The position numbers were made by a program, and so were the translations under genes. A stretch of 64,000 nucleotides of DNA from an uncultured Lachnospiraceae bacterium (GTDB lineage Bacteria > Bacillota > Clostridia > Lachnospirales > Lachnospiraceae), in contig CANTEG010000008.1 in the NCBI GenBank assembly GCA_947652735.1, forward strand, positions 78,878-142,877, read 5' to 3'. Under the pieces are notes generated by a model. The model had not been told where the DNA came from, did not search any database, and worked only from the letters and a program-made list of their open reading frames with translations. This document shows, piece after piece, positions 1 through 64,000 of the stretch. Every line of letters starts with the position of its first letter. Position 1 is the first letter of the stretch.

Positions 1-112
1 TGCGGATAACGTTACTTCCCAAAAACGGAGCTATAACCGCCTTATATTTGCCTGCGATAAGCTCAATAACCTCTTTGTCCTTATAACTCGTAATGTTGGC
101 TGAAAAACTCAT
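1..112 (-). CDS. Aldose 1-epimerase-like protein, N-terminal part only
   Basis: Only the first 37 codons lie in the window; the gene runs off the left edge. The ATG at 112 (minus strand) follows a strong AGGAGGT ribosome binding site at about 118-124. The start reads MSFSANITSYKDKEVIELIA and continues with an APFLGSNVIR stretch. This resembles the N-terminus of galactose mutarotase (aldose 1-epimerase) family proteins, in which a first beta-strand is followed by a PxxGGxV turn. The active-site histidines and glutamate are outside the window, so the family call rests on this short similarity alone. Confidence 0.5.
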   Translation of the reverse strand, partial: MSFSANITSYKDKEVIELIAGKYKAVIAPFLGSNVIR

Positions 113-261
113 ACCGCTACCTCCTATCTTACTTTATAAATAGAATACATTTTATTCCAAAAGCATTAGTTTATAATTTTATATTAGAACAAATAATAGC
201 ATAGAAGATGTGTTATGTCCAGCAATAAAGTTTTGTACAAACGGCAAAAAATAAAACAAAG

Positions 262-290
262 TTGATTTTTATTGCGGGTAGTGATATAAA
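262..290 (+). promoter_or_regulatory. Sigma-A type promoter of the DUF4358-like lipoprotein gene
   Basis: TTGATT (262-267) and TATAAA (285-290) are separated by exactly 17 bases. They lie about 60 bases upstream of the lipoprotein start at 349. No operator is recognisable. Confidence 0.55.
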
Positions 291-348
291 TATATTTGTC
301 TGATGGGAGTAGCACTCCTAAACAATTATAGATTGTGAGGAAAGTACA

Positions 349-840
349 ATGAAGAAAAAAATAATTTATACATTGGCGCTTGCTGTTATGTTGGTTGCAG
401 TGCTTACTGCATGTGGTGGAAAAGATAAAAAGGATGATGCAAAAGGAAAAGAAATAGATGTACAGACATCTGCGGACAAAATTCTTTCGGATGGAGATTT
501 TAAGGACCAGCTTGCCACGGTCGACAAGAGTATGGCTCTTGGAAGACTTTACAGTTTAGATGAGGCATCTGTGGAAGCAGCGGCATTTTATACAAATTCT
601 AACTCAACAGCAGAGGAAATTGCTGTTATAAAGGTAAATTCACCAGATTATGTTGAAACCGTAAAGGCAGCTTATGAGAAAAGAGTTGCTGACCAGAAAG
701 AAGCGTGTAAAGATTATCTGCCTGACGAGATGCCGAAGCTTGATTCGGCAGTAATATATACAAATGGAAATTATGCTGTGCTGTGCGTGTCAAACGACAA
801 CAGCAAAGCAAGCGATATAATAAAGGGATTGTTTGAATAA
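349..840 (+). CDS. DUF4358-like lipoprotein
   Basis: A 163-residue exported protein with a lipoprotein signal peptide: Lys-rich start, hydrophobic stretch, then lipobox LTAC with Cys22 as the expected lipidated residue. A charged linker follows, then one alpha/beta domain of about 115 residues. The length, the linker and the ending (SNDNSKASDIIKGLFE) fit DUF4358 lipoproteins, which are common in Lachnospiraceae and have no known function. It sits on the outer face of the membrane if processed as expected. It stands alone, with its own promoter upstream and a hairpin terminator downstream. The ribosome binding site GAGGAAAG precedes the ATG. Confidence 0.7.
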   Translation: MKKKIIYTLALAVMLVAVLTACGGKDKKDDAKGKEIDVQTSADKILSDGDFKDQLATVDKSMALGRLYSLDEASVEAAAFYTNSNSTAEEIAVIKVNSPDYVETVKAAYEKRVADQKEACKDYLPDEMPKLDSAVIYTNGNYAVLCVSNDNSKASDIIKGLFE

Positions 841-862
841 TAAGTATTTGTTTAAAATCACA

Positions 863-942
863 AAAGACAAGCAGTGTGAGTATAGTATATTATAAGTCCA
901 TGCGGCCTATATAACCATACCAGTTGCTTGTCTTTATTTTTT
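863..942. terminator. Probable bidirectional terminator
   Basis: AAAGACAAGCA (863-873) pairs with TGCTTGTCTTT (924-934), which is followed on the plus strand by a T-rich run. It lies between two convergent genes and also has T-rich sequence on the minus side, so it may end both transcripts. The loop is long (about 50 bases). Confidence 0.55.
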
Positions 943-987
943 ATATCCCTTGTTAAAATACCATATCCTCGGTTGCATGTTAATATA

Positions 988-1329
988 TTATAACTTGAAT
1001 TTGATTTTTACCGGTTCCTCCAAGGTCTGTCCGCCTCTTGACTTTACGTTTGTTGTTATGATGAGGGTATAATACTCATTTGTGGCGTAAGGCTCAAGAG
1101 GTTCAACCTCTATAAGTTCATTTTCCGTATCATATTTAATCAAAGTATTAATACGCTGGTTTTGTGAGTTAACAACGTACATAGTTTCCTTGTTTACTGT
1201 TTTTGGGTCCAATGGAGTGCTGAAACGGACACGCCATACAAAATTTCCTGTTTTGAATTTTAAATCCTGCTTAACCTTGTTGGAAAGGTTAGGTGGGATA
1301 TCTTCAATCTCAATCATTGTTCTTGCCAT
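988..1329 (-). CDS. Single-domain Ig-like (SbsA-type) protein
   Basis: A 113-residue protein starting MARTMIEIEDIPPN. The start at 1329 is preferred over an ATG eight codons upstream because GAGGTGG lies 6 bases before it. Residues from about 35 carry the pattern of SbsA-type bacterial Ig-like domains: FSTPLDPKTVNKETMYVV, then short beta-strands and a YTLIITTNVKS stretch. There is no signal peptide or membrane segment, which is odd because such domains normally occur in exported multidomain proteins. It is transcribed divergently from the M23 peptidase gene. Function unknown. Confidence 0.6.
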   Translation of the reverse strand: MARTMIEIEDIPPNLSNKVKQDLKFKTGNFVWRVRFSTPLDPKTVNKETMYVVNSQNQRINTLIKYDTENELIEVEPLEPYATNEYYTLIITTNVKSRGGQTLEEPVKIKFKL

Positions 1330-1636
1330 ACCATACCACCTCAAAAATATCATTAATGAATATGAATAAGTTTAATCCGTACTGGACATTATTATAAAGT
1401 GTACCATATAAATGATGTTAATACAAACGCTTTTTTTATCAAAAAATGTATTAATAAAGCGACCGATATGGGCTTTACATCAGTCGCATGGTAACATACA
1501 ATTTAATTGTTACGAAAGTGTTACAAAACATTACACAAGTGTTTAGTGTGTGAACAAATTGTATAAAATATGTGGTAGGCGCTGAAAAAACCATATGTTT
1601 TAAAGCTTTGAATTGTGTGAGATAAGGAGATTGAAA
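1330..1636. other. Divergent intergenic region with a hairpin
   Basis: This 307-base stretch separates the Ig-like gene (minus) from the M23 peptidase gene (plus). It holds an imperfect hairpin at 1459-1488 (GCGACCGAT / ATCAGTCGC). Inside it is CCGATAT (1463-1469), the core of a sigma-28 -10 element, but no good -35 element stands at the right distance. TATAAAAT at about 1562-1569 could be a sigma-A -10 for the peptidase gene, also without a clear -35. No small gene is apparent. Confidence 0.35.
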
Positions 1637-2404
1637 ATGAAAAATTATTTAAAATACTCCTACAGAAGAAAAAGCAGAGAAAGATATGCGAGAACATTTT
1701 TTTTAATGACAGTAACAGTAGCAATAGTAACAGCTTTATTATATGAAAAACATTTATCAGCGGGAGAAATTGTTCCTCACAAGGACGTGTATACTACCGC
1801 AAAGGTTACATCATATGCTGAGCCTATTTACATGCCATGTATGTATATATACGATGATACGATGGATGCAGGCGAAGTGGACATAAAACAGTCACAGGTA
1901 GTTGGCAGCCGTGAAATTACGGTCATGGAAGTCTACTACAAGGGCATGGAGGTTGAAAATAAGGTTATTGACACCGAGCTTGTAAGGGAAGCGGAACCAC
2001 AGGTAATACACATCGGTACTTACGTTCCTCCCAAATATATAGAACCGGTAACTGATTATTTTATCACATCAGAGTTTGGACCAAGATGGGGAAGAAACCA
2101 CAATGGTGTGGATATGGCGGTCTGCACGGGAACAGAGGTAAAGGCAACGGCAAGCGGAGTCGTTACAAGGTCATCGTGGTATAACGGCTACGGTCTTTGC
2201 GTGGATATTGACCACGGAGACGGAGTGACAAGCAGGTATGCACATTTAAGTAATCCGCTGGTGGAGGTTGGGCAAGAGGTCGTTCAGGGGGAGTGCATCG
2301 CTCTTTCGGGAAATACAGGAAACAGTACAGGACCACACCTTCATTTTGAATTAATCTTTGATGGACAGGCAAGAAATCCTGTCGAATACATGGAGGAAGA
2401 ATAA
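1637..2404 (+). CDS. Membrane-anchored G5 / M23 (LytM-type) peptidase
   Basis: 255 residues from the ATG at 1637, which has AAGGAG 7 bases upstream; an earlier in-frame ATG at 1613 has no such site. A basic N-terminus leads into one membrane helix (about residues 20-37), so the rest faces outside. Residues about 80-130 have the weave of a G5 domain (VVGSREITVMEVYYKGMEVE). The C-terminal M23 domain has HNGVD, YAHLS and GPHLHFEL, which supply the zinc ligands and second histidine of active LytM-type glycyl endopeptidases. The predicted role is cleavage of peptidoglycan cross-bridges in wall remodelling. A strong terminator follows directly. Confidence 0.88.
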   Translation: MKNYLKYSYRRKSRERYARTFFLMTVTVAIVTALLYEKHLSAGEIVPHKDVYTTAKVTSYAEPIYMPCMYIYDDTMDAGEVDIKQSQVVGSREITVMEVYYKGMEVENKVIDTELVREAEPQVIHIGTYVPPKYIEPVTDYFITSEFGPRWGRNHNGVDMAVCTGTEVKATASGVVTRSSWYNGYGLCVDIDHGDGVTSRYAHLSNPLVEVGQEVVQGECIALSGNTGNSTGPHLHFELIFDGQARNPVEYMEEE

Positions 2405-2412
2405 TGGGAACA

Positions 2413-2454
2413 GGGGCTGCCGCACAAAGAAATATTCTTAGTGTGGCAGCCCTT
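2413..2454 (+). terminator. Rho-independent terminator after the M23 peptidase gene
   Basis: GGGCTGCCGCAC (2414-2425) pairs with GTGTGGCAGCCC (2441-2452) with one G-T pair, followed by a short T run. It isolates the peptidase gene from the sigma-28-type promoter that follows. Confidence 0.75.
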
Positions 2455-2492
2455 ATCTGTAGTTACGCCTATAACTGTAAGGATAGTCCAAG

Positions 2493-2520
2493 TAAAGTTT
2501 TCACCCGCAAAAACCGATAA
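2493..2520 (+). promoter_or_regulatory. Sigma-28 (SigD/FliA) type promoter
   Basis: TAAAG (2493-2497) and CCGATAA (2514-2520) match the -35 and -10 elements of flagellar sigma-28 promoters. The gap from TAAA to CCGATAA is 17 bases, about one longer than usual. It lies 58 bases upstream of the 1024-residue protein gene, suggesting co-expression with late flagellar genes and control by FlgM. Confidence 0.6.
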
Positions 2521-2578
2521 AATGTAAAGAGACAGAAACGGAAAATACATGATAAGTATAAAGGGATAGGGTGTTAAT

Positions 2579-5500
2579 ATGGGAAATGTAATTGATAACA
2601 ACATAATCAAGGCAAATTCGGCGTACGCAAAGAACAACGACGTACCGTCTGTGAATTATAGCAGGGACTTTGAGACGGCACCGATAAAGCCGGAGGAGAG
2701 CCTGTCTTACATATTTGACGGGGAAAAGACGGAAGACCGAAGAAATTTAGTAACGGAAAATCATTTTGAGGATTATCTGAATGCCCAAAGAGAAAAGGCA
2801 AAGCAGGATGGAATTGACAGCGAGTCCAAGGAGAAAGAAGATAAGGAAGCGGCAAAGGAGATAAGAAACAACCTTTCTTCTGAGGAAATAAAAAGGTTGG
2901 AAATGATGGGCATTGATTTGCAGGGTGCCACACTGTCTGATTTGATGGGCATTGTAAATACAATGCGGTCAAATGAGCATAAGGAGGAGCTGTCAAAGCT
3001 GTTTGCTGAAATCAAGGCGGCAGACGGAGACGTAGAGAACTTACAGGTTGCTGGGGGAAGCGTTAAGGTTGCAGGTACAAATGCGGAGGTTGACAGTATA
3101 TCCGTGTCTGATGTTGTAGCAGCATCCGAAGCAAAGAACCAGAATAATGTAAATAATAAGAATAATATAGAAACAGACAAAAAGGATGCTGATAACAAAG
3201 TGCTTGAGGAAACTTCCGTATCTGAAACAGCGGATAACCTGTCCACAGGGGAGAAGTTTGACATAAGCAACAATGAGCTTGTTTACATATTAAAAAATAA
3301 TCTTAAGCTTACAAAGGAAAATATTTATAAGGCACATTACAGCGGCAGCAGGCAGGAGGCTGGAAATGCGTCAGAACAGCTTATTGATTCCATGAAAAAC
3401 CAGATTGACCGGATACTGGAGCAGGCAGGCTATGGAAATGCCACTGACAAATATGAGTGTGCCAAGTTTATGATGGACAATGACCTTCTTTTAAATACTG
3501 ATACTGTGAAGGCTTATATGGAGTATCAGAAGTTTGTGGGCACCGACGTAAGAGAGGCAGAGATTCCGATGACTGATGCGGAGGCAGTCGGGCAGGCTGG
3601 AGAACAGTTATATGAAAAGGTGGAAACAATCCGCTTTGACACTGTCTACGCCATGGCGAAAGACGGTAAAGAGATAACAATAGCAACAGCATATAACGAA
3701 AGCGTGTTGGCAAAGCAAAAAAATGTAGCCTTTGATGAGACTGACAGGGAAATCATTAAAAAGTATATAGGGGAAGATGCTGAAAGTTTGGCAGATAATG
3801 AGCTTACGAAGGAGCAGCTAAGAGCCGTAGTTGCAATGAGGCAGATGGAGGAAATACGGTTATCCATGACCGTAAGTGCGGCGGGCAGACTTGCGAAAAT
3901 GGATATCAATATTGATACAAGAGCACTTGCAAAGGTTATCGATGCACTAAAGACAGTGGAAAACCGCATGGTGGAACAAAAGCTTGCTGATGCAGGTGCA
4001 GCGGTTACGGAAGCGAATATAGAAATCTATCAGTCCCTTGAGAAAAATGTTACGTCACTGGGAAATGCACATGCAAAGGTGCTTGGTGCACCGCTTATAG
4101 ATAGGGAGTACACGATACATGGACTCCTTATGGCAGATGACGCTGAGACTGAAAAGGCAGCAGGCTTTGAAAAGGTAAGGAGAAGCTACGAGGCATTGCA
4201 GACTGCACCGAGAAGTGACATGGGAGACAGCATTACAAAGGCATTTGCAAATGTGGATGATATTCTCGCTGACCTTGGATATGAAATTACGCCTGAGACA
4301 CAGAGAGCAGTGCGGATACTTGGGTATAATTCCATTGAGATAACACCTGACAACATTAACCAGATTATAAATTATGACAGACAGGTAAATGAGCTTGTGG
4401 AAACATTTTATCCTGAAGCAGTGCTTGGCATGATAAAGGAAGGTATCAATCCCCTTGATGTTTCCATAGATGAGCTTGTGGAAACCGTTAGGGCACACAA
4501 CTACAACGAGGGTGTCACGGAGGCGGAAAACTTTGCGACATATCTTATGGATGTTGAAAAACAGGGAAATATAAGTAAAGAGGAACGTGAGAGTTACATC
4601 GGAATATACAGGGTGATGAACAGGCTTGCCAAGTCAAAGGACAGGGAGGCAGGATGGATTTTTGCAAACGGCAGCAGGCTTACAATCAGAAATCTTGTTT
4701 CTGCCATGAGAAGCAGACGGGCAGCAGGAATTGACGTTGGCGTTGATGACACTGTAGGATTTCTTGAGTCGGGAAGTATTTCAAACGGTATAACGGAGCA
4801 GATTGAACGTGCATTTACTGATAATACTGAGGCGGTAAAGGAATTTGCCAAGCTTCCACAGTCTGTTGAGGATTTTATAATAGAAAACAATATTTCTTAC
4901 ACGATGACCAATGCATTTGCGGTAAATGCCATGATGAACACTGACAACGGAATATATGATATGGTTTCACAGGTGATTGCGAAGCTTAGGTTTGATACGG
5001 ACACTACGGAACATGCAGTGGATGAGGAGACGGAAAATATATACAAATCCTTGATGGGTGACGATGTGGAAATAGATTTCTCCATGAAGGGTATCCTTGA
5101 TGCTTTGGAAAATGGCGGAGATATCTCATACAAGTACTCTGACATGAGGGATGAGATTACGAGAATGATGTACAGTGCAGGTGCATCAGGAATCATAAGT
5201 GCCAAGGATATTTCTGCAATAAAGACTGTAAATGCGGGACTTAACATTGTGAGTGCTATGGCGAAGGAGAGTAATTATCAGATACCTGTTGATACAAGGC
5301 AGGGAACCAAGATAATGAATCTGAAAATAAAGTCCGACGGAGAAAGCAGGGGAACTATAGAACTGTCAATTAAAGGTGGGGAAATGGGCAGCATAAGCTC
5401 AAAAATCATTATGTCCGATGAGGGCAGCCTTACAGGGTATATAGAGAGTACCACCAGCGACGGAAATTACAGTTTGATGGAAGCATCGGAAGAATTTAAG

Positions 5501-5653
5501 ACATATATGTCAAAGGAAGGATTTGACTGTGAAAACATACAAATGGGAGCAAGAGCAAAGATTGCTTTAGCAAAGGGCTATACAGGAGATGGAGTACAGA
5601 TTTATAAGGCATCCGTTGCACTTGTAAAAGCAGTTGGAAATATTATAAGGTAA
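2579..5653 (+). CDS. Large acidic protein of unknown function, probably flagellum-regulated
   Basis: A 1024-residue cytoplasmic-looking protein with no signal peptide or membrane helix. Residues about 60-230 are highly charged and low in complexity (EEKTED, KEKEDKEAAKE, NNVNNKNN), probably disordered. Residues about 240-900 are mostly helical, with a recurring pattern of aliphatic and acidic residues suggesting repeated helical modules. The last 120 residues look beta-rich (GTIELSIKGGEMGSISSKI) and somewhat recall the C-terminal domain of flagellar hook-length control proteins (FliK). It may belong to DUF6240, which I recall from flagellated Lachnospiraceae, but I cannot confirm that. A sigma-28-type promoter stands upstream and flagellin directly downstream, so a flagellar role is likely. 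The ribosome binding site is weak. Confidence 0.6.
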   Translation: MGNVIDNNIIKANSAYAKNNDVPSVNYSRDFETAPIKPEESLSYIFDGEKTEDRRNLVTENHFEDYLNAQREKAKQDGIDSESKEKEDKEAAKEIRNNLSSEEIKRLEMMGIDLQGATLSDLMGIVNTMRSNEHKEELSKLFAEIKAADGDVENLQVAGGSVKVAGTNAEVDSISVSDVVAASEAKNQNNVNNKNNIETDKKDADNKVLEETSVSETADNLSTGEKFDISNNELVYILKNNLKLTKENIYKAHYSGSRQEAGNASEQLIDSMKNQIDRILEQAGYGNATDKYECAKFMMDNDLLLNTDTVKAYMEYQKFVGTDVREAEIPMTDAEAVGQAGEQLYEKVETIRFDTVYAMAKDGKEITIATAYNESVLAKQKNVAFDETDREIIKKYIGEDAESLADNELTKEQLRAVVAMRQMEEIRLSMTVSAAGRLAKMDINIDTRALAKVIDALKTVENRMVEQKLADAGAAVTEANIEIYQSLEKNVTSLGNAHAKVLGAPLIDREYTIHGLLMADDAETEKAAGFEKVRRSYEALQTAPRSDMGDSITKAFANVDDILADLGYEITPETQRAVRILGYNSIEITPDNINQIINYDRQVNELVETFYPEAVLGMIKEGINPLDVSIDELVETVRAHNYNEGVTEAENFATYLMDVEKQGNISKEERESYIGIYRVMNRLAKSKDREAGWIFANGSRLTIRNLVSAMRSRRAAGIDVGVDDTVGFLESGSISNGITEQIERAFTDNTEAVKEFAKLPQSVEDFIIENNISYTMTNAFAVNAMMNTDNGIYDMVSQVIAKLRFDTDTTEHAVDEETENIYKSLMGDDVEIDFSMKGILDALENGGDISYKYSDMRDEITRMMYSAGASGIISAKDISAIKTVNAGLNIVSAMAKESNYQIPVDTRQGTKIMNLKIKSDGESRGTIELSIKGGEMGSISSKIIMSDEGSLTGYIESTTSDGNYSLMEASEEFKTYMSKEGFDCENIQMGARAKIALAKGYTGDGVQIYKASVALVKAVGNIIR

Positions 5654-5676
5654 ATCTTCATTAACAAGACAAAATT

Positions 5677-5684
5677 GCCGATAA
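5677..5684 (+). promoter_or_regulatory. Probable sigma-28 -10 element of the flagellin gene
   Basis: GCCGATAA matches the sigma-28 -10 consensus and lies 83 bases upstream of the flagellin start. A -35 TAAA at the usual distance is absent; the nearest one (5651-5654) overlaps the preceding stop codon and is 22 bases away. The AT-rich leader that follows has GGGAGG at the ribosome binding site as its only GGA-containing motif, where CsrA would be expected to bind. Confidence 0.5.
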
Positions 5685-5766
5685 ATACAGAGTAAACATA
5701 ATATGAGATATTTATAAATTAAATATAACGAAGCATATTGAACACATATTTGGGAGGTACATAAAT

Positions 5767-7194
5767 ATGAGAATAAACCACAATTCACTTGCACTGAATG
5801 CCAGCGACCATTTCGCAAAAATAAATTCCAACCTGTCTAAGTCCATGGAACGGCTTTCATCGGGATACAAAATAACAAGTCCCGCAGATGATGCCGCAGG
5901 TCTTGCGATATCAACGAGAATGGATGCCCAGATTAGAGGATTAAAAAGAGCATCATTAAATTCCAATGACGGTATATCAGTAATTCAATCAGCAGAGGGT
6001 GGACTTGGAGAAATCCACAGTATATTGGCAAGAATGAGAGAGCTCGCCGTTCAGGCAGCAAACGATGTAAACTACGAGGAAGACAGAGATTCTATTCAGG
6101 AGGAAATTAATTCTCTTGTTGAGGAGCTTGACCAGATAACAGATACGACTGCGTTTAATGGACAAAAGCTTTTAAACGGAGATATGACAAGACGTACACT
6201 CTCAAGTGAATACAGCATTCAGACAACTTATATTTCAGAGGAGGTAAGCGTTGGAACCTACCAGTTGGAGGTAACTACAATGGCAACCCAGGCTGTGTAT
6301 ACAACGGGACTTTCCGACTCAGGAGCTACCGTGACGGAAGCACAGGCAGGAACAATCAATATAAATGGATTTTCAGTGATAATAAGCGAAGGAATGACCA
6401 TGACAGAAGTGTATGGACAGCTTCAGTCACATTTTTATAAAATAGGAATAGATGTAATAGCATCAAATGATGGAGGCGTAACGGAATCTGATTTTGCATC
6501 AGGTGCCCCAGTATTGTTCCGGTCACAAGAGTATGGCTCAAGTCAGAAGATAAATATTACAATCAAAAATGATGATTTGGCAGCTCTGTTAGGTGTGACA
6601 GATGGAGACATGGTAGTGGGAACTGACTGTCAGGCATCCCTTACGGTTTCTGATGATGGATTTTCTACAACTGCAACATTTACAACAGACGGAAATGAAA
6701 TAAATGTAGTTGACAGAAACGGATTTGAAATGAAGATTGAGGTTGACCCTGAGGCCGAAGTGGCAGGTAGTCTGACTACCACGATAGAAGTATTTTCAGC
6801 AGGAACAATGATTATCCAGACAGGAGCAAATTCAGGTGAGCAGATTTCACTTGATATACCTGCACTTACTGCAAAGGGTCTTGGTGTTGATAACTTAATT
6901 ATGTATACACATGAATATGCAGCTCAGGCTGTTACAATAATAGATGAGGCTGTTAAACTTGTTTCCAGTGTCCGTTCAAAGCTTGGAGCATATGAAAACA
7001 GACTGGATAATATTTATGAAAGTCTTGCAGTTCAAAGCGAGAGCCTTACAGAGGCATATTCAAGAATTATGGATACGGATATGGCTGAGGAAATGACAAA
7101 CTACACCCAGCTTGATGTGCTTTCACAGGCAGCTATATCAATGATGCAGAAATCAAATGAGCGTCCTGAAAGTATATTGCAGCTTTTACAGTAG
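5767..7194 (+). CDS. fliC: Flagellin
   Basis: 475 residues, the filament subunit exported by the flagellar type III system. The N-terminal D0/D1 region (about 1-150) starts MRINHNSLALNA and contains RLSSGYKITSPADDAAGLAI, the flagellin signature. RMRELAVQAAND is the region recognised by host TLR5 in many flagellins. The C-terminal D1/D0 region (about 385-475) ends NERPESILQLLQ. The middle of about 230 residues is a beta-rich surface domain, giving a medium-large flagellin. GGGAGG precedes the ATG. A FliS-like chaperone follows 29 bases downstream. Regulation by sigma-28/FlgM and by FliW/CsrA is expected from the genes at 55-62 kb. Confidence 0.96.
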   Translation: MRINHNSLALNASDHFAKINSNLSKSMERLSSGYKITSPADDAAGLAISTRMDAQIRGLKRASLNSNDGISVIQSAEGGLGEIHSILARMRELAVQAANDVNYEEDRDSIQEEINSLVEELDQITDTTAFNGQKLLNGDMTRRTLSSEYSIQTTYISEEVSVGTYQLEVTTMATQAVYTTGLSDSGATVTEAQAGTININGFSVIISEGMTMTEVYGQLQSHFYKIGIDVIASNDGGVTESDFASGAPVLFRSQEYGSSQKINITIKNDDLAALLGVTDGDMVVGTDCQASLTVSDDGFSTTATFTTDGNEINVVDRNGFEMKIEVDPEAEVAGSLTTTIEVFSAGTMIIQTGANSGEQISLDIPALTAKGLGVDNLIMYTHEYAAQAVTIIDEAVKLVSSVRSKLGAYENRLDNIYESLAVQSESLTEAYSRIMDTDMAEEMTNYTQLDVLSQAAISMMQKSNERPESILQLLQ

Positions 7195-7223
7195 GCTGAT
7201 GTTCAATGCATGGAGGTAGCAGC

Positions 7224-7703
7224 GTGACAAAGGAACAGATAAAGGATTTTACATTGAGGGTGAGTCAGGCAAATCACAGTGGGCTGGTTGTATTGCTGTT
7301 TGAGATAGAGGAGTCGTATTTAAAGGATGCCGAGGCAGCGTATAACGATGGTGATATTGAGCAGTATATGAAAAACATGGAGCTTGCCAAGAAAGCACAT
7401 AACGAAATTATGTCTGCGGTAAATCCAGGGGATAGGTCCGGTGCGAAAATGCTTTCGGTTTTAAGGTATATATATAGCAGGCTGATAGATTCAACTGTGA
7501 AAAGAAAACCACAGGAGCTTGACCGTTGTATGGGTATGATGGAACGGTTCAAGGTGTGCTTTGAAAAGCTTCAGGAAATAGATGACCCGGAACCTGTTAT
7601 GAAAAATACACATCAAGTGTATGCAGGATTGACGTATGGCAAGGGTACACTAAATGAGAGTGTGGATATGTCAGGCTACAGCAGCAGAGGGTTTAAGGTT
7701 TAA
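7224..7703 (+). CDS. fliS: FliS-like flagellin chaperone
   Basis: 159 residues from a GTG start at 7224, chosen because GGAGGT lies 6 bases upstream; the in-frame ATG at 7206 would put that site inside the gene. The N-terminal half has the helical FliS pattern (RVSQANHSGLVVLLFEIEE), then amphipathic helices to about residue 125, and a short tail. FliS binds the flagellin C-terminus in the cytoplasm and prevents early polymerisation. Its place right after flagellin supports the call. It is longer than Bacillus FliS (about 133 residues) and divergent. Confidence 0.75.
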   Translation: MTKEQIKDFTLRVSQANHSGLVVLLFEIEESYLKDAEAAYNDGDIEQYMKNMELAKKAHNEIMSAVNPGDRSGAKMLSVLRYIYSRLIDSTVKRKPQELDRCMGMMERFKVCFEKLQEIDDPEPVMKNTHQVYAGLTYGKGTLNESVDMSGYSSRGFKV

Positions 7704-7780
7704 GATAAAAGCATGAACTGTATGCCGAAGACGTTTTAGTTTCGGTTAATTGTTGGATTGTAGTTTAAAAAGGAGAAAAC

Positions 7781-8197
7781 ATGAAAAAAGACGATTGTAT
7801 ATTTTGTAAGATAGCAGCAGGTGAGATTCCGTCAACAACCATTTATGAGACGGGTGAGTTCAAGGTGTTTTTTGATGTGTCACCTGCAAGTAAGGGACAT
7901 GCACTTATTATTCCGAAGGAGCATTATGATAATGTGTTTTCTATAGATTCGGAAACTGCGTCAAAGCTTTTTTCTCTAGCGACGAGTGTTGCAAGAGCAC
8001 TTAAAACCGAGACGGACTGTGACGGCATGAATCTGCTTCAAAATAACGGTGAGGTGGCAGGACAGACGGTTCACCATTTCCATTTACATCTGATACCAAG
8101 GTATAAGGATGACGGCATAAAGCTTACATGGGAGCAGAGTGAGGCAGATAAGGAGTACCTTACAGAGCTTGCGCAGAAGGTAAAAAAGAGAATATAG
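7781..8197 (+). CDS. HIT-family nucleotide hydrolase
   Basis: 138 residues, the normal size for a HIT protein of the HinT type. Such enzymes hydrolyse phosphoramidate or AMP-linked compounds in the cytoplasm. The start CIFCKIAAGEIPS is characteristic, with the C-x-x-C that sometimes binds zinc, and HHFHLHL at 98-104 is the histidine triad carrying the catalytic residue. AAAGGAG precedes the ATG. It is 77 bases after fliS and may be co-transcribed. It ends 6 bases from the convergent TraX-like gene with no obvious terminator between. Confidence 0.93.
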   Translation: MKKDDCIFCKIAAGEIPSTTIYETGEFKVFFDVSPASKGHALIIPKEHYDNVFSIDSETASKLFSLATSVARALKTETDCDGMNLLQNNGEVAGQTVHHFHLHLIPRYKDDGIKLTWEQSEADKEYLTELAQKVKKRI

Positions 8198-8203
8198 ATT
8201 ATT

Positions 8204-8944
8204 TTAGCGGGACATCCCCATATAAATAAAGTAGAGAAGGGTTAAGTGCAATGGGTAGTATATATAAAATACATACTTGATTGACGGACCCTTTTTTCCG
8301 TTGTAAAGAAAAATCGGAATGAGGGCAAATAGTGAATACAACTGGGTTGCAGGTTGCAGTAAAATGCAGTCCAGTATCATGGCGGCAAATATTTTAACAG
8401 GTTGTCCCCTGAAAATATAAAATATAAATATTAAGAGTATGCCATATATGCTGTAATCTGTTTTTAATAACCCTGACAGTGCAGATAATGCAATTATAAT
8501 AATGAAAGAAAGCTGATATGGTATGGTGCGTTTTGTCGTTGCCGCATCCATGAAAGCAACGCATGTAAGACCAATGGCAAGCGTAAAAAGGGTATTTAAA
8601 TCCCCCATATAAAAAGGATCCTTCATAACGGCAAGCGAAAAAGGGATTTGAGATATGAAAGCAAATATTGTTAGGCGTAGTACATATTTTTTTACATTTC
8701 TTGTAAAGAAAAATCCCTCAACAATGAGATAACAATAGATAGGAAACGCAAGCCTGCCAAAATGGCGCATAATCTCGTAGGTATGAGGGGAAAGAAGATT
8801 GCTGTAGTATAAGTGCCCGGAATCAGGTCTTGTTCCTATAACTACGGCAACGTGGTCAATTGTCATAAATAGGATTGCCATAAGCTTTAATGTAAAGGTG
8901 TTTATGAATTTGTAGTTCTTTTTTGTTATGGCTTCGTTATTCAC
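8204..8944 (-). CDS. TraX-family integral membrane protein
   Basis: 246 residues with about seven hydrophobic helices. TLKLMAILFMTIDHVAVV near the N-terminus and MRHFGRLAFPIYCYLIVEGF after it are the signatures of TraX-type proteins. The founding member N-acetylates F-pilin, but chromosomal members in Firmicutes stand alone and their substrates are unknown. The fold recalls the membrane acyltransferase-3 group, so acylation of an envelope component is a reasonable guess. It has its own sigma-A promoter at 9029-9057 and is divergent from the polysaccharide locus. Confidence 0.8.
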   Translation of the reverse strand: MNNEAITKKNYKFINTFTLKLMAILFMTIDHVAVVIGTRPDSGHLYYSNLLSPHTYEIMRHFGRLAFPIYCYLIVEGFFFTRNVKKYVLRLTIFAFISQIPFSLAVMKDPFYMGDLNTLFTLAIGLTCVAFMDAATTKRTIPYQLSFIIIIALSALSGLLKTDYSIYGILLIFIFYIFRGQPVKIFAAMILDCILLQPATQLYSLFALIPIFLYNGKKGPSIKYVFYIYYPLHLTLLYFIYMGMSR

Positions 8945-9028
8945 GGTGGGGTCCTTTCCTATATTAAATCTTATTATGAAATACCCATGTGGGTAAGGCT
9001 GTCGATTTGTCTATTGTAACACATATTT

Positions 9029-9057
9029 ATATTAGGACACTATTTTTGTTTTATCAA
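9029..9057 (-). promoter_or_regulatory. Sigma-A promoter of the TraX-like gene
   Basis: On the minus strand, TTGATA (9057-9052) and TAATAT (9034-9029) are 17 bases apart, about 85 bases upstream of the TraX-like start. Confidence 0.6.
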
Positions 9058-9192
9058 TAGTGGAAAAAATTTCTTTTTTCTTAAATGTCATTTGAAAAGT
9101 GGATAAAAGAGGGGAATAGATTGTCTAAATTTGCAAATTATGCATTAGTAGCTACTGATTATGTCCAAAATATAACAAAATGCAAATAGGGC

Positions 9193-9221
9193 TTGAAACT
9201 GGTACACTCCTTTGATATAAT
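9193..9221 (+). promoter_or_regulatory. Sigma-A promoter of the polysaccharide locus
   Basis: TTGAAA (9193-9198) and TATAAT (9216-9221) are separated by 17 bases, close to consensus. It lies 39 bases upstream of the first gene of the locus (9260). The rest of the 315-base gap back to 8945 holds the divergent TraX-like promoter and no visible gene. Confidence 0.75.
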
Positions 9222-9259
9222 ATCAGTGCTAAAATGACTTGTAGGATGGATGTGCGGTT

Positions 9260-9955
9260 ATGGATGTTATAGATTTTCATTCTCACGTGCTGCCGGGAAT
9301 TGATGATGGCAGCAGGAATTTAGATACCACAGCGGGAATGCTGGGTATGTGCTATGACAATGGAGTGAAAACAATGATTGCCACGCCGCATTTTTACGCG
9401 GAGCACGACAGAATAGAAGTTTTTTTGGAACGAAGACAGAACGCTTATGAGCAGGTTGCAGATTTGGGACTTGAGAAAAGTCCAAAGCTTAGACTTGGTG
9501 CAGAGGTTGCATATTTTAAAGGCATCAGTAAGGCAGAAAAGATACCGCTTCTTACTATACAAGATACGGATATTATGTTGTTGGAGATGCCTTTTTATAC
9601 TTGGGATAAAAGTGTGATTTATGAGGTCAGGGAGCTTATTGAAAAGAGACATTTGAGACTTATTATCGCACATCTGGAACGATACATAAAGCTGTCGGGA
9701 AACAAGCCGGCAATCGCTGAGCTGCTGGAACTGCCAGTTATCGTTCAGGTAAATGCAGGAAGTCTTTTGGATTGGAAGCAGCGCGGAGCAATACTGAAGC
9801 TGTTTAAAGCAGGAAAGGCACAGCTTCTTGGAAGTGATTGTCATGGGATGAATCACAGACCGCCAAATTTGTGGTTGGGCAGGGAAGTAATCAGGCAAAA
9901 GCTTGGTAGTGATATATTGGACAAAATAGATGAGTTTGGGAACGGACTTTTGTAA
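9260..9955 (+). CDS. CpsB/YwqE-type PHP-domain tyrosine phosphatase
   Basis: 231 residues. PHP-fold metal ligands are visible: DFHSH at 5-9 followed by LPGIDDGS, ATPHF near 42, and GSDCH near 193. These metal-dependent phosphatases remove phosphate from the tyrosine cluster of the capsule kinase (here the gene at 11949), which cycles polymerisation on and off. It is the first gene after a strong promoter and is followed by LCP, Wzz-like and kinase genes, the usual cps head order in Firmicutes. An ATG directly after GGATGGATGTGCGGTT starts it, so the ribosome binding site is modest. Confidence 0.9.
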   Translation: MDVIDFHSHVLPGIDDGSRNLDTTAGMLGMCYDNGVKTMIATPHFYAEHDRIEVFLERRQNAYEQVADLGLEKSPKLRLGAEVAYFKGISKAEKIPLLTIQDTDIMLLEMPFYTWDKSVIYEVRELIEKRHLRLIIAHLERYIKLSGNKPAIAELLELPVIVQVNAGSLLDWKQRGAILKLFKAGKAQLLGSDCHGMNHRPPNLWLGREVIRQKLGSDILDKIDEFGNGLL

Positions 9956-9978
9956 GGTCTGGTATCAGGAGGAAAAGT

Positions 9979-10101
9979 ATGTCAAAGAAAGTATCGATAG
10001 CAATCAGTGTTGTTTTGTTTATAATATTGGTAGTTTTGGTAGTTTGTGAAAGAACGTGGCCTGAAGCCGGGTCTGACTTCATAAACGGTTTATTTGGATA
10101 A
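9979..10101 (+). CDS. 40-residue single-helix membrane peptide
   Basis: A short gene with an ideal AGGAGG (9967-9972) 6 bases before the ATG, stop at 10099-10101. The product begins MSKKVSIAISVVLFIILVVL, has one membrane helix (about 5-23), then a short tail CERTWPEAGSDFINGLFG. Two lysines before the helix predict the tail outside. It is packed between the phosphatase gene (23 bases) and the LCP gene (12 bases), which supports it being translated with the operon. Function unknown; a small partner of the LCP or Wzz-like protein is possible. Confidence 0.65.
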   Translation: MSKKVSIAISVVLFIILVVLVVCERTWPEAGSDFINGLFG

Positions 10102-10113
10102 GAGTGATGGATT

Positions 10114-11115
10114 ATGCAAAATCGCAGAGAAGAAAAGCTTAATATAATAAAAAAACTTTCAGTTGCCTTTGCGGTTTTACTGGTTGTCTGCATTGCATGC
10201 AGGATAGTTATTTATGCTATTGACAAGAAAAATGCAGGTAACGTGCAGCAGCCTGAGGTTGACGAGGGTGTCATAGAGGTAAATGGCAAAAAATATGTAC
10301 CTAAGAAAAATATTGAGACCTATCTTTTTATGGGTATTGACAATTATGACAAGGTTAAAAAAGCAGAGGATTACGGAGAGAGTGGTCAGTGTGACGTGAT
10401 TATCCTTATGGTGAGGGACATCACCACGGGAACATTTAAAACACTCAGCATAAACAGAAACACACTGATGGAAGTGAATACCATAGACTTGGATGGTGAG
10501 TACATAGCTACCTCTGTTGTGCAGCTTTCTCTTGCCCATGCACATGGGGATGGCATGGAGCTTAGCTGTGAAAATGTAACAGATGCCGTTTCAGGATTCC
10601 TCGGCGGACAGAAAATAGATGGGTATGCCGCAGTAAATATGGGTGGTGTTGCTACCATAAACAGTATGGTTGGCGGTGTCACGGTAACTGTTGAGGATGA
10701 TTTTTCAAATATAGACCCTACGCTTGTTCAAGGAAAAACAATTACCTTGGATGACCAGCAGGCACTTACGTTTATACGTGGCAGAATGGGAGTGGGAGAC
10801 GGAAGCAATACTTCCCGAATGAAAAGGCAGTCTGCATATATGGCTGACCTTAAGGTAAAGCTTCGGGAAAAATGTAATCAGGACAGCACATTTCCGCTTG
10901 ATGTATATGACCAGATGGGGGATTACATGGTTACAAACATTTCGAAACAGAAGTTTAGCAAGATAGCACTTCTTGTGGCAAAGGAAAAAGATGAGGGCGA
11001 GCTTTCCTTAGAGGGAAAAACAGGAGAAGATGAACTGGGATTTACCACCTTTGAGGCAGATGAGGATAGCTTGCAGGAAGTTATACTTGAGTTGTTTTAT
11101 AAAGAATACAAATAA
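10114..11115 (+). CDS. LytR-CpsA-Psr (LCP) family protein
   Basis: 333 residues with a cytoplasmic start, one membrane helix (about 15-35) and an external LCP domain. Visible family features are YLFMGIDNY, the CDVIILMV strand, SINRNTLMEV, and LTFIRGRMGVGDGSNTSRMKRQ, whose arginines bind the pyrophosphate of the lipid carrier. LCP enzymes move undecaprenyl-linked glycopolymers onto peptidoglycan, so the polymer made here is probably wall-attached. It belongs to the regulatory head of the locus. Confidence 0.93.
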   Translation: MQNRREEKLNIIKKLSVAFAVLLVVCIACRIVIYAIDKKNAGNVQQPEVDEGVIEVNGKKYVPKKNIETYLFMGIDNYDKVKKAEDYGESGQCDVIILMVRDITTGTFKTLSINRNTLMEVNTIDLDGEYIATSVVQLSLAHAHGDGMELSCENVTDAVSGFLGGQKIDGYAAVNMGGVATINSMVGGVTVTVEDDFSNIDPTLVQGKTITLDDQQALTFIRGRMGVGDGSNTSRMKRQSAYMADLKVKLREKCNQDSTFPLDVYDQMGDYMVTNISKQKFSKIALLVAKEKDEGELSLEGKTGEDELGFTTFEADEDSLQEVILELFYKEYK

Positions 11116-11139
11116 TAGATATATTTTGGAGGAAAAATA

Positions 11140-11952
11140 ATGAGCGTTGAAAAGATGGAACATCAGGACAAGCTTAGCGTTGACAACAGGCTGGAGCAGA
11201 CAAGAAACCGTTCTGATTCCGAAGAGGAAAAAGAGATTGACTTGCTTGAAATAGGTTCCATATTACTTGACAAGCTTCATTTTATTATTATGTATATGTT
11301 GCTTGGGGCGGTGCTGTTAAATGCATACTCTTATTTCTTGATAGAGCCAACGTACCAGTCCACGGCAAAGCTGTATGTAGTTTCGGCATCAGATGATTCT
11401 GTGGTGAATCTTTCAGATTTGAACATTGGTACATCACTGACTGCGGATTATGAGCAGTTAATTATGAGTTATCCAGTGTTGGATAAGGTGATAGCAAGAC
11501 TGGGACTTGATATGACATCGACAGAGCTTGCTGAAAAGATTTCGCTTAGAAATCCGGACAGTACCCGTATTCTGAATATTACCGTTACGACTACAGAACC
11601 TGCACTATCGATGGATATAGCAAACACCGTTGCAGAGGTTTCTGCAGAATATCTGCCTGAGGCAATGAGTACACAAGCACCAAATATAGCACAGGTTGCA
11701 AGGCTTGCTACACGTAAGGCAGGACCAAGCTGCATAAGATACACGGTTATAGGTGCAATCCTTGCAGCAGTTATATATTGTGGAATTGTTATAGTTCAGA
11801 TGCTTCTTGATGATACAATTCATAGCGCTGAAGATATGGAAAAGCATTTTGGAATTGTGCCACTTACCTCTATACCTGAGAGTGATGAGTTCCGTCAGAG
11901 TGACGGACAGGACGAGGAAAAACCAGGACGTCATAGGAGGAAAGGCGCATGA
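11140..11952 (+). CDS. Wzz/CapA-type chain-length and kinase-activator protein
   Basis: 270 residues. A charged cytoplasmic start leads into a first helix (about 47-66), then an external domain, a second helix (about 197-222) and a C-terminal cytoplasmic tail. EPTYQSTAKLYVVS after the first helix is the Wzz/YveK family signature. In Gram-positive systems this protein activates the separate tyrosine kinase through its tail and sets chain length. Its last 4 bases (ATGA) overlap the kinase start, showing translational coupling. GGAGG precedes the ATG. Confidence 0.92.
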   Translation: MSVEKMEHQDKLSVDNRLEQTRNRSDSEEEKEIDLLEIGSILLDKLHFIIMYMLLGAVLLNAYSYFLIEPTYQSTAKLYVVSASDDSVVNLSDLNIGTSLTADYEQLIMSYPVLDKVIARLGLDMTSTELAEKISLRNPDSTRILNITVTTTEPALSMDIANTVAEVSAEYLPEAMSTQAPNIAQVARLATRKAGPSCIRYTVIGAILAAVIYCGIVIVQMLLDDTIHSAEDMEKHFGIVPLTSIPESDEFRQSDGQDEEKPGRHRRKGA

Positions 11953-12683
11953 GAAAAATAAATGTTGAGTTTAAGGACATGCCATATGCTGTAGAGGAAG
12001 CGATGAATCGTCTTCGTATAAACATAAAGTTTTGCGGAAAGAATACACGAAAAATTCTCATTACAAGCAGCGTTCCAAATGAGGGAAAAAGCTCTGTGTC
12101 CATTAATCTGTGGAAAATGATGGCTGAGGCAGGCTTTCCGGCAGTGTTTGTGGATGTTGACCTTAGGAAGTCTGTTATAAAAGACAGGCATCAGATAAAC
12201 AGCGAGGGTGAAATACAGGATTTAGGTTATTATCTTTCGGGTCTTGCTGAATATGAGGATGTTGTTTGTGAAACAAATGTTAAAAATGGTTATATTGTGC
12301 CATGCTGTAATCTCCTTGAAAATCCTTCGGCACTTTTGGAGGATGCAAGATTTAAGGAACTGTTAGACAGATTGGCACAGGATTACAGATATGTGATTAT
12401 TGATTCACCACCACTTGGAAGTGTGGCGGATGGAGCAATTGTGGCATCAGTTTGTGACGGTGCCGTGTTGGTTGTCAGAAGCGGAATGACGTCAAGGGGA
12501 CTTATCAGACAGTCTTTTCAGCAGTTGGAACAGGTTAACTGCAAGCTGTTAGGTGTTATACTGAACAGGGTGGAGAGCAGTGGCCGTGCTTACAAGAAAT
12601 ACTATGGAAAGTACGGAAACAGCTATGAATATGGTTATGGCTACGGCTATGGGAAGAAAAAGGATTCCGATAAGGAGAGTTAA
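11949..12683 (+). CDS. CpsD/CapB-type bacterial tyrosine kinase
   Basis: 244 residues, a cytoplasmic BY-kinase. Walker A is SSVPNEGKSS (about 38-47), Walker A' is FVDVDLRKS (about 68-76), and Walker B is VIIDSPPLGSVADG (about 145-158). The tail has a tyrosine cluster (YKKYYGKYGNSYEYGYGYGYG) that is autophosphorylated. Phosphorylation state controls polymer length and export, opposed by the PHP phosphatase at 9260. It needs the Wzz-like protein for activation. It is followed by palindromic repeats, so the co-transcribed head of the locus may end here. Confidence 0.95.
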   Translation: MRKINVEFKDMPYAVEEAMNRLRINIKFCGKNTRKILITSSVPNEGKSSVSINLWKMMAEAGFPAVFVDVDLRKSVIKDRHQINSEGEIQDLGYYLSGLAEYEDVVCETNVKNGYIVPCCNLLENPSALLEDARFKELLDRLAQDYRYVIIDSPPLGSVADGAIVASVCDGAVLVVRSGMTSRGLIRQSFQQLEQVNCKLLGVILNRVESSGRAYKKYYGKYGNSYEYGYGYGYGKKKDSDKES

Positions 12684-12711
12684 GGCATCCGCCTGCTGCG
12701 CAGGCACCTTA
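12681..12711. repeat. Palindromic intergenic repeat, copy 1
   Basis: A 31-base unit beginning TAAGGCATCC and ending CACCTTA, with GCCTGC-TGC-GCAGGC as an inner hairpin. It overlaps the stop codon of the tyrosine kinase gene. It is identical to the core of copy 2 at 12751-12781. Confidence 0.85.
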
Positions 12712-12747
12712 TGGGGTTGGTCACAAGGCATCCGACTGCGTTAGGAA

Positions 12748-12784
12748 TCCTAAGGCATCCGCCTGCTGCGCAGGCACCTTAGGA
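12748..12784. repeat. Palindromic intergenic repeat, copy 2
   Basis: A 37-base unit bounded by TCCTAAGG and CCTTAGGA, which are inverted repeats of each other, with the inner hairpin GCCTGC-TGC-GCAGGC. A degenerate partial copy lies between copies 1 and 2 at about 12725-12743. A related unit with about 31 of 37 identical bases lies at 53677-53713. Confidence 0.85.
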
Positions 12785-12796
12785 TATTGGATAATT

Positions 12797-12822
12797 CAGT
12801 TTGTAACGTGGCTTACGAACTG
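12797..12822. repeat. Hairpin upstream of the lysine-rich protein gene
   Basis: CAGTTTGTAA pairs with TTACGAACTG around a 6-base loop. It overlaps a weak promoter-like sequence (TTGTAA, 18 bases, TATCAT; also TATAAA nearby), so it could be an operator or a leader hairpin. Evidence is limited to the pairing. Confidence 0.4.
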
Positions 12823-12887
12823 TTTATCATATAAAATATATTTTATATCCAAAAAGAAATAAGCTTGGAAGGAGGATATTTCAAGAC

Positions 12888-13478
12888 ATGAAGAAGTTAA
12901 AGAAATTGCTTGCAGTAGTTATGATGATTGCACTTATGATTCCTGTAACTGCTTTTGCAGCAGAGGGAAAATCACCATCTACTGTAGATATCTCAAAGGC
13001 AACTGTATCTGTATCTAAGGGTACTTACACTGGCAAGAAGCTTGAACCAAAGAAGATTGTTGTTAAGTTAAATGGTAAGACACTTAAAGTTGGAACAGAT
13101 TACACAGTAAAGGTTAAGAAGTGTGGAACTGTTGGAACACATAAGAATGCTGTTAGAATTGATGGTATTGGAAAGTATACTGGTAAGGTATATGCAAATT
13201 TCACAGTTCTTAAGGCTAACAATACAATGAAGTTAGCAACTAGTGGTAAGAACTTTGGTGCATCTAAGACAAAGGCTAAAACTTGCCAGATTACTGTTAA
13301 GAATGCTAAGGGTAAGGTAACTTACAAGAGCAGCAGTAAGAAGATTAAAGTAAACTCTAAGGGCAAGGTAACAGTTGCTAAGGGAACTAAGAAGGGAACT
13401 TACACAATTACTGTTAAGGCAGCAGGAAATTCTAGCTACAAGTACATCAAAAAGACGTTCAAGGTAGTTGTTAAATAG
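12888..13478 (+). CDS. Secreted lysine-rich Ig-like protein
   Basis: 196 residues with a clear signal peptide (MKKLKKLLAVVMMIALMIPV, cleavage expected after TAFAA). The mature part has two small beta-sandwich modules. The first, to about residue 108, has the MBG/Ig-like pattern DYTVKVKKCGTVGTHKNAV then a YTGKVYANFTV strand. The second resembles Ig-like domains (ITVKNAKGKVTYKSSSKKI, GTYTITVKAAG). Composition is extreme: 44 lysines, one arginine and only five acidic residues. Codon use favours a few codons (AAG, GTT, GCT), as in highly expressed genes. It lies between the capsule kinase and the biosynthetic genes and has its own terminator. Binding to an acidic polymer is inference. Confidence 0.8.
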   Translation: MKKLKKLLAVVMMIALMIPVTAFAAEGKSPSTVDISKATVSVSKGTYTGKKLEPKKIVVKLNGKTLKVGTDYTVKVKKCGTVGTHKNAVRIDGIGKYTGKVYANFTVLKANNTMKLATSGKNFGASKTKAKTCQITVKNAKGKVTYKSSSKKIKVNSKGKVTVAKGTKKGTYTITVKAAGNSSYKYIKKTFKVVVK

Positions 13479-13500
13479 TTTTGAGTTTAATTTTACATAG

Positions 13501-13535
13501 CGGTCATCCTTGCCACGAAGGATGACTGTTGTTTT
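13501..13535 (+). terminator. Terminator after the lysine-rich protein gene
   Basis: CGGTCATCCTT (13501-13511) pairs with AAGGATGACTG (13518-13528) around a 6-base loop, followed by TTGTTTT. A second hairpin, AGAAAGGGGTCT / AGACCCTTTCT, follows at 13547-13585. Confidence 0.75.
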
Positions 13536-13768
13536 AGAATTAACAAAGAAAGGGGTCTATCTGTCTGTGACAGCAGACCCTTTCTGAATAATATGACGTA
13601 TGATACAAATGGGATAACTACAGTTTGAGTATTTACGAAGCAGATATTATATATTTGTGTGAACGAGTGATGGTAAGATAAATGTGTTTTAGGCGTGCAA
13701 CAATTTTGTTCAGTTGTAGAATTTTGTTGCTGGTGACGGAAAGACAAACATACTTTAGGCTTATATGA

Positions 13769-13903
13769 TTTACTTCGTAAATATTTAATTTAATAGGAAA
13801 CTTCGTTTCCTATTGGCACGCTTCTGGCGAAGCTTGCTAAGATTCGAACTACAGTGCCATAAAAGTGGTGGCAGCATAAAGAGTGCCGAAGGCACTTTGT
13901 TCT
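13769..13903. repeat. Cluster of short hairpin modules (dispersed repeat, copy 1)
   Basis: This stretch has four short palindromes in a row: TTTAC-TTC-GTAAA, AATAGGAAAC-TTC-GTTTCCTATT (13792-13814), GCTTC-TGGC-GAAGC, and GTGCC-GAA-GGCAC. The part from 13835 to 13903 (TGCTAAGATTCG ... AGTGCCATAAAAGT ... AGAGTGCCGAAGGCA) recurs at 41921-41988. The part 13815-13859 has a shorter relative at 44382-44420. It fills most of the gap before the aminotransferase gene. Apart from this cluster and the hairpins at 13501-13585, I see nothing in 13479-13924. Confidence 0.7.
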
Positions 13904-13924
13904 ATTTATATTGCAGGTGAGAAA

Positions 13925-15184
13925 ATGAAAAAAGAATTTATGCCTTTTGAAAACAGAATATGGTTAAGCTCTCCTACCATGCATGGACAGGAGCTTGCTT
14001 TTGTTAAGGAAGCCTATGACACAAACTGGATGTCAACGATGGGTACGAACATAAACGAAATCGAAAAACAAATTTGCAAATACGTTGGCTGCAAATACGC
14101 GGTTGCCCTTGGAACGGGAACGTCGGCAATACATATGGCGGTAAAGCTTGCGGGAGTAAAGCAGGGAGAAAAGGTATTCTGCTCCGACCTTACATTTGCA
14201 GCAACAGTGAATCCCATAAAGTATGAGGGCGGGGAGCCGGTATTTATAGACAGCGAGTACGAGACATGGAACATGGATCCTGTCGCATTGGAACAGGCAT
14301 TTGAACTATATCCTGACGTCAGGGTTATAGTGGTTGTACATCTGTATGGAACGCCTGCAAAAATGGATGAAATTAAGTCAGTGTGCCAAAGACATAATGC
14401 GGTAATCGTGGAAGATGCGGCGGAATCCCTTGGTGCGACATATTTAGGACAGCAGACCGGCACATTCGGAAAATACAATGCCATTTCATTTAACGGCAAC
14501 AAAATCATAACAGGCTCGTCAGGCGGAATGTTCCTGACGGACGACAGGGAAGCGGCGGACAGGGTAAGGAAATGGTCCACCCAGTCAAGGGAAAATGCAC
14601 CGTGGTACCAGCATGAGGAAATCGGCTACAACTACAGGATGAGCAACGTTGTGGCAGGAATCGTCAGGGGACAATTGCCGCACCTTGACGAACACATAGC
14701 AAGGAAAAAAGAAATCTATGAGCGTTACAGAAAAGGATTTGCCGATTTACCCGTAACCATGAACCCGTATGATGAAAAACGCTCGGAGCCAAACTTCTGG
14801 CTGAGCTGCTTATTAATAGACAATGAAGCAATGTGTAGGCAGATCAGGGATGAGCACGAGGTGCTCTACACAAGCGAGACAAAAGAAAGCTGCCCGACGG
14901 AAATACTGGAAACCCTGGCAAAGTACAACGCTGAGGGGCGCCCGATATGGAAGCCGATGCACATGCAGCCAATATACAGGATGAATGGATTTGTGACCAG
15001 AGAGGGAGACGGACGTGCAGTAATCAGCACGGAAAAGGGCAGTTTGGTCATGGGAAAGGACGGAAAGCCTCTTGATGTTGGAAGAGACATATTTAACAGG
15101 GGTCTCTGCCTGCCGAGTGACATAAAGATGAGTGAGGAGCAGCAGGAGATTGTGATAGAAATGGTAAGGAGCTGTTTTGGGTGA
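13925..15184 (+). CDS. PglE/DegT-type nucleotide-sugar aminotransferase
   Basis: 419 residues. The start at 13925 follows AGGTGAG; a GTG at 13883 lies inside a dispersed repeat and is rejected. This PLP-dependent fold-type I enzyme has GTGTSAIHMAVKLAG in the cofactor site, VIVEDAAESLG with the ring-stacking aspartate, and SFNGNKIIT, where Lys193 forms the Schiff base. The substrate is expected to be a 4-keto-6-deoxy UDP-HexNAc, made by the dehydratase encoded at 31997. PglE, PseC and similar enzymes make the 4-amino sugar. The stop overlaps the GTG of the next gene by 4 bases, so the two are coupled. Confidence 0.9.
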   Translation: MKKEFMPFENRIWLSSPTMHGQELAFVKEAYDTNWMSTMGTNINEIEKQICKYVGCKYAVALGTGTSAIHMAVKLAGVKQGEKVFCSDLTFAATVNPIKYEGGEPVFIDSEYETWNMDPVALEQAFELYPDVRVIVVVHLYGTPAKMDEIKSVCQRHNAVIVEDAAESLGATYLGQQTGTFGKYNAISFNGNKIITGSSGGMFLTDDREAADRVRKWSTQSRENAPWYQHEEIGYNYRMSNVVAGIVRGQLPHLDEHIARKKEIYERYRKGFADLPVTMNPYDEKRSEPNFWLSCLLIDNEAMCRQIRDEHEVLYTSETKESCPTEILETLAKYNAEGRPIWKPMHMQPIYRMNGFVTREGDGRAVISTEKGSLVMGKDGKPLDVGRDIFNRGLCLPSDIKMSEEQQEIVIEMVRSCFG

Positions 15185-15816
15185 GACACTGGTTATACAA
15201 AAAATACATAAAAAGGATTCTTGACGTAGTGCTTGCATTGGCTGCGCTTGTTATCTTAAGTCCTATATACCTTGTTGTAGCCCTGCTTGTGAGGGTAAAA
15301 CTTGGAAGCCCCGTCATATTTAAGCAGGAGCGACCAGGGAAAATAGACAGGACAACGGGAAAGGAAACCATATTCTGCCTGTACAAGTTCCGCAGCATGA
15401 CGGACGAGAGGGACGAAGTAGGGAACCTTTTACCTGATGAGATAAGACTGACAAAGTTTGGTAGGTGGCTTAGGAGTACAAGCCTTGATGAACTGCCTGA
15501 GCTGGTGAATATCATTAAGGGTGATATGAGCATTGTGGGACCGAGACCACTTCTGGTGGAATATTTACCACTGTACAGTGACAAGCAAAGACACCGCCAT
15601 GATGTGAGACCAGGTCTTACGGGGCTGGCACAGATAAAGGGAAGAAATGCCATAGAGTGGGAAAAACGGTTTCAATATGATGTAGCATATACAAGAAAGA
15701 TTTCTTTTCGGACAGATGCCGCAATTTTGGTCAGGACAATTGGGCTTGTTTTTGCAAGAGAGGGAATCAGCAGTGAAACTTCAGCAACTATGGAGGATTT
15801 TACGGGAAGTAAATAA
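15181..15816 (+). CDS. PglC-type phosphoglycosyl transferase (initiating sugar transferase)
   Basis: 211 residues from a GTG start inside the stop of the preceding gene. This is the short monotopic type: one N-terminal reentrant helix (RILDVVLALAALVILSPIYL) and then the catalytic core. KFRSMTDERDE carries the catalytic Asp-Glu pair, and SLDELPELVNIIKGDMSIVG then GPRPLL and RPGLTGLAQ are family signatures. It moves sugar-1-phosphate from a UDP-sugar to undecaprenyl phosphate, starting each repeat unit. Coupling to a PglE-like gene suggests the first sugar is a 4-amino-4,6-dideoxy-HexNAc or its acetylated form. Confidence 0.93.
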   Translation: MRHWLYKKYIKRILDVVLALAALVILSPIYLVVALLVRVKLGSPVIFKQERPGKIDRTTGKETIFCLYKFRSMTDERDEVGNLLPDEIRLTKFGRWLRSTSLDELPELVNIIKGDMSIVGPRPLLVEYLPLYSDKQRHRHDVRPGLTGLAQIKGRNAIEWEKRFQYDVAYTRKISFRTDAAILVRTIGLVFAREGISSETSATMEDFTGSK

Positions 15817-15830
15817 TGAGAGGTAACATA

Positions 15831-17018
15831 ATGGATACTCCATATTTTGTAATTGATAAAAAGAAATTGGATAATGGGATTGCTTTATTGGAGAATGCGT
15901 TAAAGAGTAATTGGGATAATTATATTATTGGATATTCCTTTAAGACAAATGCACTGCCGTGGATTATAAATTATTATAAAAACGCAGGGTGCTATGCTGA
16001 GGTGGTTTCGGATGATGAATACCGCCTTGCACGCTTAATAGGGTATAAAGAAAATAAAATAATATACAATGGTCCAATGAAAACAAAAGATACATTCATG
16101 GAGGCACTAATGAATGGCTGTATCATCAACATTGATTCTAAAAGAGAAATTCAATGGTTAGAAGATGCAAATCTGCAAAAAAAGGTTTCAGTTGGAATTC
16201 GGGTTAACTTTGACTTGGAATCAGGTTGTCCGGGGCAATCTGCTTGCGGAGATGAGGGAGGCAGATTTGGATTTTGTTATGAAAATGGTGAATTTGAAAA
16301 AGCTATTATTGCTTTAAAGAAAAATAAAAATGTCAAAATGACAGGGTTACATCTGCATTGTAGTTCGAAAACCCGTTCGCTGGATGTGTACAGGCAAATT
16401 GCATGTATGGCATGCGAAATACAGGAGAAATATGATTTTAAATTAGAGTACATTGATGTGGGTGGTGGTTTTTTTGGCGGATTGGCAAATAGGCCCCAGT
16501 TTCCGCAATATATACAGTTATTATCAGAAATTCTTGGAACACGTTTTAATATAAAAGATACAGCTTTAATTGTTGAGCCGGGAATGTCACTGATAGGTCC
16601 AAGTGTTGATTATGTTACTTCTGTTATTGACGTAAAGGTAACATCTTATAATCGTTTTGTAGTGACAGATGGAAGCAGAATTCATATTGACCCATTAATG
16701 ACGAAAAGTAGTTATTTTTATGATATACAGCGTCATAAGGCTGGTGGAGAGGTTATCAATAAACAGGTGATTTGTGGTTTTACGTGTATGGAGCATGACA
16801 GATTATTTGCCTTGATGGATGCAGAGGAATTAGAGGAAACGGATAAAATTATTTATCACAAGGTTGGAGCTTATACTATGTGTCTAAGTCCATTATTTAT
16901 CAGATACTATCCTGATATCTATGTAGATGAAGGTGGCAGGTATTTTAAAGTCAGGGAGCGCTGGACGCCTTCCAATTATGTTCAAAATTCTATGTTAGAG
17001 ATAAAGGAAGAACGATGA
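15831..17018 (+). CDS. Fold-type III PLP-dependent decarboxylase
   Basis: 395 residues from the ATG at 15831 with GAGAGGT just upstream; an ATG at 15816 overlaps the previous stop. It belongs to the ornithine/diaminopimelate decarboxylase-2 family. Lys38 in GYSFKTN is the PLP lysine, GGGF at 211-214 is the phosphate-binding glycine loop, EPG starts at 249, and Cys319 in CGFTC is at the place of the catalytic cysteine that crosses the dimer interface. The expected product is an amine or D-amino-acid derivative; the substrate cannot be read from the sequence. It overlaps the ATP-grasp gene by 4 bases, so the two probably act in sequence on one compound. Confidence 0.85.
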   Translation: MDTPYFVIDKKKLDNGIALLENALKSNWDNYIIGYSFKTNALPWIINYYKNAGCYAEVVSDDEYRLARLIGYKENKIIYNGPMKTKDTFMEALMNGCIINIDSKREIQWLEDANLQKKVSVGIRVNFDLESGCPGQSACGDEGGRFGFCYENGEFEKAIIALKKNKNVKMTGLHLHCSSKTRSLDVYRQIACMACEIQEKYDFKLEYIDVGGGFFGGLANRPQFPQYIQLLSEILGTRFNIKDTALIVEPGMSLIGPSVDYVTSVIDVKVTSYNRFVVTDGSRIHIDPLMTKSSYFYDIQRHKAGGEVINKQVICGFTCMEHDRLFALMDAEELEETDKIIYHKVGAYTMCLSPLFIRYYPDIYVDEGGRYFKVRERWTPSNYVQNSMLEIKEER

Positions 17019-18004
17019 ATACGAATGTATTAGTGTTAAGCACAGGGACAAGAAATAAGGTTATACAGTATTTTAAAAGGGCATTGACGGATGAGAATGG
17101 AAGCCGCATCGGCAAGGTAATTGCCACGGATATGAGTGAGCTGGCACCTGCTGTATACGAGGCTGATAAATTTTATAAGGTTCCAAGAATGACAGAGGAT
17201 GGTTACATAGATGTAATTTTAGATATATGTAAAAAAGAAAATGTAACAGGTGTATGCAGTCTGATTGATCCGGAATTAAGCCTGCTGGCGGAGTACAGTC
17301 AAGAATTTGAAAATATTGGTGTAACAGTAATTGGTTCATCCTATGAGATATGTGAAAGCTGCCTTGATAAATGGAAAATGTTTTGCTGGCTGGAAAGGCA
17401 TCAGTATCCGTGTGCCAAAACTTATATTGATAAGGAAATATTTTATCGAGATTTAGATATGGGGAAAATACAGTTCCCAGTATTTGTAAAGCCTGTAAAA
17501 GGAAGTGCGTCCCTTTCAATTTCAAAGGTATATACCAGAGAATTGCTGGACGCCCTTTTGGACAGTTCGGATTCGGAGCTTATGATACAGGAATATTTAC
17601 AGGGGCAGGAAATTGGTGTTGACTGTTATATTGATATGATTTCCAAGGAGGTCGTGTCTTTGTTTTGCAAAAAGAAGATTGTTATGCGGGCAGGAGAAAC
17701 GGACAAGGCGGTCAGCTTCAAGGATGAACAGTTATTTCAGTTGGTAACGAAATTTGCAATGGAGTTTGGTTTTTGCGGACAGATTGATATTGATATATTT
17801 GAAGCTGATGGAACGTATTATATATCGGAAGTAAATCCACGGTTTGGCGGGGGTTACCCACATGCGTATGAATGTGGAGCCAATCATATGAATTTGATTG
17901 TGAATAATTTGAACGGCATAGCCAATAAACCAAGTATTGGACAGTATGCAGAAGGCATTTATATGATGAAATACAATGAGGTAATGATTAAAAATGGTGA
18001 ATAA
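17015..18004 (+). CDS. ATP-grasp carboxylate-amine ligase
   Basis: 329 residues, similar to the carbamoyl-phosphate-synthase-like ATP-grasp proteins. The N-terminal pre-grasp domain covers about 1-110. PVFVKPVKGSASLSISKV holds the ATP lysine and glycine loop, IQEYLQGQEIGVD is the second ATP-binding strand, and SEVNPRFGGGYPHAYECG has the Glu/Asn metal ligands. Such enzymes join a carboxylate to an amine through an acyl phosphate. The start codon is shared with the decarboxylase stop (ATGA), and the end overlaps the glycosyltransferase by 11 bases. The natural hypothesis is ligation of the decarboxylase's amine, or an amino acid, to a sugar acid or amino sugar. Confidence 0.85.
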   Translation: MNTNVLVLSTGTRNKVIQYFKRALTDENGSRIGKVIATDMSELAPAVYEADKFYKVPRMTEDGYIDVILDICKKENVTGVCSLIDPELSLLAEYSQEFENIGVTVIGSSYEICESCLDKWKMFCWLERHQYPCAKTYIDKEIFYRDLDMGKIQFPVFVKPVKGSASLSISKVYTRELLDALLDSSDSELMIQEYLQGQEIGVDCYIDMISKEVVSLFCKKKIVMRAGETDKAVSFKDEQLFQLVTKFAMEFGFCGQIDIDIFEADGTYYISEVNPRFGGGYPHAYECGANHMNLIVNNLNGIANKPSIGQYAEGIYMMKYNEVMIKNGE

Positions 18005-19202
18005 GTGTAGAAAAGATATTTTGATAATTTCCCATTTTGTTGATTTCCCTGAGGAAAAGGGAAATGACAGGTTTTGTTATTTAGCTGAATTATTATGCGA
18101 CAAGGGTTATACTGTGGAGATTGTCACATCTGATTTTATTCACACGAAAAAGGAACATCGTATTTCTAAAAGGGAACAATATAAATACCGGTATAAGCTG
18201 ATACATGAGCCGGCATACAAAAAAAATATTTGCCTGCGTCGGTTTTACAGTCACTTTGTATTTGCCCGGAATGTCAAAAAATATTTAATGGTAAGAAAAA
18301 AGCCTGATGTAATATATTGTGCAATTCCTTCGTTAGACGTGGCTAAGGCTGCCGCAAAATATGCAAAGAAAAATAATATTAAATTTATAATTGATGTTCA
18401 GGATTTATGGCCTGAGGCATTTAAAATGGTATTTCATGTTCCAATTGCCAGTGATTTGATTTTTGCACCAATGCAAATGAAAGCCGATTATGCATATAAA
18501 CAGGCAGATGCAATTGTAGCAGTATCAAAAACCTATGTAAATCGTGCTTTGGCCGTGAACCACAAGTGTCATCAGGGGTTAAGTGTATTTTTAGGAACAG
18601 ATTTACAGGAATTTGATAAATACAAAAGTTCTGAAAAATTGAGTGATAAGGACGGAATTATGCGGCTTGTTTATATTGGAACTTTAGGACACAGCTACGA
18701 CTTAATCAGTGTATTTGATGCGATGTTATGCTTAAAGAAAAAGGGATATGACAACATTCGGTTTTGCGTTGTGGGTGATGGACCGTTAAAAACCAAGTTT
18801 GAGGAGTATAGCAGTAAATTAAAACTCGACGTGGAATTTACAGGACGATTGGAATATTCGGAGATGGTATATCGATTGACAGAATGTGATATTGCAATTA
18901 ATCCGATTATACATGGCGCAGCACAGAGCATTATAAACAAAGTTGGTGATTATGCAGCAGCAGGACTGCCAGTAATCAGTACACAAGAATGTAAGGAATA
19001 TCAAAATTTAATAAATAAATATCAATGTGGTTTTAATTGTGAAAATGGAAATATACAACAATTTGCAAAAACAATTATTTATTTGATAGAGCATCCAAAG
19101 GAAATGAAACGGATGGAACAAGCAAGCCGGAGTCTGGGAGAAGAATTGTTTGACAGAGCTGCCATGTATGAGAAAATATTGAAATTAATTGCTAAGCAGT
19201 AG
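17994..19202 (+). CDS. GT4-family glycosyltransferase
   Basis: 402 residues in two Rossmann-like halves (GT-B fold). The N-terminal acceptor half begins KDILIISHFVDFPEEKGNDR, followed by DVQDLWPEAF. The C-terminal half has VYIGTLGHSYDL, FCVVGDGPLK, and a donor-binding stretch around NPIIHGAAQSIINKVGDYAA and GLPVIS. Those are hallmarks of retaining GT4 enzymes using a nucleotide sugar. The role is to extend the lipid-linked repeat unit at the inner membrane face. Donor and linkage are unknown. It overlaps the ATP-grasp gene. Confidence 0.88.
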   Translation: MVNKCRKDILIISHFVDFPEEKGNDRFCYLAELLCDKGYTVEIVTSDFIHTKKEHRISKREQYKYRYKLIHEPAYKKNICLRRFYSHFVFARNVKKYLMVRKKPDVIYCAIPSLDVAKAAAKYAKKNNIKFIIDVQDLWPEAFKMVFHVPIASDLIFAPMQMKADYAYKQADAIVAVSKTYVNRALAVNHKCHQGLSVFLGTDLQEFDKYKSSEKLSDKDGIMRLVYIGTLGHSYDLISVFDAMLCLKKKGYDNIRFCVVGDGPLKTKFEEYSSKLKLDVEFTGRLEYSEMVYRLTECDIAINPIIHGAAQSIINKVGDYAAAGLPVISTQECKEYQNLINKYQCGFNCENGNIQQFAKTIIYLIEHPKEMKRMEQASRSLGEELFDRAAMYEKILKLIAKQ

Positions 19203-19216
19203 TAGAGGAATACACT

Positions 19217-19645
19217 ATGGAAAACAACGAAAAAAAAACAATAGGATACACAACCGGAGTCTATGATTTATTTCACATAGGGCACCTGAACATACTGCGC
19301 AGGGCAAAAGAACAGTGTGACTACCTGATTGTAGGTGTTTCCACGGACAAGCTTGTGGAGGAATACAAGAAAAAAAAGCCGGTTATACCATTTCAGGAGA
19401 GGATAGAAATTGTCGGGGCAATCAAGTATGTAGATAAGGTCGTTCCGCAGGAGACACTGGATAAGCTTGTGGCATGGGAAGAGTATAAATTTGATGTCAT
19501 GTTTCATGGAAGCGACTGGAAAGGGTCACAATTATATCAGAATATCGAAAAAAGGCTGAATGAGGTTGGCGTACAGATTGTATACCTGCCGCACACGACA
19601 GGAACGTCATCAACGATGTTGACGGAGAAATTACAAAATATGTGA
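19217..19645 (+). CDS. TagD-like cytidylyltransferase
   Basis: 142 residues, close to glycerol-3-phosphate cytidylyltransferase (TagD, about 130). GVYDLFHIGHLN carries the HxGH motif (H20, H23) and RRAKEQCDYLIVGVSTD follows as in TagD. The RTEGISTT signature is replaced by HTTGTSSTML, so the substrate may not be glycerol phosphate. It makes a CDP-alcohol in the cytoplasm: CDP-glycerol, CDP-ethanolamine or a related compound. Two LicD proteins encoded nearby (20830 and 27185) are the likely users of a CDP-activated group. The base composition is less AT-rich than the genes on both sides. Confidence 0.88.
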   Translation: MENNEKKTIGYTTGVYDLFHIGHLNILRRAKEQCDYLIVGVSTDKLVEEYKKKKPVIPFQERIEIVGAIKYVDKVVPQETLDKLVAWEEYKFDVMFHGSDWKGSQLYQNIEKRLNEVGVQIVYLPHTTGTSSTMLTEKLQNM

Positions 19646-19655
19646 GGATTTGAGG

Positions 19656-20828
19656 ATGGAGTTAGTCAGTGCAAAAGAATGCTGTGGCTGCCGTACATGT
19701 GTGGCAGTCTGCCCAATGCAAGCTATTTCTGTTGTAAAGGATAAGTATGGTTTTGAGCAGATTGAGATAAATCAGGAGAAATGTATTAATTGTGGCAAGT
19801 GTCAGGTAGTGTGTCCAATACTGAATACCGTAAAAAATAAGGAGCACTATACCTGTGGGTCGGCATATGCCGTATCGGAAAACGCAAGACGGCATGGCTC
19901 AAGTGGTGGTTTGTTTGGTACCTTTGCAAAAAAGGTTTTGGAAGATGGCGGTGTCATTTATGGAGCTGCATTTGACAAGTACCTGAAACTACGCACAACG
20001 CGGGCGGTGAATGAGGCAGAGCTGATACCGCTGTATAAGTCCAAATATTTACTGTGTGACACTGGAAATTCTTTTGCGGAAATTAAAGCAGACTTAGATG
20101 CAGGGAAGCATGTGCTGTACTGTTCATCACCCTGCCGGGTTGCGGGATTAAGAAGATTTTTGGGAAAGGATTATGAAAATCTGCTTCTGGTTGATTTTGC
20201 GTGTCATGGGGTTGGAAGTCAGGATTTGTTTGATAAATCCGTTCAATACATAGAGAAGAAAAAGGGAATTGCCATTAAGAAATTCAGCTTCCGCCATAAA
20301 CCGAAAAATGCGTCATCGCGTTATTACTATTGTTATAGTTTCGGAAGAAAGGGCAAAAAGCATGGGAAAAGTGATTTATATTTAACATTTCCATACTACC
20401 ATGCTTACTGTAAAAGTCTGGCATACAGGGAATGCTGCTATCAATGTCCGTATGCTGACGGGGACAGAGCGGGTGACATTACGATTGGCGATTTTCATTC
20501 TATTGGAAAATATGAACCCGATGCTGACAGATTTAATATTTCCATGTTTGTATGCAATACCGAAAAGGGACAGAACTTTTTTGAGACGGTGAAGGACAGC
20601 TTGAAAGTAATGTCTTATGAGTGGGAGACGATAAGGTATAACAACAGGTTTTGCGGCGGAGAGGATATGCCGGCAGTCAGGAAGCCGTTTATGGATATGA
20701 TTTCCAGCGGGCAGTTTGAAAAGGCAGTGAAGAAGTACCTGAATCCTTATAAAAACTGGCGGATTCTGTATTACCATCTGCCGAAATGGATACGGGAGTT
20801 TGGCAGAAAGGTATTAGGTGGAGAGTAA
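19656..20828 (+). CDS. Ferredoxin/FrhB-domain Fe-S protein of polysaccharide loci
   Basis: 391 residues from the ATG at 19656. Two 4Fe-4S ferredoxin motifs open it: CCGCRTCVAVCP (9-20) and CINCGKCQVVCP (about 41-52). The rest matches the coenzyme F420 hydrogenase/dehydrogenase beta-subunit (FrhB) fold, with YGAAF, SPCRVAGLRRFLG, DFACHGVGSQ and a further cysteine set at YRECCYQCPYADGDRAGDIT. These proteins are frequent next to polysaccharide pyruvyl transferases, but no such gene is visible here. The role is probably redox chemistry on a sugar or a lipid-linked intermediate. It overlaps the reading of the next gene's leader. Confidence 0.82.
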   Translation: MELVSAKECCGCRTCVAVCPMQAISVVKDKYGFEQIEINQEKCINCGKCQVVCPILNTVKNKEHYTCGSAYAVSENARRHGSSGGLFGTFAKKVLEDGGVIYGAAFDKYLKLRTTRAVNEAELIPLYKSKYLLCDTGNSFAEIKADLDAGKHVLYCSSPCRVAGLRRFLGKDYENLLLVDFACHGVGSQDLFDKSVQYIEKKKGIAIKKFSFRHKPKNASSRYYYCYSFGRKGKKHGKSDLYLTFPYYHAYCKSLAYRECCYQCPYADGDRAGDITIGDFHSIGKYEPDADRFNISMFVCNTEKGQNFFETVKDSLKVMSYEWETIRYNNRFCGGEDMPAVRKPFMDMISSGQFEKAVKKYLNPYKNWRILYYHLPKWIREFGRKVLGGE

Positions 20829-20829
20829 G

Positions 20830-21726
20830 ATGGAACTGAAATATATGCGTAAGGATTTGACGGATGCATATGGTATTTTGGAGCTTCAGGACAAGATTCT
20901 GGAAATTGCAGTATATATAGACAACTTTTGTAATGAGCATGGGATTGATTACTGCCTGATGGGTGGTTCCGCCCTCGGTGCAAAACGGCATGGAGGATTT
21001 ATTCCGTGGGATGATGATTTGGATATTTTTATGACCCCTGATAATTATGAAAAGTTCAGAAAAAGTTTCCGCAAGTATGGAGATAAAGAGAACTATTATC
21101 TTCAGGAATGGGGAAGACAGAAAAATGGCCAGGTTACTGTACCTAAGCTCAGGATGAACGGGACAACCTACATGGAGGAGCTGATAAAGGACTGGGATAT
21201 TCATCAGGGAATTTATGTTGATATTTTTATATTGCACACATGTCCTGATTCGAAAATCAAGCAGCTTTGGCAGTGTTTTTGGGCGAAATGTGTTGTGGTC
21301 AAGGGTCTGTCCATGAGGAGTTATAACCGTCAGACGGGAATTAGGAAAGCGTTGCTTGGTGTGGCGAAGTTTTTGCCTGAGAAGGTAATGGTTTCGTATG
21401 GGCTGAAGCAGGTGTACAGGTTTCGGAATGAGGAGTCAAAGCTTTATTGTAATTTCCTAGGTAAGGCTGGCTTTAAGAAAGGGCTGTATCCAAAGGTCTT
21501 TTTTGCAAAGACGATAAAGGCTCCGTTTGAAACTGTTAAGCTTCGTGTTCCGAAGGGACTGGATAAGTTCCTTAAGGCCAGGTTTGGCGATTATATGAAG
21601 ATTCCGTCAGCAGACAGGATTAAGTGGGAACAGCATGCATATAAGTGGGATTGTGACAGGTCTTTTGTGGACTATATGCCTAAGGGCATGAAGCATGAGT
21701 TTCGGGATGAGAGAAAGCTTGTATGA
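20830..21726 (+). CDS. LicD-family phosphotransferase 1
   Basis: 298 residues. The ATG at 20830 follows GGTGGAG by 6 bases, while the upstream in-frame GTG would sit in the ribosome binding site. The LicD core is clear: YCLMGGSALGAKRHGGF then IPWDDDLDIF, whose aspartates are the metal ligands of this nucleotidyltransferase-fold family. LicD transfers phosphocholine from CDP-choline to cell-surface glycans; relatives transfer other phospho-alcohols. The C-terminal RFGDYMKIP is the usual ending motif. Paired with the cytidylyltransferase two genes upstream, it could add the phospho-group that enzyme activates. Confidence 0.88.
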   Translation: MELKYMRKDLTDAYGILELQDKILEIAVYIDNFCNEHGIDYCLMGGSALGAKRHGGFIPWDDDLDIFMTPDNYEKFRKSFRKYGDKENYYLQEWGRQKNGQVTVPKLRMNGTTYMEELIKDWDIHQGIYVDIFILHTCPDSKIKQLWQCFWAKCVVVKGLSMRSYNRQTGIRKALLGVAKFLPEKVMVSYGLKQVYRFRNEESKLYCNFLGKAGFKKGLYPKVFFAKTIKAPFETVKLRVPKGLDKFLKARFGDYMKIPSADRIKWEQHAYKWDCDRSFVDYMPKGMKHEFRDERKLV

Positions 21727-21771
21727 AGTTGGTTTGAATAATTACTAAATTAGAAGCATGAAAGGTAGAAT

Positions 21772-22680
21772 ATGAAACGGATAATTGTAAGGTTGCAGGG
21801 AGGATTGGGAAATCAGTTATTTCAGCTTGCCTATGCAAAAAAACAATATTTAGAGGGCGGATTTAATGAAGTTGTTTTAGATACATCATACTTCAAAAGA
21901 AAGCATATTCAACAAATCCAACTTAATAAAATTAAACTGGACAAGGAGATTCTTATGAAATCAGAATCGGATGTCTGGGTAGAACTTCTTTATGCAATAT
22001 ATAGAGGCATATTTAGGTTATATTTCAAATTTAGTGCTAATGATGACATGCAAATGTTTATCCGTACTTTTAGGAGAGAAATTTTTTTCTGCAAAAAAAA
22101 GGCTGATGAATACGTAAATAAAAGAAATATCAGATATTGTGCAGGATATTACCAAAGTTGTGAAATAGCAGAATATATAAAATATGATGATTATAAAGTA
22201 ATGAATATGGGTTTGCAGGCGGAGATGTATTATGAGAAAATCAAGAATTGCGACGAAACAATAGCTGTAAGTATTAGAATGGGAGAGGATTACAAGCGGT
22301 TTGGGTGGCCTGTATGTAAAAAGGTTTATTATACTGAAGGGGTAAAGAGGTTGTTATCAATTTACCCGCATGCAAGTATATTTGTATTTTCAGATTGTAT
22401 AAACGATGTTGAAACAGAAAACTGGTTTTCCAGCTTTCAACGAGTTACATTAATAAAAGGTATTAATGCACCAGAAGGAATTGCTCTTATGAAAGAATGC
22501 AATAATTTTGTTATTTCTAATTCTACATTTGCGTGGTGGGGAGCTCATTTGTCAAAAAATAATGAAAAAAATATAGTTGCTCCTAAATTTTTTTATCGTG
22601 GAAAAGAGATGAAAGGCTCATTATTAGATAATGGGGAAATGGTTTTTTTGGATAATTTTACTGGGGCATTAGTTGTATAG
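21772..22680 (+). CDS. GT11 alpha-1,2-fucosyltransferase-like protein
   Basis: 302 residues. The start MKRIIVRLQGGLGNQLFQLAYAKK is the GT11 signature. SIRMGEDY corresponds to the HxRRGDY-type GDP-fucose site, and NNFVISNSTFAWWGAHLS is the third family motif. The enzyme would transfer fucose from GDP-fucose to a galactose or similar residue in alpha-1,2 linkage. No gmd or fcl genes for GDP-fucose occur in the window, so the donor must come from elsewhere, or the donor differs. From here to 31742 the DNA is markedly more AT-rich. Confidence 0.87.
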   Translation: MKRIIVRLQGGLGNQLFQLAYAKKQYLEGGFNEVVLDTSYFKRKHIQQIQLNKIKLDKEILMKSESDVWVELLYAIYRGIFRLYFKFSANDDMQMFIRTFRREIFFCKKKADEYVNKRNIRYCAGYYQSCEIAEYIKYDDYKVMNMGLQAEMYYEKIKNCDETIAVSIRMGEDYKRFGWPVCKKVYYTEGVKRLLSIYPHASIFVFSDCINDVETENWFSSFQRVTLIKGINAPEGIALMKECNNFVISNSTFAWWGAHLSKNNEKNIVAPKFFYRGKEMKGSLLDNGEMVFLDNFTGALVV

Positions 22681-22693
22681 GAGTGAGCAATGT

Positions 22694-23491
22694 ATGAGGT
22701 ATGCTTGTGGAATAGTACTTTATAATCCATCATGTGAAAATATTGACCATTTAAAAGAAATAGTCCGGGAATTTGAGTTGGTATTTATATGGGATAATTC
22801 GGAATGCAACGAAAAATATGTTGCTGAAATACAAAAAATGTCAGATGAATATATCTATTTGAAAAAAAATGCAGGATTAGCAAAGCCATATAATTTTTTT
22901 CTTAACATGTGTGAAAAAAAAGATGTTGATATTTTATGTATTCTTGATCAGGACACACAATTTGATGTTGAAAAAATAAAGAGAATCAAAAAGAATATAG
23001 CACATGATATTTCAAGGAAAGATGCAATATATGCACCAAGGTTAAAAAATACATCACAAAAAGACTGGGTTATTAATTCAAACTCCTTTTTAAATGTTAA
23101 TGTTTTAAAGGATAATTCAATTATATATGATGAGTTTTATTATCTGGATCGGCTTGACGCTGACTTTTGCCGTCAAATTAGAGCAAAGAATTTACAGATT
23201 AAGATATATGAGGATATTATTATAGACCATAGAATTGGTGAAGGCGATAGAGGGAGTCATGCACCAATTAGGCATTATTACATGTTTAGGAATAGGAGAT
23301 ATTTCAATTATAAATTTTATCCATACATACACGCAAAAATAAGAACAATTTTGCAGGATTTAAAACATATTTTAAGTATTTTATTATATGAGAAAGAAAA
23401 GGTATGCAAAATCAGTCAATTATTTAAAGGTATTAGGAGTTATAAGAATTATCTTGAGCAAACGCAAGATAATAAAAAGGAGAACATATAA
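22694..23491 (+). CDS. GT2-family glycosyltransferase (rhamnosyltransferase-like)
   Basis: 265 residues from the ATG at 22694, with AGGAG at 22679-22683. GIVLYNPSCENI and FIWDNSE are the start of the GT-A fold, LKKNAGLAKPYNFFL follows the usual N-x-G pattern, and CILDQDTQFD is the DxD-containing metal site. This matches the RfbF/rhamnosyltransferase branch of GT2. It extends the repeat unit. It reads as an operon member: stop and next start overlap by 1 base (23491). Confidence 0.85.
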   Translation: MRYACGIVLYNPSCENIDHLKEIVREFELVFIWDNSECNEKYVAEIQKMSDEYIYLKKNAGLAKPYNFFLNMCEKKDVDILCILDQDTQFDVEKIKRIKKNIAHDISRKDAIYAPRLKNTSQKDWVINSNSFLNVNVLKDNSIIYDEFYYLDRLDADFCRQIRAKNLQIKIYEDIIIDHRIGEGDRGSHAPIRHYYMFRNRRYFNYKFYPYIHAKIRTILQDLKHILSILLYEKEKVCKISQLFKGIRSYKNYLEQTQDNKKENI

Positions 23492-24747
23492 TGTATTTTA
23501 TAAGTATTTTTTTGATAGGTGCAATGCTTGTGTTTGCTTTATTATTAAAAGCAAAGATATACCACCCCATTGTAATTATGTCGACAATGTGGGGGTTATT
23601 AATTTTATTTCATAAGATGTCAAGTAATGTTTTGTATCCTGCAAGTGATAAAGCACTTTTATTAATTACAGTGGGTCTTTTGTTTTTTGGTTTTGGCTCA
23701 ATTTTAGAAGGATATTTGTTTGGCAGGTTTCAATTGAAAATTGGGCAAAAAAACATATTAAAAAAAACAAATGTAAATAGTTATGTCTTAAATACTAAAA
23801 TGGTAATTATTATTGTCATTATCGCGATTATCATGATGATACCAAGTGCTAAATTAGCATATGATTATTTGAAAGATGGTGCCAGTTTATGGGCAATTAG
23901 GTATATATTGGGTAGTGAAATAATTTATAATCGTACTATTTCAATTTTCTTCAGCTATGTAGTAAATACTACTACCTATTTAGTTGTACCATTAAGTGTA
24001 TATTTAATTTTAAAGAAGGACAAACATGCATTTTTTGTAATGCTTATAACAATTATATTGTTATCTCTTCATGTTTTGACCAAGGCAGGACGATTGATGT
24101 TGCTTTATTTGCTGGTTTCTGTAGCTGTTGTTACATTGTTTGGTAATAAAAAAATTAATAAAAAGAACATATTAGCGTTTATTGGTTTGTCTTTGGGGGT
24201 TTTAATTGTTTTGGTAATGGTATCAGATAGCCGTGACACTAACTTTTGGAAATCCATGCGTGAATATTCAGTTTCCAGTATTACCTTTTTTTCTTTAAAG
24301 GTAGAAAAATTTAATTTGCCATATGCACATGGTGGATTTTCATGGTATGGTATTTTTTCGCCAATATACAATATAATAGAAATATTGACAGGACATGAAA
24401 TGGGTGCTAGTGTAAATAACCTTATTGATTATATTAATCGAATTGATTATATTAATCCTTCGGGCGAAACATTTAATTTCTTTGCCACCTCCTTTTTCAG
24501 ATTTTATGGAGATGGAGGGACATTTTGTGTAATATTATTCTCTTTTATTTGGGGTATTATTTGTACGTTCTTTTACAAAAAATTATGCCAGAACATTAAT
24601 TTGAGGTCGATGTTTTGTTATAATCTGATGGTATATGGAATGGCAACCTCTGTTATGAGTTTTATATTTGCCGATCCTGGGGTGGTAATATCACTTCTTT
24701 TGGTATATTTGGTTACAAAAAAGGATGATGCATATGAAAAAACATAA
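23491..24747 (+). CDS. wzy: Wzy-type O-antigen/capsule polymerase
   Basis: 418 residues with about 11-12 hydrophobic helices and a large external loop near residues 250-340. The loop contains SPIYNIIEILTGHEMGASVNNL and GETFNFFATSFFRFYGDGG, reminiscent of the O-antigen polymerase type that has its active loop there. Wzy enzymes are recognised by topology more than by motif, so the call rests on topology, length and place between glycosyltransferases and Wzx. It joins the lipid-linked repeat units on the outer membrane face. AAAAGGAG precedes the ATG. Confidence 0.8.
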   Translation: MYFISIFLIGAMLVFALLLKAKIYHPIVIMSTMWGLLILFHKMSSNVLYPASDKALLLITVGLLFFGFGSILEGYLFGRFQLKIGQKNILKKTNVNSYVLNTKMVIIIVIIAIIMMIPSAKLAYDYLKDGASLWAIRYILGSEIIYNRTISIFFSYVVNTTTYLVVPLSVYLILKKDKHAFFVMLITIILLSLHVLTKAGRLMLLYLLVSVAVVTLFGNKKINKKNILAFIGLSLGVLIVLVMVSDSRDTNFWKSMREYSVSSITFFSLKVEKFNLPYAHGGFSWYGIFSPIYNIIEILTGHEMGASVNNLIDYINRIDYINPSGETFNFFATSFFRFYGDGGTFCVILFSFIWGIICTFFYKKLCQNINLRSMFCYNLMVYGMATSVMSFIFADPGVVISLLLVYLVTKKDDAYEKT

Positions 24748-25744
24748 ATGCGAAATAAAAATTTCAATAGTTGTACCTATATATAATTCGGAAAAGTATT
24801 TGACAAAATGTTTAGAATCTATTGCGGGACAATCTTATAATAATTTTGAAGTAATAATGATAAATGATGGTTCCACAGATTTGAGCGAGCAAATTTGTGC
24901 TGGATTTATCAAGGATAACAGGTTTAAATTATATAATCAAAATAATCAGGGCGTGAGTGCAGCTAGAAATAATGGAATAGAAAAAAGTAGTGGTAATTAT
25001 ATAGCGTTTATAGATAGTGATGATTTTATAGCAGAAGATTATTTAGAGAAGTTAGTGAATATATGTAATGGCGATGAGGATTTAATCGTTGGAGGCATTA
25101 TTTATCACAATGAATACAAAATAAGAAAACGAAACCAAAATCAAAAAAGGGTGCCAATGGATGATACAAAAATCAATACTAATGTATATCAGGAATACCT
25201 TAATCAATTAAAAAAACGAATACCTGAGCCTTGTTTTGGTGCACCATATGGAAAACTTTTTAATAGGATTACAATTTTGGATAATCAGTTAAGGTTTGAA
25301 AATGGACAAAACCTTGCAGAAGATTTGGTTTTCAATTTGAGATTTTTACAAAGTGCTGTTAGTGTCAAAGCTACTAATTATACAGGGTACTATTACAGGA
25401 TGTTTGTTGCAAGCTCTCTTTCCAGGATTGCACACAGTCATGATTATACAAGGCAAAGATGGAGCATTGTTGTCAAGGAATATAATTGCCTGTTTGCAGG
25501 GGATAAAATTAATAATAGTGAACGAATAAACAGGATTGCTGAAAAAAATATAGTTTTGTCTGCTTTGTGCGATAAAAATATGGGTATTGCCCAAAAGAAA
25601 CAAACATTTAATAGAATTAATAATGCCAATAAGAACAGTGTTTTTTGGGTGGAATATGTTAAAGTTATATGGAAAAATTGTTTAAAAAGGGTTTATCGGT
25701 GTATGCAATTACTTGTATTTAAGATTAGGAGTCTAAAGGGATGA
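24734..25744 (+). CDS. GT2-family glycosyltransferase
   Basis: 336 residues from the third in-frame ATG (24734), which has AAGGA 8 bases upstream. ISIVVPIYNSEKYLTKCLES and VIMINDGSTDLS are the nucleotide-binding start of GT-A enzymes, AARNNGIE follows, and AFIDSDDFI is the DxD metal site. The C-terminal part is variable. This is the fourth glycosyltransferase besides the initiating PglC-like enzyme. It overlaps the end of wzy by 14 bases and the start of wzx by 4. Confidence 0.9.
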   Translation: MKKHKCEIKISIVVPIYNSEKYLTKCLESIAGQSYNNFEVIMINDGSTDLSEQICAGFIKDNRFKLYNQNNQGVSAARNNGIEKSSGNYIAFIDSDDFIAEDYLEKLVNICNGDEDLIVGGIIYHNEYKIRKRNQNQKRVPMDDTKINTNVYQEYLNQLKKRIPEPCFGAPYGKLFNRITILDNQLRFENGQNLAEDLVFNLRFLQSAVSVKATNYTGYYYRMFVASSLSRIAHSHDYTRQRWSIVVKEYNCLFAGDKINNSERINRIAEKNIVLSALCDKNMGIAQKKQTFNRINNANKNSVFWVEYVKVIWKNCLKRVYRCMQLLVFKIRSLKG

Positions 25745-27195
25745 AATCACCAAGTATTGTTAAAAATTACATATATGATTCTTTGTACCATATTATGACA
25801 TTTTTTATCCCATTAATAACGACACCTTATTTGGCGAGAGTTTTACAACCAGAGGGTGTGGGTACTTTTAGTTATGTACTTTCAATACAAACATACTTCT
25901 CCATGTTTGCAGCATTAGGCACGATTACATATGGAGCGAGGGTTATTGCCCAAAGTAGAGATGATAAGAAATCATTGAGTGAAAATTTTTGGGGAATAGA
26001 AATTTTAACCATTATTACGTCGGCTGTATCCATCTTTTTTTGGCTTATTTTAAGTGCTGTTGTGAAAAACACAGCTTATTTTTTAATATTAACAATTAAT
26101 ATATTGGCAACAACATTTGATATCTCCTGGTTTTTTTCAGGCTTGGAATTATTTAAAACATTGTCAATACGGAATGGCTTATTTAAAATAATAGGGGCTA
26201 TATTTATTTTTACTTTTGTAAAATCTCCTGATGATTTATTTATTTATTTTATGATATATAGTTCGACCGCGTTGTGCTCTAGTATATCTTTGTGGGTTAA
26301 GTTAAAAAAATATATTAATAAGATCAAATTGACTGATTTAAAAATAGGAAAACATTTTAGAGAAACTTTAATATATTTTTTACCTACGATTGCAACATCT
26401 ATTTATACTGTTTTGGATAAAACATTAATAGGTTTAATTGTCAGGGAGCCAAAAGAAAATGGATTTTATGAACAGGCAAACCAGATTGTTAATATTGCTA
26501 AAACAGTGACATTTGGTTCCATAAATACCATTTTAGGTACAAGACTTTCTTATTTGTTTTCTAAAGGCAGTTTTGATGAAATGAAACAAAAGCTACATAC
26601 AGCAATTGATTTTGTTTTTTTAATTGGGTATGGGATGGTTTTTGGTGTTATTGTTGTTGCTAAAGATTTTGTTTTTTTATATTTTGGTGAAGGATATGAT
26701 AAAGTAACATATTTACTTTATTTTCTTATGCCTATCGTAATGATAATCAGTATAAGCGCTTGTTTGAGTAACCAGTATTATGTTCCGGTTGGAAAGCGGC
26801 TTACGAGTGCCAAATATATTATATATGGCAGTGTTACTAATTTTGCACTAAATCTATGTTTAATTCCATGGTTAAAGTCGATAGGGGCATGTATAGCAAC
26901 TTTAATAGCAGAACTGCTTATTTCCATACTATGTGTAAAAGGCTGTGATAATTATTTGAACTGGCATGACATATGGATTAAAAGTGTTAAAAAAGTAATT
27001 GCTGGAGTTAGTATGTTTTTAGGCGTTTCGAGCTTGAATTTTCTGCTTCTTAACTGTAAAGTAGGAACGAGATTTTTGGTTGATGTAGTTACAGGAATGG
27101 GTATTTATTTTATAATGCTTATTTTGTTTAAGGATAGCAGTTTGTCTATTCTGATAGATTGGATTGACAAAAGGAGAAGTAAAAGTGGAAAATAA
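25741..27195 (+). CDS. wzx: Wzx-type lipid-linked repeat-unit flippase
   Basis: 484 residues with about 14 hydrophobic helices. The beginning NYIYDSLYHIMTFFIPLITTPYLARVLQPEGVG is the standard N-terminus of the PST/MOP flippase family, and GTFSYVLSIQTYF continues it. Wzx moves the undecaprenyl-linked repeat unit from the inner to the outer face, supplying Wzy. It overlaps the upstream glycosyltransferase by 4 bases and the second LicD gene by 11. Confidence 0.93.
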   Translation: MKSPSIVKNYIYDSLYHIMTFFIPLITTPYLARVLQPEGVGTFSYVLSIQTYFSMFAALGTITYGARVIAQSRDDKKSLSENFWGIEILTIITSAVSIFFWLILSAVVKNTAYFLILTINILATTFDISWFFSGLELFKTLSIRNGLFKIIGAIFIFTFVKSPDDLFIYFMIYSSTALCSSISLWVKLKKYINKIKLTDLKIGKHFRETLIYFLPTIATSIYTVLDKTLIGLIVREPKENGFYEQANQIVNIAKTVTFGSINTILGTRLSYLFSKGSFDEMKQKLHTAIDFVFLIGYGMVFGVIVVAKDFVFLYFGEGYDKVTYLLYFLMPIVMIISISACLSNQYYVPVGKRLTSAKYIIYGSVTNFALNLCLIPWLKSIGACIATLIAELLISILCVKGCDNYLNWHDIWIKSVKKVIAGVSMFLGVSSLNFLLLNCKVGTRFLVDVVTGMGIYFIMLILFKDSSLSILIDWIDKRRSKSGK

Positions 27196-28021
27196 TATCG
27201 TGTCCAATGAGGATTTTAAAAAGATATGTACGCAAATACTAATTGAATTTAAAAAAATTTGTGAAAAGAATAATTTAACATTTTTTTTAGGGTATGGTAC
27301 TGCACTTGGGGCAGTAAGGCATGGGGGGTTTATACCTTGGGATGATGACATTGATGTTATTATGCCAAGACCTGATTATGAAAAGTTAATCCAGATATAT
27401 AACAATGAAGACGAGAGATATTTATTGTTATGCCACGAAATTGATGACTCATATTTTTATCCATTCGCTAAGTTGTGTGATAAAAGTACAATACTGATTG
27501 AAAAACATTTTGCCAATGATAAAAATATGGGGATATATATTGATATTTTTCCGTTAGATGGAAATGGTAATGAGAGAAAAAGTGCTGAAAAACATTTGCA
27601 TAAATGTATTAAAACACAGCAAAAACTTAATAATGCGATGGCAAAACATTTTTTTAGGGGTAATAACAATGCAATAAAAGAAATAATGCGGTATTTTAGA
27701 TACAGAATCATTAAAAGAATTGGTTCGAAACATTATTATAAAAAATTAGATGATTTATTCAAAAAATATTTGTTGCATGATTCCTTGTATGTATCGAATA
27801 ATTCATGGGGGACAACTAAGGAATTGTTTGAAAAAGATATTTTTGAGCGTTCTGTAGATATTGAATTTGAGGGAAATGTATTCCCGATTGTTGAAAATTA
27901 TGATAAATACCTTAGCTCTTTATATGGTGATTATATGAAGCTGCCTCCGAAAGAAAGTCAGGTCAGTCACCACGATATTATTGTATATTATAAGGAAAAG
28001 GACAAACTAAATGGACTTTAA
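27185..28021 (+). CDS. LicD-family phosphotransferase 2
   Basis: 279 residues from a GTG start at 27185; AGGAG lies 8 bases before it, whereas a TTG at 27164 would swallow that site. LGYGTALGAVRHGGF and IPWDDDIDVIM are the LicD catalytic core, and SLYGDYMKLPP is the common C-terminal motif. It differs clearly from the LicD at 20830, so it may add the same group to another sugar or a different group. Its end overlaps the VanZ-like start by 11 bases. Confidence 0.88.
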   Translation: MENNIVSNEDFKKICTQILIEFKKICEKNNLTFFLGYGTALGAVRHGGFIPWDDDIDVIMPRPDYEKLIQIYNNEDERYLLLCHEIDDSYFYPFAKLCDKSTILIEKHFANDKNMGIYIDIFPLDGNGNERKSAEKHLHKCIKTQQKLNNAMAKHFFRGNNNAIKEIMRYFRYRIIKRIGSKHYYKKLDDLFKKYLLHDSLYVSNNSWGTTKELFEKDIFERSVDIEFEGNVFPIVENYDKYLSSLYGDYMKLPPKESQVSHHDIIVYYKEKDKLNGL

Positions 28022-28613
28022 GTACATGTTTTTAAACTTTTATTATACATATTTCATTAAAATAAATTTTGTTGAGTGGTTAGTGATAGGCTTAATATTT
28101 ATTATTGTTTTTTTAATTGAGCAGTTAAAAAGTGATTCAGAAAATATAAATGTGGATACATTGAAATATAAAATGGGCATTATCAAAGGAGCTCTTTGTT
28201 CATATTATACATTTATTATTATAGTTACAGTTATAAACAGAAAAACGCTGGAAAAAAGATTGTATAATTTTAATTTGTTCTGGACGGTGAAAGAGGTTAT
28301 TAATAAGCATAACTGGTTATTACTCCAGGAGATTATTGTAAATATTATTATGTTTATTCCCATTGGTATGCTTCTCGCAAGTTTAGTTCATAAAGAAAAG
28401 AGGCATGGTATATTTGGGGCAAGTGTATTCTTTATATCAATATGTTTAAGTGCAGTTATTGAAATATTACAATATATTTTTTTGAAGGGAACATTGGAAT
28501 TAGATGATGTTATTTATAATTTTATAGGGGCAGCAATAGGACTGCTATTTAATACATTGTTTCATAAAGGAATGCTGTGGGTGAGAAAAAATGAAAAGGA
28601 TAAACAAAATTGA
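28011..28613 (+). CDS. VanZ-family membrane protein
   Basis: 200 residues with about five hydrophobic helices. NLFWTVKEVI, then QEIIVNIIMFIPIGMLLASL and ISICLSAVIEILQYIF and DDVIYNFIGAAIGLL, are the VanZ family motifs. VanZ gives low-level teicoplanin resistance in enterococci by an unknown route. Relatives in polysaccharide loci have no defined role. It overlaps LicD 2 (11 bases) and the first acyltransferase (23 bases), so it is part of the same transcript. Confidence 0.85.
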   Translation: MDFKYMFLNFYYTYFIKINFVEWLVIGLIFIIVFLIEQLKSDSENINVDTLKYKMGIIKGALCSYYTFIIIVTVINRKTLEKRLYNFNLFWTVKEVINKHNWLLLQEIIVNIIMFIPIGMLLASLVHKEKRHGIFGASVFFISICLSAVIEILQYIFLKGTLELDDVIYNFIGAAIGLLFNTLFHKGMLWVRKNEKDKQN

Positions 28614-29607
28614 TATTTTAAAAGGTATTGCGATTATATGTATGGTTTTAGGACATGCACTACAATTATACAATGGTGAGGATTATAGAAATGAAAAAAT
28701 ATTTTATTCAAATGTAGTTTATAAAATTATATATACATTTCATATGCCGTTGTTTATGCTGGTTAGCGGCTATTTATTTTTCATATCTTTACAAAAAGAT
28801 AATAGCTTTAAAATGATAAAACGAAAAGTGATTACATATAGTATACCAATAATCGTGTTTGCAATTTTAAAAACGCTTCCTCATGCATATATTCAGGGAT
28901 TTTCATTTCTTCTCATTAAGGACGTCGCATATAATGTGCTGCATACATTATGGTTTTTATGGGCATTGATATATGCGTGTGTTTCCGTGTGGGTTTTTGA
29001 AAAAATAAATAATCAAAATTTAAAATGTATGATGTGTATGATTGCGATAGCCTTAGTGTTTATTACACCAGATATTCTTATGTCCAATGTATTTAAATAT
29101 ACAATACCTTACTTTTTTGTGGGATATTGTTATGGAAAAAAACAATTAAATTTCAATAAAAGAATATATTGGTTGAGTGTTCCTGTGTGGGTTTTAATGT
29201 TATTTTTTTATGGAAAAGAACATTATATTTATGTAAGTGGTATTAATTTAAATATCTTTCGCTCGTCCAATTTTGAAATTATGGAAAAATTATATATAGA
29301 TTTATATCGTTACATAATTGGCTTGGTGGGCTGTTTAGCTGTGTACAAAATTGTAAATGTTTTATGTAAAGCTGAGGAAAATTTTATTGTAAAAGGGATT
29401 GCAGCTTTGGGCAAAAATACGTTAGGAATGTATATATTAACAACAGAAATTATGAATGAAATAATCTATAAATTTTTAGAAAATAATTCGTATAATTTTA
29501 TTCGAACAGCTATAATTTCAGTAGTTGTTATAACAATCAGTTTTTTCTTAACAGAGCTTATAAATAAGACAAAATACTTAAAACTTCTAATATTGGGGAA
29601 AAGATGA
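28591..29607 (+). CDS. Acyltransferase-3 family membrane protein 1
   Basis: 338 residues with about 10 hydrophobic helices. RINKIDILKGIAIICMVLGHA carries the catalytic-region histidine typical of this family, and YTFHMPLFMLVSGYLF is the second family motif. These integral enzymes add acetyl or other acyl groups to sugars during or after repeat-unit assembly. The FHMPLF version is the WcaF/YiaH-like group common in Gram-positive capsules. It is the first of three such genes in a row. Confidence 0.88.
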   Translation: MKRINKIDILKGIAIICMVLGHALQLYNGEDYRNEKIFYSNVVYKIIYTFHMPLFMLVSGYLFFISLQKDNSFKMIKRKVITYSIPIIVFAILKTLPHAYIQGFSFLLIKDVAYNVLHTLWFLWALIYACVSVWVFEKINNQNLKCMMCMIAIALVFITPDILMSNVFKYTIPYFFVGYCYGKKQLNFNKRIYWLSVPVWVLMLFFYGKEHYIYVSGINLNIFRSSNFEIMEKLYIDLYRYIIGLVGCLAVYKIVNVLCKAEENFIVKGIAALGKNTLGMYILTTEIMNEIIYKFLENNSYNFIRTAIISVVVITISFFLTELINKTKYLKLLILGKR

Positions 29608-29619
29608 GGAGAAATATTA

Positions 29620-30663
29620 ATGATTGATAAAAAAGTAAGTGAAGTACTGAAAAGAATGAACTTGTTTTGTACAATAGTCATTGTATTGGGTCATTCGTAT
29701 AATCTTATAAATTTTAGTACGCAAAACAATGTGATATCATTTATTGAATATTTCATATCCTATGCAATTGGAGGAGTGGGTGTTCCGTATTTTTTTATAC
29801 AAAGCTCGTTGTTCCTTTACTCAAAGGAGCGTGACGCAAAAACAGTATATAAAAGCAGATTTAAAAGTTTAGTAGTACCATATCTTGCATGGAACATAAT
29901 ATATACAATTTTTTACACTATTATGAATGTATTTGGGATTGGTGCCTCAGGAATGAAAGTATTTAATTTAAAGTCGGTGTTAAGGGCAGTGTTTTTGCAT
30001 GGTTCTAATACCACTTTTTGGTTTATGTACCAACTGATTCTCTTTACGGCACTGTATCCATTAATTAATTTTCTTAGAAAGCACAAAAAGTGGTTTTATG
30101 GATGTTATATTTTGTTTTTCGTCATCTATTTATGGAAAGGTGAAATTTTTGGATGGACAGATGTATCAAGTGTATTTATTTCATTAAGACGATTATTGGA
30201 ATATGGATTTGGAATTATTATTGTTGATAATATACATATATTTTCAAAAGTATTTAAATATATCAAAAAGAATTTTTTAATGGTGGTTCTGTTGTTGTTT
30301 GGCTGCATTGGCACATATATATTATACACATTAAATAAGAATAATATGATTTTAGAAAAAACAGAAGGACTTGTTAATTTGGTGTTTCTGTTTGTAATGT
30401 TTATTGTATTATATAATAAAGATAGTGGAACAGATACGTTTATATTTAAGACTACATTCCTGATTTATGCGATGCATCCGGCAATTATAATATCGCTTAG
30501 AAATTTTGCATCTGTTATTTTGCCAAATAAGGATATATGGATTATAACATGTTATTTGTGTTCTCCTGCAATTGCTATTGGCGTAGTGCTTTGTTTGATA
30601 GTTATTGTAAAAAAGCTTTGCCCCAAATTGTTGTTTATGCTAAATGGATTTCGAACTATTTGA
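29620..30663 (+). CDS. Acyltransferase-3 family membrane protein 2
   Basis: 347 residues with about 10 hydrophobic helices. MNLFCTIVIVLGHSYNL has the family histidine in LGHS, and GVPYFFIQSSLFLYS replaces the usual F-x-S-G-Y-L motif. TFLIYAMHPAII near the C-terminus is typical. It is only distantly similar to the proteins encoded on either side, so it is not a fresh duplication. Expected role: O-acylation of one sugar of the repeat unit. Confidence 0.84.
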   Translation: MIDKKVSEVLKRMNLFCTIVIVLGHSYNLINFSTQNNVISFIEYFISYAIGGVGVPYFFIQSSLFLYSKERDAKTVYKSRFKSLVVPYLAWNIIYTIFYTIMNVFGIGASGMKVFNLKSVLRAVFLHGSNTTFWFMYQLILFTALYPLINFLRKHKKWFYGCYILFFVIYLWKGEIFGWTDVSSVFISLRRLLEYGFGIIIVDNIHIFSKVFKYIKKNFLMVVLLLFGCIGTYILYTLNKNNMILEKTEGLVNLVFLFVMFIVLYNKDSGTDTFIFKTTFLIYAMHPAIIISLRNFASVILPNKDIWIITCYLCSPAIAIGVVLCLIVIVKKLCPKLLFMLNGFRTI

Positions 30664-30743
30664 TAGAAGTGTTTAATTAAATTGTATTAATGGCTGAGAA
30701 ATGGCTTACTTTGCGTACAAAATAACTGAGGAGATGAAACTGT

Positions 30744-31742
30744 ATGAATAGAAATATTCAAATGTTAAGAGGAATAGCGTGCGTTTATATATGTTTACAG
30801 CATTTTTCGATTTTTAACCACTATGGGTATGGAGCAATTGGTGTTGAGGTGTTTTTTGTATTGTCAGGATATTTGACGTTGGAAAATTTAAAGAGAAAAA
30901 AGTTGGATAAGACATTTTTAATTAATAAGTGTCTAAAAATTCTACCATTATATTACTTGGGCACGGTTGTAGTATTTGCTGTGGGCATATGTTTTCCGTC
31001 ATTATTTTCTAATCTTACCTTTAATCTGAAAAATTTAATGAATTCCGTATTGCTAATTCCAGAGAATGTATTTTACATATATCCAGGTTGGACATTGACT
31101 TATATGTTCTATTTTTATATTTTATTTTTTCTTGCTAACTCAATTGCAAAAGGAAACATTTCTAAGACATACATATGGACGTGTATTTTGATATTGGTTA
31201 TGTGCGGAGGTAGTTTTTTACTTCCGGCTAATTATGTAACGAATTTGATAAAAGAGTATAATTCGCCAGTTATGATTGAATTTTTGTTTGGATTATCTGC
31301 ATGTTATTTTAAAGAGTATATTTTAACTGTTACAAATAAAATAAAAAATAATATAAAGACTTTAATGTTTATAGTAGGGATTGGCTCTGTTTTCTTTTTC
31401 GGATGGAACAATATGCAAAAAAGATATTTTCTGCCTACGTTGGTTGTTACAATTATAATGGTATTATGTATTGAAACGAATTATAATGAACAAAACATAT
31501 TATATAAATTGTTTGGTAAAATAGGTGATGCTTCTTACACAATTTACATTTTACATCCGTTGCTAATTCGTCCTATCGATAAGATTCTGCTATCGCTACG
31601 GCTTGAACAAAATATGTATGTGTTATTAATTGCTTTAAGTTTATGTATTGTTGTATTTATGCTGATTATAGCTGATAAATTAATATATCAGATACTGTAT
31701 TACATAAAAGGGTATTATCGGAGGATAAAAAACCACTTGTAA
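30744..31742 (+). CDS. Acyltransferase-3 family (OafA-like) membrane protein 3
   Basis: 332 residues with about 10 hydrophobic helices. NIQMLRGIACVYICLQHF has the RG-x-A...H motif of OafA-type enzymes and GVEVFFVLSGYLTL is the second signature. YTIYILHPLLIRP ends the membrane domain. There is no C-terminal SGNH domain. It begins 80 bases after the second acyltransferase, with GAGGAG upstream of the ATG. It ends the AT-rich part of the locus. Confidence 0.88.
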   Translation: MNRNIQMLRGIACVYICLQHFSIFNHYGYGAIGVEVFFVLSGYLTLENLKRKKLDKTFLINKCLKILPLYYLGTVVVFAVGICFPSLFSNLTFNLKNLMNSVLLIPENVFYIYPGWTLTYMFYFYILFFLANSIAKGNISKTYIWTCILILVMCGGSFLLPANYVTNLIKEYNSPVMIEFLFGLSACYFKEYILTVTNKIKNNIKTLMFIVGIGSVFFFGWNNMQKRYFLPTLVVTIIMVLCIETNYNEQNILYKLFGKIGDASYTIYILHPLLIRPIDKILLSLRLEQNMYVLLIALSLCIVVFMLIIADKLIYQILYYIKGYYRRIKNHL

Positions 31743-31750
31743 TCATAACA

Positions 31751-31790
31751 CGCACGTAATACAATATTTTAAAGTATTGTATTCTAATTT
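31751..31790 (+). terminator. Possible terminator at the end of the AT-rich block
   Basis: AATACAATATT pairs with AAGTATTGTATT at about 31757-31781, followed by CTAATTT. It is AT-rich and the T run is poor, so termination may be partial. Confidence 0.4.
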
Positions 31791-31876
31791 GATTTGTGGC
31801 TTAGTCGTTCTTGACTAATCTGTACTCAAACAAACCTTCATGCAAAATTTACCTGTAGATATGTAGAAATCCGCAG

Positions 31877-31906
31877 TTGACATTATGCGGTAATAATAGT
31901 TAAAAT
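31877..31906 (+). promoter_or_regulatory. Sigma-A promoter of the PglF-like dehydratase gene
   Basis: TTGACA (31877-31882) is a perfect -35, 18 bases before TAAAAT (31901-31906). Inverted copies of CTGCGGAA / TTCCGCAG flank 31919-31970, between promoter and start, and could be an operator or leader hairpin. So this gene can be expressed apart from the upstream block. Confidence 0.6.
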
Positions 31907-31996
31907 ATAAAGGATTGCTTCTGCGGAATATATGGTTTTGACACGCTAAAATGATACTGCTTTTCCGCAGTGCTTTACTGGGAGGAAATGGATACT

Positions 31997-33919
31997 ATGA
32001 ACAGAAGAATGGTGTCATTATATATAATTGATACGGTAATACTGATAAGCATATATGGTCTGCTTGCAATTTCGTCCTTATACGGTGTGAGTTCAATCGC
32101 GGTAAATGGTGAGTTTACACTTCTTAAGATGGCAGTTTTATATGTATGTATTATGGTTATGCGGCTGTTGTTCAAAGTTTATTCCAATGTTTGGAGATAT
32201 GCAAACACATCAACGTATCTGAGGCTGGTTTTTGCTGACCTGATTGCAGGTACATTGTACATTGCTATGGGCAGGGTAATATCGGTCGTAAGCCTTGGAG
32301 CTGCATACAGTATTATCCTTGTATTTACCATACTGCTTATAACGCTTATGAGCCGTTTGATTTATCAGTACTTATATTCGAAGTCCGCACAGAGAAGTGA
32401 CGCAGGTCTTACTGGTGTGGAGGACGGAATTCATAAAATAAATATTGCAATTGTAGGGGCAGGAAATGTGGGAGCATCTTTAGCGGACGAGCTGATAAGA
32501 AATCCCCTTGCCCATTACATACCATATTGTTTTATAGATAAGGATTCGCAAAAGGCAGGAAAGCAGATAAATGGTATTAAGGTTTATTATGAAGATGATG
32601 GAATAACGGATGTTATAAAGTCAATGCCGATACAGGAAATTGTAATTGCACTGCCCGATGCAACCTCAGAGGACAAAACAAAGCTTTATAATCTTTATAA
32701 AGCGACAGGATGCAAGGTTAAACTCTATGATTATCCGTTGGGTGAGAACGAAAATAATTCTACCAAACGAGGTGTGAGAGAGTTTCAAATAGAAGACCTG
32801 TTGTTTCGCGACAGTGTTTCCGTCAAGGGAGCGCTTGCAGGTACATATTACACGGACAAGGTTGTTATGGTTACGGGTGGAGGCGGTTCCATCGGCTCTG
32901 AGCTTTGCAGGCAGATAGCAAAAAGGCAGCCAAAAAAGCTTGTCATTATGGACATATACGAAAATAATGCATATGATATACAGCAGGAGCTTATTAACAG
33001 ATATGGTGATAAGCTGAAGCTGGAAGTTTACATTGCCTCTGTACGGGATTTTAAGCGTCTGGAGGAAATATTTAAAAAGACTACCCCACACATAGTATTT
33101 CACGCGGCAGCACACAAGCATGTGCCTTTGATGGAGAACAGTGCATGTGAGGCAATCAAAAATAATGTGTTAGGCACGTACAATGTTGCCAATTTATCAG
33201 AGCAGTATAATGTAGAGAAATTCCTGCTTATATCTACGGATAAAGCGGTCAATCCTACAAATGTGATGGGAGCCAGCAAACGTATTTGTGAAATGGTTAT
33301 CCAGTGCAGACAAGACAGCAAAACAGATTTTACGGCAGTACGATTTGGAAATGTTTTGGGAAGCAACGGAAGTGTTATTCCGTTATTTAAAAGGCAGATA
33401 GAATCAGGCGGACCGATTACCCTTACTGATAAGAGAATTATCCGTTATTTTATGACGATACCTGAAGCTGTTGGGCTGGTCATGGAGACCTGTGCAATGG
33501 CAAAGAACGGTGAGTTATTTGTTTTGGATATGGGAAAGCCTGTTAAAATACTTGATTTGGCAGAAAATATGATACAGCTTTCGGGATTAAAGCCATATGA
33601 GGATATAGATATTGTCGAAATTGGCTTAAGACCGGGCGAAAAGCTCTATGAGGAGCTTCTGATGAAGTCTGAGGAGCTTGACAAGACATCCAATGAAATG
33701 ATTTTCATAGAACGTGATAAGCCCCTTAGCAGGGACGAAGTGGACCGCAAGCTTGCCATATTGTTACAGGCAGTTGAGGAGGAGGGCTATGATGTCATCG
33801 TTCAGGCTATCAGGGACACAGTGCCCACATATCATACGCCGGAGGAGATTAACCAAAGGGCAGGGGAGTCCAGGGAAATGGCATTGGCATTTAATGAAGT
33901 GGCAGTGGCGACAGAGTAA
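31997..33919 (+). CDS. PglF/CapD-type membrane-bound UDP-HexNAc 4,6-dehydratase
   Basis: 640 residues from the ATG at 31997, downstream of GGAGG; other nearby starts (31988, 32009) are possible. Four membrane helices occupy about 1-130. A first Rossmann domain (IAIVGAGNVGASLADEL) is followed by the catalytic short-chain dehydrogenase-type domain with VTGGGGSIGSELCRQI, HAAAHKHVPLME and LLISTDKAVNPTNVMGASKR. Members make UDP-4-keto-6-deoxy-HexNAc from UDP-GlcNAc. With the PglE-like and PglC-like genes at 13.9-15.8 kb it completes the first steps of the repeat unit, although it lies at the other end of the locus. Confidence 0.93.
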   Translation: MNRRMVSLYIIDTVILISIYGLLAISSLYGVSSIAVNGEFTLLKMAVLYVCIMVMRLLFKVYSNVWRYANTSTYLRLVFADLIAGTLYIAMGRVISVVSLGAAYSIILVFTILLITLMSRLIYQYLYSKSAQRSDAGLTGVEDGIHKINIAIVGAGNVGASLADELIRNPLAHYIPYCFIDKDSQKAGKQINGIKVYYEDDGITDVIKSMPIQEIVIALPDATSEDKTKLYNLYKATGCKVKLYDYPLGENENNSTKRGVREFQIEDLLFRDSVSVKGALAGTYYTDKVVMVTGGGGSIGSELCRQIAKRQPKKLVIMDIYENNAYDIQQELINRYGDKLKLEVYIASVRDFKRLEEIFKKTTPHIVFHAAAHKHVPLMENSACEAIKNNVLGTYNVANLSEQYNVEKFLLISTDKAVNPTNVMGASKRICEMVIQCRQDSKTDFTAVRFGNVLGSNGSVIPLFKRQIESGGPITLTDKRIIRYFMTIPEAVGLVMETCAMAKNGELFVLDMGKPVKILDLAENMIQLSGLKPYEDIDIVEIGLRPGEKLYEELLMKSEELDKTSNEMIFIERDKPLSRDEVDRKLAILLQAVEEEGYDVIVQAIRDTVPTYHTPEEINQRAGESREMALAFNEVAVATE

Positions 33920-33988
33920 TTAGGGTAATGGTAAAGGAATAAGCTGTGTGTTGTTGCCCTACGGCAGCAAAAACATATAAATTTAATA

Positions 33989-34017
33989 TTGACAATAGGG
34001 TTACAAAAGAGTATTGT
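33989..34017 (+). promoter_or_regulatory. Sigma-A promoter of metK
   Basis: TTGACA (33989-33994) and TATTGT (34012-34017) are 17 bases apart. Transcription from here would include the S-box aptamer that starts about 20 bases later. Confidence 0.65.
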
Positions 34018-34037
34018 TAATTCTACAATAGTACATT

Positions 34038-34225
34038 TCTCTTATTCAGAACGGTGGAGTCATAAGGGACTGTGAAGCCGTGGCAACCCCGCTTTTTGTG
34101 GAAGGTGCCGACCAGAGCGAGAATCATAACAAGTTGTATTTCAGTATACAGGATTATATGACTATCGAGCAATAAGAGGATTTGAATAGTGACCTTCAAA
34201 TCCGGTTGTTGTGACCGGATTTTTT
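34038..34225 (+). ncRNA. SAM-I (S-box) riboswitch with terminator, leader of metK
   Basis: The aptamer spans about 34038-34180. Its closing helix pairs CTCTTATT (34039-34046) with AATAAGAG (34171-34178). Inside are the S-box landmarks GGGACTGTGAAGCCGTGGCAACC and AGGTGCC. Two mutually exclusive hairpins follow. The antiterminator pairs GGATTTGAA (34178-34186) with TTCAAATCC (34195-34203). The terminator pairs AAATCCGGT (34198-34206) with ACCGGATTT (34214-34222) and ends in a T run. They share 34198-34203, and the antiterminator also takes the end of the aptamer's closing helix. SAM binding should therefore switch transcription off. Control of metK by SAM is the classic S-box arrangement. Confidence 0.85.
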
Positions 34226-34268
34226 AATTTAAATTTTATCATTTTAAAACACAGGAGGAAAATATTAT

Positions 34269-35459
34269 ATGGAAAAGTTATTATTTACTTCAGAATCAGT
34301 AACAGAGGGACATCCGGACAAAATATGTGATCAGGTTTCAGATGCAATTCTTGATGCTTTGCTTGAGCAGGATCCTATGAGCCGTGTGGCATGCGAAACA
34401 GCGGTAACGACAGGTCTTGTACTCGTTATGGGAGAAATTACGACCAAGGCACAAATAGATATTCAGAGCATTGTCCGGGAAACAATAAGAGGGATAGGAT
34501 ACGACAGGGCAAAGTATGGATTTGACTGTGATACATGTGGTGTGATAACAGCACTTGACAAGCAGTCAGCGGATATTGCAATGGGCGTTGACAAGGCACT
34601 TGAGCTTAGGGAAAATACAATGAGCGACGAGGAGATAGAGGCAATCGGTGCAGGTGATCAGGGAATGATGTTTGGCTTTGCCACAAATGAAACACCAGAG
34701 CTTATGCCATATCCTATCGCACTTGCCCACAAGCTTTCATTTAAGCTGGCAGAGGTCAGAAAGAACGGTACACTTCCATATTTGAGACCGGATGGTAAAA
34801 CGCAGGTGTCTGTGGAATACGATGAAAACGGAAAGCCAAGCAGACTTGACGCAGTTGTTCTTTCCACCCAGCATAGCGAGAGCGTGTCACAGGAGCAGAT
34901 ACATGCAGATATTAAGAAATATGTATTTGATGAAGTATTACCGTCAAATATGATAGATGAGAACACAAAGTTCTTTATCAATCCGACTGGACGATTTGTG
35001 ATAGGAGGGCCGAACGGAGACAGCGGTCTTACGGGACGAAAGATTATAGTTGATACATACGGTGGATATGCACGTCACGGCGGCGGAGCTTTTTCAGGAA
35101 AGGATTGTACCAAGGTTGACCGTTCAGCAGCATATGCTGCAAGATATGTTGCAAAAAATATTGTTGCCGCAGGGCTTGCAGACAAGTGTGAAATTCAGCT
35201 TTCATACGCGATTGGAGTTGCAAAGCCGACATCAATCATGGTTGATACATTTGGAACAGGAAAGCTGAGTGATACAAAGCTTGTTGACATTATCAGGGAA
35301 AACTTTGACCTAAGACCTGCCGGCATCATTAAGATGTTGGATTTGAGAAGACCAATATACAAAAAAACGGCTGCCTATGGACATTTCGGACGCACTGATG
35401 TTGAACTTCCTTGGGAGAAAACCGATATGGCAGATAAGCTTGCATCCTACAACAACTAA
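34269..35459 (+). CDS. metK: S-adenosylmethionine synthetase
   Basis: 396 residues, the normal length. It makes SAM from methionine and ATP in the cytoplasm. Visible motifs are [15 protein letters not shown] at the start, [12 protein letters not shown], and [19 protein letters not shown], the phosphate-binding loop. GGAGG precedes the ATG. The upstream SAM riboswitch gives product feedback. The ornithine-carbamoyltransferase-like gene follows 21 bases later and is likely on the same SAM-controlled transcript. Confidence 0.98.
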
Positions 35460-35480
35460 TAGAAATGAGGAATATGCACT

Positions 35481-36413
35481 ATGAAAAATATGTTAAATTT
35501 TAAGAATTTTTCTGCTGATGAGCTGACTGATATTTTAAATCTTGCATTGGATATGAAAAAAAATCCTGAAAAATACAGTGAAGCGCTTAAGGGAAAAAAG
35601 CTCTATACTCTTTTTGAGAAGACTTCTACAAGAACATTTTTATCATTTACAACAGGCATAACAGAGCTTGGAGGCACATACTATAACCAGCTTTGGAGAG
35701 ATTCAAACTTTGTACTTGGAGAGCCTGTTTCCGAGATAAAATATGTTTGTAGAAATGTTGATATTATCATGGCGCGTCTCATAAAAAATGAGACGGTAGA
35801 GCTTTTCGGAAGAAATGTTACAGTTCCGTTTATAAATGGCTGTGATAACTCATACCATCCATGCCAGATTCTTGCAGATGCACTTACCCTCATTGAGAGA
35901 TTTGGAAGCCTTGATGTGAAGCTTATGTACATTGGTGCAAAAAATAATGTATTTAATTCGCTGGTGGAGTTTTTCTCAAAAATGAAAAAGGGCACGATTT
36001 ATGGACTTACGCCGCTTGTGAACGACACTGTGTGCAAGGATGACTTCTTTGAGGAGGCAAAGGCAACTGGTCACTATGTGGAGCTTGACCCTGCCATGTC
36101 TATGGATGAGGCGAAAAAGTATGTCAAGGAAATGGATGTACTTTACACAGATACATGGGTAGATATGGAGTTTTTCAACAATCCTGAATACGCTGGTAAG
36201 AAAGCGGAGATTATGGCAAAGATGATGCCGTATCAGATAAATGACAGTTTCATTGAGGGAAGTAAGGCAATTGTTATGCATGATATGCCTATGCACGAGG
36301 GATACGAGATATCACAGAGTGTGATTGACAAAAATCTTGATATCATATTAAATCAGGCTGAGAACAGAAGACATGCGGAAAAAGCAGTCATGGTTACTCT
36401 TTTAGGAGATTAG
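35481..36413 (+). CDS. Ornithine-carbamoyltransferase-like protein with altered active site
   Basis: 310 residues, the normal length and two-domain layout. FEKTSTRTFLSF keeps most of the carbamoyl-phosphate loop but has Phe for the second arginine of STRTR, and HPCQILADALTL at 126-137 is intact. The ornithine-binding HCLP motif is replaced by HDMP (267-270), so the cysteine that contacts ornithine is absent. DTWVDM is near the expected place. No arginine biosynthesis or deiminase genes are nearby; it follows metK by 21 bases. It is a transcarbamylase for another amine, or a divergent OTC. I would not assign argF. Confidence 0.75.
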   Translation: MKNMLNFKNFSADELTDILNLALDMKKNPEKYSEALKGKKLYTLFEKTSTRTFLSFTTGITELGGTYYNQLWRDSNFVLGEPVSEIKYVCRNVDIIMARLIKNETVELFGRNVTVPFINGCDNSYHPCQILADALTLIERFGSLDVKLMYIGAKNNVFNSLVEFFSKMKKGTIYGLTPLVNDTVCKDDFFEEAKATGHYVELDPAMSMDEAKKYVKEMDVLYTDTWVDMEFFNNPEYAGKKAEIMAKMMPYQINDSFIEGSKAIVMHDMPMHEGYEISQSVIDKNLDIILNQAENRRHAEKAVMVTLLGD

Positions 36414-36415
36414 AG

Positions 36416-36952
36416 ATGGACGTTTGGAGAGGAGTCTTAGGCTTTGTCCTGTTCCTTGGCTTTGGGACTGCCGTTTTAGTGTGCATATCTGCCATTAAAC
36501 GGCAGCCTGACATAATAATAAAAAGCAGGCTGCACCACAAATTGAACCGCTCCGAAGTGATTTATGCAAATTTGGGTCTGGTTCTTTTTGCGGTGTTTGC
36601 TTATTTTCATTATTATGTATTTGCGCCAGCGGTGCTTGCCTTTGTGTTATTCATAGTTTTATCCTCGCGGGTGCAAAGCGGGCTGACTGATAAAGGTGCG
36701 GTGGTCGGCACCTCTTACCTTGAGTGGGAGTTTATTCAAAGCTACAAGCTTGTGGATGACCCTGAGGACAGTAACATTATTATTTTAAAGCTTAGGGCAA
36801 ACAGGAGACAGTATGTTATGGTGTGTGAGAGACGGGACCGGTTTGCAATTGCGGATTTGATGAAAGAAAATAATGTTTCTGTTACCCACACCATTTATAA
36901 TCCTGAAGTGGATGAGGAGGAAGAGGAACAACCAGATGCAAACAACACTTGA
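36416..36952 (+). CDS. Two-helix membrane protein of unknown function
   Basis: 178 residues. Two or three hydrophobic segments (about 6-26 and 50-82) are followed by a cytoplasmic-looking soluble domain of about 85 residues. GAVVGTSYLEWEFIQSYKL then IIILKLRANRRQYVMV recall bacterial PH-like (DUF5673-type) domains, but I cannot confirm it. The C-terminus is very acidic (VDEEEEEQPD). The start is 2 bases after the previous stop, so it is in the metK operon. Its stop codon overlaps the -35 of pyrB. Confidence 0.6.
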   Translation: MDVWRGVLGFVLFLGFGTAVLVCISAIKRQPDIIIKSRLHHKLNRSEVIYANLGLVLFAVFAYFHYYVFAPAVLAFVLFIVLSSRVQSGLTDKGAVVGTSYLEWEFIQSYKLVDDPEDSNIIILKLRANRRQYVMVCERRDRFAIADLMKENNVSVTHTIYNPEVDEEEEEQPDANNT

Positions 36953-36978
36953 CAAACAAACATATGGGAGCTTATATT
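36949..36978 (+). promoter_or_regulatory. Sigma-A promoter of pyrBI
   Basis: TTGACA (36949-36954) is a perfect -35, 18 bases before TATATT (36973-36978). It lies 57 bases upstream of pyrB. No PyrR-type attenuator is visible in the short leader. Confidence 0.6.
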
Positions 36979-37034
36979 TGATATAGTCAATTAGTTTTCA
37001 TGTATTTGAGGTATTCAAAAGTGGGAGGTGCATC

Positions 37035-37958
37035 ATGAAACATCTGATAGATTCGACGGATTTAAGTGTTGAAGAAATCGACAACATTTTGAATCTTGCA
37101 CAAAATATTATAGATAACAAAGAAAATTATAGTGATGTATGCAAGGGGAAAAAGCTTGCTACATTATTTTTTGAACCAAGTACAAGAACCCGACTTAGCT
37201 TTGAGGCTGCTATGATGGAGTTGGGTGGCAATGTACTTGGTTTTTCTTCTGCCGATTCCTCGTCGGCGACAAAGGGAGAGAGTGTTGGAGACACAATAAG
37301 GGTTGTGGGGTGCTACGCGGACATTATCGCCATGAGACATCCGAAAGAGGGTGCGCCAATGTTTGGTGCCATGGTATCATCGGTTCCAATTATAAATGCA
37401 GGTGACGGAGGCCACAACCACCCGACACAGACCCTTACGGATTTGCTTACAATTAAAAGAGAAAAGGGACGTCTTGACAACTTTACCATTGGTCTTTGCG
37501 GCGACCTCAAATTTGGAAGAACGGTTCATTCGCTTATTAAGGCACTTTCCAGATACGAAAACATAAAATATGTTCTGATTTCACCAAAAGAGCTTAAGGT
37601 TCCCGATTATATTATCACAGAGGTGTTTGAGAAGAATAATATAGAATATAGGGAGGTTTCAACGATGGAGGAGGTCATGGAGGAGCTGGATATTATTTAC
37701 ATGACCAGAGTCCAGAAAGAAAGATTTTTTAATGAAGCCGACTATGTAAGATTGAAGGATACCTATATCCTCGACGAAACGAAGCTGAAATATGCCAAGA
37801 AGGATTTGTCAATACTTCACCCGCTTCCAAGGGTAAATGAGATCTCAACGAAGGTGGATGATGACCCGCGTGCATGCTATTTCAGGCAGGCACTAAACGG
37901 TAAATATGTGAGAATGGCACTGATTATTACACTTTTGGAACATGCGGGGAGGGAATAG
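37035..37958 (+). CDS. pyrB: Aspartate carbamoyltransferase catalytic subunit
   Basis: 307 residues. [16 protein letters not shown] is the carbamoyl-phosphate loop, SSATKGES supplies the residues contributed by the adjacent subunit, HPTQTLTDL is intact, and [10 protein letters not shown] is the aspartate-side motif. It makes carbamoyl-aspartate, the committed step of pyrimidine synthesis. pyrI starts 4 bases after it, so the enzyme is the E. coli-like allosteric dodecamer. GGGAGG precedes the ATG. Confidence 0.98.
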
Positions 37959-37961
37959 GTA

Positions 37962-38378
37962 ATGAAGATAGACAGTATTCAAAATGGAATTGTTTTAGAT
38001 CATATAACCGCGGGAAAAGCATTGCAGGTATACAGGGACTTAAAGCTTGACAGGCTGGATTGCAGCGTTGCCATACTTCAAAATGTAAAAAGCAATAAAA
38101 TGGGTAAAAAAGATATTCTAAAAATTGACAAGGATGAATATGATATAAATTTAGATGTTCTTGGATATATCGACCCGGGAATAACCGTCAGTATCATAAA
38201 GGATGGTCAGACCATTGAAAAGAAAAAACTGGCACTTCCGGAAAAACTTGTCAATATAAAGAAATGCAGGAACCCTCGCTGTATAACGTCCACAGAACAG
38301 GAAATACCGCATATTTTCAAGCTGACAGATAAGGAAAACAGGGTGTACAGGTGCGTCTATTGTGAGGCAGATAAATAA
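37962..38378 (+). CDS. pyrI: Aspartate carbamoyltransferase regulatory subunit
   Basis: 138 residues. The N-terminal allosteric domain begins with GIVLDHITAGKALQVYRDL, as in PyrI, and the C-terminal zinc domain has CRNPRCITS and YRCVYCE, giving the four cysteine ligands. It binds CTP/ATP and tunes PyrB. At 138 residues it is slightly shorter than the 150-residue E. coli protein. The gene is coupled to pyrB. Confidence 0.97.
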   Translation: MKIDSIQNGIVLDHITAGKALQVYRDLKLDRLDCSVAILQNVKSNKMGKKDILKIDKDEYDINLDVLGYIDPGITVSIIKDGQTIEKKKLALPEKLVNIKKCRNPRCITSTEQEIPHIFKLTDKENRVYRCVYCEADK

Positions 38379-38397
38379 TTGTGCGGGAATATTTGGG

Positions 38398-38425
38398 TTT
38401 ACTTTTCTGCTCAATGTGATATAAT
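38398..38425 (+). promoter_or_regulatory. Sigma-A promoter of murA
   Basis: TTTACT (38398-38403), 16 bases, then a perfect TATAAT (38420-38425), 38 bases before the murA start. Confidence 0.6.
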
Positions 38426-38462
38426 CTATAAGACTATGTATAATAGGGCGTAGAGGTGTGTA

Positions 38463-39767
38463 ATGGAAAAGTATGTTATAAAAGGTGGTCAGGCTTTGGA
38501 AGGCGAGGTTACCATAGCGGGAGCAAAAAATGCTGCTCTTGGAATTCTTGCCGCAGCCGTACTTACTGATGAGGAGTGCATCATTGAAAATGTGCCATAT
38601 GTTGATGACACAAAGGTGCTGCTCCGTGCTATAGAAAATATCGGCGCAAAGGTTAAATATATAGATACTCACACGGTTTCCATATGTGGCGGGACTATAC
38701 AGAACGATGAAGATTTATGTGTTGATGATGAATACATAAGAAAAATAAGGGCTTCTTATTATTTGCTTGGAGCCTTACTTGGCAAATTTAATTATGCACA
38801 GGTTGCTCTTCCGGGCGGCTGTGAAATTGGTTTAAGACCGATAGACCAGCATATCAAGGGATTTGAAGCATTGGGAGCAACGGTAAATATAGACAATGGC
38901 GGAAAGGTCATCGCAAAAGCGGAAAACCTGATTGGAAACCATGTGTATCTTGACGTTGTAACCGTAGGTGCAACGATTAATATTATGATGGCAGCAGTTC
39001 TTGCTGAGGGCAAAACTACCATTGAAAATGCGGCAAAGGAGCCACACATTGTAGACGTTGCCAACTTCCTGAACAGTATGGGAGCGAACATAAAGGGAGC
39101 AGGAACGGATGTTATAAGGATACGTGGAGTCCAGAAGCTTAAGGGAACAGAATATTCAATTATTCCTGACCAGATTGAGGCCGGAACATTTATGACAATG
39201 GCTGTTGCCACAAAGGGCAATATCCTCATAAAAAATGTAATACCAAAGCATTTAGAGGCAATTACATCAAAGTTAAATGAAATTGGTGCACGTGTTATTG
39301 AGTATGATGACTCGGTAAGGGTTATGGCGGATGGCAGAATGAAGTCAACACAGATAAAGACACTGCCGTATCCTGGATTTCCCACGGATATGCAGCCGCA
39401 GATGGCAACAACGCTTGCACTTTCACAGGGAACAAGTGTTATTACAGAGAGCATATTTGAAAACCGGTTCCGTTATGTGAGTGAGCTTGCCCGCATGGGT
39501 GCAAAGATAAAGGTTGAGGGAAACTCGGCAGTTATTACGGGGGTTGATGGTTACAAGGGTGCCAGTCTTGTGGCACCGGATTTAAGGGCAGGAGCTGCAC
39601 TTGTTATTGCAGGGCTTGCTGCTGAGGGATTTTCCACGGTTGAGGATATAAAATATATTCTCAGGGGATATGAAGATTTTGACGGAAAAATAAGAGCATT
39701 GGGCGGACAAATAGAAGTGGTTGACTCCGATAAAGAGCTACAGAAGTTCAAGCTCAGAGTAGGATAA
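38463..39767 (+). CDS. murA: UDP-N-acetylglucosamine 1-carboxyvinyltransferase
   Basis: 434 residues. GAKNAALGILAAAVLTDEE at the start binds the substrate, and PGGCEIGLRPIDQH holds the catalytic cysteine (Cys120) that fosfomycin alkylates. GFPTDMQPQM is also a family signature. It transfers enolpyruvate to UDP-GlcNAc, the first committed peptidoglycan step. It is followed by metG 23 bases later. Confidence 0.97.
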   Translation: MEKYVIKGGQALEGEVTIAGAKNAALGILAAAVLTDEECIIENVPYVDDTKVLLRAIENIGAKVKYIDTHTVSICGGTIQNDEDLCVDDEYIRKIRASYYLLGALLGKFNYAQVALPGGCEIGLRPIDQHIKGFEALGATVNIDNGGKVIAKAENLIGNHVYLDVVTVGATINIMMAAVLAEGKTTIENAAKEPHIVDVANFLNSMGANIKGAGTDVIRIRGVQKLKGTEYSIIPDQIEAGTFMTMAVATKGNILIKNVIPKHLEAITSKLNEIGARVIEYDDSVRVMADGRMKSTQIKTLPYPGFPTDMQPQMATTLALSQGTSVITESIFENRFRYVSELARMGAKIKVEGNSAVITGVDGYKGASLVAPDLRAGAALVIAGLAAEGFSTVEDIKYILRGYEDFDGKIRALGGQIEVVDSDKELQKFKLRVG

Positions 39768-39790
39768 ATAAGCGAGGAGGATTTAGGAGA

Positions 39791-41776
39791 ATGGCAAAGA
39801 AACCATATTACATTACTACTGCGATTGCATACACATCAGGCAAGCCTCATATAGGTAACACCTATGAGATTGTTCTTGCGGATAGTATTGCGAGATACAA
39901 AAGATTCGTCGGATACGACGTCAGATTTCAGACGGGTACCGACGAGCATGGACAAAAAATAGAGACGAAGGCGTTTGAGAGCCTTTCGACACCGAAAGAG
40001 TTTGTTGACGAGGTGTCATCCCAGGTTAAGAGCATTTGGGATTTGATGAATACGTCATATGATAAGTTCATAAGAACAACAGATGAAGACCATGAAAAAC
40101 AGGTCCAGAAAATTTTCAAAAAGCTTTATGACCAGGGAGACATTTACAAGGGCGAGTACGAGGGTATGTACTGTACACCTTGTGAGTCGTTCTTCACGCC
40201 TTCGCAGCTTGTAGACGGAAAATGTCCTGACTGCGGAAGAGAGTGCCAGCCTGCTAAGGAGGAGGCATATTTCTTCAAGCTCAGCAAATATGCAGATAAG
40301 TTGATTGACCATATCAATTCACATCCTGAATTTATTCAGCCGGAGTCAAGAAAAAATGAAATGATGAACAATTTCCTTCTTCCGGGACTTCAGGATTTGT
40401 GCGTGTCAAGAACCTCATTTAAGTGGGGCATACCTGTAGACTTTGATCCGGGTCATGTGGTTTATGTATGGATTGATGCACTTTCAAACTATATCACCGG
40501 ACTTGGCTACGATGCAGACGGAGCAAGTGACCAGCTTTACAAAAGATACTGGCCTGCAGATTTGCATCTGATAGGAAAAGATATATTAAGATTTCACACA
40601 ATTTACTGGCCGATTATGCTTATGGCACTTGGTGAGCCGCTTCCAAAGCAGATATTTGGACATCCGTGGCTGTTACAGAGCAGTGGGAAGATGAGCAAAT
40701 CACGCGGAAATGTTCTTTATGCGGACGATATGGTTGATTTATTTGGTGTTGATGCGGTAAGATTTTTCCTGTTGCACGAAATGCCATTTGAAAATGACGG
40801 AGTTATCTCGTGGGAGCTTATCATTGAGAGAATCAATTCTGAGCTTGCAAATACACTTGGTAACCTTGTCAGCAGAACCATTTCTATGGTGAACAAGTAT
40901 TTTGATGGTGTTGTAACAAACACAAACGAGACAGCGCCAATTGACGAGGAGCTGAAAAACCAAGTTCTTGAAACAAGATTTAAGGTTAACGACTGTATGG
41001 ACAAGCTTAAGGTTGCTGATGCCATCACAGAGATATTTGCACTCTTTAAGAGATGCAACAAATACATTGACGAGACGACTCCGTGGGTTCTTGGAAAAGA
41101 CCCGGAAAGTGCAGACAGATTAAATACGGTGCTTTACAATCTTATCGAGAGTATTGTAATAGGTGCTACGCTTCTTGAGCCGTTTATGCCAGAGACCTCA
41201 GAGAAGATACTGGCACAGCTTTGTACGGAAAAGAGAAAGGTTACTGAGCTTGCAAGTTTTGGACTTTATCCGTCAGGAAATAAGGTTGTTGCAGAGCCAG
41301 AGATGTTGTTTGCAAGAATAGATGCGGCGGCAATGCTGGATGAAATTGAAAAAAGATTCCCATCTAAGGTAGAAGAGCCTGAGGAAGAAAAGCCGAAGAA
41401 GTCAAAGAAGGGAGCCGTTGAAATCCCAACCATAGATGCAAAGGTTAAGGAAGAAATAACGATTGAGGAATTTGACAGAATGCAGCTTCAGATGGGCGAG
41501 ATTATTGCCTGCGAGGAAGTGCAAAAGTCAAAGAAGCTTCTTTGTTCACAGGTTCAGGTGAACGGAAGAACACTTCAAATCGTTTCAGGCATAAAGAATT
41601 ATTACACTCCTGAGGAGATGGTAGGTAAAAAGGTTGTTGTTATTACGAACCTGAAACCGACAAAGCTTGCAGGCGTGTTATCAGAGGGAATGCTGCTTTG
41701 TGCAGAAGATTTCGAGGGGAATCTTGCACTCCTCACGGCAGAAATCGATATGCCGGCAGGAGCTATGATAAGCTAA
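39791..41776 (+). CDS. metG: Methionyl-tRNA synthetase
   Basis: 661 residues. PHIGNTYE (HIGH-type motif, 20-23) and KMSKS (300-304) are the ATP sites. CTPCESFF and CPDCGREC give a four-cysteine zinc knuckle in the connective peptide. After the helical anticodon domain, a Lys/Glu-rich linker (about 535-555) leads to a C-terminal tRNA-binding OB domain, seen as MQLQMGEIIACEEVQKSKK and SGIKNYYTPEEMVG, which dimerises the enzyme. A GGAGG-type site precedes the ATG. A terminator follows at 41817. Confidence 0.98.
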   Translation: MAKKPYYITTAIAYTSGKPHIGNTYEIVLADSIARYKRFVGYDVRFQTGTDEHGQKIETKAFESLSTPKEFVDEVSSQVKSIWDLMNTSYDKFIRTTDEDHEKQVQKIFKKLYDQGDIYKGEYEGMYCTPCESFFTPSQLVDGKCPDCGRECQPAKEEAYFFKLSKYADKLIDHINSHPEFIQPESRKNEMMNNFLLPGLQDLCVSRTSFKWGIPVDFDPGHVVYVWIDALSNYITGLGYDADGASDQLYKRYWPADLHLIGKDILRFHTIYWPIMLMALGEPLPKQIFGHPWLLQSSGKMSKSRGNVLYADDMVDLFGVDAVRFFLLHEMPFENDGVISWELIIERINSELANTLGNLVSRTISMVNKYFDGVVTNTNETAPIDEELKNQVLETRFKVNDCMDKLKVADAITEIFALFKRCNKYIDETTPWVLGKDPESADRLNTVLYNLIESIVIGATLLEPFMPETSEKILAQLCTEKRKVTELASFGLYPSGNKVVAEPEMLFARIDAAAMLDEIEKRFPSKVEEPEEEKPKKSKKGAVEIPTIDAKVKEEITIEEFDRMQLQMGEIIACEEVQKSKKLLCSQVQVNGRTLQIVSGIKNYYTPEEMVGKKVVVITNLKPTKLAGVLSEGMLLCAEDFEGNLALLTAEIDMPAGAMIS

Positions 41777-41816
41777 TTATTATAGACGCGGAAGATAGTT
41801 TTGACATAAAAAATAC

Positions 41817-41870
41817 AAAAGAGGCTGTCAGTGTGGATTTTAAATCCTAGGTGTGGCAGCCTCTTTTTTG
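41817..41870 (+). terminator. Rho-independent terminator after metG
   Basis: AAAAGAGGCTGTCA (41817-41830) pairs with TGGCAGCCTCTTTT (41854-41867), running into a T tract. Clear and strong. Confidence 0.85.
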
Positions 41871-41903
41871 TTTTATTAAGAAAGTCCTCCGTTTTTCCCA
41901 TAA

Positions 41904-41988
41904 GGCAGGATTAAAAATCCTGCTAAGATTCGCCCAAAGTGCCATAAAAGTAGTGGTGGCATAAAGAGTGCCGAAGGCACATTGTTCT
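41904..41988. repeat. Hairpin-module repeat, copy 2
   Basis: A perfect hairpin GCAGGATT-AAA-AATCCTGC is followed by TGCTAAGATTCG and then by sequence shared with 13835-13903, including AGTGCCATAAAAGT and AGAGTGCCGAAGGCA. The upstream hairpin differs from the one in the other copy while the shared part is conserved, so the element looks modular. Confidence 0.75.
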
Positions 41989-42017
41989 TTACTTACATAT
42001 GATGTGCATGTTATAAT
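41988..42017 (+). promoter_or_regulatory. Sigma-A promoter of glmS
   Basis: TTTACT (41988-41993) or TTACTT (41989-41994), 17-18 bases before a perfect TATAAT (42012-42017). It lies about 50 bases before the ribozyme cleavage site, just after the hairpin repeat. Confidence 0.6.
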
Positions 42018-42068
42018 AAATTGTCTGTTTGTATGGAGGAAGCAGGTTTCGAAAGGTTAAAAACCTTA

Positions 42069-42240
42069 GCGCCATGTACCTAAGTCAGTTGTGACTGTCC
42101 GTGTGACGGCTCTCGCATGTTAGGTCGACGAGGTAAAGAGTTATCGAAGTATTCGGCGGATGCTCTTTCGCGCAGCTGAGCGTGTCATGTAAGGTGAAAT
42201 ATGAGGGTAACCTCAAAACAAAGCCAAGCAGTCAGCCGTA
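42069..42240 (+). ncRNA. glmS ribozyme
   Basis: The conserved core is readable: AGCGCC at the expected cleavage point (between A42068 and G42069), then CGACGAGG, AGAGTTATCGAAGTATTCGG, CGGATGCTCT, and near the end CAAAACAAAGCCAAG. The two strands AAGAG and CTCTT, and AGCGCC with its partner, form the double pseudoknot. GlcN6P is the cofactor for self-cleavage, after which the mRNA is degraded, so GlmS product represses its own gene. The leader from 42246 to 42440 holds no further gene. Confidence 0.92.
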
Positions 42241-42346
42241 GCATATAAGTTTTCAGAGACTTGTCAACATATGTGCTCCGTCAATCGATTTAAAATATCA
42301 AATTTGAATAATATTATGGCGTGCGGCATATGATGTTTTATAGTTT

Positions 42347-42375
42347 TAAGCTTCGGAACAAAATATAACCGATAT
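42347..42375 (+). promoter_or_regulatory. Possible sigma-28-like promoter between ribozyme and glmS
   Basis: TAAG (42347-42350) and CCGATAT (42369-42375) are 18 bases apart. This is near, but not in, the usual sigma-28 spacing. If used, it would give a glmS transcript without the ribozyme. Weak evidence. Confidence 0.25.
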
Positions 42376-42440
42376 GTTGTCATATATGATAAATATGGGA
42401 TAAGTGCGTCTTCAATTAAGTATGAAGGAGAATTAATTAT

Positions 42441-44255
42441 ATGTGTGGAATAATTGGATTTACAGGTAATATACCTGCAAAGAACATCATAATAGACGGG
42501 CTTGAGCAACTGGAATACAGGGGCTATGACAGTGCAGGTATTGCTTTGCTGGAAGCTGGAGAAATCAGCGTAAAAAAAAGGACGGGAAAGGTTGCAGAGC
42601 TTAGAAAGCTATGTGAGTCAGATGACAACAAGGCAACATGCGGAATCGGACACACGAGATGGGCGACACATGGTGGTGTTACGGATATCAATGCACACCC
42701 GCACAGATGTGGTCAGGTTGTTCTTATACACAACGGAATTATTGAAAATTATAAACAGCTTATAACAGAATACGGGCTTTCGGGAAAGCTTGTGTCCGAG
42801 ACTGATACTGAGGTTGTGGCAGCACTTTTGGATACATTTTATAGTGGTGACCCCGTGGAAGCTATTAGGAAAACAATAAAGGCGTTGTCGGGTGCATTTG
42901 CACTCTGCATTATGTTTCAGGATATACCCGATACAATATATTCCATCAGAAATGTAAGTCCGCTTATTGCAACCTCTTGTGAACAGGGTTCGATTATTGC
43001 GTCAGATCTCACGGCAGTAATATCATTTTCAAAGGAATATTTTGTAGTACCTGAGTATCATATACTTACTCTTACAAAGGATGGAATCGATGTCAGGGAT
43101 TTGAAGGGAAATCAGGTTAAGCCTGAAATGCTTTCAGTAAATTGGGATATAGCCAGTGCCAAGAAAGGTGGCTATCCGTTTTTTATGCTGAAAGAAATTT
43201 ATGAGCAGCCGGATGCCATAAGAAATACGGTTGCACCAAGAGCAGGCTTAGGTTTGCCTGATTTCACTGATGACGGAATTGATGATGAGGTATTAAAGAA
43301 CTGTAAGCGGATAACCGTTGTTGCATGCGGAACTGCTATGCATGCAGGAATGGTGGGAAAACATATTATCGAAAGTAGATTGAGAATCCCTGTGCAGGTG
43401 GAAATTGCATCTGAATTCAGGTACAAAAATCCAATCATAGATGAGGAGACATTAACGATAGTTCTGTCGCAGTCAGGAGAGACGATTGATACGCTTGAGG
43501 CCTTGAAGCTTGCAAAGAAAAACGGCTCAAAGGTTATCTCCATAGTAAATGTCAAGGGTTCTACAATTGCCCGTGAGAGTGACTACGTTCTTTATACCCA
43601 TGCGGGACCTGAGATTGCGGTAGCGAGTACAAAGGCATATACGGTCCAGGTTGCAGCCATGTATCTTCTCACGTGCAGAATGGGGCTGGTAAAAGGAATT
43701 TGGACTGAAGCCGAGGCAAAACATTTTATGGGCAAGCTTATAAATGCTCCCAATATTATAGAAGCTACCCTGAAAATGGCAAATGACATTAAGCGAATTG
43801 CAAATCATATCAAGCTGGCTGCCGATGCTTTCTATATTGGCAGAGGCTTGGACTACACCATGAGCCTTGAGGCAGCATTAAAGCTTAAGGAGATTTCATA
43901 TGTACATGCCGAGGCATACGCAGCGGGAGAACTTAAGCACGGTACGATTGCACTTATTACCGAAAATGTTCCTGTAATTGCATTTGCAACCCAGGAGGAT
44001 GTATACAGTAAGGTAATATCAAATATAAGGGAGGTAAAGGCGAGAGGTGCCTATGTTGTACTTGTCAGCATGGATGAATCAGTGGATGACCCTGCCATCT
44101 GTGATAAGCATATCAGAATACCGAAGCTGGAACCTGAGTTTACGTCATTTGCAACGGCTGTCATATTGCAGCTTATTGCATATTATACATCTGAGGCAAA
44201 GGGACTTGATGTAGATAAACCTAGAAATCTTGCGAAATCAGTAACAGTGGAATAA
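42441..44255 (+). CDS. glmS: Glutamine-fructose-6-phosphate aminotransferase
   Basis: 604 residues. The N-terminal Cys2 (MCGIIGF) is the catalytic nucleophile, with GYDSAGIAL and HTRWATHG in the glutaminase domain. Two SIS domains follow: VACGTAMHAG, SQSGETIDTLEAL, SLEAALKLKEISYVHAEA, and KHGTIALI near the end. It makes glucosamine-6-phosphate for peptidoglycan and for the UDP-GlcNAc used by the polysaccharide locus. Expression should be set by the ribozyme upstream. AAGGAG precedes the ATG. Confidence 0.98.
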   Translation: MCGIIGFTGNIPAKNIIIDGLEQLEYRGYDSAGIALLEAGEISVKKRTGKVAELRKLCESDDNKATCGIGHTRWATHGGVTDINAHPHRCGQVVLIHNGIIENYKQLITEYGLSGKLVSETDTEVVAALLDTFYSGDPVEAIRKTIKALSGAFALCIMFQDIPDTIYSIRNVSPLIATSCEQGSIIASDLTAVISFSKEYFVVPEYHILTLTKDGIDVRDLKGNQVKPEMLSVNWDIASAKKGGYPFFMLKEIYEQPDAIRNTVAPRAGLGLPDFTDDGIDDEVLKNCKRITVVACGTAMHAGMVGKHIIESRLRIPVQVEIASEFRYKNPIIDEETLTIVLSQSGETIDTLEALKLAKKNGSKVISIVNVKGSTIARESDYVLYTHAGPEIAVASTKAYTVQVAAMYLLTCRMGLVKGIWTEAEAKHFMGKLINAPNIIEATLKMANDIKRIANHIKLAADAFYIGRGLDYTMSLEAALKLKEISYVHAEAYAAGELKHGTIALITENVPVIAFATQEDVYSKVISNIREVKARGAYVVLVSMDESVDDPAICDKHIRIPKLEPEFTSFATAVILQLIAYYTSEAKGLDVDKPRNLAKSVTVE

Positions 44256-44336
44256 AAATGTAAATGGATGGTGCATAGCTCCCTAAAATGAGCAAATCAT
44301 GGGCAGGTGATGTACAGTCTTATAAATGAGCAAGTT

Positions 44337-44382
44337 AAAAATAAACGGCAGGGACAACATGTTGTCCCTGCCGTTTATTTTT
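44337..44382. terminator. Bidirectional terminator between convergent genes
   Basis: A perfect 46-base palindrome centred on CAACATGTTG, with GGCAGGGACAAC as the GC-rich part and A/T runs at both ends. It lies between glmS and the convergent lipoprotein gene, so it can end both transcripts. Confidence 0.9.
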
Positions 44383-44424
44383 GGCACGCTTCTTGCAAAG
44401 CCTTAAACTACAGTGCCGAAAACT
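44382..44424. repeat. Hairpin-module repeat, partial copy 3
   Basis: GGCACGCTTCTTGCAAAGCCTTAAACTACAGTGCC resembles 13815-13859 (GGCACGCTTCTGGCGAAGC ... AACTACAGTGCC). The ends GGCAC and GTGCC pair. The rest of the repeat is missing. Confidence 0.55.
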
Positions 44425-44432
44425 CTTTAATC

Positions 44433-45158
44433 TTATTCGCTTTCTGTATTATCTGTGTTCTCTGAATTTTCCATGCTTTCCTTTACAGAGGATGCGGCAA
44501 TCATTGCAGAGTCAATTGCCATAAAGTCATGGTCACCGATGTAGTATGTGTTACCATCCTTGATGATGGTAACTGTTACGATGACAGGTTCTGCATAGCT
44601 GACATTTAAGCATCCTGCGTGTAATATTTCGAGCATGCCTGTAGAAAATTCGGTCTGGTACTGCTCCATTGTGTAATTGTTGTAATCGCCATTTGCAACC
44701 TTTTCGTTGAAGTGTTCCACATATGCGGTGACATCCTCTGAGGTTTGGGCAAATATATCAATCGGGTATATGGTAACATCAACACAGTATTGTGTGCCTG
44801 ATTTATATGCCTTTGAAACCTTGTAGTTGACTTTTCGGTAAATTTCCTTTGCAAGCTTCACATATTCAGCCCGCATGTCAGGAGCTTCGGATATCTGTAT
44901 GCTGTAATAAGAAAGAATATTGTCGGCAAGATATTCGGCATTTGCCTCATAAAGGGCATCCGCATCGTCCTTATTGGCACCTGTTGACTCTATATAATCT
45001 TTTGTAGCACCTAGGTAATTTATGGCAATCAGACTTTTTATGTAGTTTTGGTATCTTTTCTCGTACTTATCCGAGCAACCGGTAAGGGATGCAAGCAGCA
45101 TTGCTGCGATAAGGACTAGGGCGAGCTTTTGCGTTTTCAAGTTAAGACTGGTTTTCAT
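44433..45158 (-). CDS. Exported lipoprotein of unknown function
   Basis: 241 residues. A basic start, a hydrophobic stretch and the lipobox LTGC (Cys about residue 28) mark it as a lipoprotein on the outer membrane face. The mature part has helices (YIKSLIAINYLGA, YEANAEYLADNILSYY) and then a beta-rich region (QYCVDVTIYPIDIF, VIVTVTIIKDGNTYYI). I recall similar DUF5105-type lipoproteins in Firmicutes but cannot place it. GGAGGA precedes the ATG on the minus strand. Confidence 0.65.
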   Translation of the reverse strand: MKTSLNLKTQKLALVLIAAMLLASLTGCSDKYEKRYQNYIKSLIAINYLGATKDYIESTGANKDDADALYEANAEYLADNILSYYSIQISEAPDMRAEYVKLAKEIYRKVNYKVSKAYKSGTQYCVDVTIYPIDIFAQTSEDVTAYVEHFNEKVANGDYNNYTMEQYQTEFSTGMLEILHAGCLNVSYAEPVIVTVTIIKDGNTYYIGDHDFMAIDSAMIAASSVKESMENSENTDNTESE

Positions 45159-45338
45159 ATAAAAGATTCCTCCAAAAAATAACGAGTAACAAAATTGCTA
45201 AACAAAAATAATATAACATATATCATTTGCAAATGCGATAGAAAAAATAAAAAAATAAGTGCATTGTACATTTATATGTGATATACTTATGCTAGATTTT
45301 AATATGGTTTGATGCTCTAAAGAGAAAGGGGATATAAA

Positions 45339-46187
45339 ATGGAACCACAATTTAAAACAGCTTCATTTGGTGGATATGACAAAAAGGCAGTTGATACATA
45401 TATAGAGGAGACCCGCACAGCACACAAGAAAGAGGTGGATGAGCTTAAGGCAAACGTTTTAAAGCTTAGCGAAACCGTAAAAAATCTCCATACGATGAGA
45501 GAGGTAAATCTCAACGAATCGTCAAGCACGATTGATAACCTGAAAAAGGTAAATGATGAGCTTCAGGATGAGATTACGCAACTGAAAAATCAACTTGTAA
45601 ATTATAAAAATAGAGATGAGGAATCAGCTAGCAGATATGAGTCTATATCGAGAACCCTGTTAGAGGCAAGAGAAAGTGCAGATGCCCTCTTAAAGGAAAC
45701 GACTGATAAGTGTGATGCCATAACGGCAGAAAATCAGGCGGAATGTGACAGACTCAGAAGTGAGACTGAGGCAAACTGTGAGAGACTTACAAATGAAACC
45801 GTGGCAAGCTGCGAGAAGCTTCGTGCAGAAACTACAAGCTCCTGTCAGGAAATGAAAGAGTCCACTTATGCAAATTGTGATGACCTTAAAAGGCGTACAA
45901 AGGAAGAAACTGACAACCTTAGGGAAGAAACAGAAAACAGTTGCAGAGAGGCAAATCGTCAGACTCAGGAATACTGTGCGGCTCTTCGGGCAGAGACAGA
46001 AAATGAGTGTGAAGAACTTCGTAATCAGGCAAGGACAGATGCGTACAATGCAAGGATGGCAGTTAAGAGAGAATGTGAAAATCTGGGAATCTTTATGTCA
46101 GAATTGATAGGTGCTGTTGACAACGTAGTAAAAGCGTGTGATGACACTAAGACAATAGCAGCACAGCAGTTTCCGGATTTGCAGTAA
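45339..46187 (+). CDS. DivIVA-like coiled-coil protein with a cysteine every 11 residues
   Basis: 282 residues, cytoplasmic. The start FKTASFGGYDKKAVDTYIEE fits the DivIVA/GpsB membrane-binding N-terminus, and a heptad coiled coil covers about 25-120. From residue 125 comes an 11-residue repeat starting with cysteine: Cys at 125, 136, 147, 158, 169, 180, 202, 213, 224 and 246. Only 191 (Thr) and 235 (Ala) break the register. A typical unit is CERLTNETVAS. Hendecad repeats form straight or right-handed coiled coils, so the cysteines would line one face. A polar-organising or division role is plausible from the N-terminus; the cysteine array is unexplained. Confidence 0.75.
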   Translation: MEPQFKTASFGGYDKKAVDTYIEETRTAHKKEVDELKANVLKLSETVKNLHTMREVNLNESSSTIDNLKKVNDELQDEITQLKNQLVNYKNRDEESASRYESISRTLLEARESADALLKETTDKCDAITAENQAECDRLRSETEANCERLTNETVASCEKLRAETTSSCQEMKESTYANCDDLKRRTKEETDNLREETENSCREANRQTQEYCAALRAETENECEELRNQARTDAYNARMAVKRECENLGIFMSELIGAVDNVVKACDDTKTIAAQQFPDLQ

Positions 46188-46198
46188 TCAGAAATCGG

Positions 46199-46235
46199 AT
46201 AGGGCTGTTGCGTGACCTGCGACAGCCCTATTATT
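46199..46235 (+). terminator. Terminator after the DivIVA-like gene
   Basis: ATAGGGCTGT (46199-46208) pairs with ACAGCCCTAT around a GC-rich loop, followed by TATTTGTTT. Probably isolates this gene from the PAS/GAF gene. Confidence 0.65.
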
Positions 46236-46289
46236 TGTTTAATACGGATGCAGGCAGACATTTCACTATTTATACAGGAGGAAACGCGT

Positions 46290-48047
46290 ATGGTATTAGA
46301 GAACATATATCTTAGAAAAGCAGTTGCCAAGGCGGGGTATGTTGTTATTGTAAAAACCTGTCAAAAAAACAGCAAAGCGAGCAAGGTTGAATACATTTCT
46401 CCAAATGCATCCATGCTTGGTATGAATATTGAAATGATTAACAAGGGCATGAAGCTGGTGGAGGACTATATTTTTCCTGAAGACAGGGAGCAGGTTGCAA
46501 GAACTGTGGTAAATGCCCTCAAATCAAATGTTGACAGCTATGTCCATGAGTACAGGATGGTCGGTGACGATGGCACGCTTTATAATGTGTCAAATGAAAT
46601 TGCCATTGTGGATGAGGATGAGGATACCTTCAAGGTTGAAATGTACATAAGCTTAGTGCAGGCAAAAAGTAATCATGCGGCAGAGACGCGAAAGGGCTAT
46701 GACGGCTCAACTGCCACATATGAGCATATCCTTGAAAATGACTGGTTTCCGATAATGATGAAAAGCTTTTCGGAATTTTCCCTGCTCTATTCAGCGTTTG
46801 TTGATATGGATGGCAAGGTTGTATTTGAACCTGTGGGTCCGGCAACCAATTTAGGGGATTTCTATGATTTATTTGAGAAGCCGGCATACAAGGAATATTA
46901 TAAATTTATTGCCAGCACGGCACTGGATTCAGATAAAGCAGTTATCATTGACCGTGAGGAAGGCGGAACCGGAAAAATATGTGCCGCTCCTATTGTAGTA
47001 AACGGAGAGGCAAGGGGACTTTGGATTCTTGGCTCGTATACAAAGGAAGAAACAGAGACGCTTAAGGAGATATGTGAATATCATCGTACCATAGCGGGCA
47101 TAATGTCAGATTATCTTTACAAAAATGAACTTGCCGCCATTGAAGCTGCAAAATCTAAGGGGGCAGGTATTAAGCTTCGTGAGGAGCTTGCAAGGCAGAG
47201 TATAATTAATGATGCACTTTCCAAGGTGAACAGTAGACTGATAGACTCAGTTGAACAGGTTGTGGGCGAATTGCTGAGGGATGTTGGCATCAACATGGAC
47301 ATAGATAAAATGATGTTTTACACGGTTGCCAAAACGCCGAAAGCAGATTTGGTTCTAAAAAATTACTGGGATGTGAGTGGAAGTATACCGGGGGAGGAGA
47401 TTGTAAAGCTGCTTCCGGGAAATAAATATATATTTGCACATCAGTTTGAGAAAAATGATGGGCGTTATATTGTGGATAACAATAATATGACTGCCGATGG
47501 CAAATTGAATATTATGAGATATGGTTTTAAAGCAGCGTTGGCACATGCAATCTATATGAATGATGAGTTATATGGCATGCTTGTGTTTGCCGAGTGTAAA
47601 TCAGACAGGGCTTGGACGGTGGAGGAACTCAGGTTTGCAAAGAGTATTACACTGGTGATTCAAAATATACTTGAAAATGCATATGGTGATGATAATATTA
47701 GAAATGTGAATAAACATCTGATAGAGACATACAATAACTTCGATGTGGGAATATTTGTTAGAGACGCCTACACGGGAGAAGTGCTTTTCTCGAATAAAAA
47801 AATGGATGACATGCTGGGATATGATTTTAAATACGGTGACAGTTGTGAGCTTATTACAGATTTGCGTGACAGGTATGACAATATTTCAGGTATGAGAAAA
47901 TCATTTATTACAAAAAATAAAGTGACAAAATGGAGAAGCTACATTCAGAAACTTGACGCAATTATGGATATTACAGAGATAAACATGGAGTGGCTCAGTG
48001 GCCAGCCGGCATCCCTTATTATTCTTAGAGAAGCAGGAGATTCTTAG
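46290..48047 (+). CDS. PAS/GAF sensor protein lacking an output domain
   Basis: 585 residues from the ATG at 46290, which has GGAGG 8 bases upstream. Residues about 15-125 are a PAS_3-type fold (YISPNASMLGM, FPEDREQVAR, EYRMVGDDGTLYNVSNE). About 155-285 looks like a PocR/GAF-type sensor (GKICAAPIVVNGEARGLWILG). A helical linker about 290-345 leads to a second GAF-like domain (about 345-480), and the C-terminus (about 490-580) is another PAS (VGIFVRDAYTGEVLFSN). I find no GGDEF, EAL, kinase or DNA-binding region. It does not look truncated, since the frame ends after a complete PAS. It probably acts through a partner. Confidence 0.65.
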   Translation: MVLENIYLRKAVAKAGYVVIVKTCQKNSKASKVEYISPNASMLGMNIEMINKGMKLVEDYIFPEDREQVARTVVNALKSNVDSYVHEYRMVGDDGTLYNVSNEIAIVDEDEDTFKVEMYISLVQAKSNHAAETRKGYDGSTATYEHILENDWFPIMMKSFSEFSLLYSAFVDMDGKVVFEPVGPATNLGDFYDLFEKPAYKEYYKFIASTALDSDKAVIIDREEGGTGKICAAPIVVNGEARGLWILGSYTKEETETLKEICEYHRTIAGIMSDYLYKNELAAIEAAKSKGAGIKLREELARQSIINDALSKVNSRLIDSVEQVVGELLRDVGINMDIDKMMFYTVAKTPKADLVLKNYWDVSGSIPGEEIVKLLPGNKYIFAHQFEKNDGRYIVDNNNMTADGKLNIMRYGFKAALAHAIYMNDELYGMLVFAECKSDRAWTVEELRFAKSITLVIQNILENAYGDDNIRNVNKHLIETYNNFDVGIFVRDAYTGEVLFSNKKMDDMLGYDFKYGDSCELITDLRDRYDNISGMRKSFITKNKVTKWRSYIQKLDAIMDITEINMEWLSGQPASLIILREAGDS

Positions 48048-48116
48048 AACAGCACTTCTACAGTTAATAAAAAGGAAAGTTATGACGATATATTTGTTAA
48101 CGGGAAAGGAGACACT

Positions 48117-49106
48117 ATGGCAGGTTCAGATGTTGGTATAGATTTAGGAACAGCCAGTATTTTAGTATATGTTAAGGGTAAAGGAGTAGTATTGAAAGAA
48201 CCATCTGTCGTAGCATACGACAGAGATACAAATTCCATTAAGGCAATAGGTGAAGAAGCAAGACTTATGCTGGGAAGAACCCCGGGTAACATAGTTGCAG
48301 TGAGACCATTGAGACAGGGAGTTATTTCAGACTACAAGATTACCGAAAAAATGCTCAAGTATTTTATTGAGAAAGCGGTTGGAAAAAGCTTTTTCGGCAG
48401 GAGGCCGAGAATAAGCGTATGTGTACCGTCAGGTGCGACTGAGGTAGAGAAGAAGGCAGTTGAGGATGCCACATATCAGGCGGGTGCAAGGGATGTTTAT
48501 ATTATCGAGGAACCTGTTGCGGCAGCAATCGGTGCAGGTATAGACATTTCAAGACCTTGTGGAAACATGATTGTAGATATAGGCGGGGGAACGACAGATA
48601 TTGCGGTTATATCCCTCGATGGAATAGTTGTAAATTCATCCCTTAAAATTGCAGGAGATGATTTTGATGATGCAATCGTAAGATTTATGCGAAAAAGGCA
48701 CAATCTACTCATAGGTGAGAGAACAGCCGAGGACATTAAGATAAATATTGGAACCTGTTATAAAAGACCGGAAAATATTACAATGGATATACGGGGACGT
48801 AATCTTGTGACCGGACTTCCGAAAACCGTTACGGTATCTTCTGATGAGACGGAGGAAGCGCTGAGAGAGGTTACTGCACAGATAGTTGATGCAGTTCACT
48901 CTGTGCTGGAGCGCACTCCACCTGAGCTTTCTGCTGATATAGCAGACAGAGGTATAGTATTAACAGGCGGTGGGGCATTGCTTCATGGCTTGGAGGATCT
49001 TATCGAGGAAAATACCGGAATAACGACAATGACTGCGGAGCAGCCGCTTACGGCAGTTGCAATTGGAACAGGAAAATATATAGAATTTTCAAGTGAAAAG
49101 AATTAG
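48117..49106 (+). CDS. mreB: MreB/Mbl-type rod-shape actin homologue
   Basis: 329 residues. DVGIDLGTASILVYVKGKG is the phosphate-1 loop, IEEPVAAAIGAGIDI and VDIGGGTTDIAVISLDG are phosphate-2, and GIVLTGGGALLHGLEDLI is the adenosine motif. It polymerises under the membrane and directs wall synthesis. The location directly upstream of flgF/flgG parallels the mbl-flhO-flhP order in Bacillus, so it is likely the Mbl-type paralogue. GGAAAGGAG precedes the ATG. Confidence 0.93.
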   Translation: MAGSDVGIDLGTASILVYVKGKGVVLKEPSVVAYDRDTNSIKAIGEEARLMLGRTPGNIVAVRPLRQGVISDYKITEKMLKYFIEKAVGKSFFGRRPRISVCVPSGATEVEKKAVEDATYQAGARDVYIIEEPVAAAIGAGIDISRPCGNMIVDIGGGTTDIAVISLDGIVVNSSLKIAGDDFDDAIVRFMRKRHNLLIGERTAEDIKINIGTCYKRPENITMDIRGRNLVTGLPKTVTVSSDETEEALREVTAQIVDAVHSVLERTPPELSADIADRGIVLTGGGALLHGLEDLIEENTGITTMTAEQPLTAVAIGTGKYIEFSSEKN

Positions 49107-49117
49107 GAGTTGAGAAA

Positions 49118-49900
49118 ATGGTAAGAGCGCTATTTACAGCATGGACAGGTATGCGCAACGAACAAAGACGTATGGACGTTGTGACAAATAACATGGCGAA
49201 TGCGGATACCACGGGATTTAAAAAGATTGATGTTACTTCACAGTCCTTTGACAGACAGCTTGCAGTAAAAATCAATGATTCCACAGAGGGCGTAAATGTG
49301 ATACGTGGTATAGGCGGCATGACCTTGGGAGTAAAAATAGGTGAGACATACTATGATATGACTCAGGGCAATTTCAGGGAGACCGGAAGCCAGTACAATT
49401 TTGCATTGGACGGCAGAGGCTTTTTTACCATTAGCACAACGGACAAGGGTGGAACCGAACATATCAGATATACGAGAGACGGAGATTTCACTGTGACCAG
49501 GGAAGGTTATCTTGTGACCAAGGATGGAGATTATGTGTTAGGCGATGGCGGAAACCGTATTCAGATTCCGGGAGCCAATTTGGTAGATATCAGCGTGAAT
49601 GAAAATGGAGAAATTTACGTTGGAAACAATTATATTTCTACTTTGCAAATAGTTGATTTTGATAATTATGATGCACTTTCAAGCTATGGGGAAAACATGT
49701 ATGAGCCTGTAGAGGGTGCTAACATAATTCAGTCAAATGCGACCGTTACCCAAAGATATCTTGAGATGTCAAACGTTAACATGGTAACAGAGATGGTTGA
49801 TATGATAGCAATCACAAGAGCATATGAGACAAACCAGAAGATGATTCAGACGGTTGATAACACACTTGAAAAAGCAACGACAGAAATTGGTCGTGTTTAA
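49118..49900 (+). CDS. flgF: Flagellar rod/hook-basal body protein (FlgF/FlhO type)
   Basis: 260 residues. FTAWTGMRNEQRRMDVVTNN and MANADTTGFKK form the N-terminal flagellar rod motif, and MSNVNMVTEMVDMIAITRAYE is the C-terminal one. Together they form the D0 coiled coil of axial proteins. It starts 11 bases after mreB. By size and order it is the first of the two FlgG-like rod proteins (FlhO in Bacillus). Confidence 0.9.
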   Translation: MVRALFTAWTGMRNEQRRMDVVTNNMANADTTGFKKIDVTSQSFDRQLAVKINDSTEGVNVIRGIGGMTLGVKIGETYYDMTQGNFRETGSQYNFALDGRGFFTISTTDKGGTEHIRYTRDGDFTVTREGYLVTKDGDYVLGDGGNRIQIPGANLVDISVNENGEIYVGNNYISTLQIVDFDNYDALSSYGENMYEPVEGANIIQSNATVTQRYLEMSNVNMVTEMVDMIAITRAYETNQKMIQTVDNTLEKATTEIGRV

Positions 49901-49928
49901 TATAGAGCTTGAATGGAGGTAATAAAAT

Positions 49929-50768
49929 ATGATGCGTTCATTATGGACTGCGGCATCAGGAATGAGAGCACAGCAGACAAACGTAGATAATATAGCAAAC
50001 AATCTTGCAAACGTTAATACAATAGGATATAAGGCACAGGAGGCTACATTTAAGTCCCTTCTTTATCAGAACCTGCAATCAACATCAACCAATAATGCAG
50101 GCGAAAACAAGCCTGTTGCGGCAGAAGTGGGACTTGGTACGAGGACTGCGGCAATCACAGCAATGTTTACCCAGGGAAATATTACGGATACGGAGAGTCC
50201 GTTCTGTATGGCAATTGAGGGAGACGGATTTTTCCAGGTAAGAAATTCCGATGGAGATATTTTGTATACAAGAGACGGAAGCTTTAATATATCACCGACA
50301 GATGACGGAAACTACTTATGTACATCTGATGGTTACTTTGTGTTAGACCAGTATGGAAACAATATTGTGCTTCCAAACACATATGTTGCGGCTGATTTGC
50401 AGGTTACAAAGGAAGGTGTTCTCGGATTTCCTGGAGCAGATGGAAATGTTGTCCCACTCACGGGAACAAACGCACAGGGACAGACATATGAGATAACCTT
50501 TGGGCTTGTACAGTTTAACAATCCTGCCGGACTTACCAAGGAGGGCGGAAACAACTATGCGGTAAGCGTTGCATCGGGAGACCCGATAGCTGAGGGAACC
50601 GGAAATGCGACACCAAGTAAGATACACCAAAAGCATATGGAGTCATCAAATGTAGATGTTGCAAACGAGATGGTAGACCTTATCGTGGCACAGAGAGCGT
50701 ATGAGATGAACTCAAAAGCAATACAGGCAACAGACGAAATGATGCAGCAGGCAAATAACCTGAGATAG
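49929..50768 (+). CDS. flgG: Flagellar distal rod protein
   Basis: 279 residues. RSLWTAASGMRAQQTNVDNI and ANNLANVNTIGYK at the start, and SSNVDVANEMVDLIVAQRAYEMNSKAIQ at the end, are full FlgG signatures. It builds the distal rod outside the membrane after export. GGAGGT precedes the start; a second ATG follows immediately. Confidence 0.95.
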   Translation: MMRSLWTAASGMRAQQTNVDNIANNLANVNTIGYKAQEATFKSLLYQNLQSTSTNNAGENKPVAAEVGLGTRTAAITAMFTQGNITDTESPFCMAIEGDGFFQVRNSDGDILYTRDGSFNISPTDDGNYLCTSDGYFVLDQYGNNIVLPNTYVAADLQVTKEGVLGFPGADGNVVPLTGTNAQGQTYEITFGLVQFNNPAGLTKEGGNNYAVSVASGDPIAEGTGNATPSKIHQKHMESSNVDVANEMVDLIVAQRAYEMNSKAIQATDEMMQQANNLR

Positions 50769-50857
50769 TAAGAGGTACATAGTGTCAGCTTATTTGCTGA
50801 AAGTAAATTTAGTTTTATAGGAAAATGGGCTGATATTTAAGACAGGGAGGTAGAATC

Positions 50858-51202
50858 ATGGATATGTCAGTGAATGCAGGCGATTACGCATCCGTATATA
50901 ATGATACACAGACGTCGGGGCTTGAGAGTCGGCTGAAAACTTCAAATTCAGATAAAATGACCGACAAGCAGGCGATGGAGGCATGTAAGGAATTTGAGGC
51001 ATATATGTTAGAGCAAATATATAAGTCTATGGAAAAAACGGTAATGCGTGCTGAGGAAAAGAGCGATTATGAGGAATATTTCGGGGACATGCTGACGCAG
51101 GAATATGCCAGCATTGCAATGGAGCAGGGAGGCATAGGACTTGCACGCCAGCTTTACGAATCCATGCAAAGAAATAATCAGCTTAATATAACCAGTGAGT
51201 AA
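50858..51202 (+). CDS. flgJ: FlgJ-type rod-binding domain protein
   Basis: 114 residues. ACKEFEAYMLEQIYKSMEKT, then YEEYFGDMLTQEYASIAMEQ and GGIGLARQLYE, are the rod-binding (Rod-binding/FlgJ N) domain. The muramidase half found in proteobacterial FlgJ is absent, as usual in Firmicutes. It caps the rod during assembly. GGGAGG precedes the ATG. Confidence 0.88.
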   Translation: MDMSVNAGDYASVYNDTQTSGLESRLKTSNSDKMTDKQAMEACKEFEAYMLEQIYKSMEKTVMRAEEKSDYEEYFGDMLTQEYASIAMEQGGIGLARQLYESMQRNNQLNITSE

Positions 51203-51207
51203 CAGGT

Positions 51208-53529
51208 ATGACCAGAGAAGGATACATAGAAAAAATAATATACAAAAACGACGAAAACGGCTATGCCGTTTTTTCGGTAGAAAACGATGACGGAGAAGAG
51301 ATTTTTGTCGGCAGCCTGTTTGGTGCCGGCGAAGGTCTTTATATTATTGCAGAGGGAGATTATGTAAATCATCCTCAGTATGATGTTCAGTTTAAATTCA
51401 CTTCCTGTTCTGTCAGGATGCCTGATGATATCATGGGTATAGAAAGGTACCTTGCATCAGGTATAATCAAGGGAATAGGCGAGGTTCTCGCAAAAAAAAT
51501 TGTAAAAAAATTCAAATCGGATACCCTGAGAATAATTGAAAATGAACCTGAAAGACTTGCAGAAATCAGTGGGATTTCTGAGAGAAAGGCTAAGGCGATA
51601 GCAGTGTCCTATGCAGAGAAAAGAGAATTTCAGGAGGTTGTTATATTCTTGTCCGAATATGGCATTTCCGTTAATCTTGCACTGAAAATATATGGTGAGT
51701 ACGGTGACAGGGTATATGAAATATTGAAGGGTAATCCATATAAAATCGCCGAGGACGTATCGGGAATAGGATTCAGGATAGCGGATGATATTGCAAGAAA
51801 AATGGGTATCAGTCCTGACTCCGAATATAGGATGAGATCGGTTATTATTTATGTGCTTGCAGGTGCGACAACGGAGGGGCATATGTATCTTCCTAAGGAT
51901 ATGCTTATAAAAAAATCCGTGGAGCTTATCAGGGGAGGCAATGACAGTCAGGACGGAGCATATTACGGTTATGCGGAATACGAGGATGCATATAGTGCAA
52001 GTACGGTGTACGAACAGTATACCGAAAAGCTTGAGGAACAGCTCATGGAGCTGTCTATAGAGGGGAAATGCATTATAAAGGAGTTGGACGGACAGCCTAT
52101 CGTGTACAGTGCCGTCAATTATTTTACCGAACTAAATTCTGCCAGAATGTTAACGGACTTGCAGCTCAGGTATGAAATGCCTGAACACGAGCTTGAGTCG
52201 GCACTTGCTGAGATTGAAAGAGAGGGGGAGTTTATCCTTGATGCACTTCAGAGGCAGGCGGTAAAATCAGCCATTACGGCAGGTGTTGCAGTTGTAACAG
52301 GTGGACCGGGAACAGGAAAAACGACAATTATAGATACGATAATCAAATATTTTTCCTCCCAGGGAATGGAAATAAAGCTTTGTGCGCCTACGGGAAGAGC
52401 GGCCAAAAGGATGACGGAGCAGACTGGCTGGCCGGCACAAACGATACACCGTCTGCTGGAGTTCAATGGAGCACCGACAGATGACGGCGGAAATCAGACC
52501 CTCAGATTTGGAAGAAACAGTGAAAATCCGTTGGAATGTGATGCCATAATAGTGGATGAAATGTCCATGGTAGACAGCTTTATATTTCACTCGCTGCTTC
52601 AGGCTGTTGTCTATGGCACAAGACTTATACTTGTGGGTGATGTAAACCAGCTTCCGTCCGTTGGAGCGGGAAATGTGCTGAAAGATATCATAGCGTCAGG
52701 CTGTTTTCCTGTTGCAACATTAAGCCAGATTTACAGGCAGGAGGATGGCAGTGATATCGTGATGAATGCCCATACAATAAATAGGGGCGGACATCTGGAA
52801 ATCATGAATAAAAGCAAGGATTTTTTCTTCATACCAAGACAGGGAGCTACCAATATCATAACAGAGGTTAAGGAACTTGTGTCAGACAATCTTCCGAGAT
52901 ATCTCGGAATTCAGCCGCTTGATATACAGGTTCTCACCCCTATGAGAAAATACGAAACAGGTGTTGAGAGCATGAACAAAAAGCTACAGGATTTGCTTAA
53001 TCCACGGAATCCTGCGTATGAAGAAAAACAGAAAAATGACGTTGTATTCAGGGTTGGAGACAAGGTTATGCAGATAAAAAACAACTACAGGCAGGAGTGG
53101 AAGATATATTCCGACTATGAAAAGGCAAAGGATGGGAAGGGCTATGTGCTGGACGAGGGAGTCGGCGTATTTAATGGTGATGTGGGAGTCATAACAGATA
53201 TCAGTAATTATGATGAGGAGATAACTGTTCTTTTTGATGACGGCAGAGTGGTAATATATCCTTTTGCAGCTATAGACGAGTTAGAGCATGCATTTGCAAT
53301 CACAATACACAAGTCACAGGGAAGTGAGTACCCAGCAGTGGTTATTCCTTTGCTGACGGGAACCAAAAAGCTGCTCAACAGAAATCTGCTTTACACGGCA
53401 ATAACCAGAGCGAAACAGATGGTTGTAATTGTTGGCAATATCAATCTGGTCAATCAGATGATTGATAATACAGAAGAACAAAAGCGGTACACAACCTTTG
53501 CGGAGCGGATTGGAGAACTGTACGCATAA
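51208..53529 (+). CDS. recD2: RecD2-type ATP-dependent DNA helicase
   Basis: 773 residues. The N-terminal region has tandem helix-hairpin-helix sequence (IIKGIGEVLAKKIVKKF, LAEISGISERKAKAI) that marks RecD2 rather than RecBCD RecD. Helicase motifs are GGPGTGKTTI (Walker A), VDEMSMVDSF (Walker B), LVGDVNQLPSVGAGN, and AFAITIHKSQGSEYPAVV near the C-terminus. It is a 5'-3' SF1B helicase that acts in DNA repair and replication restart. It lies 5 bases after flgJ although unrelated to flagella. Confidence 0.95.
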   Translation: MTREGYIEKIIYKNDENGYAVFSVENDDGEEIFVGSLFGAGEGLYIIAEGDYVNHPQYDVQFKFTSCSVRMPDDIMGIERYLASGIIKGIGEVLAKKIVKKFKSDTLRIIENEPERLAEISGISERKAKAIAVSYAEKREFQEVVIFLSEYGISVNLALKIYGEYGDRVYEILKGNPYKIAEDVSGIGFRIADDIARKMGISPDSEYRMRSVIIYVLAGATTEGHMYLPKDMLIKKSVELIRGGNDSQDGAYYGYAEYEDAYSASTVYEQYTEKLEEQLMELSIEGKCIIKELDGQPIVYSAVNYFTELNSARMLTDLQLRYEMPEHELESALAEIEREGEFILDALQRQAVKSAITAGVAVVTGGPGTGKTTIIDTIIKYFSSQGMEIKLCAPTGRAAKRMTEQTGWPAQTIHRLLEFNGAPTDDGGNQTLRFGRNSENPLECDAIIVDEMSMVDSFIFHSLLQAVVYGTRLILVGDVNQLPSVGAGNVLKDIIASGCFPVATLSQIYRQEDGSDIVMNAHTINRGGHLEIMNKSKDFFFIPRQGATNIITEVKELVSDNLPRYLGIQPLDIQVLTPMRKYETGVESMNKKLQDLLNPRNPAYEEKQKNDVVFRVGDKVMQIKNNYRQEWKIYSDYEKAKDGKGYVLDEGVGVFNGDVGVITDISNYDEEITVLFDDGRVVIYPFAAIDELEHAFAITIHKSQGSEYPAVVIPLLTGTKKLLNRNLLYTAITRAKQMVVIVGNINLVNQMIDNTEEQKRYTTFAERIGELYA

Positions 53530-53540
53530 AGCATTAAATA

Positions 53541-53790
53541 GTCAATTGCGAAACATTGTTTTTTCGAACGTCCGTTGTACAATATACACAATATTACCAC
53601 AAGGCACGCTTTCGCTGCTTGTCGCTCGCAACGGTGCTAAGCTCGAAAAAACCTTGCTAAGCATCGGCGGCATTGGTCCTAAGGAATCTGTCTGCTACGC
53701 ATCCACCTTAGGACATACAAAGCACCTTGCTTGCGATATTGTGTATATTGTACAACTACTTTTCGATAATATGGCGTTTCACAATTGCCT
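53541..53790. repeat. Large imperfect palindromic element between recD2 and comF
   Basis: The two ends are inverted repeats over about 60-70 bases. CAATTGCGAAAC at 53543 faces GTTTCACAATTG near 53776-53787, and a perfect 21-base inverted repeat joins 53574-53594 with 53736-53756. The middle contains the repeat unit at 53677-53713. No transposase is present, so it resembles a MITE- or REP-type element. It occupies the whole recD2-comF gap. Three TGCTAAG strings link it to the elements at 13.8 and 41.9 kb. Confidence 0.65.
53677..53713. repeat. Palindromic intergenic repeat, diverged copy 3
   Basis: A 37-base unit bounded by TCCTAAGG and CCTTAGGA, matching the unit at 12748-12784 at about 31 of 37 positions. 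It lies in the centre of the larger palindromic element. Confidence 0.75.
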
Positions 53791-53817
53791 CAATTATATT
53801 ATAATAAAAAAGAAAGT

Positions 53818-54606
53818 GTGAAAAAGATAAAAAGAAAAAAGTACATCAACAAAATTAGAAAAGACATAACAAAACATATAATGGCACTCGTGTATCCGCC
53901 TGAATGCCCGTTTTGCGGGAGACTGCTTTCGCATGGGGAAAAGGGTATATGTGCGGAATGTGAACCTTTAATTCCGAGAATCAGTGCACCCACGTGTTTG
54001 AAATGTGGTAAGGAAATCGTTGACAGTGAAGCAGAGCTGTGTGCTGACTGTGGCAGGCAGCGAAGGAGTTATGTCCGCGGATTCCCTGCAATGAATTATG
54101 TATCACCGTTAAGGGAAAGTATAAGCAGATTTAAATACCATAACAAAAAGGAATATGCAGATTTTTTTGCTTCGGAAATAATACGGGCTTGCGGAAAAAA
54201 TATCATGGATGTATCGCCTGATGTACTTGTCCCAATCCCCGTACATAAGAGGAAGATGCGAAAAAGAGGATATAACCAGGCGGCAGTCCTTGCGGACTGC
54301 CTCAGCCCCAAATTGGGGATACCTGTAGACGAAACCATTATCGAACGAACTGTAAATACACTGCCTCAAAAAATGTTGTCAGATAACGAAAGAGAGAATA
54401 ATATAAAAAAAGCTTTCAATTCATGTAAAAAGTGTGTAAAATATAAGAGTGTAATATTAGTTGATGATATATATACAACAGGCGCCACTGTGGAAGCATG
54501 TACAAGGCTTCTGCATAACATGGGGGTCGAGGATGTTTTTTACACAAGTATAAGCATAGGAAGGGGTATCGATTTATATGGAATTGAGAAATTGCCGAAA
54601 TTGTAA
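53818..54606 (+). CDS. comFC: ComF-family phosphoribosyltransferase-like protein
   Basis: About 262 residues. The zinc part has CPFCGRLL, CAECE, CLKCGKE and CADCGRQ. The PRTase-like domain has LVPIPVHKRKMRKRGYNQA and VILVDDIYTTGAT. ComFC is needed for DNA uptake at the membrane in competent bacteria, by an unclear mechanism. The start is uncertain: GTG at 53818 has a poor ribosome binding site, an ATG at 53881 has none, and a TTG at 53785 lies inside the palindromic element. Its end overlaps the next gene by 29 bases, as in the Bacillus comF-yvyF order. Confidence 0.85.
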   Translation: MKKIKRKKYINKIRKDITKHIMALVYPPECPFCGRLLSHGEKGICAECEPLIPRISAPTCLKCGKEIVDSEAELCADCGRQRRSYVRGFPAMNYVSPLRESISRFKYHNKKEYADFFASEIIRACGKNIMDVSPDVLVPIPVHKRKMRKRGYNQAAVLADCLSPKLGIPVDETIIERTVNTLPQKMLSDNERENNIKKAFNSCKKCVKYKSVILVDDIYTTGATVEACTRLLHNMGVEDVFYTSISIGRGIDLYGIEKLPKL

Positions 54607-54979
54607 AAGATTATTCAATTACATAAGCGGGGAAGCAATTTGCCCGGGCTGCAAAAAGGTACTTGAGGATAAGTTTCAGCAGGTTAAGGAATACATAAGA
54701 GAAAATCCTGGAGTCAATGCCAACAGTGTGGCAGAGGAGTGTGATGTATCGCTTAAGCAGATAAAAAAATGGGTTCGTGAGGAACGGCTTACCTTTGCAG
54801 ATGATTCGCTTATAGGTCTTGAGTGTGAGAGATGTGGAAAAATGATTCACAGCGGAAGATTTTGTAGTGGATGTGCTGGAGGACTTTCGGATGCATTTGG
54901 TAACGCATACAAAAAAGAGGTTGTCTCCGTCAGAAAACCTGAAACAAGAAGCAATGGAAAAATGCGTTTCCTGGAGTAG
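54578..54979 (+). CDS. YvyF-type flagellar operon protein
   Basis: 133 residues. CRNCKRLFNYISGEAICPGC is a zinc ribbon, then VKEYIRENPGVNANSVAEECDVSLKQIKKWVREERL is a helix-turn-helix region typical of the YvyF (TIGR03826) family, and CERCGKMIHSGRFC-SGC is a second cysteine cluster. Function is unsettled; it may repress or modulate the late flagellar operon. It overlaps comFC by 29 bases and a very long hairpin follows its stop. Confidence 0.85.
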   Translation: MELRNCRNCKRLFNYISGEAICPGCKKVLEDKFQQVKEYIRENPGVNANSVAEECDVSLKQIKKWVREERLTFADDSLIGLECERCGKMIHSGRFCSGCAGGLSDAFGNAYKKEVVSVRKPETRSNGKMRFLE

Positions 54980-55020
54980 ACATATCCATATGTTGGATTT
55001 TTAAATTTTAAAATATAAAT

Positions 55021-55079
55021 ACAGACTGTGCTGCCAAGCAGATTTATACCGTATAAATCTGCTTGGCAGCACAGTCTGT
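55021..55079. terminator. Exceptionally long perfect hairpin between yvyF and flgM
   Basis: 55021-55049 and 55051-55079 are exact inverted repeats, 29 bases each, meeting at one unpaired base, with CTGTGCTGCCAAGCAG as the GC-rich part. TTTCTTTTATTT follows. As RNA it would be a very stable terminator. It separates comF-yvyF from the flgM operon. Confidence 0.8.
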
Positions 55080-55121
55080 TTCTTTTATTTCTTCTTAAGG
55101 GTTATGTTATTTGGATTTGTT

Positions 55122-55128
55122 CCGATAA
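55122..55128 (+). promoter_or_regulatory. Possible sigma-28 -10 element before flgM
   Basis: CCGATAA matches the sigma-28 -10 core, 35 bases before the flgM start. No TAAA stands at the usual distance; TAAG (55096-55099) is 22 bases away. It directly follows the strong hairpin, where a new promoter is expected. Confidence 0.4.
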
Positions 55129-55163
55129 ACTTATTGAGAGAATATTTTCAAGGAGGGATTATT

Positions 55164-55454
55164 ATGCGGATTGGTACATATAACATGGTTAGCCAACTGT
55201 ATGGAAACGGACCGGCTAAAAAGTCAAACTCAGCAAACGGTACCAGCTATGCAAGCTTCAAGGATGAAGTTTCTTTTTCCAGCACCGGAAAGGACATGCA
55301 GGTTGCAAAGAATGCACTTGCAGCTACACCGGATGTAAGAGAGTCACTTGTAAATGATATTAAGGCAAGACTCGAGAACGGAACTTATGAAGTGAGTAGT
55401 GAGGATTTTGCATCAAAAATTATGGAAGCTTTTTCTGCCAGAAAAGTATTTTAG
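55164..55454 (+). CDS. flgM: Anti-sigma-28 factor
   Basis: 96 residues from the ATG at 55164, with AAGGAGG 7 bases upstream; an in-frame start 20 codons earlier lies in the leader. FlgM proteins are disordered at the start and helical at the end, as here (ATPDVRESLVNDIKARLENG, SSEDFASKIMEAF). It holds sigma-28 until the hook is complete and FlgM is exported. It should control the sigma-28-type promoters at 2493 and 5677. Confidence 0.9.
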   Translation: MRIGTYNMVSQLYGNGPAKKSNSANGTSYASFKDEVSFSSTGKDMQVAKNALAATPDVRESLVNDIKARLENGTYEVSSEDFASKIMEAFSARKVF

Positions 55455-55463
55455 GAGTGTATT

Positions 55464-55997
55464 ATGGCAAGTTTGATTGAGAATTTAATTACCCAGATGA
55501 ATGAGGAGTATGCTGTGTATGAAAAGCTTCTTGAGGCATCTTCCGAAAAAACATCAGCAATAGTTGCAAACAATCTTGAGCGTTTGAAAGAGGCTACGGA
55601 TAAGGAGCAGTTTCTTGCAGATACGATAGCGGGTATTGCAAGTTCAAGACGTGAAACGATGGATAATATTGCCACGGTGTTGAACAAAAATAAGGAAGAC
55701 TTAAAGGTTACGGATGTCATTGAATTTTTAGATGCACAGCCTGAATTTAGGGATCCATTAGCAGCTATCAATGAAAAGCTTGCAAAACTTGCCAGAAGAT
55801 TGAAGGAAATAAACAGCCATAATCAAAATCTTATAATTGAGTCACTTTCTATGATAGAGTACAACATTAATTTATTACAGAATTTGAACAGAGCACCTGA
55901 GACGGCGGAATATTCGAAAGATATGTTTAAGAACCATGATGGCTATACAGGCAGTACGGCTACACCAGGTGCAGGAAAATTTGACGCAAAACAGTAA
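55464..55997 (+). CDS. flgN: FlgN-type export chaperone
   Basis: 177 residues, nearly all helical. LIENLITQMNEEYAVYEKLL at the start and a central coiled-coil region fit the FlgN family, which escorts the hook-filament junction proteins FlgK and FlgL to the export gate. The C-terminal 30 residues are Gly/Thr-rich and probably disordered. It stands between flgM and flgK, the expected place. The ATG is 10 bases after flgM. Confidence 0.88.
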   Translation: MASLIENLITQMNEEYAVYEKLLEASSEKTSAIVANNLERLKEATDKEQFLADTIAGIASSRRETMDNIATVLNKNKEDLKVTDVIEFLDAQPEFRDPLAAINEKLAKLARRLKEINSHNQNLIIESLSMIEYNINLLQNLNRAPETAEYSKDMFKNHDGYTGSTATPGAGKFDAKQ

Positions 55998-56011
55998 GGA
56001 GCAGTGAGCAT

Positions 56012-57829
56012 ATGGGCGGAACTATGGGAAGGTTGTCAGTTGGAGTTACAGGATTGCAGACGAACCAGTATGCACTTAACACAACAGCACACAACCTGAT
56101 GAATACACAGACAAAAGGATATGGCAGACAGCAGGTTATGCTTACGGACAGAGCCTACAATGTTGTAGGTAAGGATGGAACGATTATTCAAAAAGCAGGA
56201 CTTGGAGTGGTTACCGCAGAGCTTAAGCATGTGAGAGATAACTTTGCGGATTTAGCATATAGAGCTGAGACCGGTAGATTGGATTATTATAAGGCTCAGT
56301 ATGAAACTGTTGAGGAGATTGAAGGCTACTTTGGAGAGCTTCAGGGACAGACTTTTAACGATACTTTGGATGCTTTCTGGAAAGCATTGCAGGAGATGCA
56401 GAAAGAAACAAGCAGTATCGTTACCAGAAGCTCATTTATAGCAACGGCACAGACATTTCTTGACAGGGCACAGATTATCAGAAACAGTCTCGTTACTTAT
56501 CAGAGTAATCTAAACGTTGAAATCAAGGGTCATGTATCACGTATCAATGAACTTGCAAAAGAAATATATGAGCTGAATGACAATATTCTTGCTGCAGAGG
56601 CATCCAATATTGAAAATGCCAATGACTACCGTGATGCAAGAGACCTTGCAATAGATGAGTTGTCGGCACTCGTAAACACGGAAATCGTAACCAGCAAGGA
56701 CGGAACGATTGAGGTATTTATTGAGGGAAAATGTCTTGTAACCAAAGGTCATATTTATGAACTTACGACCATGAGGGTCAGTGACAATGACGTATATAAA
56801 AGAGATTATGATTTTACCAGTGATGCGGCAGATTTCATTATGCCTGTATGGGCGGATGATGAGTCGGCATTGTTTAACATAAAGAAAATTCCGTCTACAG
56901 AGACGGAGACTGATATTGGTGTTATCAAGGGTCTGATGATGTCAAGGGGATATTTTGTAAGTAACTATACGGATGTTCCAGTAAAACCGACAAGACCAGT
57001 GTCTGATGATTTCGATAATGATGCGGATTATCAGGCGGCAATGGCACAATATATGATAGATTCGGATCAGTACAGCAAAGATTTGGAATACTTCAATAAA
57101 TTGGTGGAGCCATATACCATTACTAACCTGATGGCACAGTTTGATGTGCTTGTACATGGTATGGTAACAGGCATGAATGATGTTCTTTGCCCAAATAAGG
57201 AAGTGGAGCTTGCGGACGGAACCAAGATAAAGATTCTTGATGAGGAAGCAGCAGGAATTGGTATGGGTGAAGGAAATGAATATCCGGGAACAGAGCTGTT
57301 CGTAAGAAAAGGCACTCCGAGATATACAAAACAGACTATCACGCTGGCAGATGGAACTACGATGGAGGCTCAGGTTTATAATGAGGAAGATCCTGATGAT
57401 TATTATTCCTTGTATTCGGTAGGAAACATAACCGTAAACATAGAGCTTACCCAGGATCCGTCGTTGTTGCCACTTTCCAGACAGTCGGGAGAGGAAGCTC
57501 AGGTCGTAGCGGATAAGCTTCTTGATTTATGGAATAGCAAGTTTGCAACGGTAAGTCCGAATTCACTTGTTGATTGCAATTTCAAGGACTATTACGCAGG
57601 CATGATGGAAGATTTATCTGACAGGGGTTATACGCATAAGAGTATGATGGAAACCCAGCAGCAGGCAGTAGTTGATATCGATAATTACAGGCAGGAGGTT
57701 GTGGGAGTATCTTCCGACGAGGAGCTTTCCAACATGATAAAATTCCAGCATGCATACAATGCAGCATCAAGATATGTAAATACCGTATCGGAGATGATAG
57801 AACATCTCATAAACAGACTTGGGGCTTAA
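56012..57829 (+). CDS. flgK: Flagellar hook-associated protein 1 (first copy)
   Basis: 605 residues. GRLSVGVTGLQTNQYALNTT, then AHNLMNTQTKGYGRQQV, are the N-terminal D0 motif, and MIKFQHAYNAASRYVNTVSE the C-terminal one. FlgK forms the first hook-filament junction. The usual S-x-I-N pattern is altered here to LMNTQTKG, and an insert of about 60 residues (about 315-380) contains a Pro/Asp-rich linker. A second flgK follows 15 bases later. Confidence 0.92.
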   Translation: MGGTMGRLSVGVTGLQTNQYALNTTAHNLMNTQTKGYGRQQVMLTDRAYNVVGKDGTIIQKAGLGVVTAELKHVRDNFADLAYRAETGRLDYYKAQYETVEEIEGYFGELQGQTFNDTLDAFWKALQEMQKETSSIVTRSSFIATAQTFLDRAQIIRNSLVTYQSNLNVEIKGHVSRINELAKEIYELNDNILAAEASNIENANDYRDARDLAIDELSALVNTEIVTSKDGTIEVFIEGKCLVTKGHIYELTTMRVSDNDVYKRDYDFTSDAADFIMPVWADDESALFNIKKIPSTETETDIGVIKGLMMSRGYFVSNYTDVPVKPTRPVSDDFDNDADYQAAMAQYMIDSDQYSKDLEYFNKLVEPYTITNLMAQFDVLVHGMVTGMNDVLCPNKEVELADGTKIKILDEEAAGIGMGEGNEYPGTELFVRKGTPRYTKQTITLADGTTMEAQVYNEEDPDDYYSLYSVGNITVNIELTQDPSLLPLSRQSGEEAQVVADKLLDLWNSKFATVSPNSLVDCNFKDYYAGMMEDLSDRGYTHKSMMETQQQAVVDIDNYRQEVVGVSSDEELSNMIKFQHAYNAASRYVNTVSEMIEHLINRLGA

Positions 57830-57844
57830 GAAAGGAGTGGTTAG

Positions 57845-59734
57845 ATGCCATCAACATTTTTAGGATTAAATACCGGACTTTCAGGACTTAACTATTTTCA
57901 AAATGCATTAAATACAACTTCACACAATATATCAAATGCTAACACAACAGGGTATTCAAGACAGCAGGTTTTGGCTACCGCTTCAGATCCGTTAAGCTAT
58001 CATCAGCGTTATGGTATGATGGGAACAGGAGTTACGGCGGTTTCCATAGATAGACTGAGAGAGGTTTTTTATGACAACAAATATTGGAATGTAAGTGCAA
58101 AGCAGGCACAGTATGAAGCACAGTATGAGAAGCTTTACAGCCTTGAAACCTATATGAATGAAATCGGAAGCGATGCAGGCTATACAAAGTGGATGTCCGG
58201 TTTATCGGATGCGCTTCAGGATTTGGCAGACAATCCGTCTGATTACACCACAAGAATCTCATTTACGTTAGGTGCAGATTCATTCACGGATGTAGTAAAT
58301 GAGCTTGCTAACAACTTCCAAAATGAACAAAAATCCATAAATGATGAGATGGAACTTATCGTAAGCGATATAAATTCTCTTTCTAAGCAGATTTACGAGC
58401 TTACCCAGCAGATAATAAATGTTGAGCTTAAGGGTGGCTCTGCGAACGATTTAAGAGATAAGAGAGATGTATGTATAGACAGACTTTCTGAGTATGTTAC
58501 GGTTGAGGTAGAGGAACATTCCCTCATGTATGGTGTGGGCAAGGATTCTGTTCCGTCAAATGCAACCACAATGTCAGTCAGAATAAACGGACAGCTTTTG
58601 GTTGATGAGATGGAGTACAAGGAGCTTAAAATAGCACCGAGAGAACAAAAATTAAACCAGAACGATGTGGACGGACTTGTAGATATATACTGGAAGTGTG
58701 CAGATGGAACAGCAGGAGAACGTTTCAATGTAACAAAATATACAGGACGTCTTACAGGTCTTATGAATATCAGGGATGGAAACAATGGAGAAGTTTTTGC
58801 AGGAACCATTACAGCGGTCAGTGACAATCCACCGTCTGCGAAGATTGAGCTTCCAAAAGATGTCCACATAAATGTGCTCAATATACCGGAGCAGGGAACA
58901 ATAACATTAAATGGCAGGGATTATCTGTATGATGGATGGACTGCCGAGTATGATGAAAACGGATATTTAAATAATTTTGAATTTCAGAATATGACCATGA
59001 TGAATGAGAATAATGTTGAGGTTTCTGCATTGTTCCCAAATAACATGGTGGGTTATTCAGGAAGGATTGGCGAAAGCAACAGGTTTAAGGGTATTCCTTA
59101 TTATATGGCAAGGCTGAATGAGCTTGTAAGAACATTCTCCAAATATATGAATGACCTTACTACCAAACCGCTGGGTGACGGCAGGTATCCTGTTGACGAA
59201 AACGGAGATCCGGGACTTGATATGTTTACGGCAGTGCAGCCGACGGGTGATGACTATGTTTTAGCAGGCACATTAGACGGTAACGGAACATTTACGGCAA
59301 CGGAATCAAGCTACTATAAGCTCACTGCACTGAATTGGGAGCTTAACAGCAGTTGGAAGAAGGATCCAAGCAAGGTTGTTGTATTTTACAATGACGACCA
59401 GGCACAGGGAAATATAGATCACAGACCGGTTGTTGACAAAATAATATTTGGTATGACCGATATGACCATGTTTGAGAAAGGAAGTGTGACACATTTCCTA
59501 CAGTCAGTGACGACCAATCTTGGCGTAGATATCAAGAAAATGGAAGTATTTGAGGCAAATCAAGGTGATATTAAGTACACGATAGACAGCCAGAGAAAAT
59601 CCATTTCAGGTGTAGATGAAAACGAAGAAGCATCTGACCTTGTAAAGTTCCAAAACCTTTATGATTTGGCTTCCAAGGTAATATCAGTTTTGAACGAGGT
59701 TTACGACAAGCTTATTAATCAGACCGGAGTATAG
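57845..59734 (+). CDS. flgK: Flagellar hook-associated protein 1 (second copy)
   Basis: 629 residues. LGLNTGLSGLNYFQNALNTT and SHNISNANTTGYSRQQV form the canonical N-terminal motif, and DLVKFQNLYDLASKVISVLNEV the C-terminal one. It is closer to the textbook FlgK than the upstream copy. The central part is different from that copy, so this is an old duplication. GGAGTGG precedes the ATG. Two FlgK homologues in tandem suggest a split role at the junction. Confidence 0.93.
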   Translation: MPSTFLGLNTGLSGLNYFQNALNTTSHNISNANTTGYSRQQVLATASDPLSYHQRYGMMGTGVTAVSIDRLREVFYDNKYWNVSAKQAQYEAQYEKLYSLETYMNEIGSDAGYTKWMSGLSDALQDLADNPSDYTTRISFTLGADSFTDVVNELANNFQNEQKSINDEMELIVSDINSLSKQIYELTQQIINVELKGGSANDLRDKRDVCIDRLSEYVTVEVEEHSLMYGVGKDSVPSNATTMSVRINGQLLVDEMEYKELKIAPREQKLNQNDVDGLVDIYWKCADGTAGERFNVTKYTGRLTGLMNIRDGNNGEVFAGTITAVSDNPPSAKIELPKDVHINVLNIPEQGTITLNGRDYLYDGWTAEYDENGYLNNFEFQNMTMMNENNVEVSALFPNNMVGYSGRIGESNRFKGIPYYMARLNELVRTFSKYMNDLTTKPLGDGRYPVDENGDPGLDMFTAVQPTGDDYVLAGTLDGNGTFTATESSYYKLTALNWELNSSWKKDPSKVVVFYNDDQAQGNIDHRPVVDKIIFGMTDMTMFEKGSVTHFLQSVTTNLGVDIKKMEVFEANQGDIKYTIDSQRKSISGVDENEEASDLVKFQNLYDLASKVISVLNEVYDKLINQTGV

Positions 59735-59765
59735 GTACCAGGTACAAGAAGGAGGTAACCCTAAA

Positions 59766-61295
59766 ATGAGAATAACGAATCAGATGGTAACAGGAAACTC
59801 TCTTAGAAATATGCAGAAAAGTATGTCTGAGGTTAACAAAAGGACAGAACAGTTAACCAGCGGAAAGAAAATAGCAAGAGCATCAGAGGATCCTGTAATT
59901 GCAATAAGAGCGCTGAAGCTCAGAACGACGGTTGACCAGCTTACACAGTATAAGGGAAAGAATATTCCGGATGCGGAGTCGTGGTTTAAGATTACAACAA
60001 CTTCCCTTGACAATATAACGAGCAGAATAAAGGGAATCAATGATTACTGTGTTCAGGGTTCGACGGATTCTTTCAGTACATCGGACAGAAGTGCCATTAT
60101 TGACGGCTTGAAGCAGCTTAGGGACATGATATACAGTGAGGGAAACTCAACCTACGCAGGCAGATATATATTCTCAGGCTACAAGACGGACAGAAGCCTT
60201 GCCTTCACGAGTACGGAGGATGTTACAAAATATTCCTACGACATAACGCAGCATATCAATCCGGCTGATTTGGATACAAAAAATGTTGTGTGGTCGGAGG
60301 TTGATTACACAAAGATTGATGCATACATCAATGGTACGGAAACCTATACACAGCCAAATCCTGAGATGGTATACAGAATGAATCTTGCATATGAGAACAT
60401 TGATGATACAAACAATGCAGGAGATACAGTGCTTGATATCAAAGCGTTCGATGCTGATGGAAATGAAATGGCACTTACCGGATTTGCATTTAACGTAAAA
60501 GAACTTGATGATATCAAAACATATTATGAGGTTGGACCAGATGATATAAATGTTATCAAGGAAACCGGTGAGATTATATTTGGAGAAAACGTATATAATA
60601 AGCTTAAAATGGCTTCTGATATTCAGGTTTCTTATGCAAAGAAAAAGTTTCAGGAGGATGAGCTGAGACCAGAGCATTATTTTGACTGTACCCAGTATAC
60701 CGTCCAGTCTGACGGCTCAATCAAGGAGACAGAGTATAAAACGTACGAGGAAGGTCAGCCTATCTATTATGAGGTGAACTTTAATCAAAGTCTTCAGGTA
60801 AATACCGAGGGAAACAAAATTATAAATTCTGATGTTGGAAATGATATCAATGACCTGATTTACGCACTTCAGGATTTGATGGATGCGGAGACTGCAAAAA
60901 CAAGACTTGAGAGTATGCTGAAGGATGTACAGTATGCATCTGACGATGCGGCTGTTGCCAAAATTAATCAACTGCTTTCTGATGTTGATGTGGAAATTGC
61001 GGTGAAAAGAGAAAATATGCAAAAGACATTCTCTGCAAACATAACAAATTTCCAGGACTATATGTCAGTGGTTGCAGCAATGGAATCAGATGTAGGAAGC
61101 CGTATGACGAAGCTTGATATGATTAAGATAAGAGTGACAGAGCAGTATGAGGCATTTAAGGAGCTTAAGAGTGTCAATGAGGATACGGAGACAGACTCCA
61201 CGATTATTGATTTCGAGGAAGCGAATCTCGTTTATGAATCAGCACTTGCCGCAACAGGAAGCATTATGAATAAGACTTTGCTTGACTACATTTAA
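59766..61295 (+). CDS. flgL: Flagellar hook-associated protein 3
   Basis: 509 residues. MRITNQMVTGNSLRNMQKSM and LTSGKKIARASEDPV-IAI are FlgL/flagellin-like N-terminal motifs. The C-terminus DFEEANLVYESALAATGSIMNKTLLDYI fits FlgL. It is much longer than the roughly 300 residues common in Bacillus or Escherichia; the extra 200 lie in the middle (about 145-370), a surface-exposed insert rich in Asp and Tyr. GGAGGT precedes the ATG. It forms the second junction layer between FlgK and filament. Confidence 0.92.
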   Translation: MRITNQMVTGNSLRNMQKSMSEVNKRTEQLTSGKKIARASEDPVIAIRALKLRTTVDQLTQYKGKNIPDAESWFKITTTSLDNITSRIKGINDYCVQGSTDSFSTSDRSAIIDGLKQLRDMIYSEGNSTYAGRYIFSGYKTDRSLAFTSTEDVTKYSYDITQHINPADLDTKNVVWSEVDYTKIDAYINGTETYTQPNPEMVYRMNLAYENIDDTNNAGDTVLDIKAFDADGNEMALTGFAFNVKELDDIKTYYEVGPDDINVIKETGEIIFGENVYNKLKMASDIQVSYAKKKFQEDELRPEHYFDCTQYTVQSDGSIKETEYKTYEEGQPIYYEVNFNQSLQVNTEGNKIINSDVGNDINDLIYALQDLMDAETAKTRLESMLKDVQYASDDAAVAKINQLLSDVDVEIAVKRENMQKTFSANITNFQDYMSVVAAMESDVGSRMTKLDMIKIRVTEQYEAFKELKSVNEDTETDSTIIDFEEANLVYESALAATGSIMNKTLLDYI

Positions 61296-61378
61296 AAAGT
61301 CAGCAATAATTATATATAAAAAATAAAAAGCCATATCAACCTGCATGGTCTTGCGTATGGAAAAAGGAAGGTGCATAT

Positions 61379-61843
61379 ATGAAGGCGGAAACAAAATTTT
61401 TTGGAACAATAGACATCGACGATGATAAAATAATACATTTTCCGAATGGAATCATAGGATTTGAATATTTAAAAAACTTTGCCCTTATATTTGATTCGGA
61501 GAGGGAGGAGCCGTCAAAGATAAGCTGGCTTCAATCCATGGAGGAGCCTCTTATGGTATTGCCGGTTATCAATCCTATTGATATTACGGAAGCTTACAAT
61601 CCGTTTATTGAGGATGAACTGATGAAGAATATCGGAAATCCTGCTGATGAGGATATACTTATACTTGTGTCAATGTCTATTCCGTCTGACCTTACGAAGA
61701 TGACAGCAAATTTGAAGGGTCCTTTCATTATTAACACTGTAGACAGAAAGGCCATGCAGGTTATAGTAGAAAATCCTGAATATGAAGTAAAATATAATGT
61801 ATATGACGCCATAGAGAGACTTAAGGCAAAGGAGAGTGAATAA
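61379..61843 (+). CDS. fliW: Flagellar assembly factor FliW
   Basis: 154 residues. TKFFGTIDIDDDKIIHFPNG, then IIGFEYLKNFALIF, are the family start. FliW binds flagellin; when flagellin is exported, freed FliW binds CsrA and relieves its repression of flagellin mRNA. The stop is 1 base from csrA, and AAGGTG lies before the ATG. Confidence 0.96.
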   Translation: MKAETKFFGTIDIDDDKIIHFPNGIIGFEYLKNFALIFDSEREEPSKISWLQSMEEPLMVLPVINPIDITEAYNPFIEDELMKNIGNPADEDILILVSMSIPSDLTKMTANLKGPFIINTVDRKAMQVIVENPEYEVKYNVYDAIERLKAKESE

Positions 61844-61844
61844 T

Positions 61845-62060
61845 ATGCTGGCACTATCAAGAAAACAGGGTGAATCCATTATGGTAGGAAACGATATTGA
61901 ACTCACAATCCTTGAGGTAAAAGGTGAACAGGTGAAGGTCGGCATATCTGCTCCGAAAAGTGTTCCTGTGTACAGGAAAGAAATATATACGCAGATTCGG
62001 GAGACAAATAAAGAAACTGCGGAAAATATTGATATAGAAAGCTTGAAGAAATTGTTTTAA
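61845..62060 (+). CDS. csrA: Carbon storage / translational regulator CsrA
   Basis: 71 residues from the ATG at 61845, with AAGGAG at 61829-61834; a GTG three codons upstream is less likely. MLALSRKQGESIMVGNDIEL is the strand-1 RNA-binding surface and VKVGISAPKSVPVYRKEIY the second. It blocks translation by binding GGA motifs at ribosome binding sites. The flagellin ribosome binding site at about 5751 is the expected target, through the FliW partner switch. Confidence 0.97.
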   Translation: MLALSRKQGESIMVGNDIELTILEVKGEQVKVGISAPKSVPVYRKEIYTQIRETNKETAENIDIESLKKLF

Positions 62061-62115
62061 TGGTGTAAACTATTTGTATCGAATTGACGATACACTAAAT
62101 AGAGTATAAGCATTT

Positions 62116-62158
62116 AGCGTCCCAAGGTTAGTGTAGCGATATACTCGGACGCTTTTTG
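62116..62158 (+). terminator. Terminator after csrA
   Basis: AGCGTCC (62116-62122) pairs with GGACGCT (62147-62153), followed by TTTTGTTGTTG. The loop is 24 bases long. flaG follows with its own ribosome binding site. Confidence 0.6.
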
Positions 62159-62203
62159 TTGTTGTTTACTAAATGTTTTAAAATCACATGGAGGTGTATG
62201 AAC

Positions 62204-62647
62204 ATGGCAAGAATTGATGGAATTTCTGGCAGTGTAGCAAGCACTATGAGCCAGACAACAAGCAGACCACAGAATAAGGAGATTCGTGTGTCTGATGCAG
62301 TGCCAAGGGAGCAGATTAAGTTAGAAACTCCTGTTGTTACTGCGCCGGAAGGCAAGAGCGGTTCCCAGACAAGCGATAAGGATACGGACGAACTTTTCGG
62401 ACAAAACGTCTCTCCTGAGCAGGCAAAAGCTGCTGTTGAGGATTTGAACAGGCAGGTAAAACAGCCAAGTATCATCAAGCACACACAGTTAAGCTTTAAG
62501 TATCACGAGGAAACAAACAGGATTTGCATTACCGTTACAGACAGTGATACAGACGAAGTTATCAGAGAGATACCACCTGAGAAGGCACTTGACATGCTTG
62601 CAAAGGCATGGGAGATAGCAGGTCTTTTGGTGGACGAAAAGAGATAG
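62204..62647 (+). CDS. flaG: FlaG-family flagellar protein
   Basis: 147 residues from the ATG at 62204, with GGAGGT 8 bases upstream; an ATG at 62198 is too close to that site. A disordered first half leads to the FlaG domain, with LSFKYHEETNRICITVTDSD and VIREIPPEKALDMLAK. FlaG influences filament length in Vibrio and Campylobacter. It lies directly before fliD. Confidence 0.9.
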   Translation: MARIDGISGSVASTMSQTTSRPQNKEIRVSDAVPREQIKLETPVVTAPEGKSGSQTSDKDTDELFGQNVSPEQAKAAVEDLNRQVKQPSIIKHTQLSFKYHEETNRICITVTDSDTDEVIREIPPEKALDMLAKAWEIAGLLVDEKR

Positions 62648-62659
62648 GAGGGAAATCAA

Positions 62660-64000
62660 ATGGGAATGAGAATGACAGGCCTCATATCCGGTATGGATAC
62701 TGAGAGCATGGTTAAGGAATTAGTGAGTGCAAGCTCAACAAAGGTAGATAAAGTCAAAAAAGAAAAGCAGGTTCTTCAGTGGAAGCAGGAAGCGTGGCAG
62801 GGTTTAAATACGAAACTGTATAACTTTTTTAAGACAGAGGTTTCATCTCTCCGTCTTGCAACGTCTTTCAAGGCTAAGAAGGCAACATCAAGTGATGAGA
62901 GTAAGGTTACAATTAAGGCAGGAACGGCATCGGCAAGCGGTTCACACCGTGTATCTGTTAAGCAGCTTGCATCATCTGCATATCTCACGGGAACAAATAT
63001 TAAGTCTGGTGGAAACAATTACACTACATATGCAGAAGCTACAGCAAGTACCAAGTTTGCAGATATGACAGACGAGTTTGGAAACAATCTCGGACTTGCG
63101 GGACAGACAATTACAATTAAGGCTGGCAATGCTCTTGTTGCTGATTTAACCTTTGAGCTTGGTGGAACAGGCGACAATGGAGTTGCAAGTCTTGAGGAAC
63201 TGAATAGAAAGCTTGCAGCTACACAGGGCTACGAGAAGTTATCTGCATCATTTGTAGAGGGAAAGCTTACATTTACCAATGCATCCGCAACTAAAAATGA
63301 GGATGGTACTACAGTTGGCGAACTTTACACAGTAGAGAGTGCTGCATTTGGAATTACGGGAGAAGTTGGCTATGAGTCTGATGAGGCTTCAGGCAAGACA
63401 AATACCCTTGGCGGAAGTACAGACCTTCGCTATGAGAAGAACTTTACAAGCAAAGATATTAACAAATTTACAAAGCTTGCAGACATCGGTATCAATGTAG
63501 GAACAAGCTTTACGGTAAATGGCAAGGATTTTGTTGTTGATAAAGAAACCAGCATTTCCGATTTTGTTAGCGGGCTTTCAAAGATGGGCGTTTCAGCAAG
63601 TTTTGATGAGAATCAGGGAAGATTTTATATCAATTCGGCTGAGACGGGAAAAGATTACAATTTTGACCTTACCTCTTCAGACAGCAATGCCCTTGACATA
63701 CTTGGTCTCAGCACAGCAGCAGGTGCAACAAAGGTTGAGGCTCAGGATGCCATTATTGATTACAATGGTGTTGAATATATCGGAAGCAGTAACACTTTTG
63801 AGTTGAATGGACTTACAATTACTGCAAGAGGTGTTACAGGAACTTATGATAAAGCAACAGGTGTACTCACAAATGATACGCCTATCAACATTGAGGTTGA
63901 GAATGATGTAGATGGAATCTATGATACAATTAAGAACTTTGTAAAGAAATACAATGAGCTTATTGATGAGATGAACACTCTCTACAATGAAAAAAGACCT
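62660..64000 (+). CDS. fliD: Flagellar filament cap protein, 5' part
   Basis: Open to the right edge with 447 codons and no stop. GGAGGG (62647-62652) lies 7 bases before the ATG at 62660. MRMTGLISGMDTESMVKEL and then KVDKVKKEKQVLQWKQEAW form the FliD N-terminal domain. VKQLASSAYL and an FVKKYNELIDEMN stretch near the end mark the start of the C-terminal FliD domain. FliD caps the growing filament and folds flagellin. The remainder of the gene is outside the window. Confidence 0.95.
   Translation, partial: MGMRMTGLISGMDTESMVKELVSASSTKVDKVKKEKQVLQWKQEAWQGLNTKLYNFFKTEVSSLRLATSFKAKKATSSDESKVTIKAGTASASGSHRVSVKQLASSAYLTGTNIKSGGNNYTTYAEATASTKFADMTDEFGNNLGLAGQTITIKAGNALVADLTFELGGTGDNGVASLEELNRKLAATQGYEKLSASFVEGKLTFTNASATKNEDGTTVGELYTVESAAFGITGEVGYESDEASGKTNTLGGSTDLRYEKNFTSKDINKFTKLADIGINVGTSFTVNGKDFVVDKETSISDFVSGLSKMGVSASFDENQGRFYINSAETGKDYNFDLTSSDSNALDILGLSTAAGATKVEAQDAIIDYNGVEYIGSSNTFELNGLTITARGVTGTYDKATGVLTNDTPINIEVENDVDGIYDTIKNFVKKYNELIDEMNTLYNEKRP

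Follow-up and report, generated by a model that had tools for sequence, protein, structure and literature searches.

The locus and its genes

The window, a stretch of 64,000 nucleotides of DNA from an uncultured Lachnospiraceae bacterium, contains a gene for a 282-residue protein, here called protein X, with a regular stripe of cysteines along a long predicted helix. The gene for X sits between a divergent lipoprotein-like gene and a gene for a PAS/GAF sensor-like protein, which is followed by a gene for an MreB/Mbl-family actin homologue. The features of this region, in window coordinates, are listed below.

44433..45158, reverse strand: lipoprotein-like gene, named from its N-terminal sequence; no Pfam match
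45339..46187, forward strand: protein X, cysteine-hendecad rod; open reading frame of 282 amino acids
45372..45395, forward strand: DivIVA-like motif GYDKKAVD, residues 12-19; one mismatch to the published pattern
45390..45674, forward strand: near-heptad N-terminal coiled coil, residues 18-112, from the hydrophobic period
45678..46106, forward strand: hendecad rod, residues 114-256, with Cys at position 0 of ten units
45711..46076, forward strand: the ten on-register cysteine codons (TGT/TGC), C125 to C246
46107..46184, forward strand: C-terminal helix with the off-register C267
46198..46232, forward strand: terminator-like stem of 15 pairs directly after X; consensus match only
46248..48047, forward strand: PAS/GAF sensor-like protein (PAS_3, GAF); conserved neighbour
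48117..49106, forward strand: MreB/Mbl-family actin homologue (PF06723, 7e-142); conserved neighbour

The terminator-like stem separates X from the PAS/GAF gene, so that transcription of X may be independent; the region holds four such sites, against a mean of 2.9 in shuffles. The PAS/GAF open reading frame opens at a GTG (46212) inside the stem, and the ATG at 46248 or the one at 46290 is the more likely start. Directly after the MreB/Mbl gene lie two flagellar rod-type genes of the FlgE/F/G families (49118-50768).

A cysteine register on a hendecad rod

Protein X has eleven cysteines, ten of which (residues 125, 136, 147, 158, 169, 180, 202, 213, 224 and 246) fall on a single 11-residue register, while the last (267) is off register. 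The spacings are 11, 22 and 21 residues, and the repeating unit reads C-x-x-L-K/R-x-E-T-x-x-E, with core residues at positions 0, 3 and 7. The stripe is interrupted at two unit positions, 191 (Thr) and 235 (Ala). When eleven cysteines were placed at random in 282 residues, ten shared one register in none of 200,000 trials (hypergeometric bound 8e-10). Within residues 114-256, where all ten cysteines share one register, none of 200,000 shuffles matched. The stripe of X is real, just as the initial annotation had described it; the coordinates given there, 45711-46079, are also right, since the C125 codon starts at 45711 and the C246 codon occupies 46074-46076.

Residues 114-250 show a hydrophobic period of 3.66, as expected of an 11/3 helix, and the value is unchanged when the cysteines are set neutral. 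The hendecad is thus a trait of the whole rod and not of the cysteines alone, and the proposal of a straight stripe on a hendecad helix stands. X has both the 3-4-4 core spacing and the 11/3 period of hendecad coiled coils, and insertions and deletions occur as whole 11-mers.

Relation to the DivIVA-like superfamily

X had been labelled DivIVA-like on first reading. PMC9858780 defines the DivIVA-like domain by the motif GY[DN]xx[QE]V[DN] followed by a heptad coiled coil, through which the protein homodimerises, and describes the known members of the superfamily as dimeric coiled coils, some extending into a longer rod. The motif of X, GYDKKAVD, matches at G, Y, D, V and D, with Ala in place of Q/E, and X would escape the published search pattern. 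A heptad-like coiled coil does follow, with hydrophobic periods of 3.56 (residues 18-105) and 3.52 (60-112), and of 3.62 for residues 18-60 alone. The profile scores lie under the curated cut-offs: Pfam DivIVA (PF05103) gives 25.9 bits against a cut-off of 28, and 21 bits in a genome-wide search, and TIGR03544 (DivI1A domain) gives 17 bits against a cut-off of 22. Because both scores lie below cut-off, we call X DivIVA-like and not DivIVA proper, an assignment from motif and coil that is weak but consistent. As the genome also encodes two further DivIVA-family proteins that exceed the Pfam cut-off, one of them beside a gene that reads as sepF-like, X would be at most an additional DivIVA relative.

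What X has in common with the superfamily (DivIVA, GpsB, FilP, Scy, PolyDIV) is the N-terminal GYD..VD and then the near-heptad coil; the Ala in the motif, the cysteine hendecad core, the adjoining MreB/Mbl locus and the sub-threshold scores set it apart. FilP and Scy of the Actinobacteria likewise have a DivIVA-like head followed by long hendecad coiled coils, but they belong to a different phylum and their cores are Ala-rich according to PMC9858780, whereas X has Cys at position a and Thr at h. An identification of X as Scy itself was rejected (NF041483, 29.4 bits against a cut-off of 1040).

Copper storage proteins were also considered. In Csp1 and Csp3 the cysteines lie one helical turn apart (CXXXC) and line a four-helix bundle. 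These proteins resemble the structure proposed for X in having many cysteines directed inward in a helical bundle, but the cysteines of X are at least 11 residues apart, and with spacings of 11, 22 and 21 and no CXXXC the identification was discarded. Two orthologues (L009 and L011) have one extra cysteine each, which creates a single CXXXC.

Conservation of the stripe

X has matches in 34 of the 37 genomes of the genus searched, its own included. Sequences were read for 30 of these 34, the other four being without a locus. In the resulting alignment of 30 rows (A1), the ten cysteine columns contain 274 Cys, 4 Val, 1 Leu, 1 Ala and 20 gaps, with no Ser at all. When every on-register unit is counted over the 30 distinct sequences among 36, the 360 positions comprise 294 Cys, 30 Ala, 27 Thr, 7 Val, 1 Leu and 1 Ser, and nearly all of the Ala and Thr fall within two fixed non-Cys units. 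Mean pairwise identity, calculated for nine of the ten cysteine columns with column 213 omitted because of gaps, is 0.955 (0.66 for column 202 alone), compared with 0.80 at the Thr position, 0.53 at the Leu position and 0.52 at the other rod positions. Both TGT and TGC occur at each of the same nine columns, which argues that selection acts on the residue.

The rod also obeys a length rule. The anchor-to-anchor distance came to exactly 11, 12, 13 or 15 hendecads in every one of the 34 orthologues, among 35 distinct ones, that allowed the measurement (L197 could not be anchored, and L023 and L041 have no central anchor). In three relatives, 33-bp tandem DNA repeats are still visible; in X itself the units have long diverged, leaving one tandem array of 2.2 copies with 77% match.

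These results bear on the notion that tandem duplication of one Cys-bearing 11-mer spread the cysteines by drift, with no selection on them. The exact 11-residue steps in unit number and the surviving 33-bp repeats are what such a process would leave, and the few-Cys orthologues described below already have a cysteine in the last on-register unit. However, it is difficult to see how drift could have held the cysteines near identity, with mixed codons, while the other positions of units this diverged fell to 0.52. Duplication may explain the origin of the stripe but not its upkeep, and we give the drift reading only a very slight chance.

Gene neighbourhood and origin of the stripe

The order X - PAS/GAF - MreB/Mbl is found in the window's own genus, in four other genomes with Cys-type X (G092, G172, G673 and G760) and in two whose X has few cysteines (G192 and G125); for G192 (L222), the place of X was taken from a separate reading and not from the neighbourhood listing. 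For G067, from a further Cys-type genus, the contig stops within the PAS/GAF gene. The lipoprotein-like gene is near X in all ten Cys-type loci (L220, L221, L224-L227, L031, L032, L034 and L036), although it is separated from X by another gene in G673 and co-directional with X in G172. It had no match in the stretch read around X of G192 and G125. The linkage of the MreB/Mbl gene to the flagellar rod genes has a different distribution, being kept in G192 and G125 and missing in G092, G172, G673 and G760.

Of 20 other Lachnospiraceae loci around MreB/Mbl, none has the pair of X and PAS/GAF genes upstream, with one of the 20 (G053) ending too near to judge. Within the genus, neither X nor the PAS/GAF protein was found in the one-contig genome G019 or in genome G013, which is 84% complete, and only part of the PAS/GAF gene was found in G018. 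Because both partners were not found in G019 and G013, the distribution suggests that they are lost or gained together.

When did the stripe arise? A tree built from 31 MreB/Mbl sequences groups the genomes with X in a single clade (support 100/98), from which G125 and then G192 branch off before the Cys-type genera; the latter join at 88/78, below the starred support level. Read along the register, the G192 orthologue (L042) has C, six Ser, R, Y, C, K, V and C, and that of G125 has A, S, R, Q, C, C, A and C. The initial annotation had looked to an alignment of homologues to learn whether the cysteines are conserved. Within the genus they are indeed not freely replaced, but the two early-branching orthologues approach such replacement, keeping the hendecads with only three on-register cysteines each. 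Both already carry Cys at the final on-register unit as well as within the C-terminal helix. Since G125 and G192 combine few cysteines with the same neighbours, the full stripe is most likely derived, having arisen once the two genes were already neighbours; duplication of units may have carried the cysteines along the rod.

The same stripe in other proteins

Genomes were searched with a profile (A2) of 66 positions of cysteine hendecads, which is Cys-heavy and could miss stripes with different flanks. Within the bacterial family Lachnospiraceae it matched 16 of 396 genomes, from 13 of 307 genera. A class-wide sample gave three matches in 343 genomes, two of them from the window's own genus and the third discarded as an antisense frame; a phylum-wide sample gave two in 348, both from the own genus. 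In the samples searched, the stripe is confined to one bacterial family. Among the titles and abstract openings retrieved from the open-access literature, none dealt with cysteine hendecads in bacteria.

The matches fall into three groups. Group I consists of X orthologues (7 genomes, 5 genera). Group II proteins share an AGNIAEAALxLNGIFEAAQ domain and have 4 to 19 on-register cysteines (8 genomes, 7 genera). Group III is a single protein from G137; its DivIVA-like head differs from that of X, and its relatives in G057 and G203 have no stripe. The group II rods have the same C-x-x-[LM]-x-x-x-T one-register hendecads as X, but they have no DivIVA-like head, mostly reversed flank charges and a different genomic setting. 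Occurrence of the stripe in families with different heads speaks for convergence, as far as the sequences allow, and an exchange of rod segments is also possible.

Several group II genes have sortase or pilin genes nearby. Family searches found a class C sortase, a pilin and signal peptidase I near the group II gene of G182 (L231), a sortase and a signal peptidase in G684 (L235), a sortase in G132 (L236), and a pilin and a signal peptidase in G083 (L228). A signal peptidase gene also lies near the group II gene of G704 (L229) and beside one copy in G228 (L232). No sortase was recognised by eye near the group II genes of G146 and G233 or those of the rest of G228. There was no Pfam match above cut-off in two group II members and no NCBIfam match in three. 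The coiled-coil family (L228, L229, L231, L235, L236), which has no visible signal peptide, may be an unrecognised part of pilus assembly. The longest stripe seen is in a 556-residue frame of G146 (L043/L195), with 19 on-register cysteines in one run; no pilus genes were recognised by eye in the stretch read around it.

The wider group II family, with matches in 33 of 298 genomes, is mostly not of the cysteine type. At least three on-register cysteines occur in 7 of the 30 loci read, and others have either no hendecads or ones of an Ala/Ser type (for example L307, L312 and L320). Separately, a protein that looks FliH-like (L050, in G066) has two cysteine hendecads, and two viral contigs (L112 and L148) have Arg-rich open frames with Cys every 11 residues, which are tandem repeats of another kind.

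How the chains might pair

The AlphaFold2 monomer of X (pLDDT 86.5, pTM 0.48) has helices at 15-171 and 174-277 with one break, and structure matches to this model resemble hairpins. In a longer orthologue (L028), however, the predicted break is at 150-151, whereas the point homologous to residues 172-173 of X lies near 205. The break thus does not track the sequence, and we read the predicted break and the hairpin-like matches as artefacts of the modelling. Moreover, the lengths of the two arms on either side of the central anchor are uncorrelated (r = -0.03, n = 32). With arms that vary independently and a predicted break whose position is inconstant, an intrachain hairpin is unlikely.

The charges that flank the core point to a different arrangement. 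In parallel coils, opposite flanks face each other, while in antiparallel coils like flanks do. In group I the mean charge is +0.57 at position 4 and -0.53 at position 10; of 417 units in 35 proteins, 164 have the combination (+,-), one has (-,+), none is like-charged and 252 have at least one neutral flank. Group II has mostly the reversed signs (36 (-,+) and 7 (+,-), with 7 like-charged, in 82 units of 11 distinct proteins), yet the flanks are again opposite, in 43 units against 7. The long G146 frame (L043), tallied separately from group II, shows the same sign as group I in 14 of its 20 units. In the single group III protein (seven units), position 3 is rarely hydrophobic, and a coil is therefore doubtful on its sequence.

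Opposite flank charges are the pattern of a parallel coil with its core centred on position 7. They suggest a parallel dimer in which each core cysteine would lie opposite its twin, although the charges could partly serve salt bridges within one helix. Since the midpoint of the flanks is position 7, Thr would point at the axis, with Cys and Leu flanking it at about 33 degrees. In ideal parallel dimers with a radius of 4.7-5.3 Å and a rotation of -20 to 0 degrees, the CB-CB distance between paired cysteines is 4.8-8.0 Å, and up to 10.3 Å at other settings. In short, the data show the register, the conservation, the length rule and the charge pattern; the parallel dimer, with Cys in its core, is our inference.

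Successive thiols on one helix are 16.7 Å apart, so that only pairs between chains could react. Two suggestions of the initial annotation must be recast accordingly: neither a redox ladder of disulfides nor a metal site is supported along one helix, where neighbouring thiols are this distant, and each is conceivable only between chains. For a third suggestion, that the cysteines carry lipids, no sign was noticed.

What the cysteines may do

Our best explanation, to which we give about an even chance, is that X forms a parallel homodimeric rod of DivIVA-like type whose core contains thiols, and that the cysteines serve mainly for packing. The protein, which is probably cytoplasmic, would consist of the near-heptad stretch and then 11-15 continuous hendecads, depending on the species. 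In the hendecad core, Cys would occupy position a, Leu d, and Thr, pointing straight at the axis, h. Each Cys would sit opposite its counterpart in the other chain, so that about ten Cys-Cys' layers would be stacked at intervals of some 16.7 Å. Cys would then serve as the small core residue with which two hendecad strands can pack together, and in an anaerobe it would stay reduced. Together with the actin homologue, the rod would presumably scaffold the envelope or cell-shape machinery, and its thiol pairs may be lockable by oxidation or soft metals under stress.

Among the options, packing is best in keeping with the non-Cys relatives, and we take it as the basic role. In these relatives the same position is often small, with six Ser in a row in L042 and Ala in L052 and L058, the last two having come from a filter that itself required a small residue there. 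A small residue is also called for in dimeric hendecads, according to PMC9858780, at the single core position of each repeat that points at the axis. In the model, however, the axis-pointing residue is Thr and not Cys, so this need supports cysteine packing only indirectly, and our confidence in the best explanation was reduced slightly on that account. If packing were all, Ser (one base change away) and Ala should appear oftener than in 0 and 1 of 280 ungapped cells, and the restriction of the stripe to one bacterial family in the samples searched likewise suggests something more specific than packing. Since close relatives keep the stripe and other rod proteins of the bacterial family share it, the thiols are probably present for a reason.

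What might that reason be? One candidate is a redox-lockable rod, in which oxygen or an oxidant would induce interchain disulfides that stiffen or tether the rod and report stress to the actin homologue or the PAS/GAF protein. The near-invariance of the cysteines, with no Ser in the ten aligned columns, fits this idea, as do the twin that each on-register Cys would face in a parallel dimer, the gain of the stripe in separate protein families, and a conserved PAS/GAF neighbour that, like X, was not found in the one-contig genome G019. On the other hand, the modelled CB-CB distances of 4.8-8.0 Å, and up to 10.3 Å, are on the long side for a disulfide unless local shifts occur, anaerobes have a reducing cytosol, and the mostly-Ser orthologue of G192 has the same two neighbours. 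We consider such a redox rod rather unlikely, and we rate as improbable a second chemical scheme, in which each Cys-Cys' layer would hold one Cu(I), Zn(II) or similar ion, up to ten per dimer. Thiol pairs do recur along the core, and a bridging ion would fit their interchain spacing no worse than a disulfide would. Nevertheless, each layer offers two thiols only, with 16.7 Å to the next; X lacks the close CXXXC spacing of the copper storage proteins, and no metal-transport family turned up among the nine X neighbours scanned for families.

A quite different role would be that of a membrane helix such as those of apolipoproteins or perilipins, amphipathic with an 11/3 period and resting on lipid with its Cys/Leu/Thr face. 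Both X and the apolipoproteins are built of 11-mer repeats, and the best Pfam match of X by E-value is in fact Apolipoprotein A1/A4/E (PF01442, 7e-8). Its 32.8 bits are far under the 90-bit cut-off, though, and X was rejected as a member of that family. The face takes up no more than three of the eleven positions, acidic residues predominate over basic ones in the rod (21 K+R and 33 D+E in 137 residues), and the paired flank charges fit helix-helix contact better; such a membrane role is very unlikely.

We also offer a broader proposal, which is tentative and less likely than not; we put thiol chemistry as a function, taken overall, at the same odds. Lachnospiraceae would have evolved thiol-cored parallel hendecad rods, with up to 19 on-register cysteines per chain, more than once, beside MreB/Mbl and in sortase-pilus loci, and the paired thiols would be switchable through interchain disulfides or bridging soft-metal ions. 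Dimeric hendecad rods have been described as having Ala-rich cores; here, one syntenic gene provides a series from mixed or Ser-type to Cys-type, and rods of the Cys type turn up again in another family, where the flank charges are mostly the reverse of those in group I. Should the thiols have a chemical function, X would represent a bacterial scaffold rod that responds to redox state or metals; should they serve for packing only, it would embody a natural rule for straight two-stranded rods. X itself should be soluble.

Other features of the window

Positions 20000-32000 have a GC content of 0.28-0.35, against about 0.40, and carry glycosyltransferase, polysaccharide biosynthesis and acyltransferase genes; this segment looks like a surface polysaccharide cluster of foreign composition. 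A SAM riboswitch (34039-34135) lies upstream of an open reading frame at 34269, and a glmS ribozyme (42057-42235) lies upstream of a glmS-like open reading frame at 42441.
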